NCBI GenBank assembly: GCA_021795965.1
Contig: JAJYOU010000014.1
Location: forward strand, 1 to 64,000
Reading direction: 5' to 3'
Source: Chloroflexota bacterium
Lineage (GTDB): Bacteria; Chloroflexota; Anaerolineae; Anaerolineales; Villigracilaceae
DNA: 64,000 bases
Shown: positions 1 through 64,000 of the stretch, in pieces
Numbering within the stretch: the stretch's first letter is position 1
Layout: each line of letters begins with the position of its first letter
The notes under the pieces: generated by a model
Databases searched by the model: none
Seen by the model: the letters and a program-made list of their open reading frames with translations, nothing else
Told to the model about the DNA's origin: nothing
Program-made: the position numbers and the translations under genes

Positions 1-162
1 TCTGCTCTATGATTCTTTTTTTAAGTCAGTGTAGAGTGTGTAGGGTTATGTATACATAGCCCTTAATGTTAATGTACAGCAAGCCCCTTAAGCGAAACTT
101 CCGGCAAAGGGGTCACGACCCTGCACACCCTACACCTTTGCCGGATCCAGGGTTTCGTATAG
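1..162. repeat. Left direct repeat flanking the type III R-M cassette
   Basis: This non-coding stretch matches positions 5354-5514 in the same orientation over about 160 bp, at roughly 80% identity by eye. Shared blocks include TCTGCTCTA, GATTCTTTTTTTAAGT, GTTAATGTACAGCAAGCCCC and CACCTTTGCCGGATCCA. Each copy also contains an imperfect inverted repeat (GTGTAGGGTT near the left, ACCCTACAC near the right), so the transcript could fold. The copy begins at the window edge and may extend further left. Together the two copies bracket res and mod exactly. Whether it is a recombination-derived boundary or a dispersed intergenic element cannot be told from this window. Confidence 0.8.
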
Positions 163-188
163 ATGTGTAATTACACGCTTTGCGTTTT

Positions 189-3100
189 TTATATCCTGCC
201 CATAATATTTAATAAACTCTGATAACTATCCACATCGTGATACCTCACCTCATTCGTGGATAGTTCATTAAAAAGTTTTTTGGCACAGGCGATTTTAGCC
301 TGCTCTACCGGGCGGAGTTCCATGCTGTCCATTGAGCCCTTGGTTTCAGCGATGAAATAGATATGTTTGACGGTGCCTTTATTGAAGGCTATTGCCCAGT
401 CGGGGGAGTAATTGCCCACCGGGGTTGGGATATCGAAATCATCAGGCAATTTGGCATAAACACAGACTTCGGTGGCTACGTCGAGATCCTGCGCAAAACG
501 GCGCTCCACACTTTGCTCGGCTGTTCCATCCGTAAAAACAAAATCCTGGACATTTTTTCTGGCTCGATAGGCTTTGCTGAAATCCACATTAATTTTCTGC
601 GCGGTAAAAATTGCGCTGTCATATTTCTGATCAAGCTGGTTGTATGAAATGTGTTCCACGATCATGGTGGCTTTCTCATCATTGATCAGCTTGATGGCTT
701 TTGTGATGAATTCTTCCGGGTTTACTCTAAACAAAGCAAAAGTACCCCAATTTAACCCTGAAAGTATTGCTGCAACGGTTCTGCGGGTGAGCGCTGTGCC
801 TTCTGCGATTTTACCGAGCAGGTCGTATTTTATCTGGCTGACTTCGGCATTTTGAAGCGTGTTGGTGGATGCTTCTCCTATTTTAAAACTTTCGCCACGC
901 GCCAGGGCATTTTCATCCATATCACGAGTTTGCTGTCCACGGGTCACGGTGTATTGCAGTCTAGCCACATTCATCTTATCGTTGATGTGTTTGATGGCTT
1001 TGCCAATCAACTCTGCACTGTCGAAATCCACCGTGTAGGCAACCTTGTTATTAATGTAATTCCAGAGAGTCTGAAATTCCTTTTTATAGAAATTATCATT
1101 GAGCGGATTTTCTTTGATCGTGCTCCGGTTCCCATCCGTCACCATCTGTTGCAGGACACGCTCATCGAAGACACTCTGTATCAGAGAATGGATGCCTTCC
1201 GCGAGTGGTGCGAGATTCTCAGGTAGCTTTGCCAGGGAATTATTTTGTTGGTCAGCGCGGTAGGTATCGGTGACATTATCGCTGTCATCGGTATAGTCAT
1301 TCTTGACAAGATAGCGATAAATTTCGTGAGCCAGCTGTGGATTGATGACAACGGGCTGTTCGTTGACCAGGATGGTCTTGCCAATAAAATACTCCGCTGT
1401 TGCTTTGGAGGGTCGATCATACAGTTCTTCTTTGATTTTCTTTTGCAGTTCAGATACAAAATTTTTGTAGCTTTCGCTGGCGATGACCGTCAGCATGTTG
1501 ATTTGGTGCACGGCAGCGCCGCAGTATTCAACGTCCATGCGGTCGCCATGTTGATTGACTGCCAGGCGCAGACCACGACCAACCTCCTGTCGTTTCTGAG
1601 TGGAGCTGTCGCTGTGCTTGAGCGTGCAAATCTGGAATACATTCGGGTTATCCCAGCCTTCACGCAGGGCGGAATGCGAGAAGATGAAACGGACGGGTTC
1701 GTCAAAACCAAGCAGCCGTTTCTTGTTTTTCAAGATCAGGTCATACGCCGAAACGTCATCACTTTCATCGCTGCCGCGTCTGGTTTCACTGTCTACCTTG
1801 CGCCCTTTTTTATCAATGCTGAAATACCCGGCATGGGTCTGCGAAACCTTGATGCCTTGCAGATACTTCACATAGGGGGTTTTCTCCAGGGTGACATACT
1901 GGTTCAGCACATCAATATATTCACTCTCAAAAATATCGCCGTATTCTGAATTGATCTCATTGCCCGCTTCATCATACTTGCGGTATTTCGCCACTTCGTC
2001 AATAAAGAACAGCGAGAGGGTTTTTATGCCAAGCTCAAACAGGCGCTGCTCTTTTTCAAAATGGGAGAGGATCGTTTCGCGGATTTGAATGCGGCGCATA
2101 TCTTTTTCTGAAACATCCCCCACGATCAGACCGCGCTCCAGAATCATGCCATTGGTAAAGGTGACTGTGTTGCGCAGTGGATCGATGTCACTGATGTGAT
2201 AGCCGCGGTACTGCTCCATATGATTGGAAATGGCGTACAGGTCATCATCCACATTAAGGTTGCGCATTTCGCGGTTAATGGATTTGTTGTATTTGATTTC
2301 CAGTTCCAGCCTTGCGATGGGTGGTTTGGTGGATGAGACTAGAATATTTTCCAGGTACAGGTATTGATCTGTACCGCGAAAATTTTTAATATCAAACCCT
2401 TTGACCTCAATTTTTTTGACCAGGCGTTTGTTGTAGGCGTCCAGCGCATCCAAAACATGCACAAGGTTGTGATGTTGCGCGTGCGTGGCGGAATAATTCA
2501 GACAGAAGAGCGGGTTGAAGTTTTTCAGGCTTTCCTGGGTGGCTTCGCCGCCCATCTTCTGCGGTTCATCCAGGATCAGGATTGGCTGATTGGCTTTGAT
2601 GACATCGATCGGGCGGCGGGAGCCAAAAGCATCCAGGCGGTCGTAAATCCGGCGGTTATCCGCACCGCGCGCATTGAAAGCCTGGATGTTGATGATCATG
2701 ACGTTGATCCCGGCGCTGGAGCTGAAGTTATCCAGTTCGGTCAGGTTCTTACTGTTGTATATAAAGAAGCGCACTTTTTTGCCGTAGTACTCCATGAAAT
2801 GTTCCTGCGTATACTCGAAGGAAGTTTTAACGCCTTCACGGATGGCGATCGAGGGTACGACAATGATGAACTTGCTCCAGCCGTATTGTTTGTTCAGCTC
2901 AAAAATGGTCTTGATGTAGACATAAGTCTTCCCGGTGCCGGTTTCCATTTCAACATCCAGGCTGCAGCGCCCCAGGTGTTTCACCAGGGAAGAAGATTGC
3001 TTGATGTTGTTGCGTGCCTGCATATTGCGAATATTTTCCAGCAATTCAGTATCGCTGAGTGTGACGGAGGTATTTTTGAAACCTACTTCAATATCTTCAT

Positions 3101-3287
3101 CCTCCACTTCTTGAGTAGTGAAGAAGTTGATCTGGATTGGCTGCTGTGGTGCCGTCGGGATGCCCAGGTCGCGTGTGTAACCCACCCGCTCGGTGAAGGG
3201 CTGACCGGCGAAAATATTGACCACACTCTGAACCGCCTCGGTCTGGAAGGGTTGAATCTTGAATTGAAAATTCATCTCATGATTCAT
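189..3287 (-). CDS. res: Type III restriction endonuclease subunit (Res)
   Basis: ATP-dependent helicase-nuclease subunit of a type III restriction system, which translocates along or switches on DNA and cleaves at a distance from an unmethylated site in complex with Mod. The 1032-residue protein has a Walker A METGTGKT at about 114-121, a DEPQ box at 240-243 (type III variant of DEAD), an NYSATH motif III, and QEVGRGLRL as SF2 motif VI. Near the C-terminus NYSPDW followed by AETKGS fits the PD-(D/E)XK nuclease. Length is normal for the family and no frameshift is seen. Its ATG directly follows the mod stop (TAAATG), so the two are translationally coupled. Confidence 0.93.
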   Translation of the reverse strand: MNHEMNFQFKIQPFQTEAVQSVVNIFAGQPFTERVGYTRDLGIPTAPQQPIQINFFTTQEVEDEDIEVGFKNTSVTLSDTELLENIRNMQARNNIKQSSSLVKHLGRCSLDVEMETGTGKTYVYIKTIFELNKQYGWSKFIIVVPSIAIREGVKTSFEYTQEHFMEYYGKKVRFFIYNSKNLTELDNFSSSAGINVMIINIQAFNARGADNRRIYDRLDAFGSRRPIDVIKANQPILILDEPQKMGGEATQESLKNFNPLFCLNYSATHAQHHNLVHVLDALDAYNKRLVKKIEVKGFDIKNFRGTDQYLYLENILVSSTKPPIARLELEIKYNKSINREMRNLNVDDDLYAISNHMEQYRGYHISDIDPLRNTVTFTNGMILERGLIVGDVSEKDMRRIQIRETILSHFEKEQRLFELGIKTLSLFFIDEVAKYRKYDEAGNEINSEYGDIFESEYIDVLNQYVTLEKTPYVKYLQGIKVSQTHAGYFSIDKKGRKVDSETRRGSDESDDVSAYDLILKNKKRLLGFDEPVRFIFSHSALREGWDNPNVFQICTLKHSDSSTQKRQEVGRGLRLAVNQHGDRMDVEYCGAAVHQINMLTVIASESYKNFVSELQKKIKEELYDRPSKATAEYFIGKTILVNEQPVVINPQLAHEIYRYLVKNDYTDDSDNVTDTYRADQQNNSLAKLPENLAPLAEGIHSLIQSVFDERVLQQMVTDGNRSTIKENPLNDNFYKKEFQTLWNYINNKVAYTVDFDSAELIGKAIKHINDKMNVARLQYTVTRGQQTRDMDENALARGESFKIGEASTNTLQNAEVSQIKYDLLGKIAEGTALTRRTVAAILSGLNWGTFALFRVNPEEFITKAIKLINDEKATMIVEHISYNQLDQKYDSAIFTAQKINVDFSKAYRARKNVQDFVFTDGTAEQSVERRFAQDLDVATEVCVYAKLPDDFDIPTPVGNYSPDWAIAFNKGTVKHIYFIAETKGSMDSMELRPVEQAKIACAKKLFNELSTNEVRYHDVDSYQSLLNIMGRI

Positions 3288-5210
3288 TTAGAGCACCTTA
3301 CGAACTGTCGTTGGGCTGTAAGTGGCGAAGATCTGGTCAAAATTGGTGGCGACGCTGTCGCTGGCGATGCCGCTGTCACGGAAGATGGCGTAATAGGGTT
3401 TGCGCTTTGCAATCTCGGTCACCACATCACTGGTAACGTTGCTATCAAAGCAAGCCAGCAAATAGCCTTCCGCCACATCGAAGACCGTTTTGCCCCCAAC
3501 CCTGGTCTCTTTGATTTTCGCTGAAAGCAGGATACCCAAATCGAGCATGACCTGGAAGAGCAGGTCTTCGGCGCTGCGATCCGGCTTGATGTTATCAGCC
3601 AGCGAACTCAGGAAATCCTTCTGGTATTCACCCGGGGTGTAATAGACATCCCGCATGTTGGTGCTGTCGATTTTGAGCACGCGGAAACCGGTATCAAGGT
3701 TTTTTGCCAACAGCCCTGCATCGCTTTTTATCTTCTTTCCCGCGCGCCGGATGCGCTCCTTACCGATATCGCAGATATTTTTAAAACCAGCTTTGTAAGC
3801 TTCAGATTGTTCATCAGTGACCTCTGGCAACTGTACCATTACAAATTTACGTCCTCCAGCATCTTCTGAATTTAGCTGCATAACAGCATCAGCAGTTGTT
3901 GCAGAACCGGAGAAAAAGTCAAGAACTATATCATTGTTTGAAGTTGATGTACTAATAAGCTGCTTTATTAAAGCTGATGATTTAGGAGATTGAAATACTT
4001 TACCCTTTGATTCAAAAAAAGTGTTTAATTCCTTTTGGCCTTTTTCCGTGTAGAACTCTTTGTCCAAGAAAATCGTTTTTAACATTTTGTCTGCGCCATC
4101 AGCATAACTCTTGCGATATATTTTCCATTGCCCCTTAATTTTTTTCCCACAGACCAAATCGACATCTTTAATTAGTTTATTTTCATCCCACGTCCAACAA
4201 CCTTCAAATCCATCTTCCCATATTGGAAATATTTTAGTTAAACCTTCTTTATCTTTGTTCAGTTGAATTTCCCCAACAAAGTTCACAAAAATCGGATAGA
4301 AAAGATTTGGTCGATTAAATTTACCAAATTCACGATGTGTATTCCTAAGTTCAAGCAATCTGTACTTACCATTTTCATCTTGTTCTGGATATTCATCAAT
4401 AATTTGATCATCTTTTTTTAAAATTGAGAAAGATCCTTTGGGGAGCTTTGTTTTACTAAAAACCAATATGAACTCATGATTTGTTGCAAAGTATTTATCT
4501 TGAGAGCGTCCTTTCGGATTACATAGCAAAGTAATTATTGCAACAAAATTATCTTCTCCAAAAACCTCGTTACCCAATTTAAATAAATTTTCAACCTCAC
4601 TGTTGTCTATACTTATAAATATTACCCCATCTTCAGTGAGTAAATCTTTTGCCAATTTAAGGCGCGGATAGATCATGTTTAACCAATCGGTATGAAATCT
4701 TCCGTTGCTTTCCAAGTTTGGTACCAACCGGCCACCGCTTTCGTCAAATTGGCCGCTGCCTGGCATATAATCATCTTCGCTTTGTGAAAAATCATCTTCA
4801 TAGACAAAATCGTTGCCGGTATTGTAGGGTGGGTCGATGTAGATCATCTTGACCTTGCCCAGGTAGGTTTCCTGCAGCAGCTTGAGCGCATCCAGGTTGT
4901 CGCCTTCAATATACAGGTTTTCAGTACTGTCAAAATCGAGGCTCTCTTCACGGCTGGGGCGCAGGGTTTTGGCAATCGGGGCATTCGCCAGCAAAATGGA
5001 TTTGCGCTTGTCGGGCCAGGTAAACTGGTAGCGTTCCGCCGGGCCATCCACAACCACCTCTGAAAGTTCCTGCTTGAGAATGTCAAAGTCAATCGCCTGG
5101 GTGACCTTGCCATCTTTGATCGTTTCAGTCAGGGCATTCGGGAAGAGGGCTGCGATCTGCGCGATGTGTTCTTTTATGTTGTCCCGCGAGTGCATTTTCA
5201 GTTTATCCAT
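3288..5210 (-). CDS. mod: Type III DNA methyltransferase subunit (Mod)
   Basis: Adenine-N6 methyltransferase that both modifies and recognises the target site for the type III system. The catalytic DPPY motif IV is at residues 126-129 (IYIDPPYNTGN) and the SAM-binding motif I (DFFSGSATT) follows at about residue 430, the beta-class order in which the target-recognition region lies between them. That central part (about residues 177-457, positions 3840-4680) is clearly more AT-rich than both ends, which suggests exchange of the recognition domain. A weak AAGGA ribosome site precedes the ATG. It is first in the mod-res operon. The recognition sequence cannot be predicted. Confidence 0.93.
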   Translation of the reverse strand: MDKLKMHSRDNIKEHIAQIAALFPNALTETIKDGKVTQAIDFDILKQELSEVVVDGPAERYQFTWPDKRKSILLANAPIAKTLRPSREESLDFDSTENLYIEGDNLDALKLLQETYLGKVKMIYIDPPYNTGNDFVYEDDFSQSEDDYMPGSGQFDESGGRLVPNLESNGRFHTDWLNMIYPRLKLAKDLLTEDGVIFISIDNSEVENLFKLGNEVFGEDNFVAIITLLCNPKGRSQDKYFATNHEFILVFSKTKLPKGSFSILKKDDQIIDEYPEQDENGKYRLLELRNTHREFGKFNRPNLFYPIFVNFVGEIQLNKDKEGLTKIFPIWEDGFEGCWTWDENKLIKDVDLVCGKKIKGQWKIYRKSYADGADKMLKTIFLDKEFYTEKGQKELNTFFESKGKVFQSPKSSALIKQLISTSTSNNDIVLDFFSGSATTADAVMQLNSEDAGGRKFVMVQLPEVTDEQSEAYKAGFKNICDIGKERIRRAGKKIKSDAGLLAKNLDTGFRVLKIDSTNMRDVYYTPGEYQKDFLSSLADNIKPDRSAEDLLFQVMLDLGILLSAKIKETRVGGKTVFDVAEGYLLACFDSNVTSDVVTEIAKRKPYYAIFRDSGIASDSVATNFDQIFATYSPTTVRKVL

Positions 5211-5353
5211 CGTTTTATCCTTGTTGATTGTTTGACCACGTGTAAAGCAAAGCTTGCCAGAATAATGCTTGGTTCAACCCTCATCTCCAGCCTGGGGCAA
5301 TCTGCCCTCCGCATTTCGCCCCATCTGCGTTGAAAATGCAGAGTCTTTAAAAG

Positions 5354-5514
5354 TCTGCTCTAAGATTCTTTTTTTAAGTTAGTGTATAGTGTGTATGGTT
5401 GTGTATGGTTTGCCCTATTGTTAATGTACAGCAAGCCCCTTAAGGGAAACTCCTGGAAAAGGGTACACAACCCTACACACCATACACCTTTGCCGGATCC
5501 ATGGTTTCGCATAG
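5354..5514. repeat. Right direct repeat flanking the type III R-M cassette
   Basis: Second copy of the ~160-bp repeat at 1-162, same orientation. It lies 140 bp upstream of the mod start codon and may therefore include the mod promoter region. Its imperfect inverted repeat is stronger here: GTGTATGGTTGTGTATGG on the left and ACACAACCCTACACACC on the right. The 5211-5576 gap holds nothing else recognisable. Confidence 0.8.
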
Positions 5515-5576
5515 CCGAATTTAGCCCCAATCCCATCATGCAATTACAGTTTTCCGACCCCAGAACCAGGTCCTCC

Positions 5577-7157
5577 CTACAAATCATTCCCGGAATAAGA
5601 CTGGTTGAAGGATTTATTCACCAGCGGGAAATCAGGCACAATGTTTTTGAGCAGGGCAAACGAGAGGGCGGGCCAGTTGGCGAAAGACGGGTCCTTGACT
5701 TTGACTCGATATAGTTTACCACTTTCATCCAGCATGACCCAGTGCAGAATCGCGCCGCGCCAGCCTTCGACCATGCCAAATGCGGGCTGCCAGGCGGGCA
5801 GCTTCCCGAGGGGCGCAGTCAAATTTCCAGCCGGCAGCTGCGCCAGCGCTTGTTTGATCATACCCACGGATTCACGTACTTCGTCGACGCGGATTTGAGC
5901 CCTGGCGCGCACATCCCCGGACTGGGATGCAGCCACTTTGAACTGCAGCCGGGGGTAGGCGGCGAAGGGGTGATCGCGGCGCACATCCAGGTCAATGCCC
6001 GAAGCGCGCGCCACGTACCCGAGCACGCCGTGATCGATGGCGGTCTTGTTCGTCAGGTAACCCGCGCCATCCAGGCGGTCGGTCAGCATGCTGTTCTCGA
6101 GGCTGATCTCGACAATCTCGTTGAAATCAGCCAGGACGTCCTCCAGCTCGGCGGCGAGATTTAACCCAGGGGGAAAATCGCAGCCAACCCCGCCGGGCAC
6201 AATTCCGCCGCGCAGCAGGCGGCTGCCCGTCAGGCGTTTATTCAAGCGCAGCAGCCGCTCGCGGATGCGAAAGCAGTGCGACTGCGCCGCGGCGAAACCT
6301 GTGTCGTTGCAGATCGCGCCAAAATCAGCGATGTGATTATAGAGGCGTTCCATTTCCAGCAGGATGACCCGCAGGTACTTGGCGCGGTCCGGGATTTCGC
6401 AGCCTGCCAGCGATTCAAGCGCCTGGCAGTAAGCCATGGCATGACCGGTGGTGCTGTCGCCGGAAATACGCTCGGCGAGTTCCACGCCATCGGCAGGGTC
6501 GCGACCTTCAAACAGTTTTTCCGTGCCTTTGTGGGTGAAATAGAGCCGGATTTTCAAATCAATGACCGTCTCGCCGACCACACTGAAGCGGAAATGCCCG
6601 GGTTCGATCACGCCTGCGTGCACGGGACCCACTGGAATTTCGTAGACGCCCTCGCCGCCCACTGCCAGGAATTCAAATGGACGACCGTTATCGCTCAAGT
6701 TTTCAGGCGGGACGGAATCCTTGCGCAGCGGAAAATAGTCTGCAGGCCAGAAGGCGTGACTCACCAGCGGGCGGGTATCCGGGTGGTCCATGGCTTCGAT
6801 GCCGAATTGATCGTGGATCTCGCGCTCGAAACGTGAGGCGGGATAATAAAAGGTTGCCATCGAATCGAGCAGGGGGTCAGCCTGCGAAAGATGCCGGGTG
6901 GCATGGGCGTACCAATTCTCGTGGTCATTGACGAAGAGATAGTGAATCTCGTAGAAGCCCTGAGCGGCGCGGCGGTCGTTGGCGACCATCAGCCGCAGCT
7001 CAGCCTTGAAGTCAGCCTGGAGTAGCTTTGCCAGTGGAAGCGCGTCGCCGCGCGAGATTTGAAAATGCAGTTCATTCCCACGGATGACGTGGAGTTCGCT
7101 GATGCGTTCGTGAAAGTTTTCAGCCAGTGCGGTTTGGAGTTGGGTAAAATCTGTCAT
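5577..7157 (-). CDS. Hydrogenase-4 G-like / Ehr large subunit (fused NuoC-NuoD type), Ni ligands absent
   Basis: Catalytic-type subunit of a group 4 [NiFe]-hydrogenase-like membrane complex: an N-terminal 30-kDa (NuoC-like) domain fused to a 49-kDa (NuoD / hydrogenase large subunit-like) domain, about 526 aa. In true hydrogenases the NuoD-like part carries two CxxC motifs that bind Ni-Fe. Here the first is replaced by ERISGDSTTGH (about residues 229-239) and the last reads DPSFANWPAL, so no Ni site can form. This is typical of energy-converting hydrogenase-related (Ehr) complexes, whose redox partner is undefined. The track start is a TTG at 7193; the ATG at 7157 (MTDFTQLQ) is preferred because it avoids overlap with the upstream gene. 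Last gene of the operon. Confidence 0.85.
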   Translation of the reverse strand: MTDFTQLQTALAENFHERISELHVIRGNELHFQISRGDALPLAKLLQADFKAELRLMVANDRRAAQGFYEIHYLFVNDHENWYAHATRHLSQADPLLDSMATFYYPASRFEREIHDQFGIEAMDHPDTRPLVSHAFWPADYFPLRKDSVPPENLSDNGRPFEFLAVGGEGVYEIPVGPVHAGVIEPGHFRFSVVGETVIDLKIRLYFTHKGTEKLFEGRDPADGVELAERISGDSTTGHAMAYCQALESLAGCEIPDRAKYLRVILLEMERLYNHIADFGAICNDTGFAAAQSHCFRIRERLLRLNKRLTGSRLLRGGIVPGGVGCDFPPGLNLAAELEDVLADFNEIVEISLENSMLTDRLDGAGYLTNKTAIDHGVLGYVARASGIDLDVRRDHPFAAYPRLQFKVAASQSGDVRARAQIRVDEVRESVGMIKQALAQLPAGNLTAPLGKLPAWQPAFGMVEGWRGAILHWVMLDESGKLYRVKVKDPSFANWPALSFALLKNIVPDFPLVNKSFNQSYSGNDL

Positions 7158-7170
7158 GGCAGGGGTTCCA

Positions 7171-8685
7171 TTAAGGTTTTGCAAGGATGGCAACGCTTTG
7201 TTTGAGGAGGGTCGCCAAAGGGGCAGGCAGAGTCAAGCCAAGCGTGACCAGCACCGCGACGTTGACCAGCAGTAAAGCGATGCGCCACGAGAAGCGTTCG
7301 GTTGGGCGTTCCATGTTGATGTCATCTGCGGCGGGCGTGCCGTATAACATCTTATTGAGGTGGATGATGAACGAAACAAAGACCACCGCCAGCAGCAGCA
7401 GCGCCGTGCCCATCAGCCAGGGATGATTGAGCGCGAAACCGGCGCGGAAGAGGGTGAACTCTGTGATGAAGATGCCGCCCGGCGGCAGGGCGATCAGCGT
7501 CATCACGCCGAAAGCAAACAAGCCACCCGTCCACGGCATGGTTTTCAGCAAGCCGCGCGTCCTTTCGATCAAGGGCGACCTGTACTTGTGTTCGATGTTA
7601 TCCACCAGGAAAAACATCAGTGATTTGGCTGCCGTGTGATTGACGAGGTGCAGCAGCGCGGCGAAAGTTCCGAGCGGACCCAGCGCGAAGCCCAGGCACA
7701 TCAGACCCGTGTGTTCAATGCTCGAATAGGCGAACATGCGTTTGTAGTCAGTTGCCAGCACGATGCTGAAAGCTGCGATCACGAGCGAGAGCAGACCAAG
7801 CGCCAGGAATAAATTATCGGTGTAGCCCCTGCCAAGGGTCGCATCTGCAACCGCCTTCCAGCGCAGCAGGGCATACATCGCCACCGCGAAGAGTGCTGAC
7901 GACATGAGCGCGGTCAGCGGGGCAGGCGATTCGCCGTAGGCGTCGGGTTTCCAGGTGTGCATCGGCGCGATACCTGCCTTGGTCCCATAGCCGATCAGCA
8001 GGAAGACAAACGCCAGCCGCATCACTTCGGGATGCAGCACGCGGGCGGTTGCGAGAAGGACAGGCCAGTTGAGCGCGTTTTCCGCGCGCCCTGAGAGGGT
8101 GAAGAAATCGAAGTATCCCAGCACCGTGCCAACGAAAGCCAGGGAAATCCCCACCGAGCAGATCAGGATGTATTTCCACGAGGCTTCGATGGAGGCTTTG
8201 TTGAGTTTGAGCGGGATGATGAAGGCTGAAAAGACGGTGGTGGCTTCGATGGCGATCCACATCACCCCGACGTTATTCGCGGAGACTGCCACCAGCATGG
8301 CGGCGATGAACAGGTTGGTGAAGATGTGATAACGGCGCAGCTGCCTGGGACTGTAAGCCAGTTCGCCCCAGTGCGGATTGGTCACCTGGCGTCCAAGCCC
8401 CGGGCTGAGAAAAAGCGCCAGGGTTGCGACCCCTGTCACGCAGAGCATCAGCAGGGCTGAGAGGCTGTCGGCACGCAGAACCTGGTCAAGGTTGACATAT
8501 TTGAGCACGATGCCCCAAATTGGAGTCTGTCCGTGGATCACCTGCGCAGCGATTGCGAATGCCGCGCCAAGAGATACCAGTGACAACCATGCACCAATCC
8601 AGCCGACAATGGCGCGATACGGTCGGACGAGAGTCGCGATCAGCGCGGCGAGCAGGGAGGGAAAAATCAGCAGGAAAAATATCAT
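7171..8685 (-). CDS. Proton-translocating antiporter-like subunit, HyfF type
   Basis: Polytopic membrane protein of the NuoL/M/N (Mrp antiporter) family, 504 aa, closest in style to hydrogenase-4 subunit F. It forms one of the ion-pumping modules of the membrane arm. Family hallmarks are the buried-lysine segment GYGTKAGIAPMHTWKPDA, the SSIEHTGLMCLGFALG segment and the HLVNHTAAKSLMFFLV helix. The start follows an AAAGAG ribosome site. It lies between the HyfE-like and large-subunit genes with gaps of about 12 bp, so it is part of one transcript. Confidence 0.88.
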   Translation of the reverse strand: MIFFLLIFPSLLAALIATLVRPYRAIVGWIGAWLSLVSLGAAFAIAAQVIHGQTPIWGIVLKYVNLDQVLRADSLSALLMLCVTGVATLALFLSPGLGRQVTNPHWGELAYSPRQLRRYHIFTNLFIAAMLVAVSANNVGVMWIAIEATTVFSAFIIPLKLNKASIEASWKYILICSVGISLAFVGTVLGYFDFFTLSGRAENALNWPVLLATARVLHPEVMRLAFVFLLIGYGTKAGIAPMHTWKPDAYGESPAPLTALMSSALFAVAMYALLRWKAVADATLGRGYTDNLFLALGLLSLVIAAFSIVLATDYKRMFAYSSIEHTGLMCLGFALGPLGTFAALLHLVNHTAAKSLMFFLVDNIEHKYRSPLIERTRGLLKTMPWTGGLFAFGVMTLIALPPGGIFITEFTLFRAGFALNHPWLMGTALLLLAVVFVSFIIHLNKMLYGTPAADDINMERPTERFSWRIALLLVNVAVLVTLGLTLPAPLATLLKQSVAILAKP

Positions 8686-8697
8686 GGGTGCATCTCT

Positions 8698-9357
8698 TTA
8701 GTGTTTGAGTTCGTTCATCTGGTCCACTTCAATGGATTCGAAGGTGGTCTGAATATGATAGACAAAAACCTGCATGACCAGGAAGCCCAGCAGAACATCC
8801 AGGAAGACGCCCAGTTCAACGATGATCGGAGTGCCGTAAGTCCCGAGCAGTGCCAGCAGGGCAATCCCGTTTTCCATCACCAGGAAACCGACGATTTGAG
8901 AGATGGCTTTTTTGCGGGTGACGAGCACGAATAACCCGACGAAAATCAGTCCCATTGCCAGCGGTATTCCGCTGCGAGTTGGCAGGTCGCTGATCAGCAC
9001 CAGCGGACGGGTGATGACATAAGCCAAAAGCACCAGCATGCCCGATAAAATCAGCGACGAAGCAACATTCACGTAAGGCTGCAGCTCACGGTGATCGCCA
9101 AAACGTTTTTCCATGCGCTCCAGGTAGTGGGGAATAACCACTGCCTTCAGGATGAACAGGAAAAGAGCCACAGCATATAACTCATGGTCATTGCTGAAGG
9201 TACCCGTGATCAGCAGCATCACTGAAAGCACAACGGACTGCCAGCGAAAGGCATCGATGTAAGCGTGCAGACTTTTGCGCCAGAGCAGGATGATCCCAAA
9301 AAGCAGGACAATGCTGGAGCCGAGGGTGGAGAGTTGAGAGAAGAGCGGATCGTTCAT
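8698..9357 (-). CDS. Hydrogenase-4 E-like membrane subunit
   Basis: A 219-aa protein made mostly of transmembrane helices, resembling HyfE, which contains a NuoK-like portion. The segment FLVMENGIALLALLGTYG with an intramembrane Glu is the NuoK-like signature, where a buried carboxylate takes part in ion transfer. It is followed by an aliphatic helix (GVFLDVLLGFLVMQVFVYH) and a short acidic cytoplasmic tail. Position between the HyfC- and HyfF-like genes matches hyf/ehr operons. The call rests on context plus this motif. Confidence 0.85.
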   Translation of the reverse strand: MNDPLFSQLSTLGSSIVLLFGIILLWRKSLHAYIDAFRWQSVVLSVMLLITGTFSNDHELYAVALFLFILKAVVIPHYLERMEKRFGDHRELQPYVNVASSLILSGMLVLLAYVITRPLVLISDLPTRSGIPLAMGLIFVGLFVLVTRKKAISQIVGFLVMENGIALLALLGTYGTPIIVELGVFLDVLLGFLVMQVFVYHIQTTFESIEVDQMNELKH

Positions 9358-9364
9358 GGTTGCC

Positions 9365-10306
9365 CTATTTCAATAAAAATGAAGATGTGACCGCCAGCAA
9401 TGCCAGCACAAAGGACATGCCCAGCAGTTCGGGCACGCGGAAGAGGCGCAGTTTGGCGATGCGTGTTTCGACGACTGCGACGATCAGCCCCAGGAGGACT
9501 AATTTAAGAATCAGCGTCAGGACTGCGACTGCCAGCGCGACGGGGGTGAGCGTGGCTGCCAAACCCCAGGGGATGAAGAGGTTCGCCAGCAGCGTGAAGA
9601 AGATGACCAGTTTCAGCCAGGATGCCCATTCGATCAGCGCCAGGTAGCGACCTGAATATTCGAGGATCATGGCTTCGTGGATCATGGTCAATTCCAGGTG
9701 GGTGGAAGGATTATCCACGGGCAGGCGCCCGGTCTCAGCCAGCGAGACGATAAAGAGCGCGGCAAAAGCCATCAGGTGACCCGGGCTGATGGCGACGCCT
9801 GGATTTGCCAAGGTGGCAGTCACAATGCGCCCGAGATTGGTCGAGCCGGCGCCGAGCGCCAACCCGAAGATGGCAAGCGCAATTGTCGGCTCAGAGAGCG
9901 CCGCGACGGTCATTTCGCGGCTCGAACCCATCCCGCCGAAAGCAGTGCCGGGGTCCAGCCCAGCCAGCGCCAGGAAGAAAGTTCCCAGCAGGAGCAGGTA
10001 GACCACCACCAGTAAATCACCCACGTTATCAAAGGGCAGCGGCGCAGCCAGCAGCGGAATCAGGAAAGTCACCGCCAGCGCGCTGGTAAAGACAATATAG
10101 GGCGCCACCCGAAACAGCCAGGATGCGTTGTTCGACATGACCACTTCTTTGCCAAATAATTTTCTGAGTTCAAAGTAAGGCAGCCAGACCGGTGCGCCGC
10201 GCCGGTTTTGCAGGCGGGCTTTCAGCCAGCGCACAAAACCAACCAGCCCCGGTGCGAGCAGCAGCGCCAGCAGCGCCTGTCCAATTTCCAGGAGATAAGC
10301 ATTCAT
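9365..10306 (-). CDS. Hydrogenase-4 C-like / NuoH-family membrane subunit
   Basis: A 313-aa integral membrane subunit of the NuoH/HycD/HyfC family that connects the hydrophilic Fe-S arm to the ion-pumping arm. The N-terminal LLAPGLVGFVRWLKARLQNRRGAP and the loop ELTMIHEAMILEYSGRYLAL with conserved acidic residues are typical. About eight hydrophobic helices are visible. The ATG is preceded by GGAG. It sits 13 bp downstream of the HyfB-like gene in the same operon. Confidence 0.9.
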   Translation of the reverse strand: MNAYLLEIGQALLALLLAPGLVGFVRWLKARLQNRRGAPVWLPYFELRKLFGKEVVMSNNASWLFRVAPYIVFTSALAVTFLIPLLAAPLPFDNVGDLLVVVYLLLLGTFFLALAGLDPGTAFGGMGSSREMTVAALSEPTIALAIFGLALGAGSTNLGRIVTATLANPGVAISPGHLMAFAALFIVSLAETGRLPVDNPSTHLELTMIHEAMILEYSGRYLALIEWASWLKLVIFFTLLANLFIPWGLAATLTPVALAVAVLTLILKLVLLGLIVAVVETRIAKLRLFRVPELLGMSFVLALLAVTSSFLLK

Positions 10307-10319
10307 GCAAAAGTCTCCA

Positions 10320-12350
10320 TTAAAACCATCTTGCAGCCAAAAGTAAAATGATCAAAATGATGATGATGTAAGCCAGGTAGAGATAAAGCGAGCCCGCCTG
10401 CAATTTGCGCACCTGGCGCGCAGTGAAACGAATCAAGCGCAGGATGGGATCGTAAAGCCAGCGCTCAAAGAGGGGCGTGATTTCGCTCCTGTATTCGATC
10501 GACTGGACGAAGTATTTTGAGTCGGGGTGGAAATCAATCGTCACATCCCTGGACGGGCGATAAAGTTCGGCGAAGATGCGCCGCAGGGGTTCGGCAAACG
10601 AGGTGGCGGTATATTCCATGCGCGCGGTTTGTCCCACCCGTCCACAGCCCCAGGTGTCGCCGCGGCGCAGCTGCCAGTTGACGCGCAGAAGCCGCATGAT
10701 GAGCGGGGTCAGCCCGAGCAGGATCAGCAGACCGAGAAATACCAGCGGCGAGGACATTTGTCCAAAAGCGCCGGGTGTTTGCAGATGGAGATTAAACGTG
10801 AACGCGGCGCGCGTATCGGGCAGACCGCCCAACCCGGTTATCACTCCGCCGATCAGGCGGACAACCGCGAAGGGAGCCAGTCCCAGCCCGATGCAAGCCA
10901 GCGCCAGGATGCCCATGCCAACCTGCATCGAGAGCGGCGACTCGTGGGCGTGTTCGGCAGCCTCTGAACGCGGCAGCGCGAGAAACGTGATGCCAAAAGC
11001 TTTGACGAAACATGCCGCTGCCAGCCCGCTGGTCAGCGCCAGCATGCCGACTGCGACCGGCATCAGCAGGGCAACTTCAGGCACGGGCAGGTTGAATCCG
11101 CCCAGCAGGGATTGGAAAACGAGCCACTCGGAGGCAAATCCATTCAGCGGCGGCAGGGCGGAGATGGCGGCGGAGCCAATCAGGAAGAAGAGCGCCGTCC
11201 AGGGCATATTCTTGATCAAGCCGCCCAGTTCTTCCATGTTGCGCGTGTGCGTGGCATGCAAAACCGAACCCGCCCCCAGGAACAAGAGGCTTTTGAAACT
11301 GGCATGGTTAATCGTGTGATACAGTCCGCCGATGAAGCCGAGTGCGGCAAGAGTCATCATGCCGTAAGTGTGGAAAATCATGCCTGCGCCGATGCCGATC
11401 AGAATAATGCCGATATTCTCGACCGAGTGATACGCCAGCAGGCGTTTCAGATCATGTTCCATGAGCGCATACAGGACGCCCAGCAGCGCCGAGACCGAGC
11501 CCACCCCGAGGATGATCCCTCCCCACCAGACCGGTCCACCACCGAGCAAATCCAGCGCGACGCGCAGAATGCCATAGATGCCCATCTTGATCATGACCCC
11601 CGACATCAGCGCGGAGACATGGCTCGGTGCGGCGGGATGCGCCATCGGCAGCCAGATGTGGAGCGGCACGATGCCCGCTTTCGAGCCGAAGCCGAGAAAT
11701 GTCAGCAGGAATACCAGGCTGCGGCTGGCAGCGGAAAGCGAAGCGGCAGAGGTACGCAAATCGGAGAACGCGCCTGAGCCGCCGTTCATCAGGACGATGA
11801 ATCCGCCCATCAGCAGCGCCAGCCCGATATGCGTCATCGCCAGGTACCAGATGCCCGCGCGAACCGTGCCGGCTTCCCTGGATTCGGTCATGACCAGGAA
11901 ATACGAAGTGAGCGACATGCCTTCCCACATCAACAGAAAGGTCAGGACGTTATCTGCAAAGGTGACCAGGCTCATCGTCAGCAGGAACAGGTTGAGCGCC
12001 AGACCCAGCAGGCGCAGGGAGGCGCTGCCGTCCTCGTAGACTTCCGAGTAACCCGCGCCGTAAATTGAGGAGGGAATCGCGCCCAGGCCGATGATTATTA
12101 AAAAGAATGCGCCGAGCGGGTCAAGCCGCAAAGCCAGTCCGCCCGCCAGGGGTAAAAGGTCCGGGACGGAGAGCGTGAACGGCGTGCCTGAAAGGATGAC
12201 GTTGGCAGCGAGTGCGAATCCCGCGCCAGCGCCTATCACTGCCCCCAGCGCCACCAGTCCTCGCCCGAGGCTGCCGCGTCCGCCTGAGAGAGCGACCAGC
12301 GCTCCGAGGCAGTAGGCTGAAACCATGATGAGAAAGAGAGTTTGCATCAT
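10320..12350 (-). CDS. Proton-translocating antiporter-like subunit, HyfB/NuoL type
   Basis: Large (676 aa) Mrp-antiporter-like subunit, the second ion-pumping module of the complex. Conserved features include GFGSKAGIVPLHIWLPMAHPAAPSH, the YHSVENIGIILIGIG segment and the TINHASFKSLLFLGAG helix with the NuoL-type Lys. The length and the C-terminal hydrophobic anchor (LYLAYIIIILIILLLAARW) agree with HyfB/HycC rather than a stand-alone antiporter. It begins just after the Fe-S subunit gene. Confidence 0.9.
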   Translation of the reverse strand: MMQTLFLIMVSAYCLGALVALSGGRGSLGRGLVALGAVIGAGAGFALAANVILSGTPFTLSVPDLLPLAGGLALRLDPLGAFFLIIIGLGAIPSSIYGAGYSEVYEDGSASLRLLGLALNLFLLTMSLVTFADNVLTFLLMWEGMSLTSYFLVMTESREAGTVRAGIWYLAMTHIGLALLMGGFIVLMNGGSGAFSDLRTSAASLSAASRSLVFLLTFLGFGSKAGIVPLHIWLPMAHPAAPSHVSALMSGVMIKMGIYGILRVALDLLGGGPVWWGGIILGVGSVSALLGVLYALMEHDLKRLLAYHSVENIGIILIGIGAGMIFHTYGMMTLAALGFIGGLYHTINHASFKSLLFLGAGSVLHATHTRNMEELGGLIKNMPWTALFFLIGSAAISALPPLNGFASEWLVFQSLLGGFNLPVPEVALLMPVAVGMLALTSGLAAACFVKAFGITFLALPRSEAAEHAHESPLSMQVGMGILALACIGLGLAPFAVVRLIGGVITGLGGLPDTRAAFTFNLHLQTPGAFGQMSSPLVFLGLLILLGLTPLIMRLLRVNWQLRRGDTWGCGRVGQTARMEYTATSFAEPLRRIFAELYRPSRDVTIDFHPDSKYFVQSIEYRSEITPLFERWLYDPILRLIRFTARQVRKLQAGSLYLYLAYIIIILIILLLAARWF

Positions 12351-12359
12351 AAAATAAGG

Positions 12360-12878
12360 TTACTTCCTGGGCATGCGGTCGAGGGCGGCTAAAATCCCGC
12401 GCAGAATATCGGCGGGTTCGGGCGGACAGCCCGGGACGAAGACATCCACCGGCACGAATTTGTCCACGCTGCCGGCGACGGCATAACTTCCTTTAAAGAC
12501 TCCGCAGGTTTTGGCGCAGTCTCCCACCGCCACCACCAGTTTCGGCGCGGGCGTGGCTTCGTAGGTTTTGCGGAGCGGGATTTCCATGTTGCGCGTGACC
12601 GGACCCGTGACGAGCAGCAGATCTGCATGGCGCGGCGACGCGACAAAATGAATCCCGAAACGTTCGCTATCGTAGACCGGGCTGGTGAGACCCGTGATTT
12701 CAATCTCGCAGCCGTTGCATGAACCCGCATCCACATCGCGGATGGCGAGAGCGCGTCCGAGCAGGTGTTTGGTCTTCTGATCCACCGCGTGCACCAGTTG
12801 GATGATCTCGTCATCATCTGGTCCGAGAGTTTCGGTGACCAAGCCGGTTTTGAAGATTTTTTGAAAGAGAGCGGGCAT
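12360..12878 (-). CDS. Hydrogenase-4 I-like / NuoB-like Fe-S subunit
   Basis: Small (172 aa) Fe-S subunit of the group 4 hydrogenase/NuoB family. All four cysteines expected for the proximal [4Fe-4S] cluster are present: DAGSCNGCE (two), GDCAKTC and PGCPPEP. The electron-transfer site is therefore intact, in contrast to the partner large subunit, which has lost its Ni ligands. It is first in the operon, and no separate HyfA/HyfH ferredoxin gene is present. An AAGGAA ribosome site precedes the ATG. Confidence 0.9.
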   Translation of the reverse strand: MPALFQKIFKTGLVTETLGPDDDEIIQLVHAVDQKTKHLLGRALAIRDVDAGSCNGCEIEITGLTSPVYDSERFGIHFVASPRHADLLLVTGPVTRNMEIPLRKTYEATPAPKLVVAVGDCAKTCGVFKGSYAVAGSVDKFVPVDVFVPGCPPEPADILRGILAALDRMPRK

Positions 12879-12894
12879 AAGTGAGTTCCTTGTA

Positions 12895-12920
12895 AAAAGT
12901 AAAAGCCCTGAAAGGGCTTT
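12895..12920 (-). terminator. Intrinsic terminator after the arsR-like gene
   Basis: Read on the minus strand, an 8-bp stem AAAGCCCT/AGGGCTTT with a 3-nt loop is followed by TTACTTTTT. It lies between the ArsR-like gene and the Ehr operon, so it probably separates the two transcripts or attenuates read-through. The rest of the gap (12921-13033) is G/C-rich with short repeats of GGGTT and GTTGAC and no clear promoter. Confidence 0.7.
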
Positions 12921-13033
12921 GGGAATTCCGACGGGGTTAGCTGACGGGTTCGGGTTCCAAAAGTGACCCTACCGGGGTTGACCCGGATTCACCCCAAGTT
13001 GACTGGGTTCCCCGCGTTGGCAGACTTAAGAAT

Positions 13034-13408
13034 TTAGTTGTGATCCATGAATGCTGCATGCTTTGAATGATTGTCTTGCGCGTTTTCCTCTTCCATCAAT
13101 TCGAGGGTCGAGCGGTTATCGATCAGGTGATTGGTAAATATCCGCCGGGCAACATCCAGCAATTCCAAAATTTCAGGGTCGCGAACGCGATAATAGACCG
13201 TCGTTCCAGCTTTGCGGCTCTCGACGATGTTCTTGTGACGCAAAACGGACAAGTGCTGCGATACGCTCGACGATTCAATCCCGAGCTGATCCTGGAGCTG
13301 GGTCACGCTCAATTCATCCGTCCCGAGCATTTCCAATATTTTGATGCGTGCCGGGTGGGCTAATGCCTTGAAAAATTCAGCTTTAAAATTTCGCAGTGGA
13401 TCCTGCAT
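13034..13408 (-). CDS. ArsR/SmtB-family winged-helix regulator
   Basis: A 124-aa DNA-binding repressor-type protein. The fold is clear: HPARIKILEML, then the recognition helix region SVTQLQDQLGIESSSVSQHL and the wing RKAGTTVYYRV. There is no cysteine anywhere, so the classical ELCVCD metal site is missing. The C-terminal tail is His-rich (HSKHAAFMDHN) and could bind metal, but that is inference. It lies upstream of the Ehr operon in the same direction but is separated from it by a terminator, so it may control itself, the complex, or both. Confidence 0.88.
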   Translation of the reverse strand: MQDPLRNFKAEFFKALAHPARIKILEMLGTDELSVTQLQDQLGIESSSVSQHLSVLRHKNIVESRKAGTTVYYRVRDPEILELLDVARRIFTNHLIDNRSTLELMEEENAQDNHSKHAAFMDHN

Positions 13409-13441
13409 GCAGACAAGCCCTCGGGGAATATGAATATCTTG

Positions 13442-13492
13442 AAATCTTTGAATATTTGCAGCTGATTATAATCAAAGATTTGCATACGTCAA
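13442..13492 (-). promoter_or_regulatory. Promoter and inverted-repeat operator of the arsR-like gene
   Basis: On the minus strand TTGACG (13492-13487) and TATAAT (13470-13465) are 16 bp apart, a good sigma-70 type promoter. A perfect 10-bp inverted repeat, AAATCTTTGA at 13442-13451 and TCAAAGATTT at 13472-13481, surrounds the -10 box with a 20-bp gap. That placement suits autorepression by the ArsR-like protein. Binding is inferred. Confidence 0.65.
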
Positions 13493-13534
13493 GAGAAAAT
13501 CCTGCCCGCATGTGGGGAAAACGATGACGATCAC

Positions 13535-13735
13535 TTATTCCGCTTTGCCAGGCCAATTCATGCCGTAGCGTTCTTTGCCCACATCCACCGTTTCACCCAA
13601 GGTCAGCTTGAGGCGGTCAAAGTCAATCTTGCCATCTTCGGTGCGGGCTTCCGGGAAGAGGTTGAGCAATTCTTGCCGCTTTTCATCGGTCAGGTCCATT
13701 GAGCGTAGGTCAAGTTTTTCGGGTTGGTCGGGCAT
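13535..13735 (-). pseudogene. Truncated N-terminus of a type III-like DNA methyltransferase (copy A)
   Basis: A 66-aa ORF matching only the start of Mod-type adenine methyltransferases: SMDLTDEKRQELLNLFPEA, DGKIDFDRLKL and YGMNWPGKAE correspond to the region ahead of the catalytic domain in the complete Mod at 3288-5210 (LFPNALTE, IDFDILKQEL, YQFTWPDKRK). It stops right after this block, so there is no catalytic domain. A good TAGGAGA ribosome site precedes the ATG and it could still be translated. It is a remnant of an older R-M locus, and a near-copy sits on the other side of the Abi gene. Confidence 0.75.
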
Positions 13736-13848
13736 GAAGTTCTCCTAAGAAAATCACCACTATCCACAAGAAAGGCACGAAGAAAGAAAAGCTTTCCTAC
13801 TTTGTTTTTGTGGACGGTGAAATTCATCGTCTATTTTGATGTTAATAG

Positions 13849-14760
13849 TTACTTCCAGATCGGGCAGTTTTTCCAATCGGTTGGAAATCCCATTGAATAC
13901 AATGGAATATCTGGATAGGCTTGTAGCAACATTTCTAGGCGGTTTTGCCAGTCGCCTTGTGGATCAATGAAACCCAACAAGTATCGCAGCAGCGCTAACA
14001 CTGCATAAACTCTGCGGTTATCCATACCTTGGGGTATATAAAACTCCGGATGATGTTTTGTATCTGGAATAAAGGGTCGAATCGGTAGTTCCCGGTTCCA
14101 TAAGCGCCCGTGATGTGCGCAGACATTGCGGATGTAATTAATTGTCTTTAACCAAGACAGCAGAACCGGTGGATAAAGATCAAAAGCGCGCGCCAATTGT
14201 TTTTGCTCTGTTCGATCTAAGTGGCGAAACAAGGTAAACAACTGGCCAAATGTCATGACTTCCACTGCCATCCATAGAGGTAGACGCGGTTCACTGGTAT
14301 ATTTCCCCTGAAATCGCGCTACGAATTCCTCGCTGCTACGTCTGACTGCTTCATCCACTTCGTACATCAATTGGGAAAAATCGCTCTGTGTGAACCCTAA
14401 CTGGTAAGTATTGATGTCACAATATCCAAAAGGACCATATAAAAGCGTACATTGTTCTACCATTCTTGTGCGTAGAATTGCCACTTCAACGTATTCTACG
14501 GCGTCCATAATGAGAAGACGCAGTTGCCGGTCAAATATGTAACGCCTCCAAACCATATCAAACGTTGTACCAGCTGCAAAACGTTCACTTCCTGTGGTCG
14601 GATCAAACTGCTTAAACGGATACCAGTAAGCACTTAGTCGGTAATAATTTACCACACTCAGGTGGCTGACAAGTGTTTTTTTATCTACGTTAAGGAGACC
14701 ACGGTCTAACAATCTTTGAGCTTGCTGTTCAAATGAAAGAGCTGGTTTTGTATAATGCAT
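13849..14760 (-). CDS. Abi_2-family (AbiD/AbiF-like) abortive infection protein
   Basis: A 303-aa protein of the Abi_2 family, associated with phage exclusion. The N-terminal LSFEQQAQRLLDRGLL and YYRLSAYWYPFK followed by RRYIFDRQLRLLIMDAVEYVEVAIL are the family pattern. Near residue 215 the motif RNVCAHHGRLWNR has the R-x4-6-H form of HEPN ribonucleases, suggesting an RNA-cleaving toxin activity (inference). A GGGGGAG ribosome site lies just before the ATG. It stands alone between two methyltransferase fragments, so it appears to be cargo in a defence hotspot. Confidence 0.87.
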   Translation of the reverse strand: MHYTKPALSFEQQAQRLLDRGLLNVDKKTLVSHLSVVNYYRLSAYWYPFKQFDPTTGSERFAAGTTFDMVWRRYIFDRQLRLLIMDAVEYVEVAILRTRMVEQCTLLYGPFGYCDINTYQLGFTQSDFSQLMYEVDEAVRRSSEEFVARFQGKYTSEPRLPLWMAVEVMTFGQLFTLFRHLDRTEQKQLARAFDLYPPVLLSWLKTINYIRNVCAHHGRLWNRELPIRPFIPDTKHHPEFYIPQGMDNRRVYAVLALLRYLLGFIDPQGDWQNRLEMLLQAYPDIPLYSMGFPTDWKNCPIWK

Positions 14761-14772
14761 ATCTCCCCCTGA

Positions 14773-15230
14773 TTAAATGAAAACCTGCCATATTTGAGCT
14801 TGCCTTATTAGGGTAGAGGCTTGGCAGGTATACTGTAAATGTATTATAACTCTTATATATATATTGTCAATACTGTGGATTATCCATTTAGGGAATTGAA
14901 GGATCATATTATTCTTCACTATTATAAATAGATTTCTATTTTCTGTGTGTTGATCCAACCTATGGCTTATTTCATCCCGCAAAGCATCTTTTTGCCGATC
15001 CAATTCCCGGATATCCTCATCATAATTATGCCAAGCTGTATCATGTTTGGTTTCCGACTTTCGCAGTTCTCTCTGACGTTCCAGATTCTCAGGCAAAGCC
15101 ATCCTGAGGCGGGCAAAGTCAATCTTGCCGTCTTCCGTACAGGCTTCCGGGAAGAGGATTAACAGTTCCTGTTTCTTTCCTTCGGTCAAATCCATGGAGC
15201 TTAAGTCAAATTATTCGGGTTGGTTGGGCA
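14773..15230 (-). pseudogene. Decayed N-terminus of a DNA methyltransferase (copy B)
   Basis: The 140-aa track ORF (14773-15195) begins MDLTEGKKQELLILFPEACTE and DGKIDFARLRMAL, nearly the same as copy A at 13535-13735. The DNA match extends upstream to about 15230, but the frame is broken. Where copy A reads PDQPEKLDL, copy B reads PNQPE-stop-FDL (AAA changed to TAA), and the original ATG is TTG. After about 40 codons it diverges into a charged, coiled-coil-like stretch (ELDRQKDALRDEISHRLDQH). I read it as a pseudogene fused to unrelated sequence. Confidence 0.7.
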
Positions 15231-15240
15231 AAGTCTCAAT

Positions 15241-15306
15241 TCTTGTGTCTCACTTGTGAGAGACAAAATAGATTGTGTCTCACATTTAGCGATATGTGAG
15301 ACACAA
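15241..15306. repeat. Cluster of GTGTCTCAC palindromes
   Basis: A perfect inverted repeat has 13-bp arms, TTGTGTCTCACAT (15273-15285) and ATGTGAGACACAA (15294-15306), with an 8-nt loop. Just before it is a second palindrome, TCTCAC-TT-GTGAGA (15248-15261), within TTGTGTCTCAC. Three of the four half-sites carry the word GTGTCTCAC in one orientation or the other. No T-run follows, so it is not an obvious terminator. It may be an operator cluster or a small palindromic repeat element. The rest of 15307-15443 shows nothing. Confidence 0.7.
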
Positions 15307-15443
15307 AATCAAACGATTTTCCTCGCACTCGTAAAATGTGGATCCGAAGTTGTTTTTTTGGGTCATTCGGTGTTCCAGGACAGAGATCAGATCATCCTTT
15401 GTCTGCCGGACGACCCTGTTCAGCCCGCTTATTGCGCCAGGAA

Positions 15444-15941
15444 TCACTCAACCTTGATAAATTTTTCCGCGGGGGTGTTGCAAACCGGGCAGTTGCCCTC
15501 GAACTTGCCGGCGTGGGTGTAGCCGCAGATCGGGCAGACATAAAATTCCTGCACCGGAGTGTTGGGATCCATATGCTCGAGTGCGTAGCGATAAAGCGCT
15601 TCGTGCACTTTTTCCACTTCATAAGCCCAGTTTAAGCTCGTCCTGGCTTTCTTATCGCCTTCGGCTTCTGCATCTTTAATCATGGGGGGATACATGGTGA
15701 CCACTTCGTAATTCTCGCCGGCGATGGCGGTTTTAAGATTTTCCAGGGTTGATTTGACCCCACCCAGCGCTTTTAAGTGATTTTGAGCATGGATGGATTC
15801 GGCTTCCGCGGCAGCGCGAAAAAGCCTGGCGATTTGAGCGTAGCCTTCCTGATCAGCTTTTTTGGCAAAAGCGGTGTACTTGCGGCTGGCTTGTGATTCG
15901 CCGGCAAACGCATCTTCAAGATTTTTGCTGGTTTTCGACAT
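15444..15941 (-). CDS. Rubrerythrin
   Basis: A 165-aa non-haem iron peroxidase that reduces hydrogen peroxide in anaerobes. The N-terminal four-helix domain carries the di-iron ligands (AFAGESQASRKY, AEAESIHAQNH, AGENYEV, EVEKVHEALY). The C-terminal rubredoxin-like domain has two pairs, CPICG and CPVCN. The order (di-iron then rubredoxin) is the classical form. A clear AAGGAGA ribosome site precedes the ATG. It stands alone and supports an anaerobic lifestyle with oxidative stress protection. Confidence 0.95.
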   Translation of the reverse strand: MSKTSKNLEDAFAGESQASRKYTAFAKKADQEGYAQIARLFRAAAEAESIHAQNHLKALGGVKSTLENLKTAIAGENYEVVTMYPPMIKDAEAEGDKKARTSLNWAYEVEKVHEALYRYALEHMDPNTPVQEFYVCPICGYTHAGKFEGNCPVCNTPAEKFIKVE

Positions 15942-16147
15942 GCTATTCTCCTTGAGTTCCGATCTGATTTAAGCAGGTTTCGCGTCATCAATTCCAAAAT
16001 ATTCTGTCCATGCCCTGGCTGACCTGATTGCTTGTCCCGGCTGAAACATGACGGCGGGGGTGTGGACGAAATCCTGCAGCCTGATTCTATTTTACATCAG
16101 AAGATGCGCATTCAGGCTTGGTTCTGAGAAGCAAGGCGTCCCTTCAT

Positions 16148-16285
16148 TTAATACATTTGATAGAGGCTGAACCTGACCCGCTGGAGGTGCTCTGAAAGCC
16201 AGGGTCGCCAGAATTCCAGCAGATCGCCGCTTTCATAACGCAGCAATGAAATAAGCGCCTGGCTTGTGGTTGGGAATCCTGCCAT
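16148..16285 (-). CDS. Possible small protein (45 aa), unrecognised
   Basis: A short open frame missed by the track, in the 15942-16391 gap. It begins MAGFPTTSQALISLLRYESG and ends with an aromatic/basic tail (RVRFSLYQMY). TAAGGAA lies 10-11 nt before the ATG. The amino-acid composition looks protein-like, but I know no family. It could also be the tail end of a decayed gene. The rest of this gap shows nothing recognisable. Confidence 0.3.
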   Translation of the reverse strand: MAGFPTTSQALISLLRYESGDLLEFWRPWLSEHLQRVRFSLYQMY

Positions 16286-16391
16286 GTCAGGAAATTCCTT
16301 ACAAATTACTTTCTTTTATCATTGAAAAACCTGCCAAGTGCCACTGTACAAACGTCTCGAAACTCGTTAAAGTAAAATCAGCCTGGAGAAA

Positions 16392-17318
16392 ATGATGAAG
16401 CGAATACGATTTTTGTTTATTTTTGTTTTTCTGATCTCTGCCTGCTCACAAATCAACAACGCCACGCCCGTCCCTGTCATTGATTTGACCAATCTCCAAC
16501 CACTTCCAACAGCCGTCGATACGAATGTTAAACCGCTGCGGGTTGCGATTGCGGCAGTTTTTTCGCCGCAGGGATCCGCCGAGAGTTATGCCCCCCTGCT
16601 GGAATATCTCAGCACCAAACTCGGTCGCCCGGTTGAACGCGTCCAGCGCAGAACCTACGCCGAGGTCAATGATCTGTTGCGCACCGGTGACGTGGACCTG
16701 GCTTTTGTCTGCACCAGTTCATACCTGCTGGGGCATGCACAGTTTGGGCTGGAGCTGCTGGTAGTGCCGCAGGTGCATGGCAAAACAACCTACCATGCCG
16801 ATATTATCGTGGCAACCAAAAGCCCTGCCAAAGAATTCGCTGACTTGAAAGGCAAAATCTTTACCTTTACTGATCCGACCTCGTTCACCGGGCGCGTTTA
16901 CCCCACCTACCTGCTGCAAAAAATGGGCACTTCCCCCGAATCATTTTTCAGCCAGACTTTTTTTTCTTACAGTCACGATAAAGCCATCTATGCGGTCGCA
17001 GAAGGTCAGGCGGATGCAGCCTCGGTGGACAGCATGGTCTACGATTTTGCGCTCAAACGCGACCCCTCCCTGGCGGATCGCATCCGCATCATCCACATTT
17101 CGCCTGCTTTTGGTATTCCGCCGGTGGTGGTCAGCCCATCCATCCGCCCAGAATTGCGGACCGCCTTGACCGATATCCTGCTGGGCATGAACCTCGATCC
17201 AGCAGGTTTGATCGCCCTGCATGCACTCGATTACGACCGTTTTATCGCAAGCAGCGATGACAAATACCAGAGCGCGAAGGAAGTTGAATCGTCTGTAAAC
17301 TTGAGCAGCAATCCATGA
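16392..17318 (+). CDS. PhnD-like periplasmic substrate-sensing lipoprotein
   Basis: A 308-aa lipoprotein: the N-terminus MMKRIRFLFIFVFLISACSQ has a lipobox ending in Cys. The mature part is a phosphate/phosphonate-binding-like (PhnD) domain, with LRVAIAAVFSPQGSAESYAP, DLAFVCTSSYLLG and FTDPTSFTGRVYPTYLL. No permease or ATPase gene follows. Instead its stop overlaps the start of a histidine kinase by 4 bp (ATGA), so it most likely serves as the ligand-sensing part of that kinase. In TtrS-type sensors this domain is fused to the kinase; here it is a separate protein (inference from context). Confidence 0.85.
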   Translation: MMKRIRFLFIFVFLISACSQINNATPVPVIDLTNLQPLPTAVDTNVKPLRVAIAAVFSPQGSAESYAPLLEYLSTKLGRPVERVQRRTYAEVNDLLRTGDVDLAFVCTSSYLLGHAQFGLELLVVPQVHGKTTYHADIIVATKSPAKEFADLKGKIFTFTDPTSFTGRVYPTYLLQKMGTSPESFFSQTFFSYSHDKAIYAVAEGQADAASVDSMVYDFALKRDPSLADRIRIIHISPAFGIPPVVVSPSIRPELRTALTDILLGMNLDPAGLIALHALDYDRFIASSDDKYQSAKEVESSVNLSSNP

Positions 17319-18778
17319 TGAAACCCGTGATTGAGGAATTGCTTAACCGGATCTGGATGATCATTGGTGCGGTGAGTATACGCATCAAAATCATGGGGAT
17401 TGTGATCATTGGCACACTCCTGCTCAGTGTCACATTAGCGCTGCAGATGCGCGCCTCGGTCACCAACCTGATGGAACAGCAGTTGGAAAGCCGGGGGGTT
17501 TCCATCACCCGTGACCTGGCGGCGCGCGCCACGGATGACATCCTGGTGAACGACCTTTTCGCATTGCGCCAGCTCCTGCTCGAAACTCGGACGAACAACC
17601 CGGATGTCATTTATGCCTTTGTCATCGATCCCAAGGGGAATATACTCGCGCATACTTTTGGGGAAGGTTTCCCCTACGGGCTGGCAAATGTAAATCCGGT
17701 CGCCGGCGACCAGCATCACCAGACGTTTTTGTATTCAGATGGTCAGGACATGGTTTGGGATATCGCCGTGCCTATCTTCAATGGGCGCGCCGGAACCGCG
17801 CGGGTTGGGCTTACTGGTTCGGTCATCACCAGGAATGTCTTAATGCTGACTTCGCAGGTGCTGCTGACCACGGTCGTGGCATTGGCAATCGGATTAATTG
17901 CGGCTGCCCTGCTGGTTTATGTAATTTCGCGCCCGATTTCCGAACTTGTGACAGCCACCCGCAGCGTTGCAACAGGGGATTTCACACCGCGCATTCGCAG
18001 TTGGGCGAACGATGAAATTGGAGAACTTTCCGAAGCTTTCAACGCCATGACCGCTGAACTTGCCCGTTCAGATGAAATCCGGTCTGAGCGGGAAGATTTA
18101 CGGCGCCAACTGCTTGAAGGGGTCATCTCGACGCAGGAGAATGAACGCCGCCGGATTTCACGCGAACTGCACGACAGCACCGCTCAAAACTTGACCTCGC
18201 TCATCGTTGGTCTCAAGAATATGGATACCATTTGTGACAGTCCCATAATACACGCCCAGGCGCAGGATTTACGCAACATCACCGGGCGGGTGCTTGACGA
18301 TGTCCACAACATCGCGTTTCAACTGCATCCCACCGCTCTGGATGACCTGGGTTTGCCCGCAGCGATTGAGCGGCTGGTGCACGAATGGCAGAAACGCCAC
18401 CAGATCTCGGCAGATTCCGTGGTTCACCTCGGCGACCAAAGACTGCCGGAAAATATTGAAACTGCACTCTACCGCATCATCCAGGAAGCCCTGACGAATG
18501 TCGCCAAACATGCTGACGCACATAACGTTTCGGTGCTGGTGGAGCGCCGCGAGAACGAGGTGGTGGCGGTGGTGGAGGATGACGGCAAGGGCATGCAGCC
18601 CACCAATTTGTCGCGCGGCAGGCTCGGGGTGGCGGGGATGCGCGAACGGGCAGAACTCCTGGGCGGGAAAATGACGATCGAATCGACGCCAGGCGCCGGG
18701 ATGAGTTTGTTCTTCCAAATTCCGATCCCGCAATTGGAAGGAGGGAATCTTGAAAACCCGAATCCTGCTGGCGGATGA
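17315..18778 (+). CDS. NarX-type sensor histidine kinase with HAMP domain
   Basis: A 487-aa membrane kinase. Two transmembrane helices (near residues 25-42 and about 185-210) flank a short extracytoplasmic region. A HAMP domain follows (RPISELVTATRSVATGDFTPRI). The HisKA_3 dimerisation box ERRRISRELHDSTAQ carries the phospho-accepting His. The ATPase part ends with EDDGKGM and GRLGVAGMRERAELLGGKM. It is co-transcribed with the upstream PhnD-like lipoprotein and overlaps the response-regulator gene by 29 bp. The two-component pair sits just upstream of the ttrBCA-like genes and probably controls them. Confidence 0.92.
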   Translation: MMKPVIEELLNRIWMIIGAVSIRIKIMGIVIIGTLLLSVTLALQMRASVTNLMEQQLESRGVSITRDLAARATDDILVNDLFALRQLLLETRTNNPDVIYAFVIDPKGNILAHTFGEGFPYGLANVNPVAGDQHHQTFLYSDGQDMVWDIAVPIFNGRAGTARVGLTGSVITRNVLMLTSQVLLTTVVALAIGLIAAALLVYVISRPISELVTATRSVATGDFTPRIRSWANDEIGELSEAFNAMTAELARSDEIRSEREDLRRQLLEGVISTQENERRRISRELHDSTAQNLTSLIVGLKNMDTICDSPIIHAQAQDLRNITGRVLDDVHNIAFQLHPTALDDLGLPAAIERLVHEWQKRHQISADSVVHLGDQRLPENIETALYRIIQEALTNVAKHADAHNVSVLVERRENEVVAVVEDDGKGMQPTNLSRGRLGVAGMRERAELLGGKMTIESTPGAGMSLFFQIPIPQLEGGNLENPNPAGG

Positions 18779-19403
18779 CCATGCCGTCTTACGGGCTGGC
18801 TTGCGCCTTTTGCTTGAAAATCAACCCGGTTTGGAAGTGGTGGGGGAGGCTTCTTCGGGGTTGGAAGCGCTTGATCTCGCGCCAAAATTGAATCCAGACC
18901 TGATCCTGCTGGATATCTCGATGCCGGGGCTGGGCGGGCTGGATGCCCTGCCGCTGCTGAGAAAAACCGTTCCAGCGGCCAGGTTGCTGATTTTGACCAT
19001 GCATGATGATCCGCACTATTTGCGGCGGGCGCTCAAGCAGGGGGCAAGCGGGTACATGCTTAAAAAAGCTGCTGACCAGGAATTGCTGGCGGCGATTCGG
19101 GCAGTCCTGCGCGGTGAGGTTTACGTGCACACCTCGATGACCCGCGTCCTGCTGGATGATATGCTAACAGACACGCCTGCCCCGCTCGAGGATGCCTGGG
19201 AAACCTTGAGTGAACGCGAACAAACCGTCCTCAAGCAGGTGGTGCTGGGGTATACCGGGGCGGAAATCGGCGAACAATTGAACCTGAGCATCAAGACCGT
19301 GGATACCTACCGCATGCGCGGCATGGAAAAACTTGGTTTACTCAACCGGGCGGCGTTGGTACGCTATGCATTGAAAAAGGGTTTGTTTCCGACCGACCTG
19401 TAA
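18750..19403 (+). CDS. LuxR/NarL-family response regulator
   Basis: A 217-aa two-component regulator. The receiver domain contains the acidic pair DD near residue 9, the phospho-acceptor Asp in LILLDISMPG, and the conserved Lys in YMLKKAADQ. The C-terminal HTH is LuxR-type (LSEREQTVLKQVVLGYTGAEIGEQLNLSIKTVDTYRMRGMEKLG). The start codon is TTG, supported by a strong GGAAGGAGGG ribosome site inside the kinase gene. The overlap implies coupled translation. Likely target: the reductase operon 340 bp downstream. Confidence 0.93.
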   Translation: MKTRILLADDHAVLRAGLRLLLENQPGLEVVGEASSGLEALDLAPKLNPDLILLDISMPGLGGLDALPLLRKTVPAARLLILTMHDDPHYLRRALKQGASGYMLKKAADQELLAAIRAVLRGEVYVHTSMTRVLLDDMLTDTPAPLEDAWETLSEREQTVLKQVVLGYTGAEIGEQLNLSIKTVDTYRMRGMEKLGLLNRAALVRYALKKGLFPTDL

Positions 19404-19435
19404 GATTAAAAAATTGCTTCAAAAACCAGCAGAAG

Positions 19436-19461
19436 CAGCGGGCATGGTTGCCCGCTGTTTT
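19436..19461 (+). terminator. Intrinsic terminator of the two-component operon
   Basis: A 9-bp perfect stem CAGCGGGCA/TGCCCGCTG with a 4-nt loop is followed by TTTT. It separates the sensor operon from the reductase operon. In the rest of the 19404-19741 gap, TTGACA near 19619 resembles a -35 box but has no convincing -10, which would fit an activator-dependent promoter. Confidence 0.85.
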
Positions 19462-19741
19462 GATTCAAGTCGAAGGTTTGGATTCCTCTGTCAAACCTCG
19501 TCGCTTCACGCTGGGGGGGAAAATGATATGGTGATCATTTCTGAATATTTTGCCTTCCCCGTTATAAAAAAGATCACAATCCCGAACGTCATTTGTCATT
19601 TATTTGTAAGGATTTTCTTGACACGCGATCAAAAAATGTAGGGCATTTCCCGCTATTGCAGCGCGGGTCAAACGGATAAAGTAAGACTAACGGAATTATC
19701 GGATCTTATTCCGAACCCAATTTATTAAAAGGAGAAGCGCA

Positions 19742-20587
19742 ATGACAAAAGAAGCATCTTTGTTGGATAAGTATGCTTCCGAGGCTTTCGCCGGGTTGGT
19801 TTCACCGGTTCTGGATGACTTGAATATTTCACTCGCTCCAGACGATGATCTGACGAAAGAGGACGCCCTGGTCCGCATGACCGCGGAATTGAAGCGCGCC
19901 CTGGAAAAACCCGCCTCGGAACGGCGTTGGGTGATGGTGATTGACTTGCGCAAATGCGTGGGATGTACTTCCTGCACCGTGGCATGCATCGCCGAAAACA
20001 AATTGCCGCCGGGAGTGGTTTACCGCCCGGTCACGATCGAGGAAATTGGTACTTATCCCAACGTGAGCATGAAATTCCTGCCACGCCCATGTTTTCAATG
20101 CGACAATCCACCCTGCACTGAAGTCTGTCCAGTGACCGCCACCTATAAAAATGAGGAAGGCATCGTTGTGATCGATTATGACAAGTGCATTGGCTGCCGC
20201 TCCTGCCTGAATGCATGTCCTTACGGCGCCCGTACCTTTGATTATGGCATGACGTACACCCAGGCTACACCCGATGGTTTCGATTTCATCCTCGGGCAAT
20301 CGAAGGCTGATGATTACGAGCTGATGGCAAATTCGGAATATGGTGAAAACCGTGTTCGCAAGGGACACGTCTCCCCGGTGGGCAATGCACGAAAGTGTCA
20401 CTTCTGCCTGCACCGCATCAAAGACGGCATGTTGCCAGCCTGTACCTCCACCTGCATCGGTCGCGCCACTTATTTTGGTGATGCCAATGACTCAACTTCC
20501 ATGGTGGCAGAACTCATCAACAAGCCCAACGCGATTCGGCTCAAGGAAGAACTGGGCACTGAACCGCGGGTCTATTACATTGTCTAG
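19742..20587 (+). CDS. ttrB: Four-cluster ferredoxin-like electron-transfer subunit, TtrB type
   Basis: Electron-transfer subunit of a DMSO-reductase-family enzyme, 281 aa. Four cysteine groups are visible: [35 protein letters not shown] and CHFCLHRI followed by CTSTC. They would bind four [4Fe-4S] clusters that pass electrons from the NrfD-type anchor to the Mo subunit. The N-terminal 60 residues lack both a Tat and a Sec signal, so export must rely on the Tat signal of the A subunit, or else the protein is cytoplasmic. AAGGAG precedes the ATG. The gene order B-C-A equals that of tetrathionate reductase. Polysulfide, selenate or arsenate reductase B subunits are alternatives. Confidence 0.82.
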
Positions 20588-20596
20588 GAGGCTGAG

Positions 20597-21727
20597 ATGA
20601 ATAAAAAGATTGCCTACGTTTTAGGTATGATCACCCTCATAATTGGTCTCTGGGGATTTTATGATCGCTTTGCTTTTGGACATGAAAACGCTGCGTATGG
20701 TTCATATGTATCCTGGGGGCTGTGGGTGGCGTTGTATTTCCTCTTTGGCGGGATTGCGGTTGGATGCTTCATCTGGGCCAGCCTCGACCTCCTCTTTGAG
20801 GTTCCCGCTCTAAAAGGAACCGGTCGCATTGCCCTCTGGGCGGCACTGGTCGACCTGGGAGTGGGGTTGTTGGCGATTGGTCTTGATCTCGGTCATTTCG
20901 AACGCTTTTACAAAGCTTTTACAAATCCCAACTGGACATCCGGCGTGATTGAAGATGTCTGGGGGTACACCATCTTTGGAATTTTGACGGTGTTGGCCCT
21001 GATCTTTTCCATTAATCAGAACAAATCGGTCGCGTTAAAAGTTGTCATGATCCTTGGCTTGATTACCGCTATTTTTGCCGCGGCTGCGCCTGGCAAGATG
21101 CTGGGGATGGACGCTTCGCGCATGTTCTGGCATTCCTCTTTGCTGCCCGTCCAGTTTATTTTCCTGGCATTGACGAATGGCGCTGCAATGCTGCTGGTCA
21201 TCCGCGGTTTCTTCGTCTCACCGGCTGAAAATGAAAAACCCTTCTCCATTCTGAGCATAAGCCTGGTCGGTTTGCTGGCTTTTAATCTTTATTTTGTCTA
21301 TCTTTTCTTCTCGCAGGGGCTTTCAGGCAGAATACCTGATATTGTCCAGCCGGTTAATGCGATATTGAATGGGCAGTACAGCCTGCTCTTCTGGGGCGTC
21401 CAAATTGTGCTTGGCGCCATCCTGCCCATCATCATCCTCACTCAACGCAAGTTGGCGGGGAGCGGAGCCCTGGTCGGGCTGATGGGTCTGTTGGTGCTGC
21501 TTGGCAATGCTGTCGCCCGCTACCTGATCGTCGTTCCCGCTCAGCAAGTGGAATTTCTGCCAAATCTTTCGACCGCATTCTCCGGGCGCGGACTGAACCT
21601 GGCATACATGCCAAGTGCGACTGAATGGGCAGTGGCATCTGGTCTACTGGGCGTGGTCATTCTCGGCATGCTGGTGGGAGCTGATTTCATCCTGCCGCTC
21701 GTTTCGAAATCTCATAAGGAGGCCTAA
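20597..21727 (+). CDS. ttrC: NrfD/PsrC-type quinol-oxidising membrane anchor, TtrC type
   Basis: A 376-aa polytopic membrane protein of the NrfD family that takes electrons from menaquinol and hands them to the Fe-S subunit. About nine to ten hydrophobic helices are visible, from MITLIIGLWGFYDRF near the N-terminus to GLLGVVILGMLVGADFIL near the C-terminus. Helix FFLFGGIAVGCFIW-like and DLGHFERF segments agree with the family. The ATG follows a strong TAGGAGG site 9 bp after ttrB. Its stop is 1 bp before the ATG of the A subunit, so the three genes are one unit. Confidence 0.85.
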   Translation: MNKKIAYVLGMITLIIGLWGFYDRFAFGHENAAYGSYVSWGLWVALYFLFGGIAVGCFIWASLDLLFEVPALKGTGRIALWAALVDLGVGLLAIGLDLGHFERFYKAFTNPNWTSGVIEDVWGYTIFGILTVLALIFSINQNKSVALKVVMILGLITAIFAAAAPGKMLGMDASRMFWHSSLLPVQFIFLALTNGAAMLLVIRGFFVSPAENEKPFSILSISLVGLLAFNLYFVYLFFSQGLSGRIPDIVQPVNAILNGQYSLLFWGVQIVLGAILPIIILTQRKLAGSGALVGLMGLLVLLGNAVARYLIVVPAQQVEFLPNLSTAFSGRGLNLAYMPSATEWAVASGLLGVVILGMLVGADFILPLVSKSHKEA

Positions 21728-21728
21728 C

Positions 21729-24700
21729 ATGACGGAGCCTACTTCCAAAAAACAAGAAATTTCCCGCCGTGATTTTCTCAAAATTTCCGGTGTCACGGGT
21801 GCGACCGCTGCACTGCTGGGGAATATGCACGAGGTATTTGCCAAAACCCAAAATACACTGGCTGCATCCGGGGAAGGCAGTTACTTCCAGGCCAGCCCGG
21901 AAAGTATCATCTACGGCGAGTGCCTGCAGTGCAACACGCAGTGTACCGTCAAAGGCAAAATTCAGGATGGTGTTTTGGTGAAGGTGGATGGCAACCCCTA
22001 CAGCCCGAACAACATGATGACCCCGCTGGCGTATGACACTCCTCTCAAGGAATCCGCGCTGGTCGATGGCAAGCTCTGTCCCAAGGGACAGGCCATGGTC
22101 CAGACGCAGTATGACCCGTACCGCATCGTCAAGGTTTTGAAGCGCACCGGCAAACGCGGCGAAAACAAGTGGCAGGTCATTCCATTCGATCAAGCCATCA
22201 ATGAAATTGTCAACGGCGGGAAGCTCTTTGCGGATGCCGGCGAAGACCGCGTGGTGCCAGGTTTCAAGGATGTGCTGGCAACCAAGGATGCCAAGGTAAT
22301 TTCCGGTTTGAGCGCGGATGCTGCGGCTGTGACAGGCGGCAAGATGAAATTGGATGAATTCAAGACCAAGCACGCCGCCGAACTTGACCTGTTGATTGAT
22401 CCTGAGCACCCAGACCTGGGTGTCAGGAACAACCAGTTTGTCTTCCAGGCTGGACGTATCGAGCCGGGGCGCAACAACTTTGCCCAACGCTTTACGCTTA
22501 ACTCTTTCGGATCAAAGAACTGGTACGATCACACGACCATTTGCGAGCAATCCCATCACATCGGCTACACCTACGCAACCGCGCAGTATTCAGGCGGCAA
22601 ATGGGCGACTGGACCGAATCACATGAAGCCCGATACGATCAATTCCGAGTTCGTGATCTTTTGGGGCACCAGTCCTTTTGAAGCTAACTTCGGACCAACC
22701 ATCATGAGCGAAGCCGTGACCAAAGCCGTGGTTGAACATGGTCTCAAGTATGCGGTTGTGGATCCGCGCATGTCAAAGACCGCCGCCAAAGGTTGGTGGG
22801 TACCGGTTCAGCAAGGCGGCGACCTGCCGCTGGCACTGGCGTTGATCCGCTGGATTTTTGAGAACCAGCGCTACGATACCAAATTCCTTTCCTCTGCCAA
22901 CAAGGCAGCCGCACTGGCTGCAGGTGAAAAATCCTGGACGAACGCCACCTGGCTGGTCAAGCTGGATGACAAGGGTCACGCGGGAACTTTCCTGCACGGT
23001 TCTGATCTGAAGCTGGTTGAGAAAAAAGATGAAACATCTGCGGATGGCAAAACGGTCACGACGACCTGGGTTACCCCCGACGGCGTCGTTTTCAAGATTG
23101 ATCCTTTTGTTGCATTGACCGCAGGCAGCCCCGTATTGGTTGACCCGGCAGACGATAAAAACTCCGTCACTGGCGACCTGCTGGTGAAGACGGCGGTGCA
23201 GGGAATCAACGTCGAAAGCAGCCTGCAATTACTCCTGGATGAAGCCTCTGCACAGTCGATGGAAGATTGGGCAAAACTGGCTGGCGTGGATTTAAGCACC
23301 ATCACCCGCCTGGCTGATGAATATACCTCCCACGGCAAGAAAGCCGGCGTCGAGTTCTATCGCGGTGCGGTTCAACACACCAACGGTTATTACACCGCTC
23401 AAGCACTGGTTGCGCTCAACATCCTGATTGGAAATATTGACTGGAAGGGTGGTTTGAGCAAGGGCGGCGGTGGTTGGAATGCCATTGGGAATGCGGATAA
23501 GCCCTTCGACCTTGGTGCAGATCATCCCGGCAAGCTTGGTGCATTTGGCATCAAGGTGACCCGCGAAGGTGATACGTATCAGAAAACAACTCTCTTCACG
23601 GATTATCCTGCGAAACGACCGTTCTATCCTTACACCAGCAACGTCTACCAGGAAATCATCCCTGCCGCTTACGCGCAGTACCCGTACCCGGTCAAAATCT
23701 TGTGGCTGCACATGGGCACACCTGGTCTTGCAGCTCCTGCCGGCACTGAACAAATCAAAATGTTGCAGGATACTGATAAGTTCCCGCTCTTCATCGCGGA
23801 TGATATCGTCATTGCTGAAACTTCGATGTACGCCGATTACCTCTTCCCTGACCTGACATTTGTCGAACGCTGGGCTTTCACCAGCGCACCTCCGCCTGAA
23901 CCGATCAAGAATATCCGTGTGCGCCAGCCAATGACTGCGCCAGTGCCAGAGATTGTCAAAGTGGACGGCGAAGAAATGCCAATTTCAATGGAAGCCATCA
24001 TGATCGCCATTGGCAAAGCGCTTAATTTGCCGGGTATTGGCAAGGGTGGATTCGACAAGCACGGCGACCTCAACCGTCCTGAAGATTACTACCTTCGCGG
24101 TGTTGCCAATATCGCCTTTGGCGACAAGAAAGATGCTGCAGACGCTGTAAAGGATGCGGACGACGCCGAAATGGAAATTTTCCGCAAGGCGCGCGCTCAC
24201 CTGCCCAAAGCCGTTTTTGACGAGCAAAAATGGGTGGCTATCGTTGGTGAATCACTCTGGCGAAAAGTCGTCTATGTGCTTAACCGGGGTGGACGTTTCG
24301 ACTCGCCCGCGAACAGCTATTCGGGTGCATTCCAGGCTCATCCCTTCGCTTCTCTCATGAACATCTTTGTCGAACCGATCGGCAGCGGAATAAATAGCAT
24401 TACCGGCAAACCTTTTAGCGGCGTCCCGCACTATGAACCCGCCCAAAACAGCACCGGCGTGCCTGTGAATAACAAGGACTACCCATTCTCGGTCGTCACT
24501 TACAAGGAGGTCGTTGGCTGTCAAACTCGCACCATCAGTAATTATTGGACGCAGGGCGGCACGGGCATCGTTCCGACCAACCATGTGCTCATCAATCCCG
24601 TGGATGCCAAACCGCTTGGATTGAAAGACGGCGATGTTGTGAAACTAACATCGAGTACCAATCCGAATGGAACATTCGACCTGGGGAACGGTCATGTGGA

Positions 24701-24965
24701 AACTGTAAAGGGTCAGGTCAAAATGACGCAAACAGCCCGCCCAGGTTCCGTTATGGTTTCGTTCCACTTTGGTCACTGGGCATACGGCGCGCGCGATGTG
24801 GTCATCAACGGTCAAACCGTCAAAGGGGACCCGCGCCGCAACGTTGGAGTTTGCTCGAACCCCGTCCTTTTGCTCGATGAAGGCACGAAAACCACCTGCC
24901 TGACCGATCCAATCGGTGGCAGCGCCAGCTTCTATGATTCGAAAGTGAAACTAGTCAAGCTCTAG
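21729..24965 (+). CDS. ttrA: Molybdopterin oxidoreductase catalytic subunit, TtrA-like
   Basis: Catalytic subunit of a DMSO-reductase-family enzyme, about 1078 aa, that probably reduces tetrathionate or a related oxyanion outside the membrane. The track start (21615) lies inside ttrC. The ATG at 21729 is chosen because it follows AAGGAGG and gives a perfect Tat signal, SRRDFLKIS. A [4Fe-4S] motif follows (CLQCNTQC ... CPKGQ). A candidate Mo-ligand Cys is in DHTTICEQSHH. The length fits TtrA/SrrA-type enzymes. Order B-C-A and the adjacent TtrSR-like regulators favour tetrathionate; arsenate or selenate reductase cannot be excluded from sequence alone. Confidence 0.82.
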   Translation: MTEPTSKKQEISRRDFLKISGVTGATAALLGNMHEVFAKTQNTLAASGEGSYFQASPESIIYGECLQCNTQCTVKGKIQDGVLVKVDGNPYSPNNMMTPLAYDTPLKESALVDGKLCPKGQAMVQTQYDPYRIVKVLKRTGKRGENKWQVIPFDQAINEIVNGGKLFADAGEDRVVPGFKDVLATKDAKVISGLSADAAAVTGGKMKLDEFKTKHAAELDLLIDPEHPDLGVRNNQFVFQAGRIEPGRNNFAQRFTLNSFGSKNWYDHTTICEQSHHIGYTYATAQYSGGKWATGPNHMKPDTINSEFVIFWGTSPFEANFGPTIMSEAVTKAVVEHGLKYAVVDPRMSKTAAKGWWVPVQQGGDLPLALALIRWIFENQRYDTKFLSSANKAAALAAGEKSWTNATWLVKLDDKGHAGTFLHGSDLKLVEKKDETSADGKTVTTTWVTPDGVVFKIDPFVALTAGSPVLVDPADDKNSVTGDLLVKTAVQGINVESSLQLLLDEASAQSMEDWAKLAGVDLSTITRLADEYTSHGKKAGVEFYRGAVQHTNGYYTAQALVALNILIGNIDWKGGLSKGGGGWNAIGNADKPFDLGADHPGKLGAFGIKVTREGDTYQKTTLFTDYPAKRPFYPYTSNVYQEIIPAAYAQYPYPVKILWLHMGTPGLAAPAGTEQIKMLQDTDKFPLFIADDIVIAETSMYADYLFPDLTFVERWAFTSAPPPEPIKNIRVRQPMTAPVPEIVKVDGEEMPISMEAIMIAIGKALNLPGIGKGGFDKHGDLNRPEDYYLRGVANIAFGDKKDAADAVKDADDAEMEIFRKARAHLPKAVFDEQKWVAIVGESLWRKVVYVLNRGGRFDSPANSYSGAFQAHPFASLMNIFVEPIGSGINSITGKPFSGVPHYEPAQNSTGVPVNNKDYPFSVVTYKEVVGCQTRTISNYWTQGGTGIVPTNHVLINPVDAKPLGLKDGDVVKLTSSTNPNGTFDLGNGHVETVKGQVKMTQTARPGSVMVSFHFGHWAYGARDVVINGQTVKGDPRRNVGVCSNPVLLLDEGTKTTCLTDPIGGSASFYDSKVKLVKL

Positions 24966-25032
24966 AATGAATTTTCAGACCCCGTCCCATTTCTTTCGGG
25001 AGATGGGACGGGAATGAAAAATTGGAGATATC

Positions 25033-25185
25033 ATGTTTGGACTTGGAGTTCCTGAATTACTGATCTTAATGGTCATCATCATCATTCTCTTTGGTGCCGG
25101 TCGCATTGGAAAAATTGCCGGCGAGCTTGGATCTGGTATTCGAGCATTCAAAGAAGGCATAAACGAAGATAAGCAAGATAATTAG
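25033..25185 (+). CDS. tatA: Sec-independent translocase TatA
   Basis: A 50-aa protein too short for the track: MFGLGVPELLILMVIIIILF, then GAGRIGKIAGELGSGIRAFK and an acidic tail. One N-terminal transmembrane helix, the FGAGRI hinge and an amphipathic helix are the TatA pattern. GGAGATATC precedes the ATG. It lies 67 bp after the Tat-dependent TtrA-like gene, which suggests a dedicated pore component for exporting the reductase. No tatC is in the window. The tail is very short compared with most TatA proteins. Confidence 0.9.
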   Translation: MFGLGVPELLILMVIIIILFGAGRIGKIAGELGSGIRAFKEGINEDKQDN

Positions 25186-25225
25186 TGACTTCCATCACTA
25201 TCTCATGGTCGAAAACGTGATATAT

Positions 25226-25407
25226 TAAATTAATTCTCCGAAGCCTGTCTGCCTAAACAAAATTGCATGGCGCACAGGACAGTAACACAAAATAACTTTT
25301 GTGTTACCAGGTAAAAGTGGAAACGCTTTTGCTCCCCGTACTTGGAAAGGAGACCAGGCTCAAGTTTTCTACGAGGCTGTCTCTTTCCATGAGACAGCCT
25401 TTTTTTT
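25226..25407 (+). promoter_or_regulatory. Probable molybdenum-cofactor (Moco) riboswitch with terminator platform
   Basis: A structured leader of about 180 nt upstream of Mo-related genes. Visible elements: TTCTCCGAAGCCTGTC at the 5' side; an 11-bp stem GTAACACAAAA/TTTTGTGTTAC (25282-25307); a stem AAAAGTG-GAAA-CGCTTTT with a GNRA tetraloop; the block CTCCCCGTACTTGGAAAGGAG; and a possible closing pair AGCCTG/CAGGCT. The CUCCCCGU...AAGGAG block and tetraloop recall the Moco RNA family from memory. It is followed directly by an intrinsic terminator. Downstream genes (FmdE, MOT1-type permease, YqeB-like) strongly support a Mo/W-cofactor sensor. A covariance search is needed to confirm the family. 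Confidence 0.65.
25375..25407 (+). terminator. Leader terminator of the putative Moco riboswitch
   Basis: A 9-bp perfect stem GGCTGTCTC/GAGACAGCC with a 7-nt loop is followed by eight T residues, about 90 bp ahead of the fmdE start. Its place just 3' of the aptamer-like region marks it as a transcription-attenuation switch, and it could also end the ttrBCA-tatA transcript. A further imperfect hairpin (GGTTTC/GAAACC) follows at about 25414-25436. Confidence 0.9.
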
Positions 25408-25496
25408 GCGTTGCGGTTTCTCCCGTGGAGGAAACCCAACAGTAAGTTTAAAACTGCTTCAATTTCAGTTCGCAGCGACATGAAGTGGAGAACGAA

Positions 25497-26117
25497 ATGA
25501 ACATCCAATACCTGCTCGAAAAAGCATCCCAAGACCACTCGCACATTTGTCCGCGTCAAATCCTTGGCGTTCGTCTCGGATTGGCTGGCATGCACGCCCT
25601 TGGTTTTGATGAACCGCCAGCCAAGAAACGCCTGCTGGTCATCACTGAAACAGATGGTTGTTTTACAGATGGACTCTCCGCCTCGACGGGCTGCAGCGTT
25701 GGGCACCGCACCCTGCGCGTGGAGGACTACGGTAAAACAGCCGCGGTTTTTGTGGATACGGTTACGGGTCAGGCGCTGAGAGTTTCCCCTTTGGCAGATA
25801 TCCGGCAGAAAGCTTTAGTCTACTCGCCGCACGAAACACGTCATTACTTCGCTCAGATGCAGTCTTACCAGGTCATGCCAGAAAACGAGATGTTTGCGGT
25901 GACGCCCGTAGCCCTCAACTTTTCCATCTCTGCCCTTATTTCGCGGGCTGGCATCCGGGTTGACTGCGATGTTTGCGGAGAAGAGATCATGAACGAGCGT
26001 GAGGTTAAACTCAACGGGCAGACCCTTTGCCGTGCCTGCGCCGGCGGCGGGTATTACCTCGTCGATGAACATAATTTTATTATTCCAAGCAGCATCCAGC
26101 ATGAAATTGCAGGTTGA
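25497..26117 (+). CDS. FmdE-family protein (formylmethanofuran dehydrogenase subunit E-like)
   Basis: About 206 aa. The N-terminal FmdE domain has the HSHICPRQILGVRLGL and TDGCFTDGLSASTGCSVGHRTL motifs with conserved His and Cys. The C-terminus is a zinc ribbon, CDVCGEEI ... CRACAGGGYY. The track start is a GTG at 25485; the ATG at 25497 is preferred because GGAG lies 6 nt before it. FmdE-like proteins outside methanogens are linked to Mo metabolism by gene context, but the exact role is unknown. It heads the Mo gene set under the putative riboswitch. Confidence 0.87.
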   Translation: MNIQYLLEKASQDHSHICPRQILGVRLGLAGMHALGFDEPPAKKRLLVITETDGCFTDGLSASTGCSVGHRTLRVEDYGKTAAVFVDTVTGQALRVSPLADIRQKALVYSPHETRHYFAQMQSYQVMPENEMFAVTPVALNFSISALISRAGIRVDCDVCGEEIMNEREVKLNGQTLCRACAGGGYYLVDEHNFIIPSSIQHEIAG

Positions 26118-26140
26118 ATCCCGATTGCAAATAAATTTTA

Positions 26141-27370
26141 ATGTTTCAGGATACACGAAAGCAAAAAATGCAAAAACAACTTACTGGTAACCCGTTTACT
26201 TTTTCGCTGGCTGAATTTTCAGGATCCCTTGGTGATTTGGGCGTGATGCTGCCGCTCATCCTGGCGCTCATCTCCCTGAATGGCATGGATGCCACGGCTG
26301 TTTTTGTCGGGATTGGGCTGGCTTATTTACTGGTGGCATTGGTTTATCGCTTGCCCATCCCGGTCCAGCCGCTCAAGTCAGTTTCCGCCCTTGCCCTGGC
26401 GCTGGGTCTATCCCCGGTCGTCATCATCACCGGTGCCATCTGGAATGCGGTCACATTCCTGGGTCTCGGGCTGGTGGGACATGAACAGTGGATCCAAAAA
26501 GCTTTCCCCAAACCGGTGGTGCGCGGCATTCAACTTGGCCTGGCATGGCTCTTGATCAATTCTGCCTGGACTTTGATCAACAAAACTCCCAACACCTGGC
26601 AGGGAGGTTTGACTCTTTTTAATGGCGTCCAGGCTATTTCCTGGGTCTGGATTTTAGTGAGTGGGGCAGTCATTTTCCTGCTGGTTTTCCTCTCCTGGCG
26701 GCGTGATTTTGCAGCCCTGGGAGTTGTTGCTTTTGGGATTGGCATTTCCTCCTACCACCTTGGACTGCCACCGATTGGCTTGCATTTCACGTTGCCAAAA
26801 ATTCTGCCGCTCATCCCAACCTGGGGGCAGCTCTGGCAGGGCTTGATCCTGCTCGCCATTCCACAAATCCCGCTCAGCCTGGGAAACTCGATCTACGCTA
26901 CAGCCGATGCGGCGCGGGAATACTTCGGTGAGAAAGCCAGCCACGTCACCGAGCGTAAACTGATGTTGACCATGGGCGCGACGGATGCCATGACCGCTTT
27001 GATTGGCGGGGTTCCGCTCTGTCACGGCTGCGGCGGGCTGACGGCGCATTATCGCCTGGGCGCCCGCAGCGGCGGTGCTCCGCTCATGCTGGGTGGTATT
27101 TTCCTTTTCCTGGGGTTATTTGGCGGCGATGCGAGTTTAAACCTCTTCCGGCTGATCCCGTTCCCCGTGCTGGGGGTCTTACTGATGTATGTCGGTTTCC
27201 AGCATATGCTCCTGGCGCGTGATCTGCGCGGCTGGCAAGCCTGGCTGAGCGCCATTCTGGTGCTTGTCCTTTCGATCTGGTCAGGCAACCTGGCGATCGG
27301 TTTCATCAGCGCGGCTGGTTTCTATCATGCCTGGAACTGGCTGGTTCCCCGTATTTCAAACAATGGCTAA
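26141..27370 (+). CDS. MOT1-type molybdate (sulfate) permease
   Basis: A 409-aa integral membrane protein of the MOT1 / putative sulfate transporter family. The diagnostic N-terminal motif FSLAEFSGSLGDLGVMLPLI is present, followed by RLPIPVQPLKSVSALALALG and, later, GGVPLCHGCGGLTAHYRLGAR. These two signatures define the molybdate-transporting branch. About ten transmembrane helices are apparent. A second in-frame ATG at 26168 is also possible as the start. Position under a putative Moco switch and next to Mo-enzyme genes supports molybdate over sulfate. Confidence 0.85.
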   Translation: MFQDTRKQKMQKQLTGNPFTFSLAEFSGSLGDLGVMLPLILALISLNGMDATAVFVGIGLAYLLVALVYRLPIPVQPLKSVSALALALGLSPVVIITGAIWNAVTFLGLGLVGHEQWIQKAFPKPVVRGIQLGLAWLLINSAWTLINKTPNTWQGGLTLFNGVQAISWVWILVSGAVIFLLVFLSWRRDFAALGVVAFGIGISSYHLGLPPIGLHFTLPKILPLIPTWGQLWQGLILLAIPQIPLSLGNSIYATADAAREYFGEKASHVTERKLMLTMGATDAMTALIGGVPLCHGCGGLTAHYRLGARSGGAPLMLGGIFLFLGLFGGDASLNLFRLIPFPVLGVLLMYVGFQHMLLARDLRGWQAWLSAILVLVLSIWSGNLAIGFISAAGFYHAWNWLVPRISNNG

Positions 27371-28172
27371 AATACGCATTCTGGTCCGCGGCAGCGGCGA
27401 TATTGGATCGGCGGTTGCCTGCCAGCTTTTTCGGGCAGGCTACGCAGTGGTGATCCACGATATTGCAGAGCCGGTGGCTACCCGCCGCAAAATGGCGTTC
27501 ACTGATGCTATTTTTGATGGAAGCGCCAGGCTGGAAAATGTGGAAGCCCGCCTGGTTGAGAAAGTCTCATTGTTGGATGGTTTGCTGGCAGTTCGTGAGA
27601 TCATCCCGCTCACGATCCTAAATTTCCGGGAACTTCTCCAGGCGATGCAGCCTCAAGTGCTGGTGGATGCCCGCATGCGAAAACACTCCCAGCCTGAGAA
27701 CCAGCGCCAGCTGGCTGCGCTCACGATCGGGTTGGGACCCAATTTTATCGCCGGTCAAAGCGTTGACCTTGCCGTTGAAACCACCTGGGGCGATACCCTT
27801 GGGAATATCATCCGCGAGGGATCAACCAGCCCTTTGGCTGGTGAACCCAACCCGATTGGAGGGCACACCCGCGACCGGTACGTCTATGCACCCTGCGCCG
27901 GGGTCTTTCATACCTCCCATCAGATTGGCGACATCGTCAGCCAGGGAGAAGAAATTGCCCGGATCAACGAAACACGCCTGGCGGCACCCCTGGGCGGCGT
28001 CATTCGCGGTCTGACCCACGACAGCGTGCCGGTCGAAGTTAATACCAAGGTCATCGAAATTGACCCCCGCCTCGAAAATCCACAAATTTCGGGCATTCTC
28101 GCACGCCAGGCGCGCATTGCCAGGGGCGTCTTGCTCGCCATTCAAGCCTGGGAACAAAATCCTGGCAATTGA
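27363..28172 (+). CDS. yqeB: YqeB-type molybdenum hydroxylase maturation protein
   Basis: A 269-aa protein of the family annotated as selenium-dependent molybdenum hydroxylase system protein (YqeB, related to XdhC). The N-terminal Rossmann motif ILVRGSGDIGSAVACQLFRAG and the PVATRRKMAFTDAIFDG segment identify it. The track start (27264) lies inside the permease gene; the ATG at 27363 (MAKIRILV) overlaps the permease stop by 8 bp and is preferred. It may help insert sulfur or handle the Mo cofactor. No Mo hydroxylase is in the window, so its partner is elsewhere or is the TtrA-like enzyme. Confidence 0.8.
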   Translation: MAKIRILVRGSGDIGSAVACQLFRAGYAVVIHDIAEPVATRRKMAFTDAIFDGSARLENVEARLVEKVSLLDGLLAVREIIPLTILNFRELLQAMQPQVLVDARMRKHSQPENQRQLAALTIGLGPNFIAGQSVDLAVETTWGDTLGNIIREGSTSPLAGEPNPIGGHTRDRYVYAPCAGVFHTSHQIGDIVSQGEEIARINETRLAAPLGGVIRGLTHDSVPVEVNTKVIEIDPRLENPQISGILARQARIARGVLLAIQAWEQNPGN

Positions 28173-28529
28173 AGCGCCGGGCAGCAATGATCAAGACAGA
28201 ACGTCAACAGACCCCAATAATCCACCTCACTCAACCTCACCTGCTTTGGAAAGTTTCAGGTTCCAGGCGCAGGCTTGACCCAAGAGGAGCGAATTCCTTC
28301 CAATTTTTTACTTCCCAGGTTTACGATTCCTGGATGAGAATGTATACTATGCCAAGTGCGTGCTTGCCTGGGCGAACATTTGATTGGTTCGACCGGATGA
28401 ACATCGCCGAAATTTGAATTGAACCCCCAGATTAGCGTGGTAATCTGAAGAAATAAATCAGGTAAAAGAACGGATGTGCCCCATCCGTAAAAATATTTAT
28501 TAAAAAAAGATTGCATCCTGGAGAAAATT
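28173..28529. other. Intergenic stretch, little recognised
   Basis: No gene is supported here; the track ORFs lack ribosome sites and family features. One hairpin, ACGGATG/CATCCGT (28470-28488), lies about 40 bp ahead of the transaldolase gene. It has no T-run after it and could be a leader structure. CTGGAG at about 28519 is the ribosome site of the next gene. Confidence 0.4.
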
Positions 28530-29618
28530 ATGAGCGAGTCAAAAAGTAAATTGCTGCAAACCGTAACGACCAGCCCGACGGATTATTGGAATGATAGTTG
28601 TTCCATTCAAGAGCTGACCTATGCACTCGGGCATGGCGCAGTTGGAGCCACAACAAACCCAACCATTGTGGTAAATGTTCTAAAAAAAGAAATGCATCTC
28701 TGGAACAAGCGTATCGATCAAATTATCGAGGAAAATCCCACCTTTTCTGAATCTGAAGTTACCTGGCAACTGATCGAAGAAATGGCAGTGAGCGGCGCTG
28801 CCTTGCTCAAACCTGTTTATGAGCGTGAAAAAGGGATGAAAGGCCGCATTTCAATCCAGACCAACCCGACTTTTTATCGGAATGCCGAGGCAATCACCAG
28901 GCAATCCGTCCATTTTGACCAGCTTGCACCGAATATGCAGATTAAAATACCCGCCACCAAAGCCGGGATCAGTGCGATCGAAGAAGTGACGTACCTGGGA
29001 GCGTCGATCAATGCAACAGTCAGCTTCACGGTTCCCCAGGCAATTGCGGTTGCTGAAGCAGTTGAACGCGGACTTAACCGCCGCCAGGCAGAAGGCAAGT
29101 CGATTGCAGGAATGTCGCCAGTCTGTACGATCATGATTGGGCGGACGGATGATTGGATGAAAGCGGTCACCAAGCGGGATGGAATTGAAATCGATCCTTC
29201 CCTGCTGGATTGGGCCGGGATCGCCTCGATGAAGCAGGCATATCGAATTTATAACGAGCGAGGCTATCGCACACGCCTTTTGACTGCGGCTTACCGGCAT
29301 CTTGGACATTGGTCCGAACTGATCGGAGGGGACCTGGTTTTAACCATCCCTTACGAATGGCAGCTTAAAATTAACGCGAGTGAGATTGAAGTGAAACAAC
29401 GCATGGCGGTTCCGGTGGATCCGAAGATCATTGCCGCAATGCTCGACAAAATTCCCGATTTTCGCATGGCTTACGAACCTGATGGAATGAGCGTGGATCA
29501 ATTCGACTCTTACGGTGCAACCGTGCGCACCCTGCGTGGGTTTATGGGTTCCTATCATGAGCTGCAGGGAATCATACGGGAATTCATGCTACCTGACCCG
29601 GATGTAAAACACAGCTAG
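28530..29618 (+). CDS. Transaldolase-family protein
   Basis: A 362-aa TIM-barrel protein. The Schiff-base Lys motif IKIPATKAG, the substrate-binding GATTNPTIV near the N-terminus and SINATVSFTV are transaldolase hallmarks. It is longer than classical 320-aa TalB and different from the partial transaldolase at 63503. It should transfer a dihydroxyacetone unit between sugar phosphates, or act as an aldolase on a related substrate. It stands alone, ending in a strong terminator, 750 bp upstream of the LacI-controlled island. It carries no sign of the island operator, so co-regulation is not supported. Confidence 0.87.
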   Translation: MSESKSKLLQTVTTSPTDYWNDSCSIQELTYALGHGAVGATTNPTIVVNVLKKEMHLWNKRIDQIIEENPTFSESEVTWQLIEEMAVSGAALLKPVYEREKGMKGRISIQTNPTFYRNAEAITRQSVHFDQLAPNMQIKIPATKAGISAIEEVTYLGASINATVSFTVPQAIAVAEAVERGLNRRQAEGKSIAGMSPVCTIMIGRTDDWMKAVTKRDGIEIDPSLLDWAGIASMKQAYRIYNERGYRTRLLTAAYRHLGHWSELIGGDLVLTIPYEWQLKINASEIEVKQRMAVPVDPKIIAAMLDKIPDFRMAYEPDGMSVDQFDSYGATVRTLRGFMGSYHELQGIIREFMLPDPDVKHS

Positions 29619-29783
29619 CAATCATCGTCTGGCGATAAAGGCTGCCTGATTCCGACCATGGGATTCCTGCGAAATCCGGATTGCTCCGGGTGCAGATATT
29701 GCCAGGTTTTCTACTATAGTTTTTAAGCGGCAGTTCTTCCTTTTTCAACCCCCCCCTCAAAAAATTAATCATCAACAAGACCA

Positions 29784-29825
29784 AGCTTCCCTGAAGTTCT
29801 CGCTTCAGGGAAGCTTTTATTTTGA
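29784..29825 (+). terminator. Strong intrinsic terminator after the transaldolase gene
   Basis: A perfect 14-bp stem AAGCTTCCCTGAAG/CTTCAGGGAAGCTT with a 6-nt loop is followed by TTATTTTG. It lies about 165 bp after the stop codon and insulates the downstream island. Confidence 0.88.
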
Positions 29826-29937
29826 GACTCTCGGAATTTTAGCATATTGATGATCCAGGGCACTTTCCAGCAAGCAACTTTCAGCTTGAAACCTGGACCA
29901 GGTTAGGTTATTTGCGAAGCAAGCAGGGTCATCAGAA

Positions 29938-30198
29938 AAATCAATTCCCTGCATATTAACAATAACAGGGCAGCAGCAAAATACCGGGTTCGCCGCATTC
30001 GGTCGCGGGGAACAACAAGTGGTGGATCGGGCCGCTGGAAGAGATAACCCCGGTCAACGCTGGATCAGGATAACGGCTGACGATCAAGCCAAACCCGTGA
30101 CGAGCTTTGATTGGGATGAAACCTGGTTGATTAAATTTGATGATTTCTTCGTAGAAAAAATGTCAAATCCACCGGGACGGGTGGCGGGAATTGGGTAG
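29938..30198 (+). pseudogene. Possible gene remnant, unrecognised
   Basis: One frame is open for about 87 codons without a plausible start or ribosome site. Its end reads ITADDQAKPVTSFDWDETW and KFDDFFVEKMSNPPGRVAGI before a TAG at 30196. The acidic/aromatic composition looks protein-like, but no family was recognised. It may be the tail of a lost gene at the island boundary. Low confidence. Confidence 0.25.
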
Positions 30199-30218
30199 AC
30201 GAATTTTGAAATTGATTA

Positions 30219-30324
30219 TTGACACGTGTAGATTTTTGTTGTATTATAACTTTCAGAGATCATTCAGCCGGTAGTTTATTAGAATTCGAAATTATTTTTT
30301 TTGTTTAAAATCTACACGTGTAGA
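30219..30324 (+). promoter_or_regulatory. Island promoter with two LacI-type operators
   Basis: TTGACA (30219-30224) and TATTAT (30242-30247) with a 17-bp spacer form a near-ideal sigma-70 promoter. TTGACACGTGTAGA (30219-30232) overlaps the -35 box. A perfect 14-bp palindrome, TCTACACGTGTAGA (30311-30324), lies downstream; the two agree at 12 of 14 positions and have the central CG typical of LacI-family operators. Their centres are 92 bp apart, which would allow DNA looping by a tetramer. The LacI-like gene at 46599 inside the island is the obvious candidate repressor. Confidence 0.8.
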
Positions 30325-30380
30325 TAGAAGCCCCGCAGGTTTGTCAATCCTATATCCAATTAATAATGGGAGAATTTATG

Positions 30381-31223
30381 ATGATAGGCTCTGCTTTTCC
30401 CGGCAATTCAGATCTGACTGAGATTGCCCGAAACGTAAGGATTAATATCATCCGCTCGGTCCATCACGCTAAAGGTGGGCATTTGGGGGGGCCGTTTTCA
30501 GCAGTAGAACTCTTGGTAAGCCTGTATTTTCATGAATTACGGATCGATCCCCAAAACCCGTCCTGGGAAGAGCGCGACCGGTTTATCCTCTCCAAGGGTC
30601 ACTCAGCCATCGGTCTTTATGCCGTCATGGCAGAGCGCGGCTTTTTCCCAAAAGAAGAATTGATGACCTTTGATGCGATCGATTCGCGCCTCCAGGGTCA
30701 CCCGGATATGACGAAAACGCCGGGAATTGATATGTCAAGTGGATCCTTGGGTCAGGGGCTCTCAGCAGGGATTGGCATTGCTCTCGGCGCGCGAATGCTT
30801 GGAAAAGATTGTCGCACCTACGTCATGATTGGGGATGGAGAAGCGCAGGAAGGACAAATTTGGGAAGCAGCTTTCATCGCCAGCCGATACAAATTGGATA
30901 ATCTCGTCGCAATTTTGGATAACAACAAGGTGCAGCAATTTGGCTGGCAATATCCCATGCCTTTGCCACCCATCGATCATCCTGCCCAAAAGTTTGAAGC
31001 ATTCGGTTGGAATGTGATTGAAATTAATGGGCACGATTTCAAGGAAATCCTGGATGCTTTTGCGGCGGCGAAAAAGGTAAAAGGAAAACCAACCATCATT
31101 ATTGCCAATACGATCAAAGGCAAGGGCATCTCGTTCGCTGAAGGCAAGTATCAATGGCATGCCCGGGTTCCAAATGACGAGGAACTCGCTCAAGCCCTGG
31201 TCGAATTGGAAAAAGCTGGCTAA
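30381..31223 (+). CDS. Transketolase, N-terminal (ThDP-binding) subunit
   Basis: About 280 aa, the first half of a split transketolase. The ThDP/Mg site GDGEAQEGQIWEAA ... LDNNKVQQFG and the N-terminal HHAKGGHLGGPFSAVELL are clear. The start at 30381 is chosen over 30366 because GGGAGA sits 7 nt before it. It is the first gene of the island and needs the next gene as its partner. Split transketolases occur in specialised routes for unusual ketoses (for example apulose-4-phosphate or sulfosugar pathways), which is why the substrate may not be xylulose-5-phosphate. Confidence 0.9.
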   Translation: MIGSAFPGNSDLTEIARNVRINIIRSVHHAKGGHLGGPFSAVELLVSLYFHELRIDPQNPSWEERDRFILSKGHSAIGLYAVMAERGFFPKEELMTFDAIDSRLQGHPDMTKTPGIDMSSGSLGQGLSAGIGIALGARMLGKDCRTYVMIGDGEAQEGQIWEAAFIASRYKLDNLVAILDNNKVQQFGWQYPMPLPPIDHPAQKFEAFGWNVIEINGHDFKEILDAFAAAKKVKGKPTIIIANTIKGKGISFAEGKYQWHARVPNDEELAQALVELEKAG

Positions 31224-31248
31224 AAAAATTAACCCAAAAGGATAAGAC

Positions 31249-32193
31249 ATGGAAAAAGTTCTGGCTCAACGCGATGTCTTTGGTGAAACTCTGGTGGAAT
31301 TAGCCCACCAGGATCCGCGGATTGTCTGCCTGGATGGCGATCTTTCGACTTCGACCCGAGCCGATCTCATGTTCGAAGCCTATCCTGAGCGATTTCTGCA
31401 GATGGGTATTGCCGAACAAAACATGTTTGGGGTTGCCGCCGGCATTGCCACGATGGGATTTATCCCATTTATCAGCACATTTGCGGTTTTTGCAGCCAAA
31501 CGGGCTTTGGACCAGATTCGGATTGTGATTGCCCAGCCTGGTTTGAACGTGAAATTTATCGGTGCTTACAGTGGAATCCTGACCGGGAAAACCGGGAAAA
31601 CTCATCAAGCGATGGAAGATCTAACCGTATTTCGTGCCATGCCGAATGTCGTCAGCATTGCCCCGATCGATGGCGTTGAAGTGAGGGCGGCAATGCGGGC
31701 AATGGTTGCCTACAACGGGCCGGTTTACCTGCGCCTGACACGCGACCCAATGCCAATCATCATGGCTGAAAATTACGAATTCAAGATTGGCAAGGCAATT
31801 GTTTTGCGCGAAGGTCACGATATCAGCCTGATCGGCACCGGCGAACAAACTCAGCGCTGTCTGGAAGCAGCAAAACTGTTGGCTGAAGAAGGCGTTCAAG
31901 CGTATGTCCTGCATGTTCCCACTTTAAAACCCCTCGATAACGAAGCAATTGTGAAGGCCGCCTCCGCCACCGGGCTGGTGGTGACCGCTGAAGATCACAG
32001 CATTTTGGGTGGGCTGGGCGGCGCAGTTGCAGAAGTTTTGGGAGAAGAATACCCGGTTCGGATGAAGCGTGTAGGGGTCAAGGACACCTTCGGAGAATCT
32101 GCTCCCAATGGTCCATTGCTGGAAAAATACGGGCTGACCCCACGCCACATCGTCGAAGCAGCTCACACGTTGCTGAATTATCGGAAATCCTGA
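31249..32193 (+). CDS. Transketolase, C-terminal subunit
   Basis: A 314-aa second half of the split transketolase: the pyrimidine-binding domain (VCLDGDLSTSTRADLMFEAYPERFLQMGIAEQNMFGVAAGIA, with the catalytic Glu in GIAEQNM) followed by the C-terminal transketolase domain (LIGTGEQTQRCLEAAKLLAEEG). It starts 25 bp after the N-terminal subunit with an AAAGGATAAG ribosome site. Together the two make a full enzyme of about 595 aa, shorter than the one-piece transketolase at 61487, and are not derived from it by simple splitting. Confidence 0.92.
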   Translation: MEKVLAQRDVFGETLVELAHQDPRIVCLDGDLSTSTRADLMFEAYPERFLQMGIAEQNMFGVAAGIATMGFIPFISTFAVFAAKRALDQIRIVIAQPGLNVKFIGAYSGILTGKTGKTHQAMEDLTVFRAMPNVVSIAPIDGVEVRAAMRAMVAYNGPVYLRLTRDPMPIIMAENYEFKIGKAIVLREGHDISLIGTGEQTQRCLEAAKLLAEEGVQAYVLHVPTLKPLDNEAIVKAASATGLVVTAEDHSILGGLGGAVAEVLGEEYPVRMKRVGVKDTFGESAPNGPLLEKYGLTPRHIVEAAHTLLNYRKS

Positions 32194-32224
32194 TTGAGCT
32201 TTTATTTTTAAGATTAGGTCAAGC

Positions 32225-33073
32225 ATGACTCAACCACCAAGTTCCATCCAACCCTGTTTTCACACCTTCGCTTACGGTTCATTCTCTCGCTGGGCGCCAT
32301 GTTACCCGTTGGAAGAAACCATTTCCCGGCTGGCTCAGATTGGATATCCCGCGATTGAGATCGGTGCTGCTCGACCGCATGCCTGGCCCTGGGATTTGGA
32401 CCAGGCAGATCGCGCCAAAATCCGAACATTGCTGCATGAAAAAAACATGACAGCTGCTTCCATTTGTCCAATCAGCCATAATTACAATTTAGCCAGCGCT
32501 ATTTCACACGAACGTCTTGACGCAGTGGCTTACTACCAGGAATGTGTCAAGCTCGCTGCTGATTTTCACGCCCCACTGGTGATCGTTGTCCCCGGATGGA
32601 GTATGTTCGGGACGGAGTACGCGCAAGCCTGGGATTGGAGCCGGGACGGAATTGCGGAAATTGCCAAATTGGCAGATCAATTGGGGGTCATGCTGGCAGT
32701 TGAACCGATCACCAAGGCGATGGTCAACCTGGTGAACACTACCCATCAAGGTTTGGAATTAATCAAAGAAATAAACAACCCCGCAGTCAGGTTAATCCTG
32801 GATACGGCTCATATGATGATGGAAAAAGAAAGCCCGATTGATGCGGTCCTGGAAGCACGCGGATACCTGGTACATGTCCATGCTGAGGATTCAGATGGGC
32901 GCTCAATGAGCCGCCGTCCTCCAGGGAAAGGCGATTTCAACTGGATCGGGTTTGTTAGAACTTTGCGGGAAATTGGTTACCAGGGATATTTATCGGCAGA
33001 AATTTTTGGCTCGGACCCTGATAAATCAGCCAGCGACAGCCTGCTCGGATTGCAGCAACTTCTCACAAAATAA
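32225..33073 (+). CDS. TIM-barrel sugar (phosphate) isomerase/epimerase
   Basis: A 282-aa protein of the xylose isomerase-like / AP endonuclease 2 TIM-barrel superfamily. Metal ligands can be seen in VEPITKAMVN, LILDTAHMMM, VHVHAEDSDG and YLSAEIFG. Members include IolE, hydroxypyruvate isomerase and tagatose/apiose epimerases or isomerases, and I cannot assign a substrate. Position directly after the split transketolase suggests it makes the ketose used by that enzyme (inference). Confidence 0.85.
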   Translation: MTQPPSSIQPCFHTFAYGSFSRWAPCYPLEETISRLAQIGYPAIEIGAARPHAWPWDLDQADRAKIRTLLHEKNMTAASICPISHNYNLASAISHERLDAVAYYQECVKLAADFHAPLVIVVPGWSMFGTEYAQAWDWSRDGIAEIAKLADQLGVMLAVEPITKAMVNLVNTTHQGLELIKEINNPAVRLILDTAHMMMEKESPIDAVLEARGYLVHVHAEDSDGRSMSRRPPGKGDFNWIGFVRTLREIGYQGYLSAEIFGSDPDKSASDSLLGLQQLLTK

Positions 33074-33117
33074 ATTTCCAACAAGTAAAAAAAGAGTTGT
33101 TCATGGAGGAAGAAGAT

Positions 33118-34002
33118 ATGCAGAGTAAATTAGTATCTGTGCAGGACGCGACCAAAACAATTCAATCAGGCTCCAAATTGACCATTGGTGGAAACACCAT
33201 CCGACGCCATCCATTGGCGCTGGTGAGAGAAATTATCCGCCAGGGAATCAAAGACCTGACCCTATATGTGTGGGTGGCTGGGATTGATGTGGATATGCTG
33301 GTTGGTGCTGGTTGTGTCCGGCGGGTTGAAGCCGCCTATGTGGGCATGGGACCTCTCGGGCTGGCATCCAACGTCCGGAGAGCCATCCAGGAAGGCAGAA
33401 TTGAATATGAAGATTTTAGCGAATCGTCCATGCTGGCTCGACTTCGAGCTGCAGGGATGGGACTGCCTTTCCTGCCAACGAAAGTATTAATGGGGACAAG
33501 CCTGGCAGATCACGCAAGCCATGCCAAGCCGATCATCTGCCCATTTACTGGCGAACAACTTTACGCTGTCTCGGCTGCAAAAGCAGATGTCGCAATCATG
33601 CACGGCTATTACGGTGATCAATATGGGAATATCCAGTGGCCACTCCTGCGGGATTCCGATGATATCGACACGGTGATTGCCAAATCTGCCGATCGCGTCA
33701 TTGTTTCAGTCGAACAAATTATTAATCCTCAAGCAGTGCTGACAAACTCAACCATGACCTATATCCCCCACAACTGGGTTTCCGCAGTGGTGGAAACACC
33801 TTTTGGTGCGCATCCCGGATCATGCGATGGTATTTACGATCCAGATATGAAACACCTTGAAATTTATTCTGAAGCCGCAAAATCTGACCTCACGTTTAAG
33901 AAATATTTGGATGAGTACGTCTTCGGATCCGCCGAAGAATTCGATTATCTTGAAAAAGCGGCTGGCTTGGCGCAATTACTCTCTCTACGGGTGAACCGTT
34001 AG
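33118..34002 (+). CDS. CoA-transferase-fold alpha subunit, pair 1 (GctA/IpdA-like)
   Basis: A 294-aa alpha subunit of the class I CoA-transferase fold. Features: SGSKLTIGGNTIRRHPLALVREII, a glycine-rich VGAGCVRRVEAAYVGMG segment and YEDFSESSMLARLRAAGMGLPF. The track start is a TTG; the ATG at 33118 is preferred because GGAGG lies 9 nt before it. It pairs with the next gene, whose product lacks the catalytic Glu of transferases, so the pair may be a hydrolase or lyase like IpdAB rather than a transferase. Confidence 0.83.
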   Translation: MQSKLVSVQDATKTIQSGSKLTIGGNTIRRHPLALVREIIRQGIKDLTLYVWVAGIDVDMLVGAGCVRRVEAAYVGMGPLGLASNVRRAIQEGRIEYEDFSESSMLARLRAAGMGLPFLPTKVLMGTSLADHASHAKPIICPFTGEQLYAVSAAKADVAIMHGYYGDQYGNIQWPLLRDSDDIDTVIAKSADRVIVSVEQIINPQAVLTNSTMTYIPHNWVSAVVETPFGAHPGSCDGIYDPDMKHLEIYSEAAKSDLTFKKYLDEYVFGSAEEFDYLEKAAGLAQLLSLRVNR

Positions 34003-34023
34003 GTTTAGGGAAGGGACATCAAC

Positions 34024-34821
34024 ATGACTGAATATACACTCAACGAACTGATGGCGGTGAATGTTGCACACCAGCTGCGTGATAACGAAATGGGTTTTAT
34101 TGGAGTTGGAACTGGAGGGCGCGCTTTTACAATGGCTGTTGGGCTCCCGATTGTTGCAGCACGGCTGGCGCAGCTCACCCATGCTCCAAATTTTACCGTT
34201 CAAATTGGCACCATCATCAGTCCAGATTTAAAGAAAATTCCGCGGGAATTCACTCAAAGCACCCTCACCTCCTGGCCGACCGCGGCGCGAATTCGAGCTG
34301 ATGATAACCTGGATATGTTTGTCAAGGGCAAGGTGGATGTGGGTTTTATTTCAGGCGCGCAGATCGATCAATATGGCAACCTGAATATCACAGCGATTGG
34401 GAATTATATCAAACCTAAAGTCAGGCTGGTAGGCTGCCTTGCCCTGCCGGAGCACCAGGCTTTCGCCCAACGGACATTCATCATCACGGATCAAAATAGC
34501 CGCACATTTATTGAAAAAGTTGATTTCGTAACCGGTGTGGGTTGGAATGTGAACGGGAAGACCCGCAAGGATTTAAATTTACCGGGGGGCGGTCCCACCT
34601 TCGTTTTTACAGACCTGGCTATTTTTGATTTCAACGCAGAAGGGCACCGGATGCAGGTGGCTTCAATTCATCCCGGTGTAACGCCCAGCGAAGTTCAGGA
34701 AAAAACGGGCTTTCCCCTGGAGTTCCCCAAGAATATTCCAGTGACAACAGTACCAACCGCCGAGGAAATTCGCCTCATTCACGATGAGATCGACCCAGAG
34801 AACATTTTACTTAAATACTAA
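34024..34821 (+). CDS. CoA-transferase-fold beta subunit, pair 1, catalytic Glu missing
   Basis: A 265-aa beta subunit. The family fold is evident from GFIGVGTGGRAFTMAVGLPIVAARLAQ and VDVGFISGAQIDQYGNLNITAIG. The catalytic Glu that forms the CoA thioester in glutaconate-type transferases lies in a YESG motif; it is present in the pair-2 subunit. Here the aligned stretch is HAPNFTVQIGTIISP, with Gly62 in place of Glu. Related IpdAB-type hydrolases also lack it. The substrate is unknown. It is coupled to the alpha subunit by a 21-bp gap. Confidence 0.83.
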   Translation: MTEYTLNELMAVNVAHQLRDNEMGFIGVGTGGRAFTMAVGLPIVAARLAQLTHAPNFTVQIGTIISPDLKKIPREFTQSTLTSWPTAARIRADDNLDMFVKGKVDVGFISGAQIDQYGNLNITAIGNYIKPKVRLVGCLALPEHQAFAQRTFIITDQNSRTFIEKVDFVTGVGWNVNGKTRKDLNLPGGGPTFVFTDLAIFDFNAEGHRMQVASIHPGVTPSEVQEKTGFPLEFPKNIPVTTVPTAEEIRLIHDEIDPENILLKY

Positions 34822-34842
34822 TCCTGAATTAAAAGGTCACTC

Positions 34843-35745
34843 ATGTTAAATTCACGAATTCTATCTTTAGAAGAAGCAGCAGCCAGCATCCCGGATAAAT
34901 CTGTAATTACCATGGGCGGTTTTGGAGTTTTTCTCCAACCCATGGCAATGGTTCGTGAAATGATTCGTCAGGGGAAGAAGGATATCAGCCTGTTATCAGT
35001 GGGAGAAGCTTATGCAGGCGATCTCCTGATTGGAGGAGGCTGTGTCAAACGGATCGCACTTTCATCCTTCGGGTTTGAAGCGGTCACCGGACGCGCCCGC
35101 AATTTTTGCAAAGCTGTAGAACAAGGCAAGGTTGAAGTAGAAGATTACAGTCATTTCTCAATGGCATCCCGGCTGATGGCTGGGGCAATGGGGCTTCCTT
35201 TTGCAGCAGTAAATTCTCTGCGGGGTTCCGATTTGCTCGAAAAGATCGTCTATGAGAAGAAATTTGAAAAAATGAAAAGTCCATTTTCAGGAGAGGAAGT
35301 CATCCTGCTTCCATCCGCCAATCCTGAAATTGCCATTATCCAGGCACAGCGGGCAGATTCTGAAGGGAATATCCAGGTTTTTGGTCCGACCATTAGTATT
35401 GAGCAGCAGGCAAAAGCATCCAAACGAGTGATCGCAATTGTTGAAGAGATCGTTCCCCGTTCCACCATTCAATCCACCCCGAGCGCAACGCTCCTTCCTT
35501 CCTTATTTGTAGATACGCTGGTTGTGCTGCCTTACAGCGCCCATCCAATGTCATCTTATGGATATTATGACTACGACCTGGAGCATATCTATACCTATAC
35601 TAATGCGTCCAAGACTCCTGAAACCTGGAAAAAATATTTGGATGAATATGTGTATGGTCCGAGTGACCACTTTGACTACCTTAAACGTATCGGCGGTCTG
35701 AGAAAAATCATGAAGTTGCGTGCTGACCCTTTGTTGGGATATTAA
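34843..35745 (+). CDS. CoA-transferase-fold alpha subunit, pair 2 (GctA-like)
   Basis: A 300-aa paralogue of the pair-1 alpha subunit (similar MVREMIRQGKKDISL, GGGCVKRIALSSFGFE and VEVEDYSHFSMASRLMAGAMGLPF). Its C-terminus, KKYLDEYVYGPSDHFDYL, nearly repeats KKYLDEYVFGSAEEFDYL of pair 1, so the two pairs arose by tandem duplication. With a beta partner that keeps the catalytic Glu, this pair is the likely real CoA-transferase of the island. Confidence 0.85.
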   Translation: MLNSRILSLEEAAASIPDKSVITMGGFGVFLQPMAMVREMIRQGKKDISLLSVGEAYAGDLLIGGGCVKRIALSSFGFEAVTGRARNFCKAVEQGKVEVEDYSHFSMASRLMAGAMGLPFAAVNSLRGSDLLEKIVYEKKFEKMKSPFSGEEVILLPSANPEIAIIQAQRADSEGNIQVFGPTISIEQQAKASKRVIAIVEEIVPRSTIQSTPSATLLPSLFVDTLVVLPYSAHPMSSYGYYDYDLEHIYTYTNASKTPETWKKYLDEYVYGPSDHFDYLKRIGGLRKIMKLRADPLLGY

Positions 35746-35761
35746 GGATGGAGCAAAGACG

Positions 35762-36538
35762 ATGACATCACAAACACCATTCTACACTTATGACGAAATC
35801 ATGCTTTGTGTGGCTTCAGCACAAATCCTCGACCGGGAAGTTGCCCTGATCGGAACCGGTTTACCAATGTTGGCAGCAACCCTGGCGAAGCATACTCATG
35901 CAGCCAACGCGGTCATGATTTACGAATCCGGATTGATTGATACGAATCCAATCGAGGTGCCGGTCAGTGTCGCTGATCCGAGGATTATGTTTGGCACCAC
36001 TACTTTTGCCAGTCTCTACTCAACCCTGGGGCTGCTCCAGCGGGGTGTGATTGATGTTGGATTCCTGGGCGGGGCAGAGGTGGATCAATTTGGAAACATG
36101 AATGCCACTGCCGTCGGCGATTACACCCATCCCACCTTACGCTTGCCTGGCAGCGGTGGTGCGAATGATATCGCCAGTTTGGCTAACCGGGTCATCATTT
36201 TGATGAAACATGAGAAGCGCCGCTTCCCCATTAAGGTAAGCTACAACACCAGTCCAGGGTTCTTAAATGGAGGTAACTCCCGCAAGGAAGCTGGTCTCAA
36301 AGGCGGTGGTCCCAGCAAGCTAATCAGTGACCTGGCAGTGATGGATTTTGAACCTGGAAGTCACCGGATGAGAGTGCGTTCCATTCATCCGGGCATCACC
36401 CGCGAGCAAATCCAGGATTCGACCGGGTTTGATCTGCTCTGGGCAGAAGATTTGAATGTCACAACTGCCCCCACAAAAATTCAACTTGAAATCATTCACC
36501 AATTGGATCCCAAAGGGATCTTCCTTAAGAACAATTAA
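35762..36538 (+). CDS. CoA-transferase-fold beta subunit, pair 2, catalytic Glu present
   Basis: A 258-aa beta subunit with HAANAVMIYESGLIDTNP; Glu55 in YESG corresponds to the catalytic Glu of glutaconate-type CoA-transferases. The ATG at 35762 is chosen instead of the upstream TTG at 35720, which lies inside the alpha gene. The enzyme would move CoA between a donor acyl-CoA and an acid intermediate, producing the substrate for the acyl-CoA dehydrogenase encoded next. The acid is unknown; 3-hydroxypropionate made from malonate semialdehyde is one option. Confidence 0.85.
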   Translation: MTSQTPFYTYDEIMLCVASAQILDREVALIGTGLPMLAATLAKHTHAANAVMIYESGLIDTNPIEVPVSVADPRIMFGTTTFASLYSTLGLLQRGVIDVGFLGGAEVDQFGNMNATAVGDYTHPTLRLPGSGGANDIASLANRVIILMKHEKRRFPIKVSYNTSPGFLNGGNSRKEAGLKGGGPSKLISDLAVMDFEPGSHRMRVRSIHPGITREQIQDSTGFDLLWAEDLNVTTAPTKIQLEIIHQLDPKGIFLKNN

Positions 36539-36555
36539 CAGGCTCCAGAGGCTAA

Positions 36556-37692
36556 ATGTACATTTTATCTGACGCACATCGAGAACTTCGTGACCATACC
36601 CGGTTTTTGGTCGAAACCTATATTGAACCCAGGGCAAATGAGATCGACAGAAGCGGTGAATATCCACACGATGTAATCAAGGCATTGGCGCAGGAAGGGA
36701 TTCTAGCCCTTCCCATTCCAAAAGAATACGGTGGAGATTACCGGGATATTCTTTCCTGGTTCATTGTCATGGAAGAAGTCGGAAGGGCGTGCGGGACTAC
36801 CGCGAACATCCTTGCGAGCCATTCGCTCTGCGCGTATGTGATTGAAATTTCCGGTACCGAGGAACAAAAACATCGATTCCTGCCAGATCTTGCCTCCGGA
36901 AAGATGATTGGTGCGATGGCAATGACCGAATTAAATGCTGGTACTGATTCAGGAGCGATTGAAAGTTCGGGCATCCATCGCGAGGATGGAAAATGGGTTC
37001 TGAACGGCAGGAAAGTGATGATCGCGAGCGCCGGTGAAGCGGACCGGTACATCATCATGATCAAGACGGATCCCAGCAAGGGTACCCGCGGAATTAGCGC
37101 ATTCCTGGTTGATAAAGGAACCCCAGGCTTGTCCTTTGGAGCGCGGTACGAAACAACCGGTTTACGCGGTTTATCGGTCGGAGAGGTCGTGCTGGAAAAC
37201 TGTGTAGTCCCCGGGGATCGCCTGATCGGTGCTGAAGGAGGTGGTTTCAAAACCATCATGAAATCTCTGGATCGCACCCGCCCAGCTGTAGGCGCAATGG
37301 CAGTCGGTCTGGCTCAAAAGGCGATGGAATTGGCGATTGTACGGGCAAAAGAACGGCAGCAGTTTGGCTTGCCCCTGGCAGACCAGCAAATGGTTCAAGC
37401 GAAGCTGGCAGATATGGCATGCCAGGTGGATGCTGCCCGTTTACTGGTATATCACGCCGCAGCCCAGCGCGATTCAGGTGTTGAGCGCTTCACGCGTGAA
37501 TCAGCCCAGGCGAAACTTTTCGCTTCAGACGCAGCCATCTCAATTGCATCTGAGGCTTTGCAAATCTTTGGTGGATGGGGTTATATGCGCCAATATCCTG
37601 TTGAGAGGTTGTGGCGCGATGCCCGTGCTCTGCAGCTTGCAGATGGGTCGAATGAAATATTGCGAGTGGTGATTGCCCGATCGTTACTCTAA
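36556..37692 (+). CDS. Acyl-CoA dehydrogenase-family flavoprotein
   Basis: A 378-aa FAD enzyme with the usual three domains. Signatures: AMTELNAGTDSGAIESSG (FAD/acyl binding), LNGRKVMIASAGEADRYIIM, RTRPAVGAMAVGLAQKAME and QIFGGWGYMRQYPVERLWRDARAL. The C-terminal segment reads LADGSNEILRVVIAR where most members have Y/L-E-G-S/T, so the usual catalytic Glu is Asp363. This could lower or change activity. In an anaerobe it may work in the reducing direction with an electron carrier, but no etfAB genes are in the window. Confidence 0.87.
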   Translation: MYILSDAHRELRDHTRFLVETYIEPRANEIDRSGEYPHDVIKALAQEGILALPIPKEYGGDYRDILSWFIVMEEVGRACGTTANILASHSLCAYVIEISGTEEQKHRFLPDLASGKMIGAMAMTELNAGTDSGAIESSGIHREDGKWVLNGRKVMIASAGEADRYIIMIKTDPSKGTRGISAFLVDKGTPGLSFGARYETTGLRGLSVGEVVLENCVVPGDRLIGAEGGGFKTIMKSLDRTRPAVGAMAVGLAQKAMELAIVRAKERQQFGLPLADQQMVQAKLADMACQVDAARLLVYHAAAQRDSGVERFTRESAQAKLFASDAAISIASEALQIFGGWGYMRQYPVERLWRDARALQLADGSNEILRVVIARSLL

Positions 37693-37714
37693 TGATTAAT
37701 ACGAGGAGAATGAA

Positions 37715-38059
37715 ATGACAAAAAACGTAATACGAATCCGTGATGGGATAGATTATCGGGGAATTGGCGCTTTAGTCAAACGCCTGGTTCACCCACGAAC
37801 TACAGGATCTCAGAATCTGGGAGTTTCAATCGTTTATATGGCTCCCGGTGATGAAATCGTGGTTCACAACCATTCATACGAGGAGGCTTACTTTATTCTC
37901 GAGGGGGAAGGCGTTATGACCCTTGGAGATGAGGAGATCCAGCTGGAAAAAAATCTTTCAATTTATGTCTCCCCGAATACTCTTCATGGGCAGAAAAATA
38001 CGGGCGATACCATGCTCGTCATATTATGCTCCCTCACCCCACCTCCAAATGTCTGGTAA
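37715..38059 (+). CDS. Small cupin-domain protein
   Basis: A single-domain cupin of 114 aa. Cupin motif 1 is clear, HNHSYEEAYFILEGEG with two His and one Glu, and motif 2 is PNTLHGQKNTG with another His, so a metal site is complete. Such proteins may be isomerases, epimerases or sensors of sugar acids; the substrate is unknown. GAGGAGA precedes the ATG. It lies directly before iolB, another cupin-fold enzyme. Confidence 0.8.
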   Translation: MTKNVIRIRDGIDYRGIGALVKRLVHPRTTGSQNLGVSIVYMAPGDEIVVHNHSYEEAYFILEGEGVMTLGDEEIQLEKNLSIYVSPNTLHGQKNTGDTMLVILCSLTPPPNVW

Positions 38060-38095
38060 ACAACCTCTCGAATGCTGTGAATTAGGAGAAAAAGC

Positions 38096-38902
38096 ATGAA
38101 TTTAAGAAAAAGTTATTCTCCATCAACAGGACTGACAGAAGTCGTTGCAAACTCAGACGGCTTAAAAAGTTTGAGGATGAGTGTTTTGCGCCTGGCTCCG
38201 GGCGACGTATTTAAAGGAAAGACCAGTGGTGAAGAAGCAGCCTTCGTTCTCCTGAGCGGAATCTGCACGGTCATTTGTGGCTCCAAGACCTTTCAGAATA
38301 TCGGAGGACGGCGCGAAGTATTTGATGGACCTGGTTTTACGGTGTATTTGCCGGCTGAAAGCGAATATGAGGTGACAGCTCAGACTTGGATGGAAGCAGC
38401 ATTGGGATTCACACCTGCCAAACAGGCTGGGGAAGCCCTTCTCATCCGCCCTGAGAACGTGGTTTTGAGTTCGCGCGGCACCCGAAATTGGCGCAGGGAT
38501 ATCTGGGATGTGATTGCGCCCGATTTTCCCAGCCAGCATTTGATTGTGGTTGAAGTGATCACCCCCCCCGGCAACTGGTCCAGCGTCCCGCCCCATAAAC
38601 ACGAGGAGGATAATTTACCCACAGAGATTTATCAGGAGGAAATATATTTTTACAGGTTAAAGCCTTCGCAAGGATTTGCAATGCAGAGGATTTATACAGA
38701 CGATGGCTCCCTGGATGAAGCAGTTGTTGCTAAAAATAATGACGCTGTTATTGTTCCCAAAGGTTACCATCCGGTAGCGGTTGCCCCGGGTTATGTTTGC
38801 TATTATCTAAATTTCTTATCCGGCAAACTAAAAGGGATGGCACCCAAGGATGACCCTCAACATACATGGCTCAAGTCTTTTGAGGCGATCGACAGGGAAT
38901 GA
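38096..38902 (+). CDS. iolB: 5-deoxy-glucuronate isomerase (IolB)
   Basis: A 268-aa bicupin of the IolB family, which converts 5-deoxy-D-glucuronate to 2-deoxy-5-keto-D-gluconate in inositol breakdown. The C-terminal signature is strong: TPPGNWSSVPPHKHEEDN, EIYQEEIYFYRLKPSQGFAM, NNDAVIVPKGYHPVAVAPGY and YYLNFLSG. The metal-binding His-x-His and Glu are visible. It acts just ahead of IolC, encoded 9.7 kb downstream in the same island. No IolD or IolG is seen, so its substrate must arrive by another route or from elsewhere in the genome. Confidence 0.87.
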   Translation: MNLRKSYSPSTGLTEVVANSDGLKSLRMSVLRLAPGDVFKGKTSGEEAAFVLLSGICTVICGSKTFQNIGGRREVFDGPGFTVYLPAESEYEVTAQTWMEAALGFTPAKQAGEALLIRPENVVLSSRGTRNWRRDIWDVIAPDFPSQHLIVVEVITPPGNWSSVPPHKHEEDNLPTEIYQEEIYFYRLKPSQGFAMQRIYTDDGSLDEAVVAKNNDAVIVPKGYHPVAVAPGYVCYYLNFLSGKLKGMAPKDDPQHTWLKSFEAIDRE

Positions 38903-38936
38903 ATATAACGATTCCGGGTTCAGGAAGGAAACTTAA

Positions 38937-40439
38937 ATGACAGACGAAACCTTACTGCTCGAAATGAAAGGGATTAACAAATTTTTTCCGGGTGTGCATG
39001 CTGTTCAAAATGTTGATTTCGAACTCCGAGAAGGTGAAATTCATGCCCTGGTTGGAGAAAATGGGGCAGGCAAATCCACCTTGATGAAAGTGCTTGCGGG
39101 AGTTCACCTTCCTGAATCTGGCGAGATTTGGATCCATGGAGCGCAGATCAACGTGGATTCTCCTGCAACGGCTCTCAACGCTGGCATCGCGATGGTTCAA
39201 CAGGAATTGAAACTAGCCAATGCCTTAACCGTGGCTGAAAATATATTTTTAGGGCATTACCCTAAGAATCGTTACGGCCTGGTGGACTGGAAAATATTGG
39301 AACAAAATGCTGTTGGAGCATTGGCAAATCTCAATATCACGATGGATGTAAAACGCCTGGTTTCCAACCTCTCCGTGGCAGAAATGCAGCTGGTGGAAAT
39401 TGCGAAGGCGTTGATCAAGGACGCAAAGATCATCATCATGGATGAGCCTTCAGCGGTCCTGACGCCCCATGAATTAAATCAATTATATAAAACCTTGCGG
39501 GAACAACGGGCACGGGGTGTTTCAATTATTTACATTTCCCACCGCCTTGAAGAAATATTTGAATTGGCTGACCGGGTTACGATTATGAAGGATGGCTCCA
39601 AAGTGATCGACCTTGATGTCGCCTCCACCAACAAATTTGAGATTGTCAAGCTCATGGTGGGTCGTGAACTTGGCAAGAATTACCCTTCACGAACCAACAA
39701 GGTTGGTGAGCCGGTTCTCGAACTCAGGAATGTTACCAGCAAACCAAGGGTTCAAAATGTAAGTTTTACGCTGCATCGAGGCGAGATTCTTGGACTGGCG
39801 GGTTTGATCGGCGCGGGCAGGTCAGACCTGGCGAATGTCATTTTTGGCGTCGATCCACTTGAAGGCGGAGAAATCCTTATTCGTGGAGAAACGGTCAAAA
39901 CGGCTTCGCCCCAGGATGCGATGCGCAAGGGCTTGGGATACGTCACTGAAGATCGCAGACGGACCGGTTTATTCGGAATCATGACGGTTAGAGAAAACAT
40001 CACAATCACTAACCTCAAGAAATGTACCCGGGCTGGTTTTCTCAACCTCAAGCGCGAATATGAAATTGTTAAAGATTTAATAAAACGACTGCGAATTGTG
40101 ACTCCTACGTCTGATCAAATCGTCCAAAATCTGAGCGGTGGAAATCAACAGCGGGTTCTCCTATCCAAATGGATTAACACGGATTCGGAAATTTTTATCA
40201 TCGACGAACCGACCAGGGGAATTGATGTTGGCTCAAAGGAAGAATTTTATTTCCTGATGAATGATTTGGTCGCCAATGGGGCTGCGATTTTGATGATCTC
40301 CTCAGAATTACCCGAAATTCTTGGCATGAGTGACAGGATTCTGGTCATGAATCATGGTTACCTGACCGGGGAATTTGATATTAGCGAAGCCACTGAAGTG
40401 AAAATTATGGAATGTGCTGCTCTGGAGATGAAAAAATGA
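38937..40439 (+). CDS. Sugar ABC transporter ATPase, RbsA/MglA type
   Basis: A 500-aa double ATPase of the ribose/galactose-type importer. The first half has Walker A GENGAGKST, LSVAEMQLVEIAKAL and Walker B IIIMDEP. The second half has the degenerate Walker A GLIGAGRSD, then LSGGNQQRVLLSKW and FIIDEPTRGIDVG, typical of RbsA, where only one site is fully active. It is the first gene of the ABC set and overlaps the permease gene by 4 bp (ATGA). Substrate is unknown; carbohydrate or cyclitol is likely. Confidence 0.93.
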   Translation: MTDETLLLEMKGINKFFPGVHAVQNVDFELREGEIHALVGENGAGKSTLMKVLAGVHLPESGEIWIHGAQINVDSPATALNAGIAMVQQELKLANALTVAENIFLGHYPKNRYGLVDWKILEQNAVGALANLNITMDVKRLVSNLSVAEMQLVEIAKALIKDAKIIIMDEPSAVLTPHELNQLYKTLREQRARGVSIIYISHRLEEIFELADRVTIMKDGSKVIDLDVASTNKFEIVKLMVGRELGKNYPSRTNKVGEPVLELRNVTSKPRVQNVSFTLHRGEILGLAGLIGAGRSDLANVIFGVDPLEGGEILIRGETVKTASPQDAMRKGLGYVTEDRRRTGLFGIMTVRENITITNLKKCTRAGFLNLKREYEIVKDLIKRLRIVTPTSDQIVQNLSGGNQQRVLLSKWINTDSEIFIIDEPTRGIDVGSKEEFYFLMNDLVANGAAILMISSELPEILGMSDRILVMNHGYLTGEFDISEATEVKIMECAALEMKK

Positions 40440-41419
40440 AACCAACTGAAACCGAAGTGATTGAATCCCAACAGAGTGCGATTAAATCCTATGGCGTGAA
40501 CGCGCTTAAGATAATCTCTCGTTTTCGTGTCGTTGTTGTTTTCCTGATATTGGTAATCACGAGTTCCCTGCTCTCCGAAAATTTCTTCACGATTGGGAAC
40601 ATCACCAATGTGCTTCGTCAAGCAAGCTTTAACGGCTTGCTGGCGATTGGTCTGACATTCGTCATTTTGACCGCGGGCATTGATCTTTCAGTTGGCTCTG
40701 CTCTTGGTCTCGCGACCATGGTGGCTGGATTGTTGTCTCACCAAAACCCAATCATTCTGATTGGAGCCGCGGTTTTAGCGGGTGCATTGATGGGGTTAAT
40801 CAACGGGGTGACGATCGCCAAGCTCCATATCGAACCCTTTGTGGTAACCCTGGCAACCCTCTCAATCGGTCGTGGTATCGCACTTCTTTTGACAGGCGGT
40901 TACCTGGTTGTGGGAACGACGGCTTTTGTTAGATGGCTTGGCACAGGTTTTGTTTTAGGCGTACCCGTCCCGGTGATCGTAATGGCGATCGGATTTTTTA
41001 TCGCCTATATTGTCCTGCGCTACACACCTTATGGACGCCGAATGTATGCCGTGGGAGCAAACCAGGAAGCTGCCCGCCTGGCTGGTATTGATGTCGATCT
41101 GCATAAAATCTCAGCGTATGTCATCGCAGGAGTGGTGGCTGCCATGGCAGGTGTGATCCTGGTTGGGCGACTCGGTGTATCAGATCCTTTGGCTGGCACA
41201 GGGCTTGAACTGGACGCGATCGCAGCTACAGTCATTGGCGGTACAACGTTTGAAGGTGGCAAGGGCGGAATTGCTGGAACAATTATTGGTGTACTCATCC
41301 TGGCAATGGTCAATAACATCATGAACTTGTTAGGATTTTCTCCTTACGCACAGCAGGTTGCAAAAGGTTTGGTTCTGGCAGCTGCTGTAATTATGAATGA
41401 GTACAAGCGTCGAAGATAA
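40436..41419 (+). CDS. Sugar ABC transporter permease, RbsC type
   Basis: A membrane permease of about 327 aa from the RbsC/AraH family. The segments ILTAGIDLSVGSALGLATMVAG and GVTIAKLHIEPFVVTLATLSIGRG are the family signatures, and RLAGIDVDLHKISAYVIAG is the cytoplasmic loop that contacts the ATPase. The ATG at 40436 is chosen (GGAG 9 nt ahead) rather than the track start inside the ATPase gene. It works with the flanking ATPase and binding protein. Confidence 0.92.
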   Translation: MKPTETEVIESQQSAIKSYGVNALKIISRFRVVVVFLILVITSSLLSENFFTIGNITNVLRQASFNGLLAIGLTFVILTAGIDLSVGSALGLATMVAGLLSHQNPIILIGAAVLAGALMGLINGVTIAKLHIEPFVVTLATLSIGRGIALLLTGGYLVVGTTAFVRWLGTGFVLGVPVPVIVMAIGFFIAYIVLRYTPYGRRMYAVGANQEAARLAGIDVDLHKISAYVIAGVVAAMAGVILVGRLGVSDPLAGTGLELDAIAATVIGGTTFEGGKGGIAGTIIGVLILAMVNNIMNLLGFSPYAQQVAKGLVLAAAVIMNEYKRRR

Positions 41420-41550
41420 TTTAGGAGGATACCAAAAATTTTAATTTTCAGGAGGTGAACGGGAAGAATATGTTTCTGAGACATGTTAGAGATAGCTTTG
41501 TAAATTAATACCTATCCTTGATTTTGTTTGAACATTTGTTGGAGGAAAAG

Positions 41551-42660
41551 ATGAGAAAGAAATGGTTTTTTGTACTAACTGCCTTGGTAATTCTGACCAG
41601 TGTAATTGCAGCTTGCTCACCTGCTGCAACCCAAGCCCCAGCTGCCCCCGCTGCGACTGCAGCTCCTGCGGCGACTGAAGCTGTCGCGGCAACTGCCGCA
41701 CCCGCTGCGACTACTGCTCCCGCGGCTGTTCAAATTCCGGCAGGATGTCCTGCCACTCAAATGACAACCGCTGATGGCAAGCCATGGAGTGATATCACCA
41801 TTGGTTTTTCCGAAGGTGCTGTCGATGGCGTCTGGCGTGTGAAACAGGTTGAATGGTTAAAAGCTGCAGTTGAAGCTTGCGGAGCTAAATTTATTACGAC
41901 TGATGCACAAGGATCCGGCGCTAAGAACCTTTCCGATGTTGAAGATTTGATCTCCAAGGGTGTCAATCTGCTCGTGATCTCTACTTACTTCGCTGACGAA
42001 GTTGTCCCTGGGATCCAGGAAGCCAATGCAAAGGGAATTCCTGTCGTGGTATTAAGCTCCGATCTTGGTCAGGGTGCTGACTATAAGACTTTCATCACCG
42101 TCAACAACCTTGATATTGCACATAATGCTGGCAACTGGGTTCTCGATCATTTCAAAGATGCCGATAAGATTGATATCGTTGAGTTGATCGGTCGTGAAGG
42201 TTCAGTCGCCGCCAAGCAGCGTACTGAGGGATTCCATGCCATTTTGGACAACAATCCCAAGGTTCATTGGGTTGCGAATGTAACCGCCCATTACATGCGC
42301 GCTGAAGCTGTTACAGTCATGGAAGATATTCTCAAAGCCAACCCGGATAAGGGCAGTATCGATGTTGTTTATGCTGCCAATGATGAAATGGCTTTGGGCG
42401 CTGTGATCGCTTTGAAAGAAGCCGGACGCTTGAGTGAAGTCAAAGTTATGGGTATTGATGGCATTCTTTGTGAAGATTACGATGCGATCAAGGCTGGAGA
42501 AATTGCAGTCTCTTACTTCTACCCGAACTTTGCTGATGAGGGTGCTGCCGCTGCGTTTGCGATCCTCGAAGGCAAGCCTGTTGAGAAAAAGGTGATCGGT
42601 CAAACAGTTGCAATCGATTTGAGCAACGTTGACAAATATTACCCAAGATGCGCTAAGTAA
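41551..42660 (+). CDS. Sugar-binding lipoprotein of the ABC transporter, RbsB type
   Basis: About 369 aa. The signal (KKWFFVLTALVILTSVIAAC) ends in a lipobox Cys, followed by a long Ala/Pro/Thr-rich linker (about 45 residues) common in Gram-positive-like and Chloroflexota binding proteins. The body is a type 1 periplasmic-binding fold with SKGVNLLVISTYFADEVVPG, GIPVVVLSSD and YAANDEMALGAVIALKEAG. The ATG at 41551 follows TTGGAGGAAAAG. A stable hairpin follows the gene and may protect its mRNA. Ligand unknown. Confidence 0.92.
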   Translation: MRKKWFFVLTALVILTSVIAACSPAATQAPAAPAATAAPAATEAVAATAAPAATTAPAAVQIPAGCPATQMTTADGKPWSDITIGFSEGAVDGVWRVKQVEWLKAAVEACGAKFITTDAQGSGAKNLSDVEDLISKGVNLLVISTYFADEVVPGIQEANAKGIPVVVLSSDLGQGADYKTFITVNNLDIAHNAGNWVLDHFKDADKIDIVELIGREGSVAAKQRTEGFHAILDNNPKVHWVANVTAHYMRAEAVTVMEDILKANPDKGSIDVVYAANDEMALGAVIALKEAGRLSEVKVMGIDGILCEDYDAIKAGEIAVSYFYPNFADEGAAAAFAILEGKPVEKKVIGQTVAIDLSNVDKYYPRCAK

Positions 42661-42691
42661 TTCCTGGCAAGTGTAAGAATTCTCCTCGAAA

Positions 42692-42721
42692 GTAAGAGGG
42701 AAATGAAAATTTCCCTCTTAC
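42692..42721 (+). terminator. Stable hairpin after the binding-protein gene
   Basis: A perfect 13-bp stem GTAAGAGGGAAAT/ATTTCCCTCTTAC with a GAAA loop. No T-run follows on either strand, so it is more likely an mRNA-stabilising or partial-attenuation structure than a full terminator. Such hairpins often follow binding-protein genes and raise their expression relative to downstream genes. Confidence 0.6.
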
Positions 42722-42763
42722 CCGAGGGGCAAGACCTGAAAATAAACGGATATCGGAGAAACG

Positions 42764-44185
42764 ATGAAACCATCTGCCCTGTTATTGACTTTTGCGGAAC
42801 CACGAAAAGATTTTTACCAGGCCCGCTTAAACGAAGTGATTTTCGATCGTACGAAAGCCATGGAAATCCTTGGAAATGATCTCAATTTAATTACTCCTGA
42901 TCCAATCCGGTTTCCATCACAGGCAGATGAAATCATTGCTTCAATCAACCCGTCATCCATTCATGCCATCATTTTGCAGATTCCAATTTGGACTGAAGCC
43001 AGCCTGGTCATGCCAGCAGTCCTTCAGTTAAAAAAACCTGTTTTATTACTGGGCAATGACCGGTCTTTCAAAACCTCCAGCTTGGTGGGAATGCTTGCTG
43101 CTGGCGGCGCACTCGACCAGGTTGGCTTCAGGCATAAGCGCTTGATGGGAAACCTGGACGATCCAAAAATTAAAAAACAGATTATTTCCTTTATGCGGGC
43201 AGCATACGCCCAGCAAACTTTACGCGGGCAGCGTTTTGGTCTTTTTGGCGGGCGAAGCCTGGGAATGGTGACTGCTACGGCAGATCCTTCCCAGTGGCTG
43301 CGCGAATTCGGTGTGGACATTGTACATGTCGACCAGTCCATGATCGTATTTAAAGCCGAAGCAATGGAAAAATCACGAGTTGAAAAACACATGCACTGGC
43401 TGGTCTCCCAGGTTGGTGCAGTTGAAACCAACCAAACCAATTTTACAAATCATCACCTCGAAAAACAAATTCGAAGCTACCTTGCCATCAAGGATATTGT
43501 TGCTGATAGAAACCTTGACTTTATCGGTGTGAAATGCCAGGAGGAAATGGCAAATTATTTCTGTCTGCAGTGCATTGGGCAAGCGATCATCGGAGATCCT
43601 TATGACGCAGATGGACCCAAAAACCCGATCGCATCCGCATGTGAGGCAGATATGGATGGTGCCCTCACAATGCAGATCTTAAAACTGTTATCAGACGGTT
43701 TGCCGACTAACTTGATGGATCTTCGTTATTTCGATGAGGAGAAGCAGGAATTCATCATGGCAAACTGCGGCTCCATTCCAACCAGTTTTTCAAGATATCA
43801 CGGACAACAAACCGATAATTTGAAAGAAGTGCATTTGATGCCCCACATATATGGAGAGGCAGGCGGAGGTACGACCCAATTTGTTACCGCAGCAGGGCGA
43901 GGAACATTGTCGCGGTTGATGCGAAGGAATGGTCAATATTGGATGGCAATCCTGGCAGGACAATTTGTCGACCATCCCCGGGAAGACCTGCGGAAATCTG
44001 TTTATAACTGGCCGCACGCCTTCTTTTCTTCCAAATTCTCTTATCCAAAATTTCTCTCCCTGTATGGTTCGAATCACATACATGGAGTTCAAGCGGATGT
44101 TTCTACCGAAATGCTTGAATTCTGCCAACTTCAAGGACTGCCGCTTGAGGATTTTGGGTCCATAACGGGATCAAACCAGGAATAA
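42764..44185 (+). CDS. L-fucose/L-arabinose isomerase-family protein
   Basis: A 473-aa protein of the FucI-like aldose-ketose isomerase superfamily. The layout is an N-terminal Rossmann-like domain (INPSSIHAIILQIPIW, LLGNDR), a middle part with FGLFGGRSLGMVTATAD and DFIGVKCQEEMANYF, and a C-terminal domain near GGGTTQFVTAAGRGTLSRLMR. Candidate metal-binding acidic residues are in KCQEEM and ACEADMDGA. The substrate is unclear; members act on fucose, arabinose and sulfoquinovose-like sugars or sugar acids. TCGGAGA precedes the ATG. Confidence 0.78.
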   Translation: MKPSALLLTFAEPRKDFYQARLNEVIFDRTKAMEILGNDLNLITPDPIRFPSQADEIIASINPSSIHAIILQIPIWTEASLVMPAVLQLKKPVLLLGNDRSFKTSSLVGMLAAGGALDQVGFRHKRLMGNLDDPKIKKQIISFMRAAYAQQTLRGQRFGLFGGRSLGMVTATADPSQWLREFGVDIVHVDQSMIVFKAEAMEKSRVEKHMHWLVSQVGAVETNQTNFTNHHLEKQIRSYLAIKDIVADRNLDFIGVKCQEEMANYFCLQCIGQAIIGDPYDADGPKNPIASACEADMDGALTMQILKLLSDGLPTNLMDLRYFDEEKQEFIMANCGSIPTSFSRYHGQQTDNLKEVHLMPHIYGEAGGGTTQFVTAAGRGTLSRLMRRNGQYWMAILAGQFVDHPREDLRKSVYNWPHAFFSSKFSYPKFLSLYGSNHIHGVQADVSTEMLEFCQLQGLPLEDFGSITGSNQE

Positions 44186-44220
44186 ACCTTTTCAAGAATA
44201 CGAATTAAAGGATAACGCTC

Positions 44221-45060
44221 ATGAAGGTTGTGATTACAGGTGGAAGCGGCAGGCTTGGCAAAGACTTATTTAACGTATTTGAACGAGATCATACGGTATC
44301 AGCACCATCCCGCAAGGAATTGGAAATCACCTCTTTTGAACAGGTGAACCAGTATTTTGATGCTGTTCAGCCGGAAATATTAATTCACTCCGCTGCAATG
44401 GCGGATGCCGACGTTTGCCAACTGGATCCTGCTAAAGCATTTTGGGTCAATACCATGGCAACCCAGAATTTGGCACTTGCCTGTCAAAAGCATCGCACCA
44501 CGATGGTTTTTATCAGCACGGATTATGTTTTTGACGGAACTTCCGGGACACCCTATACGGAATTTGATCTTCCCAACCCCATTAATGTTTATGGAAAAAC
44601 AAAACTTGCAGCAGAAAAATTTATCGAACAATCTGTTGAAAAAAACTTCATCATTCGAACCGCGTGGTTGTTTGGTGCTTATGCTCCTAACTTTTTATCC
44701 AGCGTGCTGGATGCTGCACGAACCGGGCAACCCATGCGGGCTGCTTTCGATCAGAGCGGCTCCCCAACAAGTACAATCGATCTATCAGAAGCGATATTAG
44801 AACTTGTCAACACGCCATTTTACGGAATTTATAACATTGTCAACCGGGGCGGTTTAACCTGGTATGAATATGCCCGGCTAATATTAACCATTGCCCGCAC
44901 CGATGCCATGATCGAACCGATTCGGAAGGAACAACGTGGTCCAGCCCCACGACCGGGGAATACCATCCTGAATCCGCTCAGTCTCGACCTGCGTGGGATA
45001 TACAATATGCCTGAAATCTCGGATGCAATCAGCCGCTGTGTGTATTCGCTGCGCAAGTAA
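44221..45060 (+). CDS. RmlD-like NAD(P)-dependent sugar reductase
   Basis: A 279-aa extended SDR of the dTDP-4-dehydrorhamnose reductase (RmlD) type. It has the N-terminal nucleotide motif GGSGRLG, the FISTDYVFDGTSGTPYTE segment and the catalytic YGKTK. No other nucleotide-sugar genes are nearby, so a catabolic role on a free sugar or cyclitol is more likely than surface polysaccharide synthesis. It might provide the dehydrogenation step that IolG performs in the classical inositol route; this is inference only. Confidence 0.82.
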   Translation: MKVVITGGSGRLGKDLFNVFERDHTVSAPSRKELEITSFEQVNQYFDAVQPEILIHSAAMADADVCQLDPAKAFWVNTMATQNLALACQKHRTTMVFISTDYVFDGTSGTPYTEFDLPNPINVYGKTKLAAEKFIEQSVEKNFIIRTAWLFGAYAPNFLSSVLDAARTGQPMRAAFDQSGSPTSTIDLSEAILELVNTPFYGIYNIVNRGGLTWYEYARLILTIARTDAMIEPIRKEQRGPAPRPGNTILNPLSLDLRGIYNMPEISDAISRCVYSLRK

Positions 45061-45287
45061 GGGTCGAAAGTACTTCCTTCCAGAATGGTTGGGACGAAAA
45101 TAAATCTGAGCATTGAATCTTAAGCTTGAAGCCCATGGAATTGGGCAATAGAGTTTGTGCACCTTTTGAATTGGGCTTGGCGCTCCATAAAACCATGAGG
45201 ATACGCCGAAATTCCGGAAAAGAGCAGCGTGAGTTAATCCACTTTTCCAGGGGTTGCCCAAAAAATGAATAAAAGGAAAAAGATTGC

Positions 45288-46469
45288 ATGGAATTCGTAG
45301 AAAAAATTAAAGGAAAATACTGGCTGGTTGCCATTATCTTTTTGTTCTGGGCTTCTTTATACATGTATGTTCCCATTCTGCCTGTATATGCTGCCTCCCT
45401 TAAAAACAGCGTGTTAGGGACTGCCGGGCTGATCGTCTCTATGTATGGGCTGACCCAATTTTTACTGCGAATTCCCCTGGGAATCACCTCAGATAAATTA
45501 AATAATCGGAAATTATTTGTAATGCTCGGACTTGCCCTCTCCCTGGTGGCAGCGATTGGCATGGGGTTCAGCAGCTCCATTCTCGGGGTCGCCGCTTATA
45601 GGGGCGTCAGTGGTATTGCAGCTGCAACTTGGGTCATCATATCGGTTTTATTCGCCACTCATTTCTCCCAGGGTTCAATTGTAAAAGCGACCGGGATTGC
45701 AGTGTTTATTTCAGTTTTTGCCCAGCTTTTTTCTTCCCTGGCAGGTGGATTTGTCGCCGATTACTTTGGATATCTTGCACCTTTCATTGGAGCTGCCATA
45801 CTGGCAGGGATTGGCTTGCTCTGCCTGCCTTTTTTTAACGAAAAAGAACCCTCCCAAAAGATCAACCCGGCTCAAGAAAATTCAAAATTTAACCTGGGCT
45901 GGTACCTGGTATTGATCTCGCTGGCAGCAGCAGTCGGACAATTTATCATGTACGCAACAACCTACGGCTACATACCCATTCTTGCCAAGCAAATGGGGGC
46001 TAGCAGCGCTCAATTGGGTTGGTTGGCAGCAATTATGCAATTAGCATACATGATTGCCGCTTTTGGTGTGGGAATTTTCGTTTCACCGCGTTATGAAAAA
46101 ATGATGGCTGTCATCGGGATTGGGCTGATCGGTATCGCTTCTTTTTGGGTATTACAAAATCAAACTGTGAACGATCTTTTCCTCAACCGATTTATATACG
46201 GCATTGGTCATGGTTTATCTTACCCGGTATTGATGGGACTTGCGATCAAACCGGTTGCCAACCATTACCGGGTGACGGCGATGGGCATCTTCCAGGCGAT
46301 CTATGCCTTCGGCATGTTCGCTGGACCCGCAATCAGCGGCTGGATCGTCGGGCGAGCGGGCTTATCCGTGGTTTTTTCAACCTGTGGATGGATTGCCATC
46401 GCCTCGATCCCAATCATGTTATTAGCCTATGCCTTACCGGTTGAAATAATATCCCCAGCCGTCAGCTAG
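45288..46469 (+). CDS. Major facilitator superfamily transporter
   Basis: A 393-aa membrane protein with 12 predicted helices. The MFS loop motif after helix 2 is visible as RIPLGITSDKLNNRK. The gene follows a 227-bp gap and starts after AAAAGGAAAAAG. As a second transporter beside the ABC importer, it may bring in an alternative substrate or export a product such as an organic acid. Substrate not predictable. Confidence 0.85.
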   Translation: MEFVEKIKGKYWLVAIIFLFWASLYMYVPILPVYAASLKNSVLGTAGLIVSMYGLTQFLLRIPLGITSDKLNNRKLFVMLGLALSLVAAIGMGFSSSILGVAAYRGVSGIAAATWVIISVLFATHFSQGSIVKATGIAVFISVFAQLFSSLAGGFVADYFGYLAPFIGAAILAGIGLLCLPFFNEKEPSQKINPAQENSKFNLGWYLVLISLAAAVGQFIMYATTYGYIPILAKQMGASSAQLGWLAAIMQLAYMIAAFGVGIFVSPRYEKMMAVIGIGLIGIASFWVLQNQTVNDLFLNRFIYGIGHGLSYPVLMGLAIKPVANHYRVTAMGIFQAIYAFGMFAGPAISGWIVGRAGLSVVFSTCGWIAIASIPIMLLAYALPVEIISPAVS

Positions 46470-46598
46470 TTCCGGCTTGTCGAAACCATCAGGACATTAA
46501 TTTCCGAATGTGTCCGTCCAATCTGAAAATTAGTTGTAGTATAAAAGTAACAAAACAGGAAATTGCGATAATATTTTTCTTGGAGGAGGAAATAAAAA

Positions 46599-47660
46599 AT
46601 GGTGGGAAAAACCTTGACTAGAAATGACGTCGCTCGTAAGGCGGGAGTATCACCTGCAACCGTTTCATATATTATCAACGATGGTCCACGTCATGTTGCA
46701 GATTCAACCCGGGAAAAAGTCCTTCAGGCAATCAAGGAATTGGGCTACCAGCCCAACGCCGTGGCTCGCAGTCTGCGGATGCAAAAATCAAATATCATCG
46801 GGCTGATCATTCCAGATAATAAAAATACCTTTTTTGCAGAAGTGGCTTTGGGTGTCGAACAGGTTGCTTTTGAAAATAATTTCAATGTGATCATGTGCCA
46901 TTCTGCTTACAAACAGGAAAGGGAAATGGCATACGTCGATATGCTGATTTCACATCAGGTTGCAGGTGTGATCTGGATTCCATGCAGCCAGGATGTCAGG
47001 GCTGCGCAGGAATTAAAAAGATTTCATAAGCCCTTCGTATTGGTTGACCGTGTCATTTCAAATGTTAATTCACCCTCCATCGTGGTGGATAATTTTCAGG
47101 CTGGATTTCAAGTCACTCAACATCTCGTCAGCCTCGGGCACCAAAAAATTGGATATATCGATCGCTCAGTGGATATGAGCAACAACATGGATCGTTTGAG
47201 GGGTTATCGGGCTGCATTGGAAGAAGCCAACGTTAAATTTGATCCTAACCTGGTCACACGCGGAGGATTTCGGCACGAAGACGGATACGCGGCTTGCAAA
47301 AGGCTGCTATCTATTCAAGATCCACCCACCGCAATTATTGCCTACAACGATATGAATGCCATTGGTGTGATGGATGCTGCCCACGAACTGGGCTTGAGAG
47401 TTCCTCAAGATCTATCCGTGGCTGGAATTGATAATTTAGCTTTTTCAAAATACTCTTTTCCGCCATTAACTACGGTCGATATTCCGAAATTTGAAATGGG
47501 AATAGCGAGCACAAAATTGCTGATTGAATTAATTAAAGGGGACTCACAAAGCGAACAAATCATCACTTGTTGTACGGTACATTTGAAAGTTAGATCCTCC
47601 ACTTCCGTCCCATCCACAACTCCAATCAGGTTGATTAAATCTCTCATAGAAATGGAATAA
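46599..47660 (+). CDS. LacI-family transcriptional regulator
   Basis: A 353-aa regulator. The N-terminal HTH is TRNDVARKAGVSPATVSYIIN with the hinge GYQPNAVARSLRMQKSNIIGLIIPD, followed by a periplasmic-binding-like effector domain (VAGVIWIPCSQD, IVVDNFQAGFQVTQHLVSLGHQKIGYID). TTGGAGGAGG precedes the ATG. It is probably the repressor that binds the paired TCTACACGTGTAGA-type operators at the island promoter 16 kb upstream, since it is the only LacI-type gene here. The inducer is presumably a pathway intermediate. Confidence 0.93.
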   Translation: MVGKTLTRNDVARKAGVSPATVSYIINDGPRHVADSTREKVLQAIKELGYQPNAVARSLRMQKSNIIGLIIPDNKNTFFAEVALGVEQVAFENNFNVIMCHSAYKQEREMAYVDMLISHQVAGVIWIPCSQDVRAAQELKRFHKPFVLVDRVISNVNSPSIVVDNFQAGFQVTQHLVSLGHQKIGYIDRSVDMSNNMDRLRGYRAALEEANVKFDPNLVTRGGFRHEDGYAACKRLLSIQDPPTAIIAYNDMNAIGVMDAAHELGLRVPQDLSVAGIDNLAFSKYSFPPLTTVDIPKFEMGIASTKLLIELIKGDSQSEQIITCCTVHLKVRSSTSVPSTTPIRLIKSLIEME

Positions 47661-47664
47661 AGCC

Positions 47665-48513
47665 TTGGCAACAAAATTAAGTATTAACGAAAAACCAATC
47701 CTGACAAGCCTGGCGATTTCATACCAGCCAACGGTTTTTAGCGCGGTCCTCTTTCCTGGGAAACTGGAGGACGGCCTTAAAGCGGCTGCTGCCAACCGGT
47801 TTAATGCCGTTGAAATCAGTTTGCGTGACCCTGATTCCGTGGATCTTGACTGGATCGCCCGGAAGCTTGACGAATATCACCTGCAGTTTTCTGCCATTGC
47901 CACGGGTCAATCTTATCTCCACGATCAACTCTCATTTTTTACGAGCAGCCCTGGTGTGGCGAAGAGTGCGGTTAAGCGGGTTCAAAGGTTTATTGAATTT
48001 GCCGAAAGATTTGGGGCGAATGTGATCATCGGGGGTATCCGCGGAAAACTATCCGGTAATGTGGAGGAACATCAGGATCAACGGAGTGTAGGGATTAAAT
48101 CAATCCAGCAATGTGCCAATTTTGCTTTGGACCATGGCGTCACGCTGCTGCTGGAGCCGATCAATCGCTATGAAACCAACCTGGTAAATTCTGCGGCAGA
48201 TGGACTGGAAATGCTGGCTGAAATCAATTTTCCAAACGTCAAATTGTTGATGGACACATTCCATATGAATATCGAAGAAAGGGATATTCAAGCCTCGATT
48301 GAACGGGTTGGTGAACACCTGGGTTACGTTCACTTTGCAGACAGCAACCGCTGGGCACCGGGACAGGGTCACATCCGTTTTCACGAAATTTTGACATCTC
48401 TTCGAAAAATTAATTACCAGGGGTATATCTCTGCCGAAATACTGCCTCTTCCCGATCATCAAACCGCGGCAAAATTTGCCGGGGATTACCTTGCTCAACT
48501 TTTGACAGCTTAG
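47665..48513 (+). CDS. TIM-barrel sugar isomerase/epimerase (second)
   Basis: A 282-aa member of the AP endonuclease 2-type TIM-barrel superfamily, distinct from the one at 32225. Metal ligands are likely in LLEPINRYETNLVN, LLMDTFHMNIEE, YVHFADSNRWAPGQGH and YISAEILP. The track start is TTG, 5 bp after the LacI stop, and only a weak ribosome site is present. The motif set resembles tagatose 3-epimerase / hydroxypyruvate isomerase / IolE relatives. Substrate not assigned; it sits directly ahead of iolC. Confidence 0.84.
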   Translation: MATKLSINEKPILTSLAISYQPTVFSAVLFPGKLEDGLKAAAANRFNAVEISLRDPDSVDLDWIARKLDEYHLQFSAIATGQSYLHDQLSFFTSSPGVAKSAVKRVQRFIEFAERFGANVIIGGIRGKLSGNVEEHQDQRSVGIKSIQQCANFALDHGVTLLLEPINRYETNLVNSAADGLEMLAEINFPNVKLLMDTFHMNIEERDIQASIERVGEHLGYVHFADSNRWAPGQGHIRFHEILTSLRKINYQGYISAEILPLPDHQTAAKFAGDYLAQLLTA

Positions 48514-48568
48514 TATCGCCTGTAGTGGCACTTGATTTACCCTTACCTTAGATGGAGATTGAAGCACT

Positions 48569-49585
48569 ATGAAGGAAAAATGGAAATACGACCTGATTAC
48601 GATGGGCAGATCCTGCATTGATTTGTATTCAAATGATTTCGGAGCTCCATTCATCAATATCACAAATTTTGCAGCTTACGTTGGTGGTTCACCGACGAAT
48701 ATTGCCGTCGGTTCAAATCGACTGGGGTTAAAAACTGCACTCTTAACCGCCATCGGGAATGACCCGGTGGGAGATTTTATTCTTAACTTTTTGGAAAAGG
48801 AAGGTGTGGAGACCAAATTCATTCCACGCAAACCCGGCTCCCGCTCAAGCGCCGCATTATTGGGAATTGAACCCCCCGATCGATTCCCCCTGGTTTACTA
48901 TCGCGACAATGCCGCGGACATTCAAATTACGATTGATGACGTGCTGTTAACTCCAATTGAAAATGCCCAGGTCTTTGAAGTTTCAGGAACCGGCTTGAGC
49001 AAAGAACCAGCGCGGAGCGCAACCATGTTTGCCTGCGAACTGGCGCATGCTGCTGGCTGTACAGTGGTGATTGACTTGGATTTCCGGGCAGATCAATGGA
49101 ATGATGTGCGGGCATTTGGAGTCTCAATTCGGGCGCTGTTGCCCCTGGTCGACATCGCCATCGGAACCGAGGAAGAAATTAAAGCTGCCATGTTGATGGA
49201 TGTTTCGAGTGTATCCACCGGCTATTCGCAGATTTCTGCTCCCACCGTCACGGGAAACCTGGAAGCAGCAATTTCAAGCATTCTTAAGCGGGGACCCAAG
49301 ACGGTGGTGGTCAAAAGTGGAGCGCAGGGAGCGACGGTCTACCATTCAGATGGAAAACCATTGCATGTCCCGGGTTTTCCGGTTGAAGTTTTAAACGTAT
49401 TGGGGGCAGGGGATGCCTTTGCCAGCGGTTTTATTTATGGAATTGTGCACAAGTGGGACTGGTACCAGGCGACCCGCATGGGTAATGCCTGCGGCGCGAT
49501 TGTGGTCACGCGCCATGGATGCGCCAATTTCATGGGCTATGAAAAAGAGGTCCTGGAATTTATTGAAAATAATGGAGGCTGGTAA
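48569..49585 (+). CDS. iolC: 5-dehydro-2-deoxygluconokinase-like PfkB kinase (IolC)
   Basis: A 338-aa ribokinase/PfkB-family kinase. The opening DLITMGRSCIDLYSNDFGAPF, then YVGGSPTNIAVGSNRLGL, is characteristic of IolC, and the C-terminal NVLGAGDAFASGFIYG is the PfkB ATP/substrate signature with the catalytic Asp. It phosphorylates 2-deoxy-5-keto-D-gluconate, the product of IolB, which is encoded in the same island. The match of iolB, iolC and a following aldolase makes the branch assignment credible. Confidence 0.87.
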   Translation: MKEKWKYDLITMGRSCIDLYSNDFGAPFINITNFAAYVGGSPTNIAVGSNRLGLKTALLTAIGNDPVGDFILNFLEKEGVETKFIPRKPGSRSSAALLGIEPPDRFPLVYYRDNAADIQITIDDVLLTPIENAQVFEVSGTGLSKEPARSATMFACELAHAAGCTVVIDLDFRADQWNDVRAFGVSIRALLPLVDIAIGTEEEIKAAMLMDVSSVSTGYSQISAPTVTGNLEAAISSILKRGPKTVVVKSGAQGATVYHSDGKPLHVPGFPVEVLNVLGAGDAFASGFIYGIVHKWDWYQATRMGNACGAIVVTRHGCANFMGYEKEVLEFIENNGGW

Positions 49586-49929
49586 TCCTTGAAAATTTCT
49601 GCCGTTTGTGCGGGTTGTCAGCAAATGCATCAATCCAGCTGCATGACTGCAGCCGGCATTAATCAAGGGTTTTGTCTCATCTAAAATAAAATTCCCAACT
49701 TCATTTCAGTTCCACGCAACTGTTTCTGAATGAAATGTATAAGGGATCAATGGGTCACCCTGCCCATTAACTCGAGTGTGGACTTTGTATAAATAAATCA
49801 TATTCCAGGGAAACACCCTTACGTCTTGCCAGGGCAGAAATAATCCTGGGTAACGTTGAATTCTTGTGTGTGGAATATTTCACCATCAACCGGATCAAGT
49901 TCTTGATCAATGAAAGAGATAATAAATTT
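49586..49929. other. Intergenic stretch between iolC and the aldolase gene
   Basis: No gene is supported. Two possible hairpins are visible: nested CATTT/AAATG and CAGTT/AACTG around 49705-49740, and AATGGG/CCCATT at 49749-49768. Neither has a T-run. The long gap within an otherwise tight operon hints at extra control of the aldolase, but no clear promoter was found. Confidence 0.4.
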
Positions 49930-50910
49930 ATGGAACCTATCAACATCGGGAAGATGCGCAATCTGCAATCCTGTGCGACAAATGAAGGAATATTCACCAT
50001 CTTGGCTGCAGATCACCGGGATGCCTTGAAAGCGCTTCTTCATCCTGGCGCACCAGAAATGACATCAACCGGGGAGATGGTGGATCTGAAATTAGCCATC
50101 TGTTCCACCCTGGCGCCTGTCGCAACAGCCGTCTTGCTGGACCCTATTTTCAGCGCCCCGCAAGCCATCGCAACTGGTAAGATCCCTAATGGAATTGGAT
50201 TGCTGGTGGGTCTGGAAGAACAGGGTTATCTTGGGGATCCATTCAACCGCCATACAACCCTCATCGATGGCTGGAGCGTGGAAAAAGTTAATCGCATGGG
50301 TGCCAATGGTGTCAAAATGTTATTGTTCTACCATCCCCATGCCGGGTCTGCAACTAAAAAACAAGAGATTTTGGTCAGGTCCATCGTGGCAGAATGCCAG
50401 AAATATCAAATTCCATTCTTCCTCGAACCGATTTCTTATTCTTTGTGGTCTGAAATCAAAAAAGATTCAGCTGAATTTGCGATTCTGAGACCTCAAATGA
50501 TCATCGATGCGGCGCAGCGTTTAAGCGAGACCGGCATCGATATTCTCAAGATTGAATTCCCTGTAACTGCGAAATTTGAACAGGATCGCGGGGTTTGGTC
50601 CAAAGCATGTAAAACATTGAATGATGTCTGCCGCGTACCGTGGGTGCTCTTATCGGCTGGCGAGCCCTATGATATTTTCAAGGAACAGGTCAGGATCGCC
50701 TGTGATCAAGGCTGTTCCGGGTTTGTGGTTGGTCGCGCGGTCTGGCAGGAAGCAGTAAACCTGGAGGGACAGGAGCGGATGGAGTTTTTGAAAAATGTAG
50801 CCCTCCCTCGACTGAGTGAACTGAGTCAAATTGCGAAAGAACATGGTTCAGCATGGTTCTCCCGTTATCCCACCAGCCCGGTCGACGAGGAGTGGTATAA
50901 AACTTTTTAA
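49930..50910 (+). CDS. LacD/IolJ-like class I sugar-phosphate aldolase
   Basis: About 326 aa, of the tagatose-1,6-bisphosphate aldolase (LacD)-like family. Visible blocks: EGIFTILAADHRDALK, VDLKLAICSTLAP, VKMLLFYHPHAG, DILKIEFP (probable Schiff-base Lys) and WVLLSAGEPYDIFKEQ. The ATG at 49930 (MEPINIGKMRNLQSCA) fits the family N-terminus better than the track start. In this setting it probably splits 2-deoxy-5-keto-gluconate-6-phosphate into dihydroxyacetone phosphate and malonate semialdehyde, the IolJ reaction. This is inferred from the adjacent iolC. Confidence 0.8.
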   Translation: MEPINIGKMRNLQSCATNEGIFTILAADHRDALKALLHPGAPEMTSTGEMVDLKLAICSTLAPVATAVLLDPIFSAPQAIATGKIPNGIGLLVGLEEQGYLGDPFNRHTTLIDGWSVEKVNRMGANGVKMLLFYHPHAGSATKKQEILVRSIVAECQKYQIPFFLEPISYSLWSEIKKDSAEFAILRPQMIIDAAQRLSETGIDILKIEFPVTAKFEQDRGVWSKACKTLNDVCRVPWVLLSAGEPYDIFKEQVRIACDQGCSGFVVGRAVWQEAVNLEGQERMEFLKNVALPRLSELSQIAKEHGSAWFSRYPTSPVDEEWYKTF

Positions 50911-50912
50911 CC

Positions 50913-50936
50913 AGATCGAGAGATCGAGAGATCGAG
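50913..50936. repeat. Three tandem copies of AGATCGAG
   Basis: An exact 8-bp unit repeated three times, starting 3 bp after the aldolase stop codon. It may be simple slippage. The remaining sequence up to 51106 holds no recognisable terminator. Confidence 0.7.
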
Positions 50937-51106
50937 AAATGATGTTATTGAAAATAACCAAATATTATTGATTCATGCTTGAAATTTTTGGAACTGCCTG
51001 ATTTTTTACTGAAATTCAGGATGACACTGATGCCAATATTCTTGAACTGCTGGTAATTTCCTCTTCAATCAAATCACCAAAGAAATTCACTTTCATCCCA
51101 AATAGG

Positions 51107-51868
51107 TCAAGCCAGCCCGCCGCCATCCACCACGAGGGCGGCGCCGGTGACGTAACTTGCCGCGTCGCTGGCGAGAAATAGCACGGACTGCGCAATTTCC
51201 AACGGCTGGGCAAAACGCTGCAGCGGTCGTTCAGCCGACTCTGCCATGAATTTGGACTCTGGTTCGCCCAACTGTTTGGCTTCATTGCGCAGCATGGGGG
51301 TGTCTGTGTCACCGGGGCAAATGGAATTGACCCGGATGTTTTTCGGTCCATGATCGATCGCCATGGCCCTGGTCATATTGGTCACCGCACCTTTCGAGGC
51401 GCAGTAAGAGACCGCGTTCCCGCCGCCTTTCAGACCCCAGCCCGAGCTGGTGTTGATGATCGAGCCTCCGCCTGCCGCTTCCATGTGAGGGATTGCGTAT
51501 TTACTCATCAGGAAAATCGACTTGACATTGACCGCCATGACCCGCTCCCATTCTTCCTCGGTCGTGCCAAGCACGTCCGCCCGGCGGATGATCCCCGCAT
51601 TGTTGAACAGGATATTCAGACTGCCAAACTTTGCCACGGTTTTTTCAACCGCGGCGCGGCAGTCGCTCGCACTGGTGACATCACAGCGGATGAAGAGTGC
51701 CATGCCGCCGTTCGATTCAATTTCTGCAGTGGCAGCCTGACCCTGCTCCTGGTTGATATCCACAAGCGCGACGGCTGCACCTTCCTGCGCAAAAAGTAGG
51801 GCGGTTGCGCGTCCAATGCCAGATGCTGCGCCGGTGACGAGGGCGACTTTGTTTGCCAAGGCTTTCAT
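51107..51868 (-). CDS. Short-chain dehydrogenase/reductase (SDR)
   Basis: A 253-aa classical SDR: TGAASGIGRATALLF cofactor loop, NNAG, catalytic Ser in NTSSGWG and YCASK with the active Tyr and Lys. An Asp after the second beta strand (LVDINQEQG) favours NAD over NADP. It converges on the island from the opposite strand, with a good AAGGAGAG site. It might reduce or oxidise a sugar, polyol or 3-oxo intermediate, for example malonate semialdehyde to 3-hydroxypropionate, but the specificity is not visible. Confidence 0.9.
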   Translation of the reverse strand: MKALANKVALVTGAASGIGRATALLFAQEGAAVALVDINQEQGQAATAEIESNGGMALFIRCDVTSASDCRAAVEKTVAKFGSLNILFNNAGIIRRADVLGTTEEEWERVMAVNVKSIFLMSKYAIPHMEAAGGGSIINTSSGWGLKGGGNAVSYCASKGAVTNMTRAMAIDHGPKNIRVNSICPGDTDTPMLRNEAKQLGEPESKFMAESAERPLQRFAQPLEIAQSVLFLASDAASYVTGAALVVDGGGLA

Positions 51869-51949
51869 AATCTCTCCTTCAATTGGATAATAAATTTCAT
51901 GGTTTCTCTCAAGCTCGTGTTTTGAAATCTGATCTCGAATGGCAGAGTC

Positions 51950-53062
51950 TCAGGCACTGACCCGGTAGATGACCTTCTCATGATACCCGCTGATGACCGG
52001 CATGTAACCTGCCAGGATTCCATCCAGCCCGGCATCTCCGCTGTCCACCAGGAATGGCTCGCCTGCCAACGCGTTCAATTTCTCCATCAGGCTGATCAGG
52101 ATGATGTTTTCACGTCCCACTTTTCGCAGGACATTTGGGCTGATCTGCTGGTTGCCGCGCCCAAAAATAAAACCCTGGCCTCCAACCGGAGAGACAACGA
52201 TTTTGGCGGGCTGGTCAGCAATCAGGTCGAGCAGCTTTGCTTCGCCGGCATCGAGGGCTATGACCCTCTCGCCTTCGTAAACGTCCACGCCGACCAGGGT
52301 TTTTGGAACCCCCAGGCGGTCTGCGATGGCGCGGGTGGTGGTTCCAGGTCCCAAAATGGTGAGCCATCCGGGCTGCATGGACTCAATCACATCCGCCGCG
52401 ATGGCATCCATTTGGGCGAATTCCCTGCCAGGCGAGGGGGCTTTTTTATTCTGAACTTTGTGGCTCAGGATCGGGACGTTGAGAAACCCGTATAACTTCG
52501 TGATGATGGTTCCTGCGCGATAGCTCTCTTCATCCAGATCAATCACTTCTGATTCACGCAGTTCCAGCCTTTTGCCGTGAATAAAGCTGGCTGCAATTTC
52601 TCCCGCTGCGCGCGGGTGTGTGGCAAAAACTGCCGAATGAATCTTGACCCCGGCTGGGATCCCTAAAACTGGCACCCGGGTTCCCACTGCCGTGAAAATA
52701 TCCCGGGCAGTTCCATCTCCACCGGCAAAGAGCAGTAAATCGATCGAATCATCCAGCATCTCTCGCGCTGCCTGGCGGGTATCTTCAGCGCTGGTGAGAC
52801 CTGAAGACTGGGGTCCGATCACGGTTGGTTTAAATCCATGCTGCCGGGCTGCGGTTTCACCCATCAACCCCGCGGCTGTCACCAGCTCAAACAGGTTTTT
52901 CACAGGAAAAAGAGTTTCGAGAGTCACGCCAGCCCTCAAATGACTGAGAGTTTGCGCCCCGAGCGCCAGTGCTTTTTGCTGGGTCTCAAGACCATCGCTG
53001 CCTTTAAGTCCGACCCGACCGCCAATGCCGGCGATGGGGTTGATGATCAAACCAATGCGCAT
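51950..53062 (-). CDS. ATP-NAD kinase-family protein, AcoX-like
   Basis: A 370-aa protein of the NAD kinase / diacylglycerol kinase-like fold in the branch often annotated as ATP-NAD kinase or acetoin catabolism protein X. The GGDGTARDIF motif (nucleotide binding) and the N-terminal IGLIINPIAGIGGRVGLKGSDG are diagnostic. Function in this branch is not settled. It lies between the SDR and gcvPB on the same strand, 85 bp after gcvPB, and may belong to the gcvPAB transcript. Confidence 0.82.
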   Translation of the reverse strand: MRIGLIINPIAGIGGRVGLKGSDGLETQQKALALGAQTLSHLRAGVTLETLFPVKNLFELVTAAGLMGETAARQHGFKPTVIGPQSSGLTSAEDTRQAAREMLDDSIDLLLFAGGDGTARDIFTAVGTRVPVLGIPAGVKIHSAVFATHPRAAGEIAASFIHGKRLELRESEVIDLDEESYRAGTIITKLYGFLNVPILSHKVQNKKAPSPGREFAQMDAIAADVIESMQPGWLTILGPGTTTRAIADRLGVPKTLVGVDVYEGERVIALDAGEAKLLDLIADQPAKIVVSPVGGQGFIFGRGNQQISPNVLRKVGRENIILISLMEKLNALAGEPFLVDSGDAGLDGILAGYMPVISGYHEKVIYRVSA

Positions 53063-53147
53063 GGGTAATCTTTTCCAGGTAAGTTGAGAGGATCAGGCAA
53101 AGGGGTTGGTGAGCCGAATTTTTTCCAGCCCCTTGCCTGGTCCAGGA

Positions 53148-54704
53148 TCATTTCGTTTTTCGCTTGTACGCCCGCCAGGTGACAGCCCATTCCTCAGGAT
53201 TGTCAAAGGGTTCGTGGTTTGCCTGGTGCACGGTGCTGTTATGCGGAGCGCTGTGGATGATTTCAGGATCAGTGTAAGCTTCATGAGCCACTTGTTTCAG
53301 GATGGCAACATACTCATCCAGGTCAGCCTGTGAATAGGATTCAGTGGGTTCGAGGGTCATGGGTTCGGGGACAACGTACGGGTGGTGACTGGTCCAAAAA
53401 TGGGTGCCGAAATCAGCCACCCGGGTTTCCATCTCTTCGGAATGAACGCCAGTCTCCCGGTACATTTCCTCCCAGCTGTAACGAACCTGTTCGATGCGGT
53501 GCCTGCCTTTTGAATAAGGCATGCTGACGCCGTGAATCTCGAGGACTTTTTTCAGCAGGTAATTGTTATTCAAGACTGCGATCTCAGCCACTTCCTTCAA
53601 ACCATCTGCGCCAAGGGACATGATCCAGGCATAGGCTTTCAGAATATTCTGGGCAACGCCGTACCATGGACGGGTTTTCCCAACGCTTTGCGGGAGGTTA
53701 AATTCCAACCGGTAGCGCTCTCCATCGAATTCAATCGTTGGCGTGGGCAGGAAGGGCACAAGCGCCGGCGCCACTCCGCAGGCGCCTGCCGCGGGTCCTC
53801 CGCTGCCATGCGGCGTGGAAAAAGTTTTGTGCAGGTTAAAATGACACAGGTCAAAACCGGCATCGCGTGCGCGGGTGATTCCCAGGATCCCATTCGCGTT
53901 CGCCTGGTCATAAACGCACAATCCGCCAACTGCATGCACCGTTTTTACAAAATCCTGGATACGATCATTAAAAATTCCCGTGTCTTCCGGGTTGGTGATA
54001 AAGAGCGCCGCGGTCCGCTCGGAAACTGCTGCCTTGAGCGCTTCCAGGTCCGGGTAACCATCGGCATCCGGGTAAAGGGTGATGACTTTATATCCAGCCG
54101 TTTTTGCGCAGGCTGCGTTGGAAGGATGAGAGAAAATCGTGGTGATGACTTCATCGCGCTGCTTGCCTTCCCCCCGGCTCTCGTGATAAGCCCGCACCAT
54201 CGCCACGTTCGCATAAATTGCCGCTGAGCCCGCTCCCGGCTGCAGGCTGAAGCGCTCCATGCCCGAAATTTCCTTGAGGAACTGCTCCAGCTTCCACATG
54301 ATTTCCAGCATGCCCTGCACGGTTGATTCGTCCTGGAGGGGGTGTAAATCTGCCATTTTTGGCGAACGTGCCAGCTGGTCATTGACCTTTGGGCTGTACT
54401 TCATCGTGCAGGTGCCCTGCCCGATATCGATGTTGAGATCCACCCCCAGATTTTCCTGGGATAACCTGGCATAATGGCGTAAAACATGCAGTTGAGCCAT
54501 CTCCGGCAGAACTGGCAGATTCTTTCTTTTGAGGCTTACAGGAAGATGGCTGGAGACATCGCCCACTTCAAGCTCAATCGCTTCTTCCACTTCAGGCAGA
54601 AGGACGCCGCGCGCACCGGGCTGACTCAGTTCAAAAATCACGGGTTCATCCCAGCTTGCCTGGTGGAAACGCCTGGGGCTGGGTTTGGGGGCAACTGCTT
54701 TCAT
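53148..54704 (-). CDS. gcvPB: Glycine dehydrogenase (decarboxylating) subunit 2
   Basis: A 518-aa beta subunit of the two-subunit P protein of the glycine cleavage system. The PLP-binding Lys is in HFNLHKTFSTPHGSGG, and the DIGQGTCTMKYSPK segment is family-typical. It decarboxylates glycine together with GcvPA and passes the aminomethyl group to lipoylated H protein. Its start overlaps the gcvPA stop by 4 bp (ATGA). No gcvT or gcvH is in the window. Confidence 0.95.
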   Translation of the reverse strand: MKAVAPKPSPRRFHQASWDEPVIFELSQPGARGVLLPEVEEAIELEVGDVSSHLPVSLKRKNLPVLPEMAQLHVLRHYARLSQENLGVDLNIDIGQGTCTMKYSPKVNDQLARSPKMADLHPLQDESTVQGMLEIMWKLEQFLKEISGMERFSLQPGAGSAAIYANVAMVRAYHESRGEGKQRDEVITTIFSHPSNAACAKTAGYKVITLYPDADGYPDLEALKAAVSERTAALFITNPEDTGIFNDRIQDFVKTVHAVGGLCVYDQANANGILGITRARDAGFDLCHFNLHKTFSTPHGSGGPAAGACGVAPALVPFLPTPTIEFDGERYRLEFNLPQSVGKTRPWYGVAQNILKAYAWIMSLGADGLKEVAEIAVLNNNYLLKKVLEIHGVSMPYSKGRHRIEQVRYSWEEMYRETGVHSEEMETRVADFGTHFWTSHHPYVVPEPMTLEPTESYSQADLDEYVAILKQVAHEAYTDPEIIHSAPHNSTVHQANHEPFDNPEEWAVTWRAYKRKTK

Positions 54705-56098
54705 TTCAACACCTCCTGCAAGCTTGCTGCCAGGCGGTCAATATCTGCCTGGCTGTGGATTTCGGTCACTGCGAATAAGGCGCACTGTCCAAGCTCAGGA
54801 AATTCGCCGCTGAGGTCTTTGCCGCCGAAGATCCCTTTTTCCAGTAATTTGGATTGGATATATTTGACCGTTTTACCGCTCTCATTAAAATCAACCACAA
54901 ATTCCCTGAAATGAATCCCGTCAAAACGGATCTTCAATCCCGGGATCTTTTTTAGTTTGCGAACGGCATATTCGGTCCTTTGCAGGATCCTTTCCCCAAT
55001 TTCGAGCATGCCCTGCGGACCCATCAATGCCAGGTAAACCCCCGCGGTGATGCCCCAGAGCGCTGAAGCCGTGCCGACCCATTCCTTGCCCTCTTCGCGG
55101 AGTGCGAAAGAGGTGCGCTCATAAGCCACATCTCCAAAGCCGTATTCGCCTTCCACCTTCGTCGAGGTGACTCCAAAGAGACGGGAGGGGAATTCCAGCA
55201 CGAATTTGGGATCGTCCCTGGTCGCGATAAAACCGCCGTGCCCGCCGCCGTATAACATGTGAATTCCGAGCGATTGGATATCGCCGCAGGCGATATCTGC
55301 GCCGTACTCCACGGGTGGATTGATCACCCCGAGTGAGATCGGCTCAACGGCAACCACGCACAGCGCCCCGTTTTCATGCGCAATCTGGGCAATCTCCGCC
55401 GCCTGGATTTCCAAAAATCCCGGGTAAGCCGGGTTTTCAAAAAATACCGCCGCGGTTTGACCAGAGATTTTTGCCTTTAAATCCGCCAGGTTCATCAAAC
55501 CCGTTTCAGGTGCATATTCCAGCATGCCAATCTCAAGCTGCGCCTGGACATAATCCCTAATTTTTGAAAGCTTGTCTGCGCTGATCGTGCCGCAGAGCAA
55601 AACTTTGGAGCGTCCGGTAATCCGACCAGCCATAAGCAGGGCAGTCGCGGCAGCCTGGAAACCATCATAGTTGGGTACGTTGACCACATCCATATTGAGC
55701 AGTTCACCCATCATGGACTCATACTCGAATAAAGCCTGGAAACGCCCGTGATCTTCGTACGGATCGCCGGCGTAAGCGGTCAGGAATTCTCCGCGCGAAT
55801 TGATTTCATCGCAGACCGCCGGCACATGGTGCTGGTAGCAGCCCGCACCCAGGAAGCTCAGCATTTCACGAGTGCTGGTGTTTTTTGCCAGGATGCCCTC
55901 GATGTGCCGGACCAGCCCTGCCTCCGAGAGGATCGGTTCGGGCAGGTTGAGTTTGCCCCTGAAGCGAATACTTTCAGGGATATCGGCGTAGAGCTCCTCG
56001 ACACTCTGAACTTTGATTGCTTTCAGCATGGCTTCCCTGGCAGCTGGCACCGAGTTGGGGATGTAGGGATAAACAGTGGGTTTAGCTTGTTTTGCCAT
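54701..56098 (-). CDS. gcvPA: Glycine dehydrogenase (decarboxylating) subunit 1
   Basis: About 465 aa, the alpha subunit of two-subunit glycine decarboxylase. Typical features: YIPNSVPAAREAML, LSFLGAGCYQHHVPAV, ALFEYESMMGELLNMDVVN and the GGGHGGF stretch. The ATG at 56098 (MAKQAKPTVY) is chosen because AAGGAG lies 7 nt before it; the track start is 9 codons further upstream without such a site. First gene of the minus-strand operon, divergent from the GntR regulator. Confidence 0.94.
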   Translation of the reverse strand: MAKQAKPTVYPYIPNSVPAAREAMLKAIKVQSVEELYADIPESIRFRGKLNLPEPILSEAGLVRHIEGILAKNTSTREMLSFLGAGCYQHHVPAVCDEINSRGEFLTAYAGDPYEDHGRFQALFEYESMMGELLNMDVVNVPNYDGFQAAATALLMAGRITGRSKVLLCGTISADKLSKIRDYVQAQLEIGMLEYAPETGLMNLADLKAKISGQTAAVFFENPAYPGFLEIQAAEIAQIAHENGALCVVAVEPISLGVINPPVEYGADIACGDIQSLGIHMLYGGGHGGFIATRDDPKFVLEFPSRLFGVTSTKVEGEYGFGDVAYERTSFALREEGKEWVGTASALWGITAGVYLALMGPQGMLEIGERILQRTEYAVRKLKKIPGLKIRFDGIHFREFVVDFNESGKTVKYIQSKLLEKGIFGGKDLSGEFPELGQCALFAVTEIHSQADIDRLAASLQEVLK

Positions 56099-56239
56099 CA
56101 ATAACTCCTTAAAAAAATTATCCAAAACGAGCGAACGAAGTCGGGGTGGGTGACCCCTGGCAATGGACGAAATTCTCGACCCTTTTCAGGGTTGAAATTG
56201 ACACCATCTCCAGGAAAATTGTTTTTGGTTCGTGATATG

Positions 56240-56257
56240 TTTATAATATATTATAAA
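56240..56257. promoter_or_regulatory. 18-bp palindrome in the gcvPA/gntR divergent region
   Basis: TTTATAATATATTATAAA is a perfect 18-bp palindrome and contains TATAAT read in both directions, so it could act as paired -10 boxes for divergent promoters, as an operator for the adjacent GntR-type protein, or both. It lies 142 bp from the gcvPA start and 98 bp from the regulator start. No confident -35 boxes were assigned. Confidence 0.5.
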
Positions 56258-56354
56258 ACAACCCGGGCACTTGTCAATCAATCAGGTATATTCTTAATTG
56301 GTTTTAACGGGTTACAATTAAAATATCAAACTTTCGACTGGACAGCTATTTTCC

Positions 56355-56990
56355 ATGACTCAGCAACCCACCAAAAAAATCCACGTATATGAATTGCTCA
56401 AGCAGGCAATCATCTCAGGCGAGATCAAACCCGGCGAGATTTTAAATGAAGCCAATATCGCCCGAAAATACGAGATTGGGAAAACTCCCACCCGCGAAGC
56501 CCTGCTGCTTTTGTCGCATGAAAATCTGCTGGATTCAATGCCCCGCCTGGGTTACGTGGTCTCACGCCTGACCACGCGCGACCTGCTGGAAATTTATTCC
56601 CTGCGCATTCTGCTGGAATCGGAAGCAGCTGGCCTGGCAGCCGAGCGCATTTCACCTGAAGAGCTGGCTGGATTGCTGGAAAATAATCGCCTGGAAGCCG
56701 AACTTTTTAAAGGCGATCATTCCAGCGCCTCTTCCAACCAGGCTTACCGGTTAAATCATCAATTCCACGGAGCAATTGCCAGGATTTCAGGAAATTCCCG
56801 CCTTGAAAAGATGATCGGTGATTTGATCGATGACCTTGAGCGGGCATTATCCTTCGACCCCTACATCGCCGACCCTGCCCAGCATGTTGAAATTATCAAT
56901 AGTTTAAAGGCGCACGATAAAATCAGGGCACAGGATGCCATGAAAGCTCACCTCAACGAGACCCGCCTGCGCATCCTGAAATTATTCTAA
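56355..56990 (+). CDS. GntR-family regulator, FCD (FadR-like) subfamily
   Basis: A 211-aa regulator. The winged helix comes first (YELLKQAIISGEIKPGEILNEANIARKYEIGKTPTREALLLLSHE), then an all-helical FCD ligand domain (LLEIYSLRILLESEAAGLAAERI, HQFHGAIARISGNSRLEKMI) with the His/Asp/Arg pattern that binds small organic acids via a metal. Divergent orientation suggests control of gcvPAB and itself. The ligand is unknown. Confidence 0.92.
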   Translation: MTQQPTKKIHVYELLKQAIISGEIKPGEILNEANIARKYEIGKTPTREALLLLSHENLLDSMPRLGYVVSRLTTRDLLEIYSLRILLESEAAGLAAERISPEELAGLLENNRLEAELFKGDHSSASSNQAYRLNHQFHGAIARISGNSRLEKMIGDLIDDLERALSFDPYIADPAQHVEIINSLKAHDKIRAQDAMKAHLNETRLRILKLF

Positions 56991-57032
56991 AGGTAACCGG
57001 GTGCTCTCTGGAAAAAATTCCCTTAACCAAGT

Positions 57033-57060
57033 GGATTCAATCGAAAGCAAAATTGAATCC
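57033..57060 (+). terminator. Possible hairpin between the gntR-like gene and gnd
   Basis: A 9-bp stem GGATTCAAT/ATTGAATCC with a 10-nt loop and no T-run. It might be a weak terminator or leader structure. Confidence 0.35.
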
Positions 57061-57151
57061 AGGCAGATCGTTTGATCATTCGTCGCGGAAAATGAAATTG
57101 AATTTCTTTGCTTCCGAAATCAAGGATGTTGAGAAGAAAATGGAGAAATAA

Positions 57152-58540
57152 ATGGAGACAAAATATTCTGTGGGGCTGATCGGCCTGGGTGTGATGGGGC
57201 GGAGCCTGGCGCAAAATTTTGCCCGCAACGGGTATACGCCGATTGGATTCGATCTTTATCCGAAGCTTCCAGAAAATTTTAATGTGCGCGTGGCTGCCTC
57301 GGTCAAAGAATTGACCGGTGCTTTGAGCACCCCGCGCATCTTATTAATGATGGTGCCTGCAGGCGACCCTGTGGATGCAGCCATCAGCACGATGAAACCT
57401 TATCTCCAGCCGGGGGATGTCATTATCGATGGCGGAAATTCCTTCTTTTTGGATACCGAACGCCGCTCCCGCGAACTTGCGAAGGATGGATTGCTTTACA
57501 TTGGCATGGGAGTTTCCGGCGGCGAAAGCGGTGCCCTCTGGGGACCAAGCCTGATGCCAGGGGGAGCGATGGAAGCCTGGCCGCTCGTCAAGGATATGCT
57601 GGTGGCGATCTCCGCGAAAACCGAAAACGGTGAAGCCTGTGTCGGATGGATGGGTCCGGGCGGTGCCGGTCATTATGTCAAAATGGTTCACAACGGCATT
57701 GAATACGGCGATATGCAGTTGATCGCCGAAATTTACGACCTGCTCCATCGCGGCGCGGGTCTGTCGAACCAGGAACTTTCCAAAATATTTTCAGATTGGA
57801 ATACACGCGAATTAAACTCTTACCTTATCGAAATAACCGCAGCCATCCTCTCCCGGCTGGATCCTGAAACTGGTCACTCACTGGTGGATCTCATCCTGGA
57901 CGAAGCTGCCCAAAAAGGAACCGGGAAATGGACCTCGCAAAACTCTTATGACCTGGGCGTTGCCATTCCGACCATCAACTCCGCGGTGGAAAGCCGCATC
58001 CTTTCCTCGTTGAAGGACGAACGCTCTCAGGCTGCCAAAGTGCTGGGCGGATACAGCCGCTTCAAGGGCGATGTCGAGGAACTTGTTTCTGCGGCGGAAC
58101 AGGCTTTATATGCCAGTAAAATCACATCCTATGCCCAGGGCATGCAGCTGCTTAAGGCTGCTTCCAAAGAATATGGCTGGGATGTCAACCTGGCTGAAAT
58201 TGTGCGCGTCTGGCGGGCTGGCTGCATCATTCGAGCTTCACTCCTGAGCGATATCACGGAGGCTTTCAGGTCCAACCCTGATCTTCCCAACCTGCTGCTG
58301 GATGAAACGTTCAGTTCCCTGGTACTTTCGCGCCAGACCGGCTGGCGCAAAGTGGTCCAGACTGCGATCAGCCTGGGCATCCCCATGCTCGCCAACGGAG
58401 CCTCCCTGGCTTATTTTGATGCCTACCGCTCCGCGGTTCTGCCGGCGAATCTGACCCAGGCTCAGCGCGATTATTTTGGTGCGCACACTTACCGCCGAAT
58501 TGATAAAGAAGGCGTATTCCACACACAATGGGAAAAGTAA
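57152..58540 (+). CDS. gnd: 6-phosphogluconate dehydrogenase, decarboxylating
   Basis: A 462-aa oxidative pentose-phosphate enzyme that converts 6-phosphogluconate to ribulose-5-phosphate and CO2 with NADP. The N-terminal GLGVMGRSLAQNFARNG binds the cofactor, IIDGGNSFFLDTERR is the substrate region, and ILDEAAQKGTGKW is the family signature. Length is normal. GGAG lies 7 nt before the ATG. It heads a row of pentose-phosphate genes (with tkt and a transaldolase), interrupted by a cation ATPase. Confidence 0.95.
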   Translation: METKYSVGLIGLGVMGRSLAQNFARNGYTPIGFDLYPKLPENFNVRVAASVKELTGALSTPRILLMMVPAGDPVDAAISTMKPYLQPGDVIIDGGNSFFLDTERRSRELAKDGLLYIGMGVSGGESGALWGPSLMPGGAMEAWPLVKDMLVAISAKTENGEACVGWMGPGGAGHYVKMVHNGIEYGDMQLIAEIYDLLHRGAGLSNQELSKIFSDWNTRELNSYLIEITAAILSRLDPETGHSLVDLILDEAAQKGTGKWTSQNSYDLGVAIPTINSAVESRILSSLKDERSQAAKVLGGYSRFKGDVEELVSAAEQALYASKITSYAQGMQLLKAASKEYGWDVNLAEIVRVWRAGCIIRASLLSDITEAFRSNPDLPNLLLDETFSSLVLSRQTGWRKVVQTAISLGIPMLANGASLAYFDAYRSAVLPANLTQAQRDYFGAHTYRRIDKEGVFHTQWEK

Positions 58541-58564
58541 GTTTTATTTTTAGGAGGTTTTGCA

Positions 58565-61471
58565 ATGAACTCACCAGTGGATAAGACCATTAAATCCAGT
58601 CAATCTCAAGCCGCCATCCCCTGGCATCAAATCGCAGTGGAAGAGGTTTTCTCAAGGTTGGAAACCAGCCTCCAGGGGCTCTCATCCGAGGAAGCTGCCC
58701 AGCGCCTGATTCAATACGGACCGAACGAACTCAAGGAAAAACCGCGCCCGTCTTTTTTTCAGCTGGTTTTGGATCAATTAAAAGATTTTATCGTCATGCT
58801 CCTGATCGTCGCTTCGATCGTCTCGGCTTTTCTGGGAGACTGGGTCGAGGCGGGCGCCATCATGTTGATCGTCGTCTTAAACGCCATCCTGGGAGTTGTC
58901 CAGGAAAGCCGTGCCGAGGAGGCGCTGGCTGCCTTGAAGAAAATGGCAGCTCCTGAAGCCCAGGTTTTGCGGGATGAACACCGCGTGGGCATCCCAGCCA
59001 GCCAGCTCGTCCCGGGCGACGTGGTTTTCCTCGAAGCTGGCAACTATATCCCCGCAGATTTGCGCCTGGCTGAGACAGTCAACCTGCGCATCGAAGAAGC
59101 TGCCCTGACTGGAGAATCGATCCCGGTTCAAAAAAATTCTGATTTCACCTCCAGCAGCGCTTCACTGGGCGACCAGAAAAATTCGGCTTTCATGGGAACC
59201 GTCGTTTCCTATGGTCGCGGACGCGGCATCGTGGTCAGCACGGGCATGAAGACCCAGCTTGGCTCGATTGCCGATATGCTCCAAATGGTTGAATCCGAAG
59301 AAACTCCGCTGCAGGTACGCCTCGACCAACTGGGAAAAACCCTGGGGATCGGCGCTTTGGTGATCTGCGGCCTGGTTTTTTTGCTGGGCATCTTTCGTAC
59401 GGGGCTATTAACAGAAGGATTTGGTCCACACACCACCAGCGACCTGGTGGATACCTTTATGATAGCCGTCAGCTTGGCAATTGCCGCTGTTCCTGAAGGT
59501 TTGGCAGCGGTGGTAACCATCAGCCTGGCGCTGGGAATGCGCGAAATGGTTCGGCGACATGCCCTGATCCGCAAACTGGTCTCCGTCGAGACGCTTGGCT
59601 CAGCCACGGTGATTTGCTCTGACAAGACCGGTACACTCACCCAAAATGTGATGACGGTCACCAGGCTCTGGGTGGACGGCAAACTGATCCAGGTCAGCGG
59701 GAGCGGCTACGCCCCGGTCGGCGAATTTCTCATCGATGGGAAAAAGGTGGACCTTGCTGCAAATCCTGGCATCGAATCCACGCTTTGGGTTGCGGCACTC
59801 AATAATGATGCACATCTCGAACACCTGGACGAGAATGGAATTACTTCCTACCGCATCATTGGCGATCCCACCGAGGGAGCGATGCTGGTGGCGGCTGCCA
59901 AAGCCGGGCTGGTTCTGGATGATCTGAGCGATGCTTACCCTCGTCAGAAAGAAATACCATTTGATTCTGCCCGCAAGCGCATGGTCACAATCCACGCCAT
60001 TAAAAATATCCGGGACGAGGGTCCCTCACCTTTTCATGATGATAGTTCCCTGAACTGGGATGCCATCACCATCAAGGGCGCTCCCGATGAAGTCCTGCGG
60101 CTTTGCACGAAGTACCAGACCATGGATGACCAGGTCAGGGAACTGGATGAAGCCACCCGCCAGAGTATTTTGACTGCCAATGACAGCCTGACCCGTGAAG
60201 CCTTGCGTGTGCTGGGGTTTGCTTACCGGGTCATTCCCCGGGTTGAAGAGGGATTCACGCATACGGATGTGGAAAAAGAGCTCATTTTCGTTGGACTGAT
60301 GGGAATGATTGATCCCGCCCGGGCTGAAGTGACGCCTGCCCTGCTTAAAGCCCGCCAGGCGGGCATCCGGACGATCATGATTACCGGGGACTATCCGAAC
60401 ACTGCCCGGGCAATCGCCGAAAGTATTGGGTTGCTGCGACCCGGGCACAAGGTCATGACCGGGGTGGAGCTGAACGAACTGGATGATGAAGCCATGGTGC
60501 GCGAAGTTCAAGTCACCGATGTCTTCGCGCGGGTTTCACCCGAGCATAAAATGCGGATTGTGGATGCCCTGCGGGCGAACGATGAAGTTGTCGCCATGAC
60601 GGGGGATGGGGTGAATGATGCTCCTGCCATCAAGCGCGCCGATATCGGCATCTCGATGGGGATCACGGGTACGGATGTTGCCAAGGAAACGGCTGACATG
60701 GTGCTGACGGACGATAATTACGCCAGCATCGTGGCTGCCGTGGAGCAGGGTCGGGTCATTTATTCGAATATCCGGAAATTTGTTTTCTTCCTGCTCTCCT
60801 CCAACGTTGCGGAAATCATGATCATCTTTTTGGCGACCCTCGCCGGGCTGCCGACGCCGCTGACAGCCATCCAGTTGCTCTGGTTAAACCTGCTGACGGA
60901 TGGTGCGCCTGCCCTGGCGCTGGCAATGGAAAAGGGCGACCCCGATGTGATGGAGAACAAACCCCGCCCCAAATACGAATCCATCATCACGGGTTCAATG
61001 CAGCTCGGGATTGTCATCCAGACAGTTGTCCAAACTACCGCCACTCTCTCGGCTTTTATGATTGGTTTATACTGGCATTTGAGCAGTCAGATCCCGGCTG
61101 GTGTGAACGCTTTCTTTTATTTGTTGAATTACAATTGGAAAGGCTTGGATGTCCAATCCGCCGAAACGATGGCTTTTGTGACTTTATCACTCTGCGAGCT
61201 GTTCCGCGCCTACACGGTCCGGTCCGAACGGGTTTCCATTTTTCGAGTGGGTGTTTTTTCCAACCGGTACATGCAGTACGCCGTCGGGCTATCCATTGCC
61301 TTGATGCTGGTGGTGATTTTAGTGCCTTTCTTCCAGCCGATATTTAACACCCATACCATGTCTCCGCGGGAATGGGTAACAGTGGTCAGCCTGGCATTGT
61401 TGCCAGCCATCACGGAAGAATTAACCAAACTTTATTTGCGCACAAAAAACAAAACTGTGGCAGTGAATTAA
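58565..61471 (+). CDS. Cation-transporting P-type ATPase, Ca2+ (type IIA) like
   Basis: A 968-aa P2-type ATPase. Motifs: TGES (actuator), PEGLAAVVTISLALGMREM (M4), CSDKTGTLTQN with the phosphorylated Asp, KGAPDEVL (nucleotide binding), and MTGDGVNDAPAIKRADIGISMG. The M5 segment SSNVAEIMIIFL keeps the Glu and M6 has NLLTDGAPALAL, as in SERCA/PMR1-type calcium pumps, so Ca2+ efflux is likely; Na+ is not excluded. It begins 24 bp after gnd with TAGGAGG and ends 15 bp before tkt, so it is probably co-transcribed with them. Confidence 0.92.
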   Translation: MNSPVDKTIKSSQSQAAIPWHQIAVEEVFSRLETSLQGLSSEEAAQRLIQYGPNELKEKPRPSFFQLVLDQLKDFIVMLLIVASIVSAFLGDWVEAGAIMLIVVLNAILGVVQESRAEEALAALKKMAAPEAQVLRDEHRVGIPASQLVPGDVVFLEAGNYIPADLRLAETVNLRIEEAALTGESIPVQKNSDFTSSSASLGDQKNSAFMGTVVSYGRGRGIVVSTGMKTQLGSIADMLQMVESEETPLQVRLDQLGKTLGIGALVICGLVFLLGIFRTGLLTEGFGPHTTSDLVDTFMIAVSLAIAAVPEGLAAVVTISLALGMREMVRRHALIRKLVSVETLGSATVICSDKTGTLTQNVMTVTRLWVDGKLIQVSGSGYAPVGEFLIDGKKVDLAANPGIESTLWVAALNNDAHLEHLDENGITSYRIIGDPTEGAMLVAAAKAGLVLDDLSDAYPRQKEIPFDSARKRMVTIHAIKNIRDEGPSPFHDDSSLNWDAITIKGAPDEVLRLCTKYQTMDDQVRELDEATRQSILTANDSLTREALRVLGFAYRVIPRVEEGFTHTDVEKELIFVGLMGMIDPARAEVTPALLKARQAGIRTIMITGDYPNTARAIAESIGLLRPGHKVMTGVELNELDDEAMVREVQVTDVFARVSPEHKMRIVDALRANDEVVAMTGDGVNDAPAIKRADIGISMGITGTDVAKETADMVLTDDNYASIVAAVEQGRVIYSNIRKFVFFLLSSNVAEIMIIFLATLAGLPTPLTAIQLLWLNLLTDGAPALALAMEKGDPDVMENKPRPKYESIITGSMQLGIVIQTVVQTTATLSAFMIGLYWHLSSQIPAGVNAFFYLLNYNWKGLDVQSAETMAFVTLSLCELFRAYTVRSERVSIFRVGVFSNRYMQYAVGLSIALMLVVILVPFFQPIFNTHTMSPREWVTVVSLALLPAITEELTKLYLRTKNKTVAVN

Positions 61472-61486
61472 TCAAACGAGGACATC

Positions 61487-63496
61487 ATGTCTGAAAATAA
61501 ACGAATTCAGGAACTTTGTATTAATACCATTCGCTTCCTGGCTGCCGATGCTGTCGAGCAGGCGAAATCAGGTCATCCTGGCTTGCCCATGGGAGCTGCC
61601 CCGATGGCTTACGTCCTGTGGACGAAACACCTTCGCCATAATCCCGCCAACCCCGCCTGGCCTGACCGCGACCGTTTTATTCTCTCAGGTGGGCACGGCT
61701 CCATGCTGCTCTATGCCTTGCTGCACCTGACAGGTTATAACCTGCCGCTGGATGAACTCAAGCGCTTCAGACAGTGGGGCAGCCTCACTCCGGGTCACCC
61801 TGAATATGGGCTCACTCCCGGGGTGGAAACAACCACCGGACCCCTCGGACAGGGTTTTGGGAACGGCGTCGGGATGGCGATGGCTGAATCGCACCTGGCA
61901 AAGGTTTTCAATCGTCCCGGTTTTGAGTTGGTTAATCATTTTATTTATGCGATTGTCACCGATGGTGACTTGATGGAAGGGGTTTCCTCGGAAGCTGCCT
62001 CCCTGGCTGGCACGCTCAAACTGGGCAGGCTGATCTATCTTTATGATGATAACCATATCTCCATCGAAGGTTCGACGAATGTCGCCTTCACGGAAGATCG
62101 CGGCAAACGCTTCGAGGCTTACGGTTGGCATGTTCAGAAAGTGGCAGACGGTTTGGACGTGGATGCGATTGACCGCGCCATTCAGCTTGCCAAACTGGAC
62201 CCGCGTCCCTCCATCATCATGGTCCGGAATATCATCGGCTATGGGCTGCCCACCCGGGCTGGCACCGCCAAGGCTCACGGCGAACCGCCCGGAGATGCAG
62301 AACTTGCCGGCGCAAAGGAAAAGCTGGGTTGGCCAGTTGAACCGCGCTTCTTAATTCCTGACGAAGCCCTGGATCACTTCCGGCAGGCTCTCGCCCGCGG
62401 GGCAGAGTGGGAGAAGGACTGGCAGGGGCTTCTAAAAAGCTACGGTTCCGAATACCCTGAATTGGCTGCGGAACTCAAGCGTCGTTTTGCCGGGCAGTTA
62501 CCTGAAAAATGGGAATCAGATCTGCCAGAATTTCCAGCGGATGAGAAAGGCATGGCGACCCGCGCCTCCTCGGGCAAGGTCTTGAATGCCCTGGCGGCAA
62601 AATTACCGGAGTTAATGGGCGGCTCAGCCGACCTGGCTCCCTCCACGAATACCTGGTTGAATGATTTTCCTGCTTTTTCGCCGGAAACACCTGAAGGGCG
62701 CAACTTCCATTTCGGTGTGCGCGAGCACGGCATGGGTTCCATGGTCAATGGCATGTTTTACCATGGCGGGGTGATTCCCTTTGGAGCGACCTTCATGGTT
62801 TTTTCGGATTACATGCGCCCTACCCTGCGCATCTCTGCCCTTTCACACCTGGGTTCGATCTGGGTCTACACCCATGACAGCATCGGGGTCGGAGAAGACG
62901 GTCCCACGCACCAACCGGTGGAGCAGCTGGCTGCCCTGCGCTCCATTCCAAACATGCTTGCGCTGCGCCCGGCAGACGCTAACGAAGTACGCGAAGCCTG
63001 GAAGGTCGCCATCCAAAACCGGCATCGTCCCACCAGCCTGGTCCTCACCCGCCAGAATCTACCCACCCTCGATCGCTCCATTTATGCAGCCGCAGAAGGT
63101 CTGCGTCGTGGGGCTTATGTGCTGGCAGATCTCGGAAAGGGTCAGCCGCAGGTCATCCTGATGGCGAGCGGCTCTGAGGTCAGTTTGATCGTGGCGGCAG
63201 GAAAAAAGCTGGCAGAGGAAGGACTTGCCCTGCGCCTGGTTTCCTTCCCCAGTTGGGAACTCTTCGCGGAACAGGACCAGGCTTACCGTGATTCGGTGCT
63301 GCTTCCCGCCCTGGAACAACGCCTGGCAGTCGAAGCCGGGATCACGATGGGCTGGCAGCGCTGGGTTGGCTCAAAGGGTCGCATCCTGGGGCTGGACCAC
63401 TTCGGAGCTTCCGCCCCGGCGAGTGAAATCTTTGAACACTTCGGTTTCACAGTCGAAAATATTGAAAAAATTGTGCATGAAATGCTTGGAAAGTAG
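61487..63496 (+). CDS. tkt: Transketolase (full length)
   Basis: A 669-aa one-piece transketolase of the non-oxidative pentose-phosphate pathway. [33 protein letters not shown], the ThDP site [13 protein letters not shown] ... [10 protein letters not shown] and the catalytic [10 protein letters not shown] are present. Note Thr in place of the first Gly of the common GDGD motif. It is separate from the split transketolase at 30381-32193. It is followed 6 bp later by a transaldolase gene, as expected for pathway partners. Confidence 0.95.
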
Positions 63497-63502
63497 GAAA
63501 AA

Positions 63503-64000
63503 ATGAACACAACTCAAGAATTATTGGCTGCAGGACAATCGGTCTGGTACGATAACATCCAGCGAAGTCTTTTGAAGAACGGTGAAATGGCTGGGATGAT
63601 TGCGAGGGGCGAGATTTACGGCGTCACGTCCAACCCATCGATTTTTATGCATGCAATCACAAAATCGCCAGATTACGATGCGAGTCTTTTACCCCTGGTC
63701 GGTTCAAAATTAAGCGATGAGGAAATATTTTTCAAACTGGCGATCGCGGATATCCAGGCGGCAGCCGATCTTTTCCAGCCGCTTTACCAGGCTGGCCGCG
63801 GCAGTGATGGTTATGTCAGCCTTGAAGTGAGCCCTTACCTGGCGAATGATACGGAGGCGACGATTCTGCAGGCTGAAAAGCTTTGGAAAACTGTCAACCG
63901 TCCGAACCTGATGATCAAGATCCCTGCCACGAAAGCCGGCATTCCCGCCATTGTTAAAGCCATCGCAGCCGGGATCAACGTTAACGTCACCCTGATTTTC
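63503..64000 (+). CDS. tal: Transaldolase (5' part; runs off the window)
   Basis: The first 166 codons are present and the gene continues past the window end. It begins MNTTQELLAAGQSVWYDNIQ, with YGVTSNPSIF and the Schiff-base region IKIPATKAGIPA, then VNVTLIF. This start pattern is that of the roughly 370-aa transaldolases and of transaldolase/glucose-6-phosphate isomerase fusions found in Chloroflexota and Cyanobacteria; which of these cannot be told here. GTAGGAAAAA precedes the ATG, 6 bp after tkt. Confidence 0.92.
   Translation, partial: MNTTQELLAAGQSVWYDNIQRSLLKNGEMAGMIARGEIYGVTSNPSIFMHAITKSPDYDASLLPLVGSKLSDEEIFFKLAIADIQAAADLFQPLYQAGRGSDGYVSLEVSPYLANDTEATILQAEKLWKTVNRPNLMIKIPATKAGIPAIVKAIAAGINVNVTLIF

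Follow-up and report, generated by a model that had tools for sequence, protein, structure and literature searches.

The window, a stretch of 64,000 nucleotides from a Chloroflexota bacterium (contig JAJYOU010000014.1), carries two adjacent gene pairs with the CoA-transferase fold, here called pair 1 and pair 2, each with an A and a B subunit. The genes and features considered below are as follows.

30366 to 32193, forward strand: split transketolase, N and C halves as two genes, in the same order in WAS_Bin_31
32225 to 33073, forward strand: xylose-isomerase-like TIM barrel, weakly IolO-like (107 bits versus a cut-off of 300), adjoining pair 1 in WAS_Bin_31 too
33118 to 34002, forward strand: pair-1 A subunit, CoA_trans fold, 294 aa, ATG start (Pfam PF01144, 91 bits)
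33421 to 33423, forward strand: codon of A-Glu102, at the IpdA Glu105 position (alignment to 6co6/6coj)
34024 to 34821, forward strand: pair-1 B subunit, CoA_trans fold without the catalytic Glu, 265 aa (Pfam PF01144, 55.7 bits)
34105 to 34137, forward strand: 11-residue insertion in pair-1 B, residues 28 to 38 (alignment)
34207 to 34209, forward strand: codon of B-Gly62, which corresponds to GctB Glu54, IpdB Gly57, and pair-2 Glu55 (hhalign)
34843 to 35745, forward strand: canonical pair-2 A subunit with His where IpdA has residue 105 (Pfam CoA_trans)
35762 to 36538, forward strand: pair-2 B subunit, canonical, YESG motif, Glu55 codon at 35924 to 35926 (Pfam CoA_trans)
36556 to 37692, forward strand: acyl-CoA dehydrogenase; best NCBIfam model AcrC acryloyl-CoA reductase (379 bits, below the cut-off of 640)
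38096 to 38902, forward strand: IolB, 5-deoxy-glucuronate isomerase, above its cut-off
38937 to 42660, forward strand: ribose-type sugar ABC transporter (ATPase, permease, binding protein)
48569 to 49585, forward strand: IolC, 5-dehydro-2-deoxygluconokinase, above its cut-off

The split transketolase, the TIM barrel, pair 1 A and B, pair 2 A and B, and the acyl-CoA dehydrogenase form one same-strand row, with intergenic gaps of 16 to 44 bp from the TIM barrel onward. Both pair-1 reading frames are intact, and the Pfam CoA_trans model recognizes all four subunits of the two pairs, with pair-1 A and B far above its cut-off of 23 bits. The pair-1 genes are under purifying selection (dN 0.14–0.16 against WAS_Bin_31, with dS saturated). 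Elsewhere in the window, a 669-aa reading frame at 61487 to 63496 matches the N half of the WAS_Bin_31 transketolase (35%), so a full-length transketolase may be present in the window in addition to the split one. At 21615 to 24965 lies a TtrA-like molybdopterin enzyme (470 bits versus a cut-off of 1750), close to a YqeB-like gene and one for a molybdate transporter of the MOT1 type.

The original prediction held that pair-1 B lacks the catalytic glutamate of CoA-transferases and that the pair cannot form a glutamyl-CoA intermediate. The absence was borne out: hhalign places Gly62 on pair-2 Glu55 and also pairs it with the glycine of IpdB, Gly57, which the IpdAB authors equate with GctB Glu54 (PMC5380842). 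MAFFT differs in putting a gap at the glutamate site, flanked by I61 and G62, but no alignment has a glutamate near the site; residues Q60 to T63 contain none, and the first one downstream is E75. In the AlphaFold2 model of pair-1 B, Gly62 directly follows the strand formed by residues 58 to 61. The catalytic glutamate is present in 74 of 90 aligned B subunits and missing from all 13 pair-1-like ones; the only others without it are three IpdB and AibB reference sequences. Because it is absent from every pair-1-like B subunit across three phyla, the loss goes beyond chance. The residue in its place varies within the group (Gly, Asn, or Ala), and an 11-residue insertion occurs in the seven pair-1-like B subunits listed, while GctB, pair 2, and PcaJ-type B subunits lack it. 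In CtfAB, both Glu-to-Ala and Glu-to-Ser mutants are inactive (PMC12400318). With the residue missing and its mutants inactive in CtfAB, glutamyl-CoA chemistry in pair 1 is very unlikely, in keeping with the second part of the claim.

The A subunit supplies a feature that the original prediction did not contain. In the alignment, pair-1 A-Glu102 coincides exactly with IpdA Glu105, which we located as the sole residue differing between PDB 6co6 and the E105A mutant 6coj, and a glutamate occupies this position in 13 of 13 pair-1-like A subunits. A compensating active-site glutamate had been named as evidence that would speak for a transferase after all. An active-site glutamate is indeed present, but it is that of IpdA, and IpdAB showed no transferase activity when assayed with short acyl substrates (PMC5380842).

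Taken as pairs, the two sites are fully coupled. Among 53 complete pairs, which share ancestry and so do not represent 53 independent events, the 13 pair-1-like ones have Glu in A and no Glu in B, and the 40 others have His, Asn, Ser, or Ala in A and Glu in B. Since this coupled signature is common to IpdAB, it argues for pair 1 as an IpdAB-like non-transferase. The Glu-bearing pairs, the L097/L101 lineage apart, form one clade (support 96/95) from which pair 1, IpdAB, and AibAB are excluded, and this placement, together with the inactive CtfAB mutants, likewise argues against transfer. We conclude from the sequences that pair 1 is very probably not a CoA-transferase, and that the parallel with IpdAB, which had been offered as precedent for C–C hydrolases in this fold, is stronger than first noted in view of A-Glu102 and the position outside the Glu-bearing clade. 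The structural comparison with GctAB and IpdAB that had been called for agrees: the AlphaFold2 models (pLDDT 86.7 for A and 86.3 for B) match both folds and that of AibAB, the best matches being GctA 1poi, AibA 5mzw, and IpdA 6con for A, and GctB 1poi, AibB, and IpdB for B. Against an IpdAB-like reading, the closest solved enzyme by overall sequence is GctAB, followed by IpdAB and AibAB; pair 1 groups weakly (57/98) with IpdAB, on long branches, the order outside the Glu-bearing clade being uncertain; and the B position is not invariant.

Pair-1-like pairs form a rare clade found in Chloroflexota, one Lachnospiraceae MAG, and alphaproteobacterial megaplasmids. Clear relatives occur in WAS_Bin_31, where the gene order is the same, in the Lachnospiraceae MAG, in two further Chloroflexota genomes, and on plasmids of Shinella, Azospirillum, and Microvirga; Firmicutes were hardly sampled in this search. 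In a sample of 400 Chloroflexota genomes, a clear pair 1 was present only in G371 and the window genome, with others scoring as pair 2 does. The plasmid and G484 loci also hold pair 1b, a related second pair that has the Glu/no-Glu signature of pair 1. On nine of nine contigs a distinct CoA-transferase of the normal type, either Glu-bearing or class III, is near the pair, and most of these contigs also carry sugar-ABC and ThDP-enzyme genes; LacI regulators and DhaK/DhaL recur as well, and the ABC genes are of the ribose type. The ThDP enzyme is a transketolase in the window and WAS_Bin_31 and a PRK06112-type protein in the alphaproteobacteria; G371 has a different ThDP-family protein, and G484 has E1-like genes. 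Three alphaproteobacterial plasmid loci (L077, L078, and L079) combine two Glu-less pairs with a class III CoA-transferase, a PRK06112-type ThDP enzyme, and DhaK/DhaL, and we found no published description of this catabolic cluster in the literature searched. At two loci the class III genes are unusual: at L002:7340-9085 a single reading frame encodes an ABC permease domain together with a class III CoA-transferase domain, possibly through a frameshift or assembly join, and L095:6178-8928 in G371, upstream of pair 1, encodes two class III domains in one reading frame.

Pair 1 is most likely an IpdAB-like enzyme whose substrate is a CoA thioester that its neighbor produces, and probably one that cleaves a C–C bond, or does something similar, in a CoA-linked sugar breakdown product. 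The recurrence of CoA-transferase, ribose-type ABC, and ThDP-enzyme genes near the pair is what points to a CoA ester derived from sugar. In the mechanism we propose, pair 1 would bind an acyl-CoA whose thioester comes from the true CoA-transferase beside it (pair 2 here, usually class III elsewhere). The substrate would be an acyl-CoA that bears an oxo or hydroxy group and derives from a sugar or cyclitol taken up by the cell, and A-Glu102 would act as general base for its hydrolysis by a retro-Claisen or retro-aldol route like that of IpdAB; in the window, the CoA products may then be taken on by the acyl-CoA dehydrogenase and pair 2. We give an even chance to this full description, a GctAB-fold enzyme that has given up CoA transfer and uses Glu102 to cleave a sugar- or cyclitol-derived acyl-CoA supplied by the adjacent transferase. 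An enolate reaction other than C–C hydrolysis would fit the same two-site signature. That these pairs make up a third Glu-less group of the fold, spread over at least three phyla and cleaving C–C bonds of sugar or cyclitol CoA esters in a CoA-dependent carbohydrate route, is plausible at somewhat below an even chance; our literature searches found no CoA-dependent sugar pathway with these genes.

Other activities known or conceivable for the fold can be set against C–C hydrolysis. AibAB likewise lacks the glutamate (PMC7756340) and is a top fold match, so pair 1 could decarboxylate a beta,gamma-unsaturated or beta-keto dicarboxylic acyl-CoA; we consider this unlikely, as pair 1 has Gly at the AibB Cys position and Glu102 where AibA has Gly. 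CoA transfer by another route, with A-Glu102 as nucleophile or through an internal anhydride as proposed for ThnP, would make use of the acidic residue in pair-1 A, and ThnP, which reportedly has no family I active-site glutamate, moves CoA within one molecule (PMC11659651). This we judge distinctly unlikely given the results for IpdAB (PMC5380842), which has the same glutamate, and for CtfAB (PMC12400318), and given that a separate CoA-transferase is always close to the pair. Pair 1 might instead be an acyl-CoA hydratase/dehydratase or isomerase, such as the 3-hydroxypropionyl-CoA dehydratase needed to link pair 2 to the acryloyl-CoA-reductase-like enzyme. We identified no hydratase between pair 2 and the dehydrogenase, and the operon resembles the CoA-transferase, hydratase, and acryloyl-CoA dehydrogenase of Anaerostipes (PMC8355322). 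Homologous loci in Shinella, however, already carry MaoC-type hydratases. We know of no hydratase/dehydratase or isomerase in the CoA-transferase fold, and find such a role quite improbable.

The original prediction also ventured that pair 1 might open the trihydroxycyclohexanedione ring in place of IolD. In its favor, the window genome has IolB and IolC but no IolD above cut-off, WAS_Bin_31 (G913) has pair 1 and IolB without such an IolD, and G484 has pair-1-like pairs, IolB, and IolC on one contig, again with no IolD above cut-off. G371 and G914 likewise yielded no IolD above cut-off. The absence from the window genome is weak evidence because that genome is only 62% complete. In a draw of 400 Chloroflexota genomes, taken from their identifiers to be the one used for pair 1, 99 had IolB above cut-off, of which 30 had no IolD above cut-off (20 of 78 at a completeness of at least 90%). 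IolB without IolD is thus common, and the gap is not tied to pair 1: 29 of these 30 genomes have no pair 1, the window genome being the exception. Moreover, pair-1 relatives occur in G371 and G914, in which no IolB was found. The chemistry also differs. IolD opens a 1,2-diketone (alpha-diketone) in a ThDP-dependent reaction, and inositol intermediates, its substrate included, have no CoA handle. Because ThDP is needed for this opening, IpdAB-type base or hydrolytic chemistry cannot replace IolD, and pair 1 has the CoA_trans fold only, not the ThDP-dependent acetolactate-synthase-like one. The proposal is therefore not supported, and we regard it as extremely unlikely. The IolN-type diketo-inositol, a beta-diketone, is chemically a better fit for pair 1 than the IolD reaction; we rejected an IolN-like role on it, considered alongside IolO-like genes, whose only links were one IolO-like gene near its cut-off (293.5/300 bits) and, in G371, a dehydrogenase adjacent to pair 1 with weak similarity to IolM.

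CoA-transferase models pick up pair-1-type genes, and most of the plasmid copies that carry an annotation are named CoA-transferase; pathway reconstructions would therefore count a CoA-transfer step that the sequence argues against. Glu in A with none in B offers a simple test for non-transferase members of the fold, and the conserved neighborhood points to CoA-linked chemistry in carbohydrate breakdown.

Among known systems, IpdAB (COCHEA-CoA hydrolase of steroid ring C; 6co6, 6con, and 6coj) shares with pair 1 the fold, the Glu at A-105, and the Gly at the B catalytic site, but identity over the fold matches is 25 to 29%, its gene context is steroid rather than sugar/cyclitol, and hydrolase activity is only predicted for pair 1. 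AibAB (3-methylglutaconyl-CoA decarboxylase; 5mzw), the other known Glu-less member of the fold, has the glutamate replaced by Cys56 (PMC7756340) and combines it with a Gly in A, whereas pair 1 combines B-Gly62 with A-Glu102. GctAB (glutaconate CoA-transferase; 1poi) has the same fold and is the best overall sequence match, but GctB Glu54 and a Gln in GctA stand where pair 1 has Gly62 and Glu102, and GctB lacks the 11-residue insertion. Relative to class I CoA-transferases (GctAB/PcaIJ) in general, pair 1 has the two-subunit CoA_trans fold without the catalytic Glu in B. The inositol-to-propionate branch of Anaerostipes (OxcT, EcdH, and AcaD) resembles the window in joining a CoA-transferase and an acryloyl-CoA-reductase-like enzyme with inositol genes; it differs in having a single CoA-transferase, OxcT, which clusters with propionate CoA-transferases, and no pair-1-like gene appears in the part of its description available (PMC8355322).
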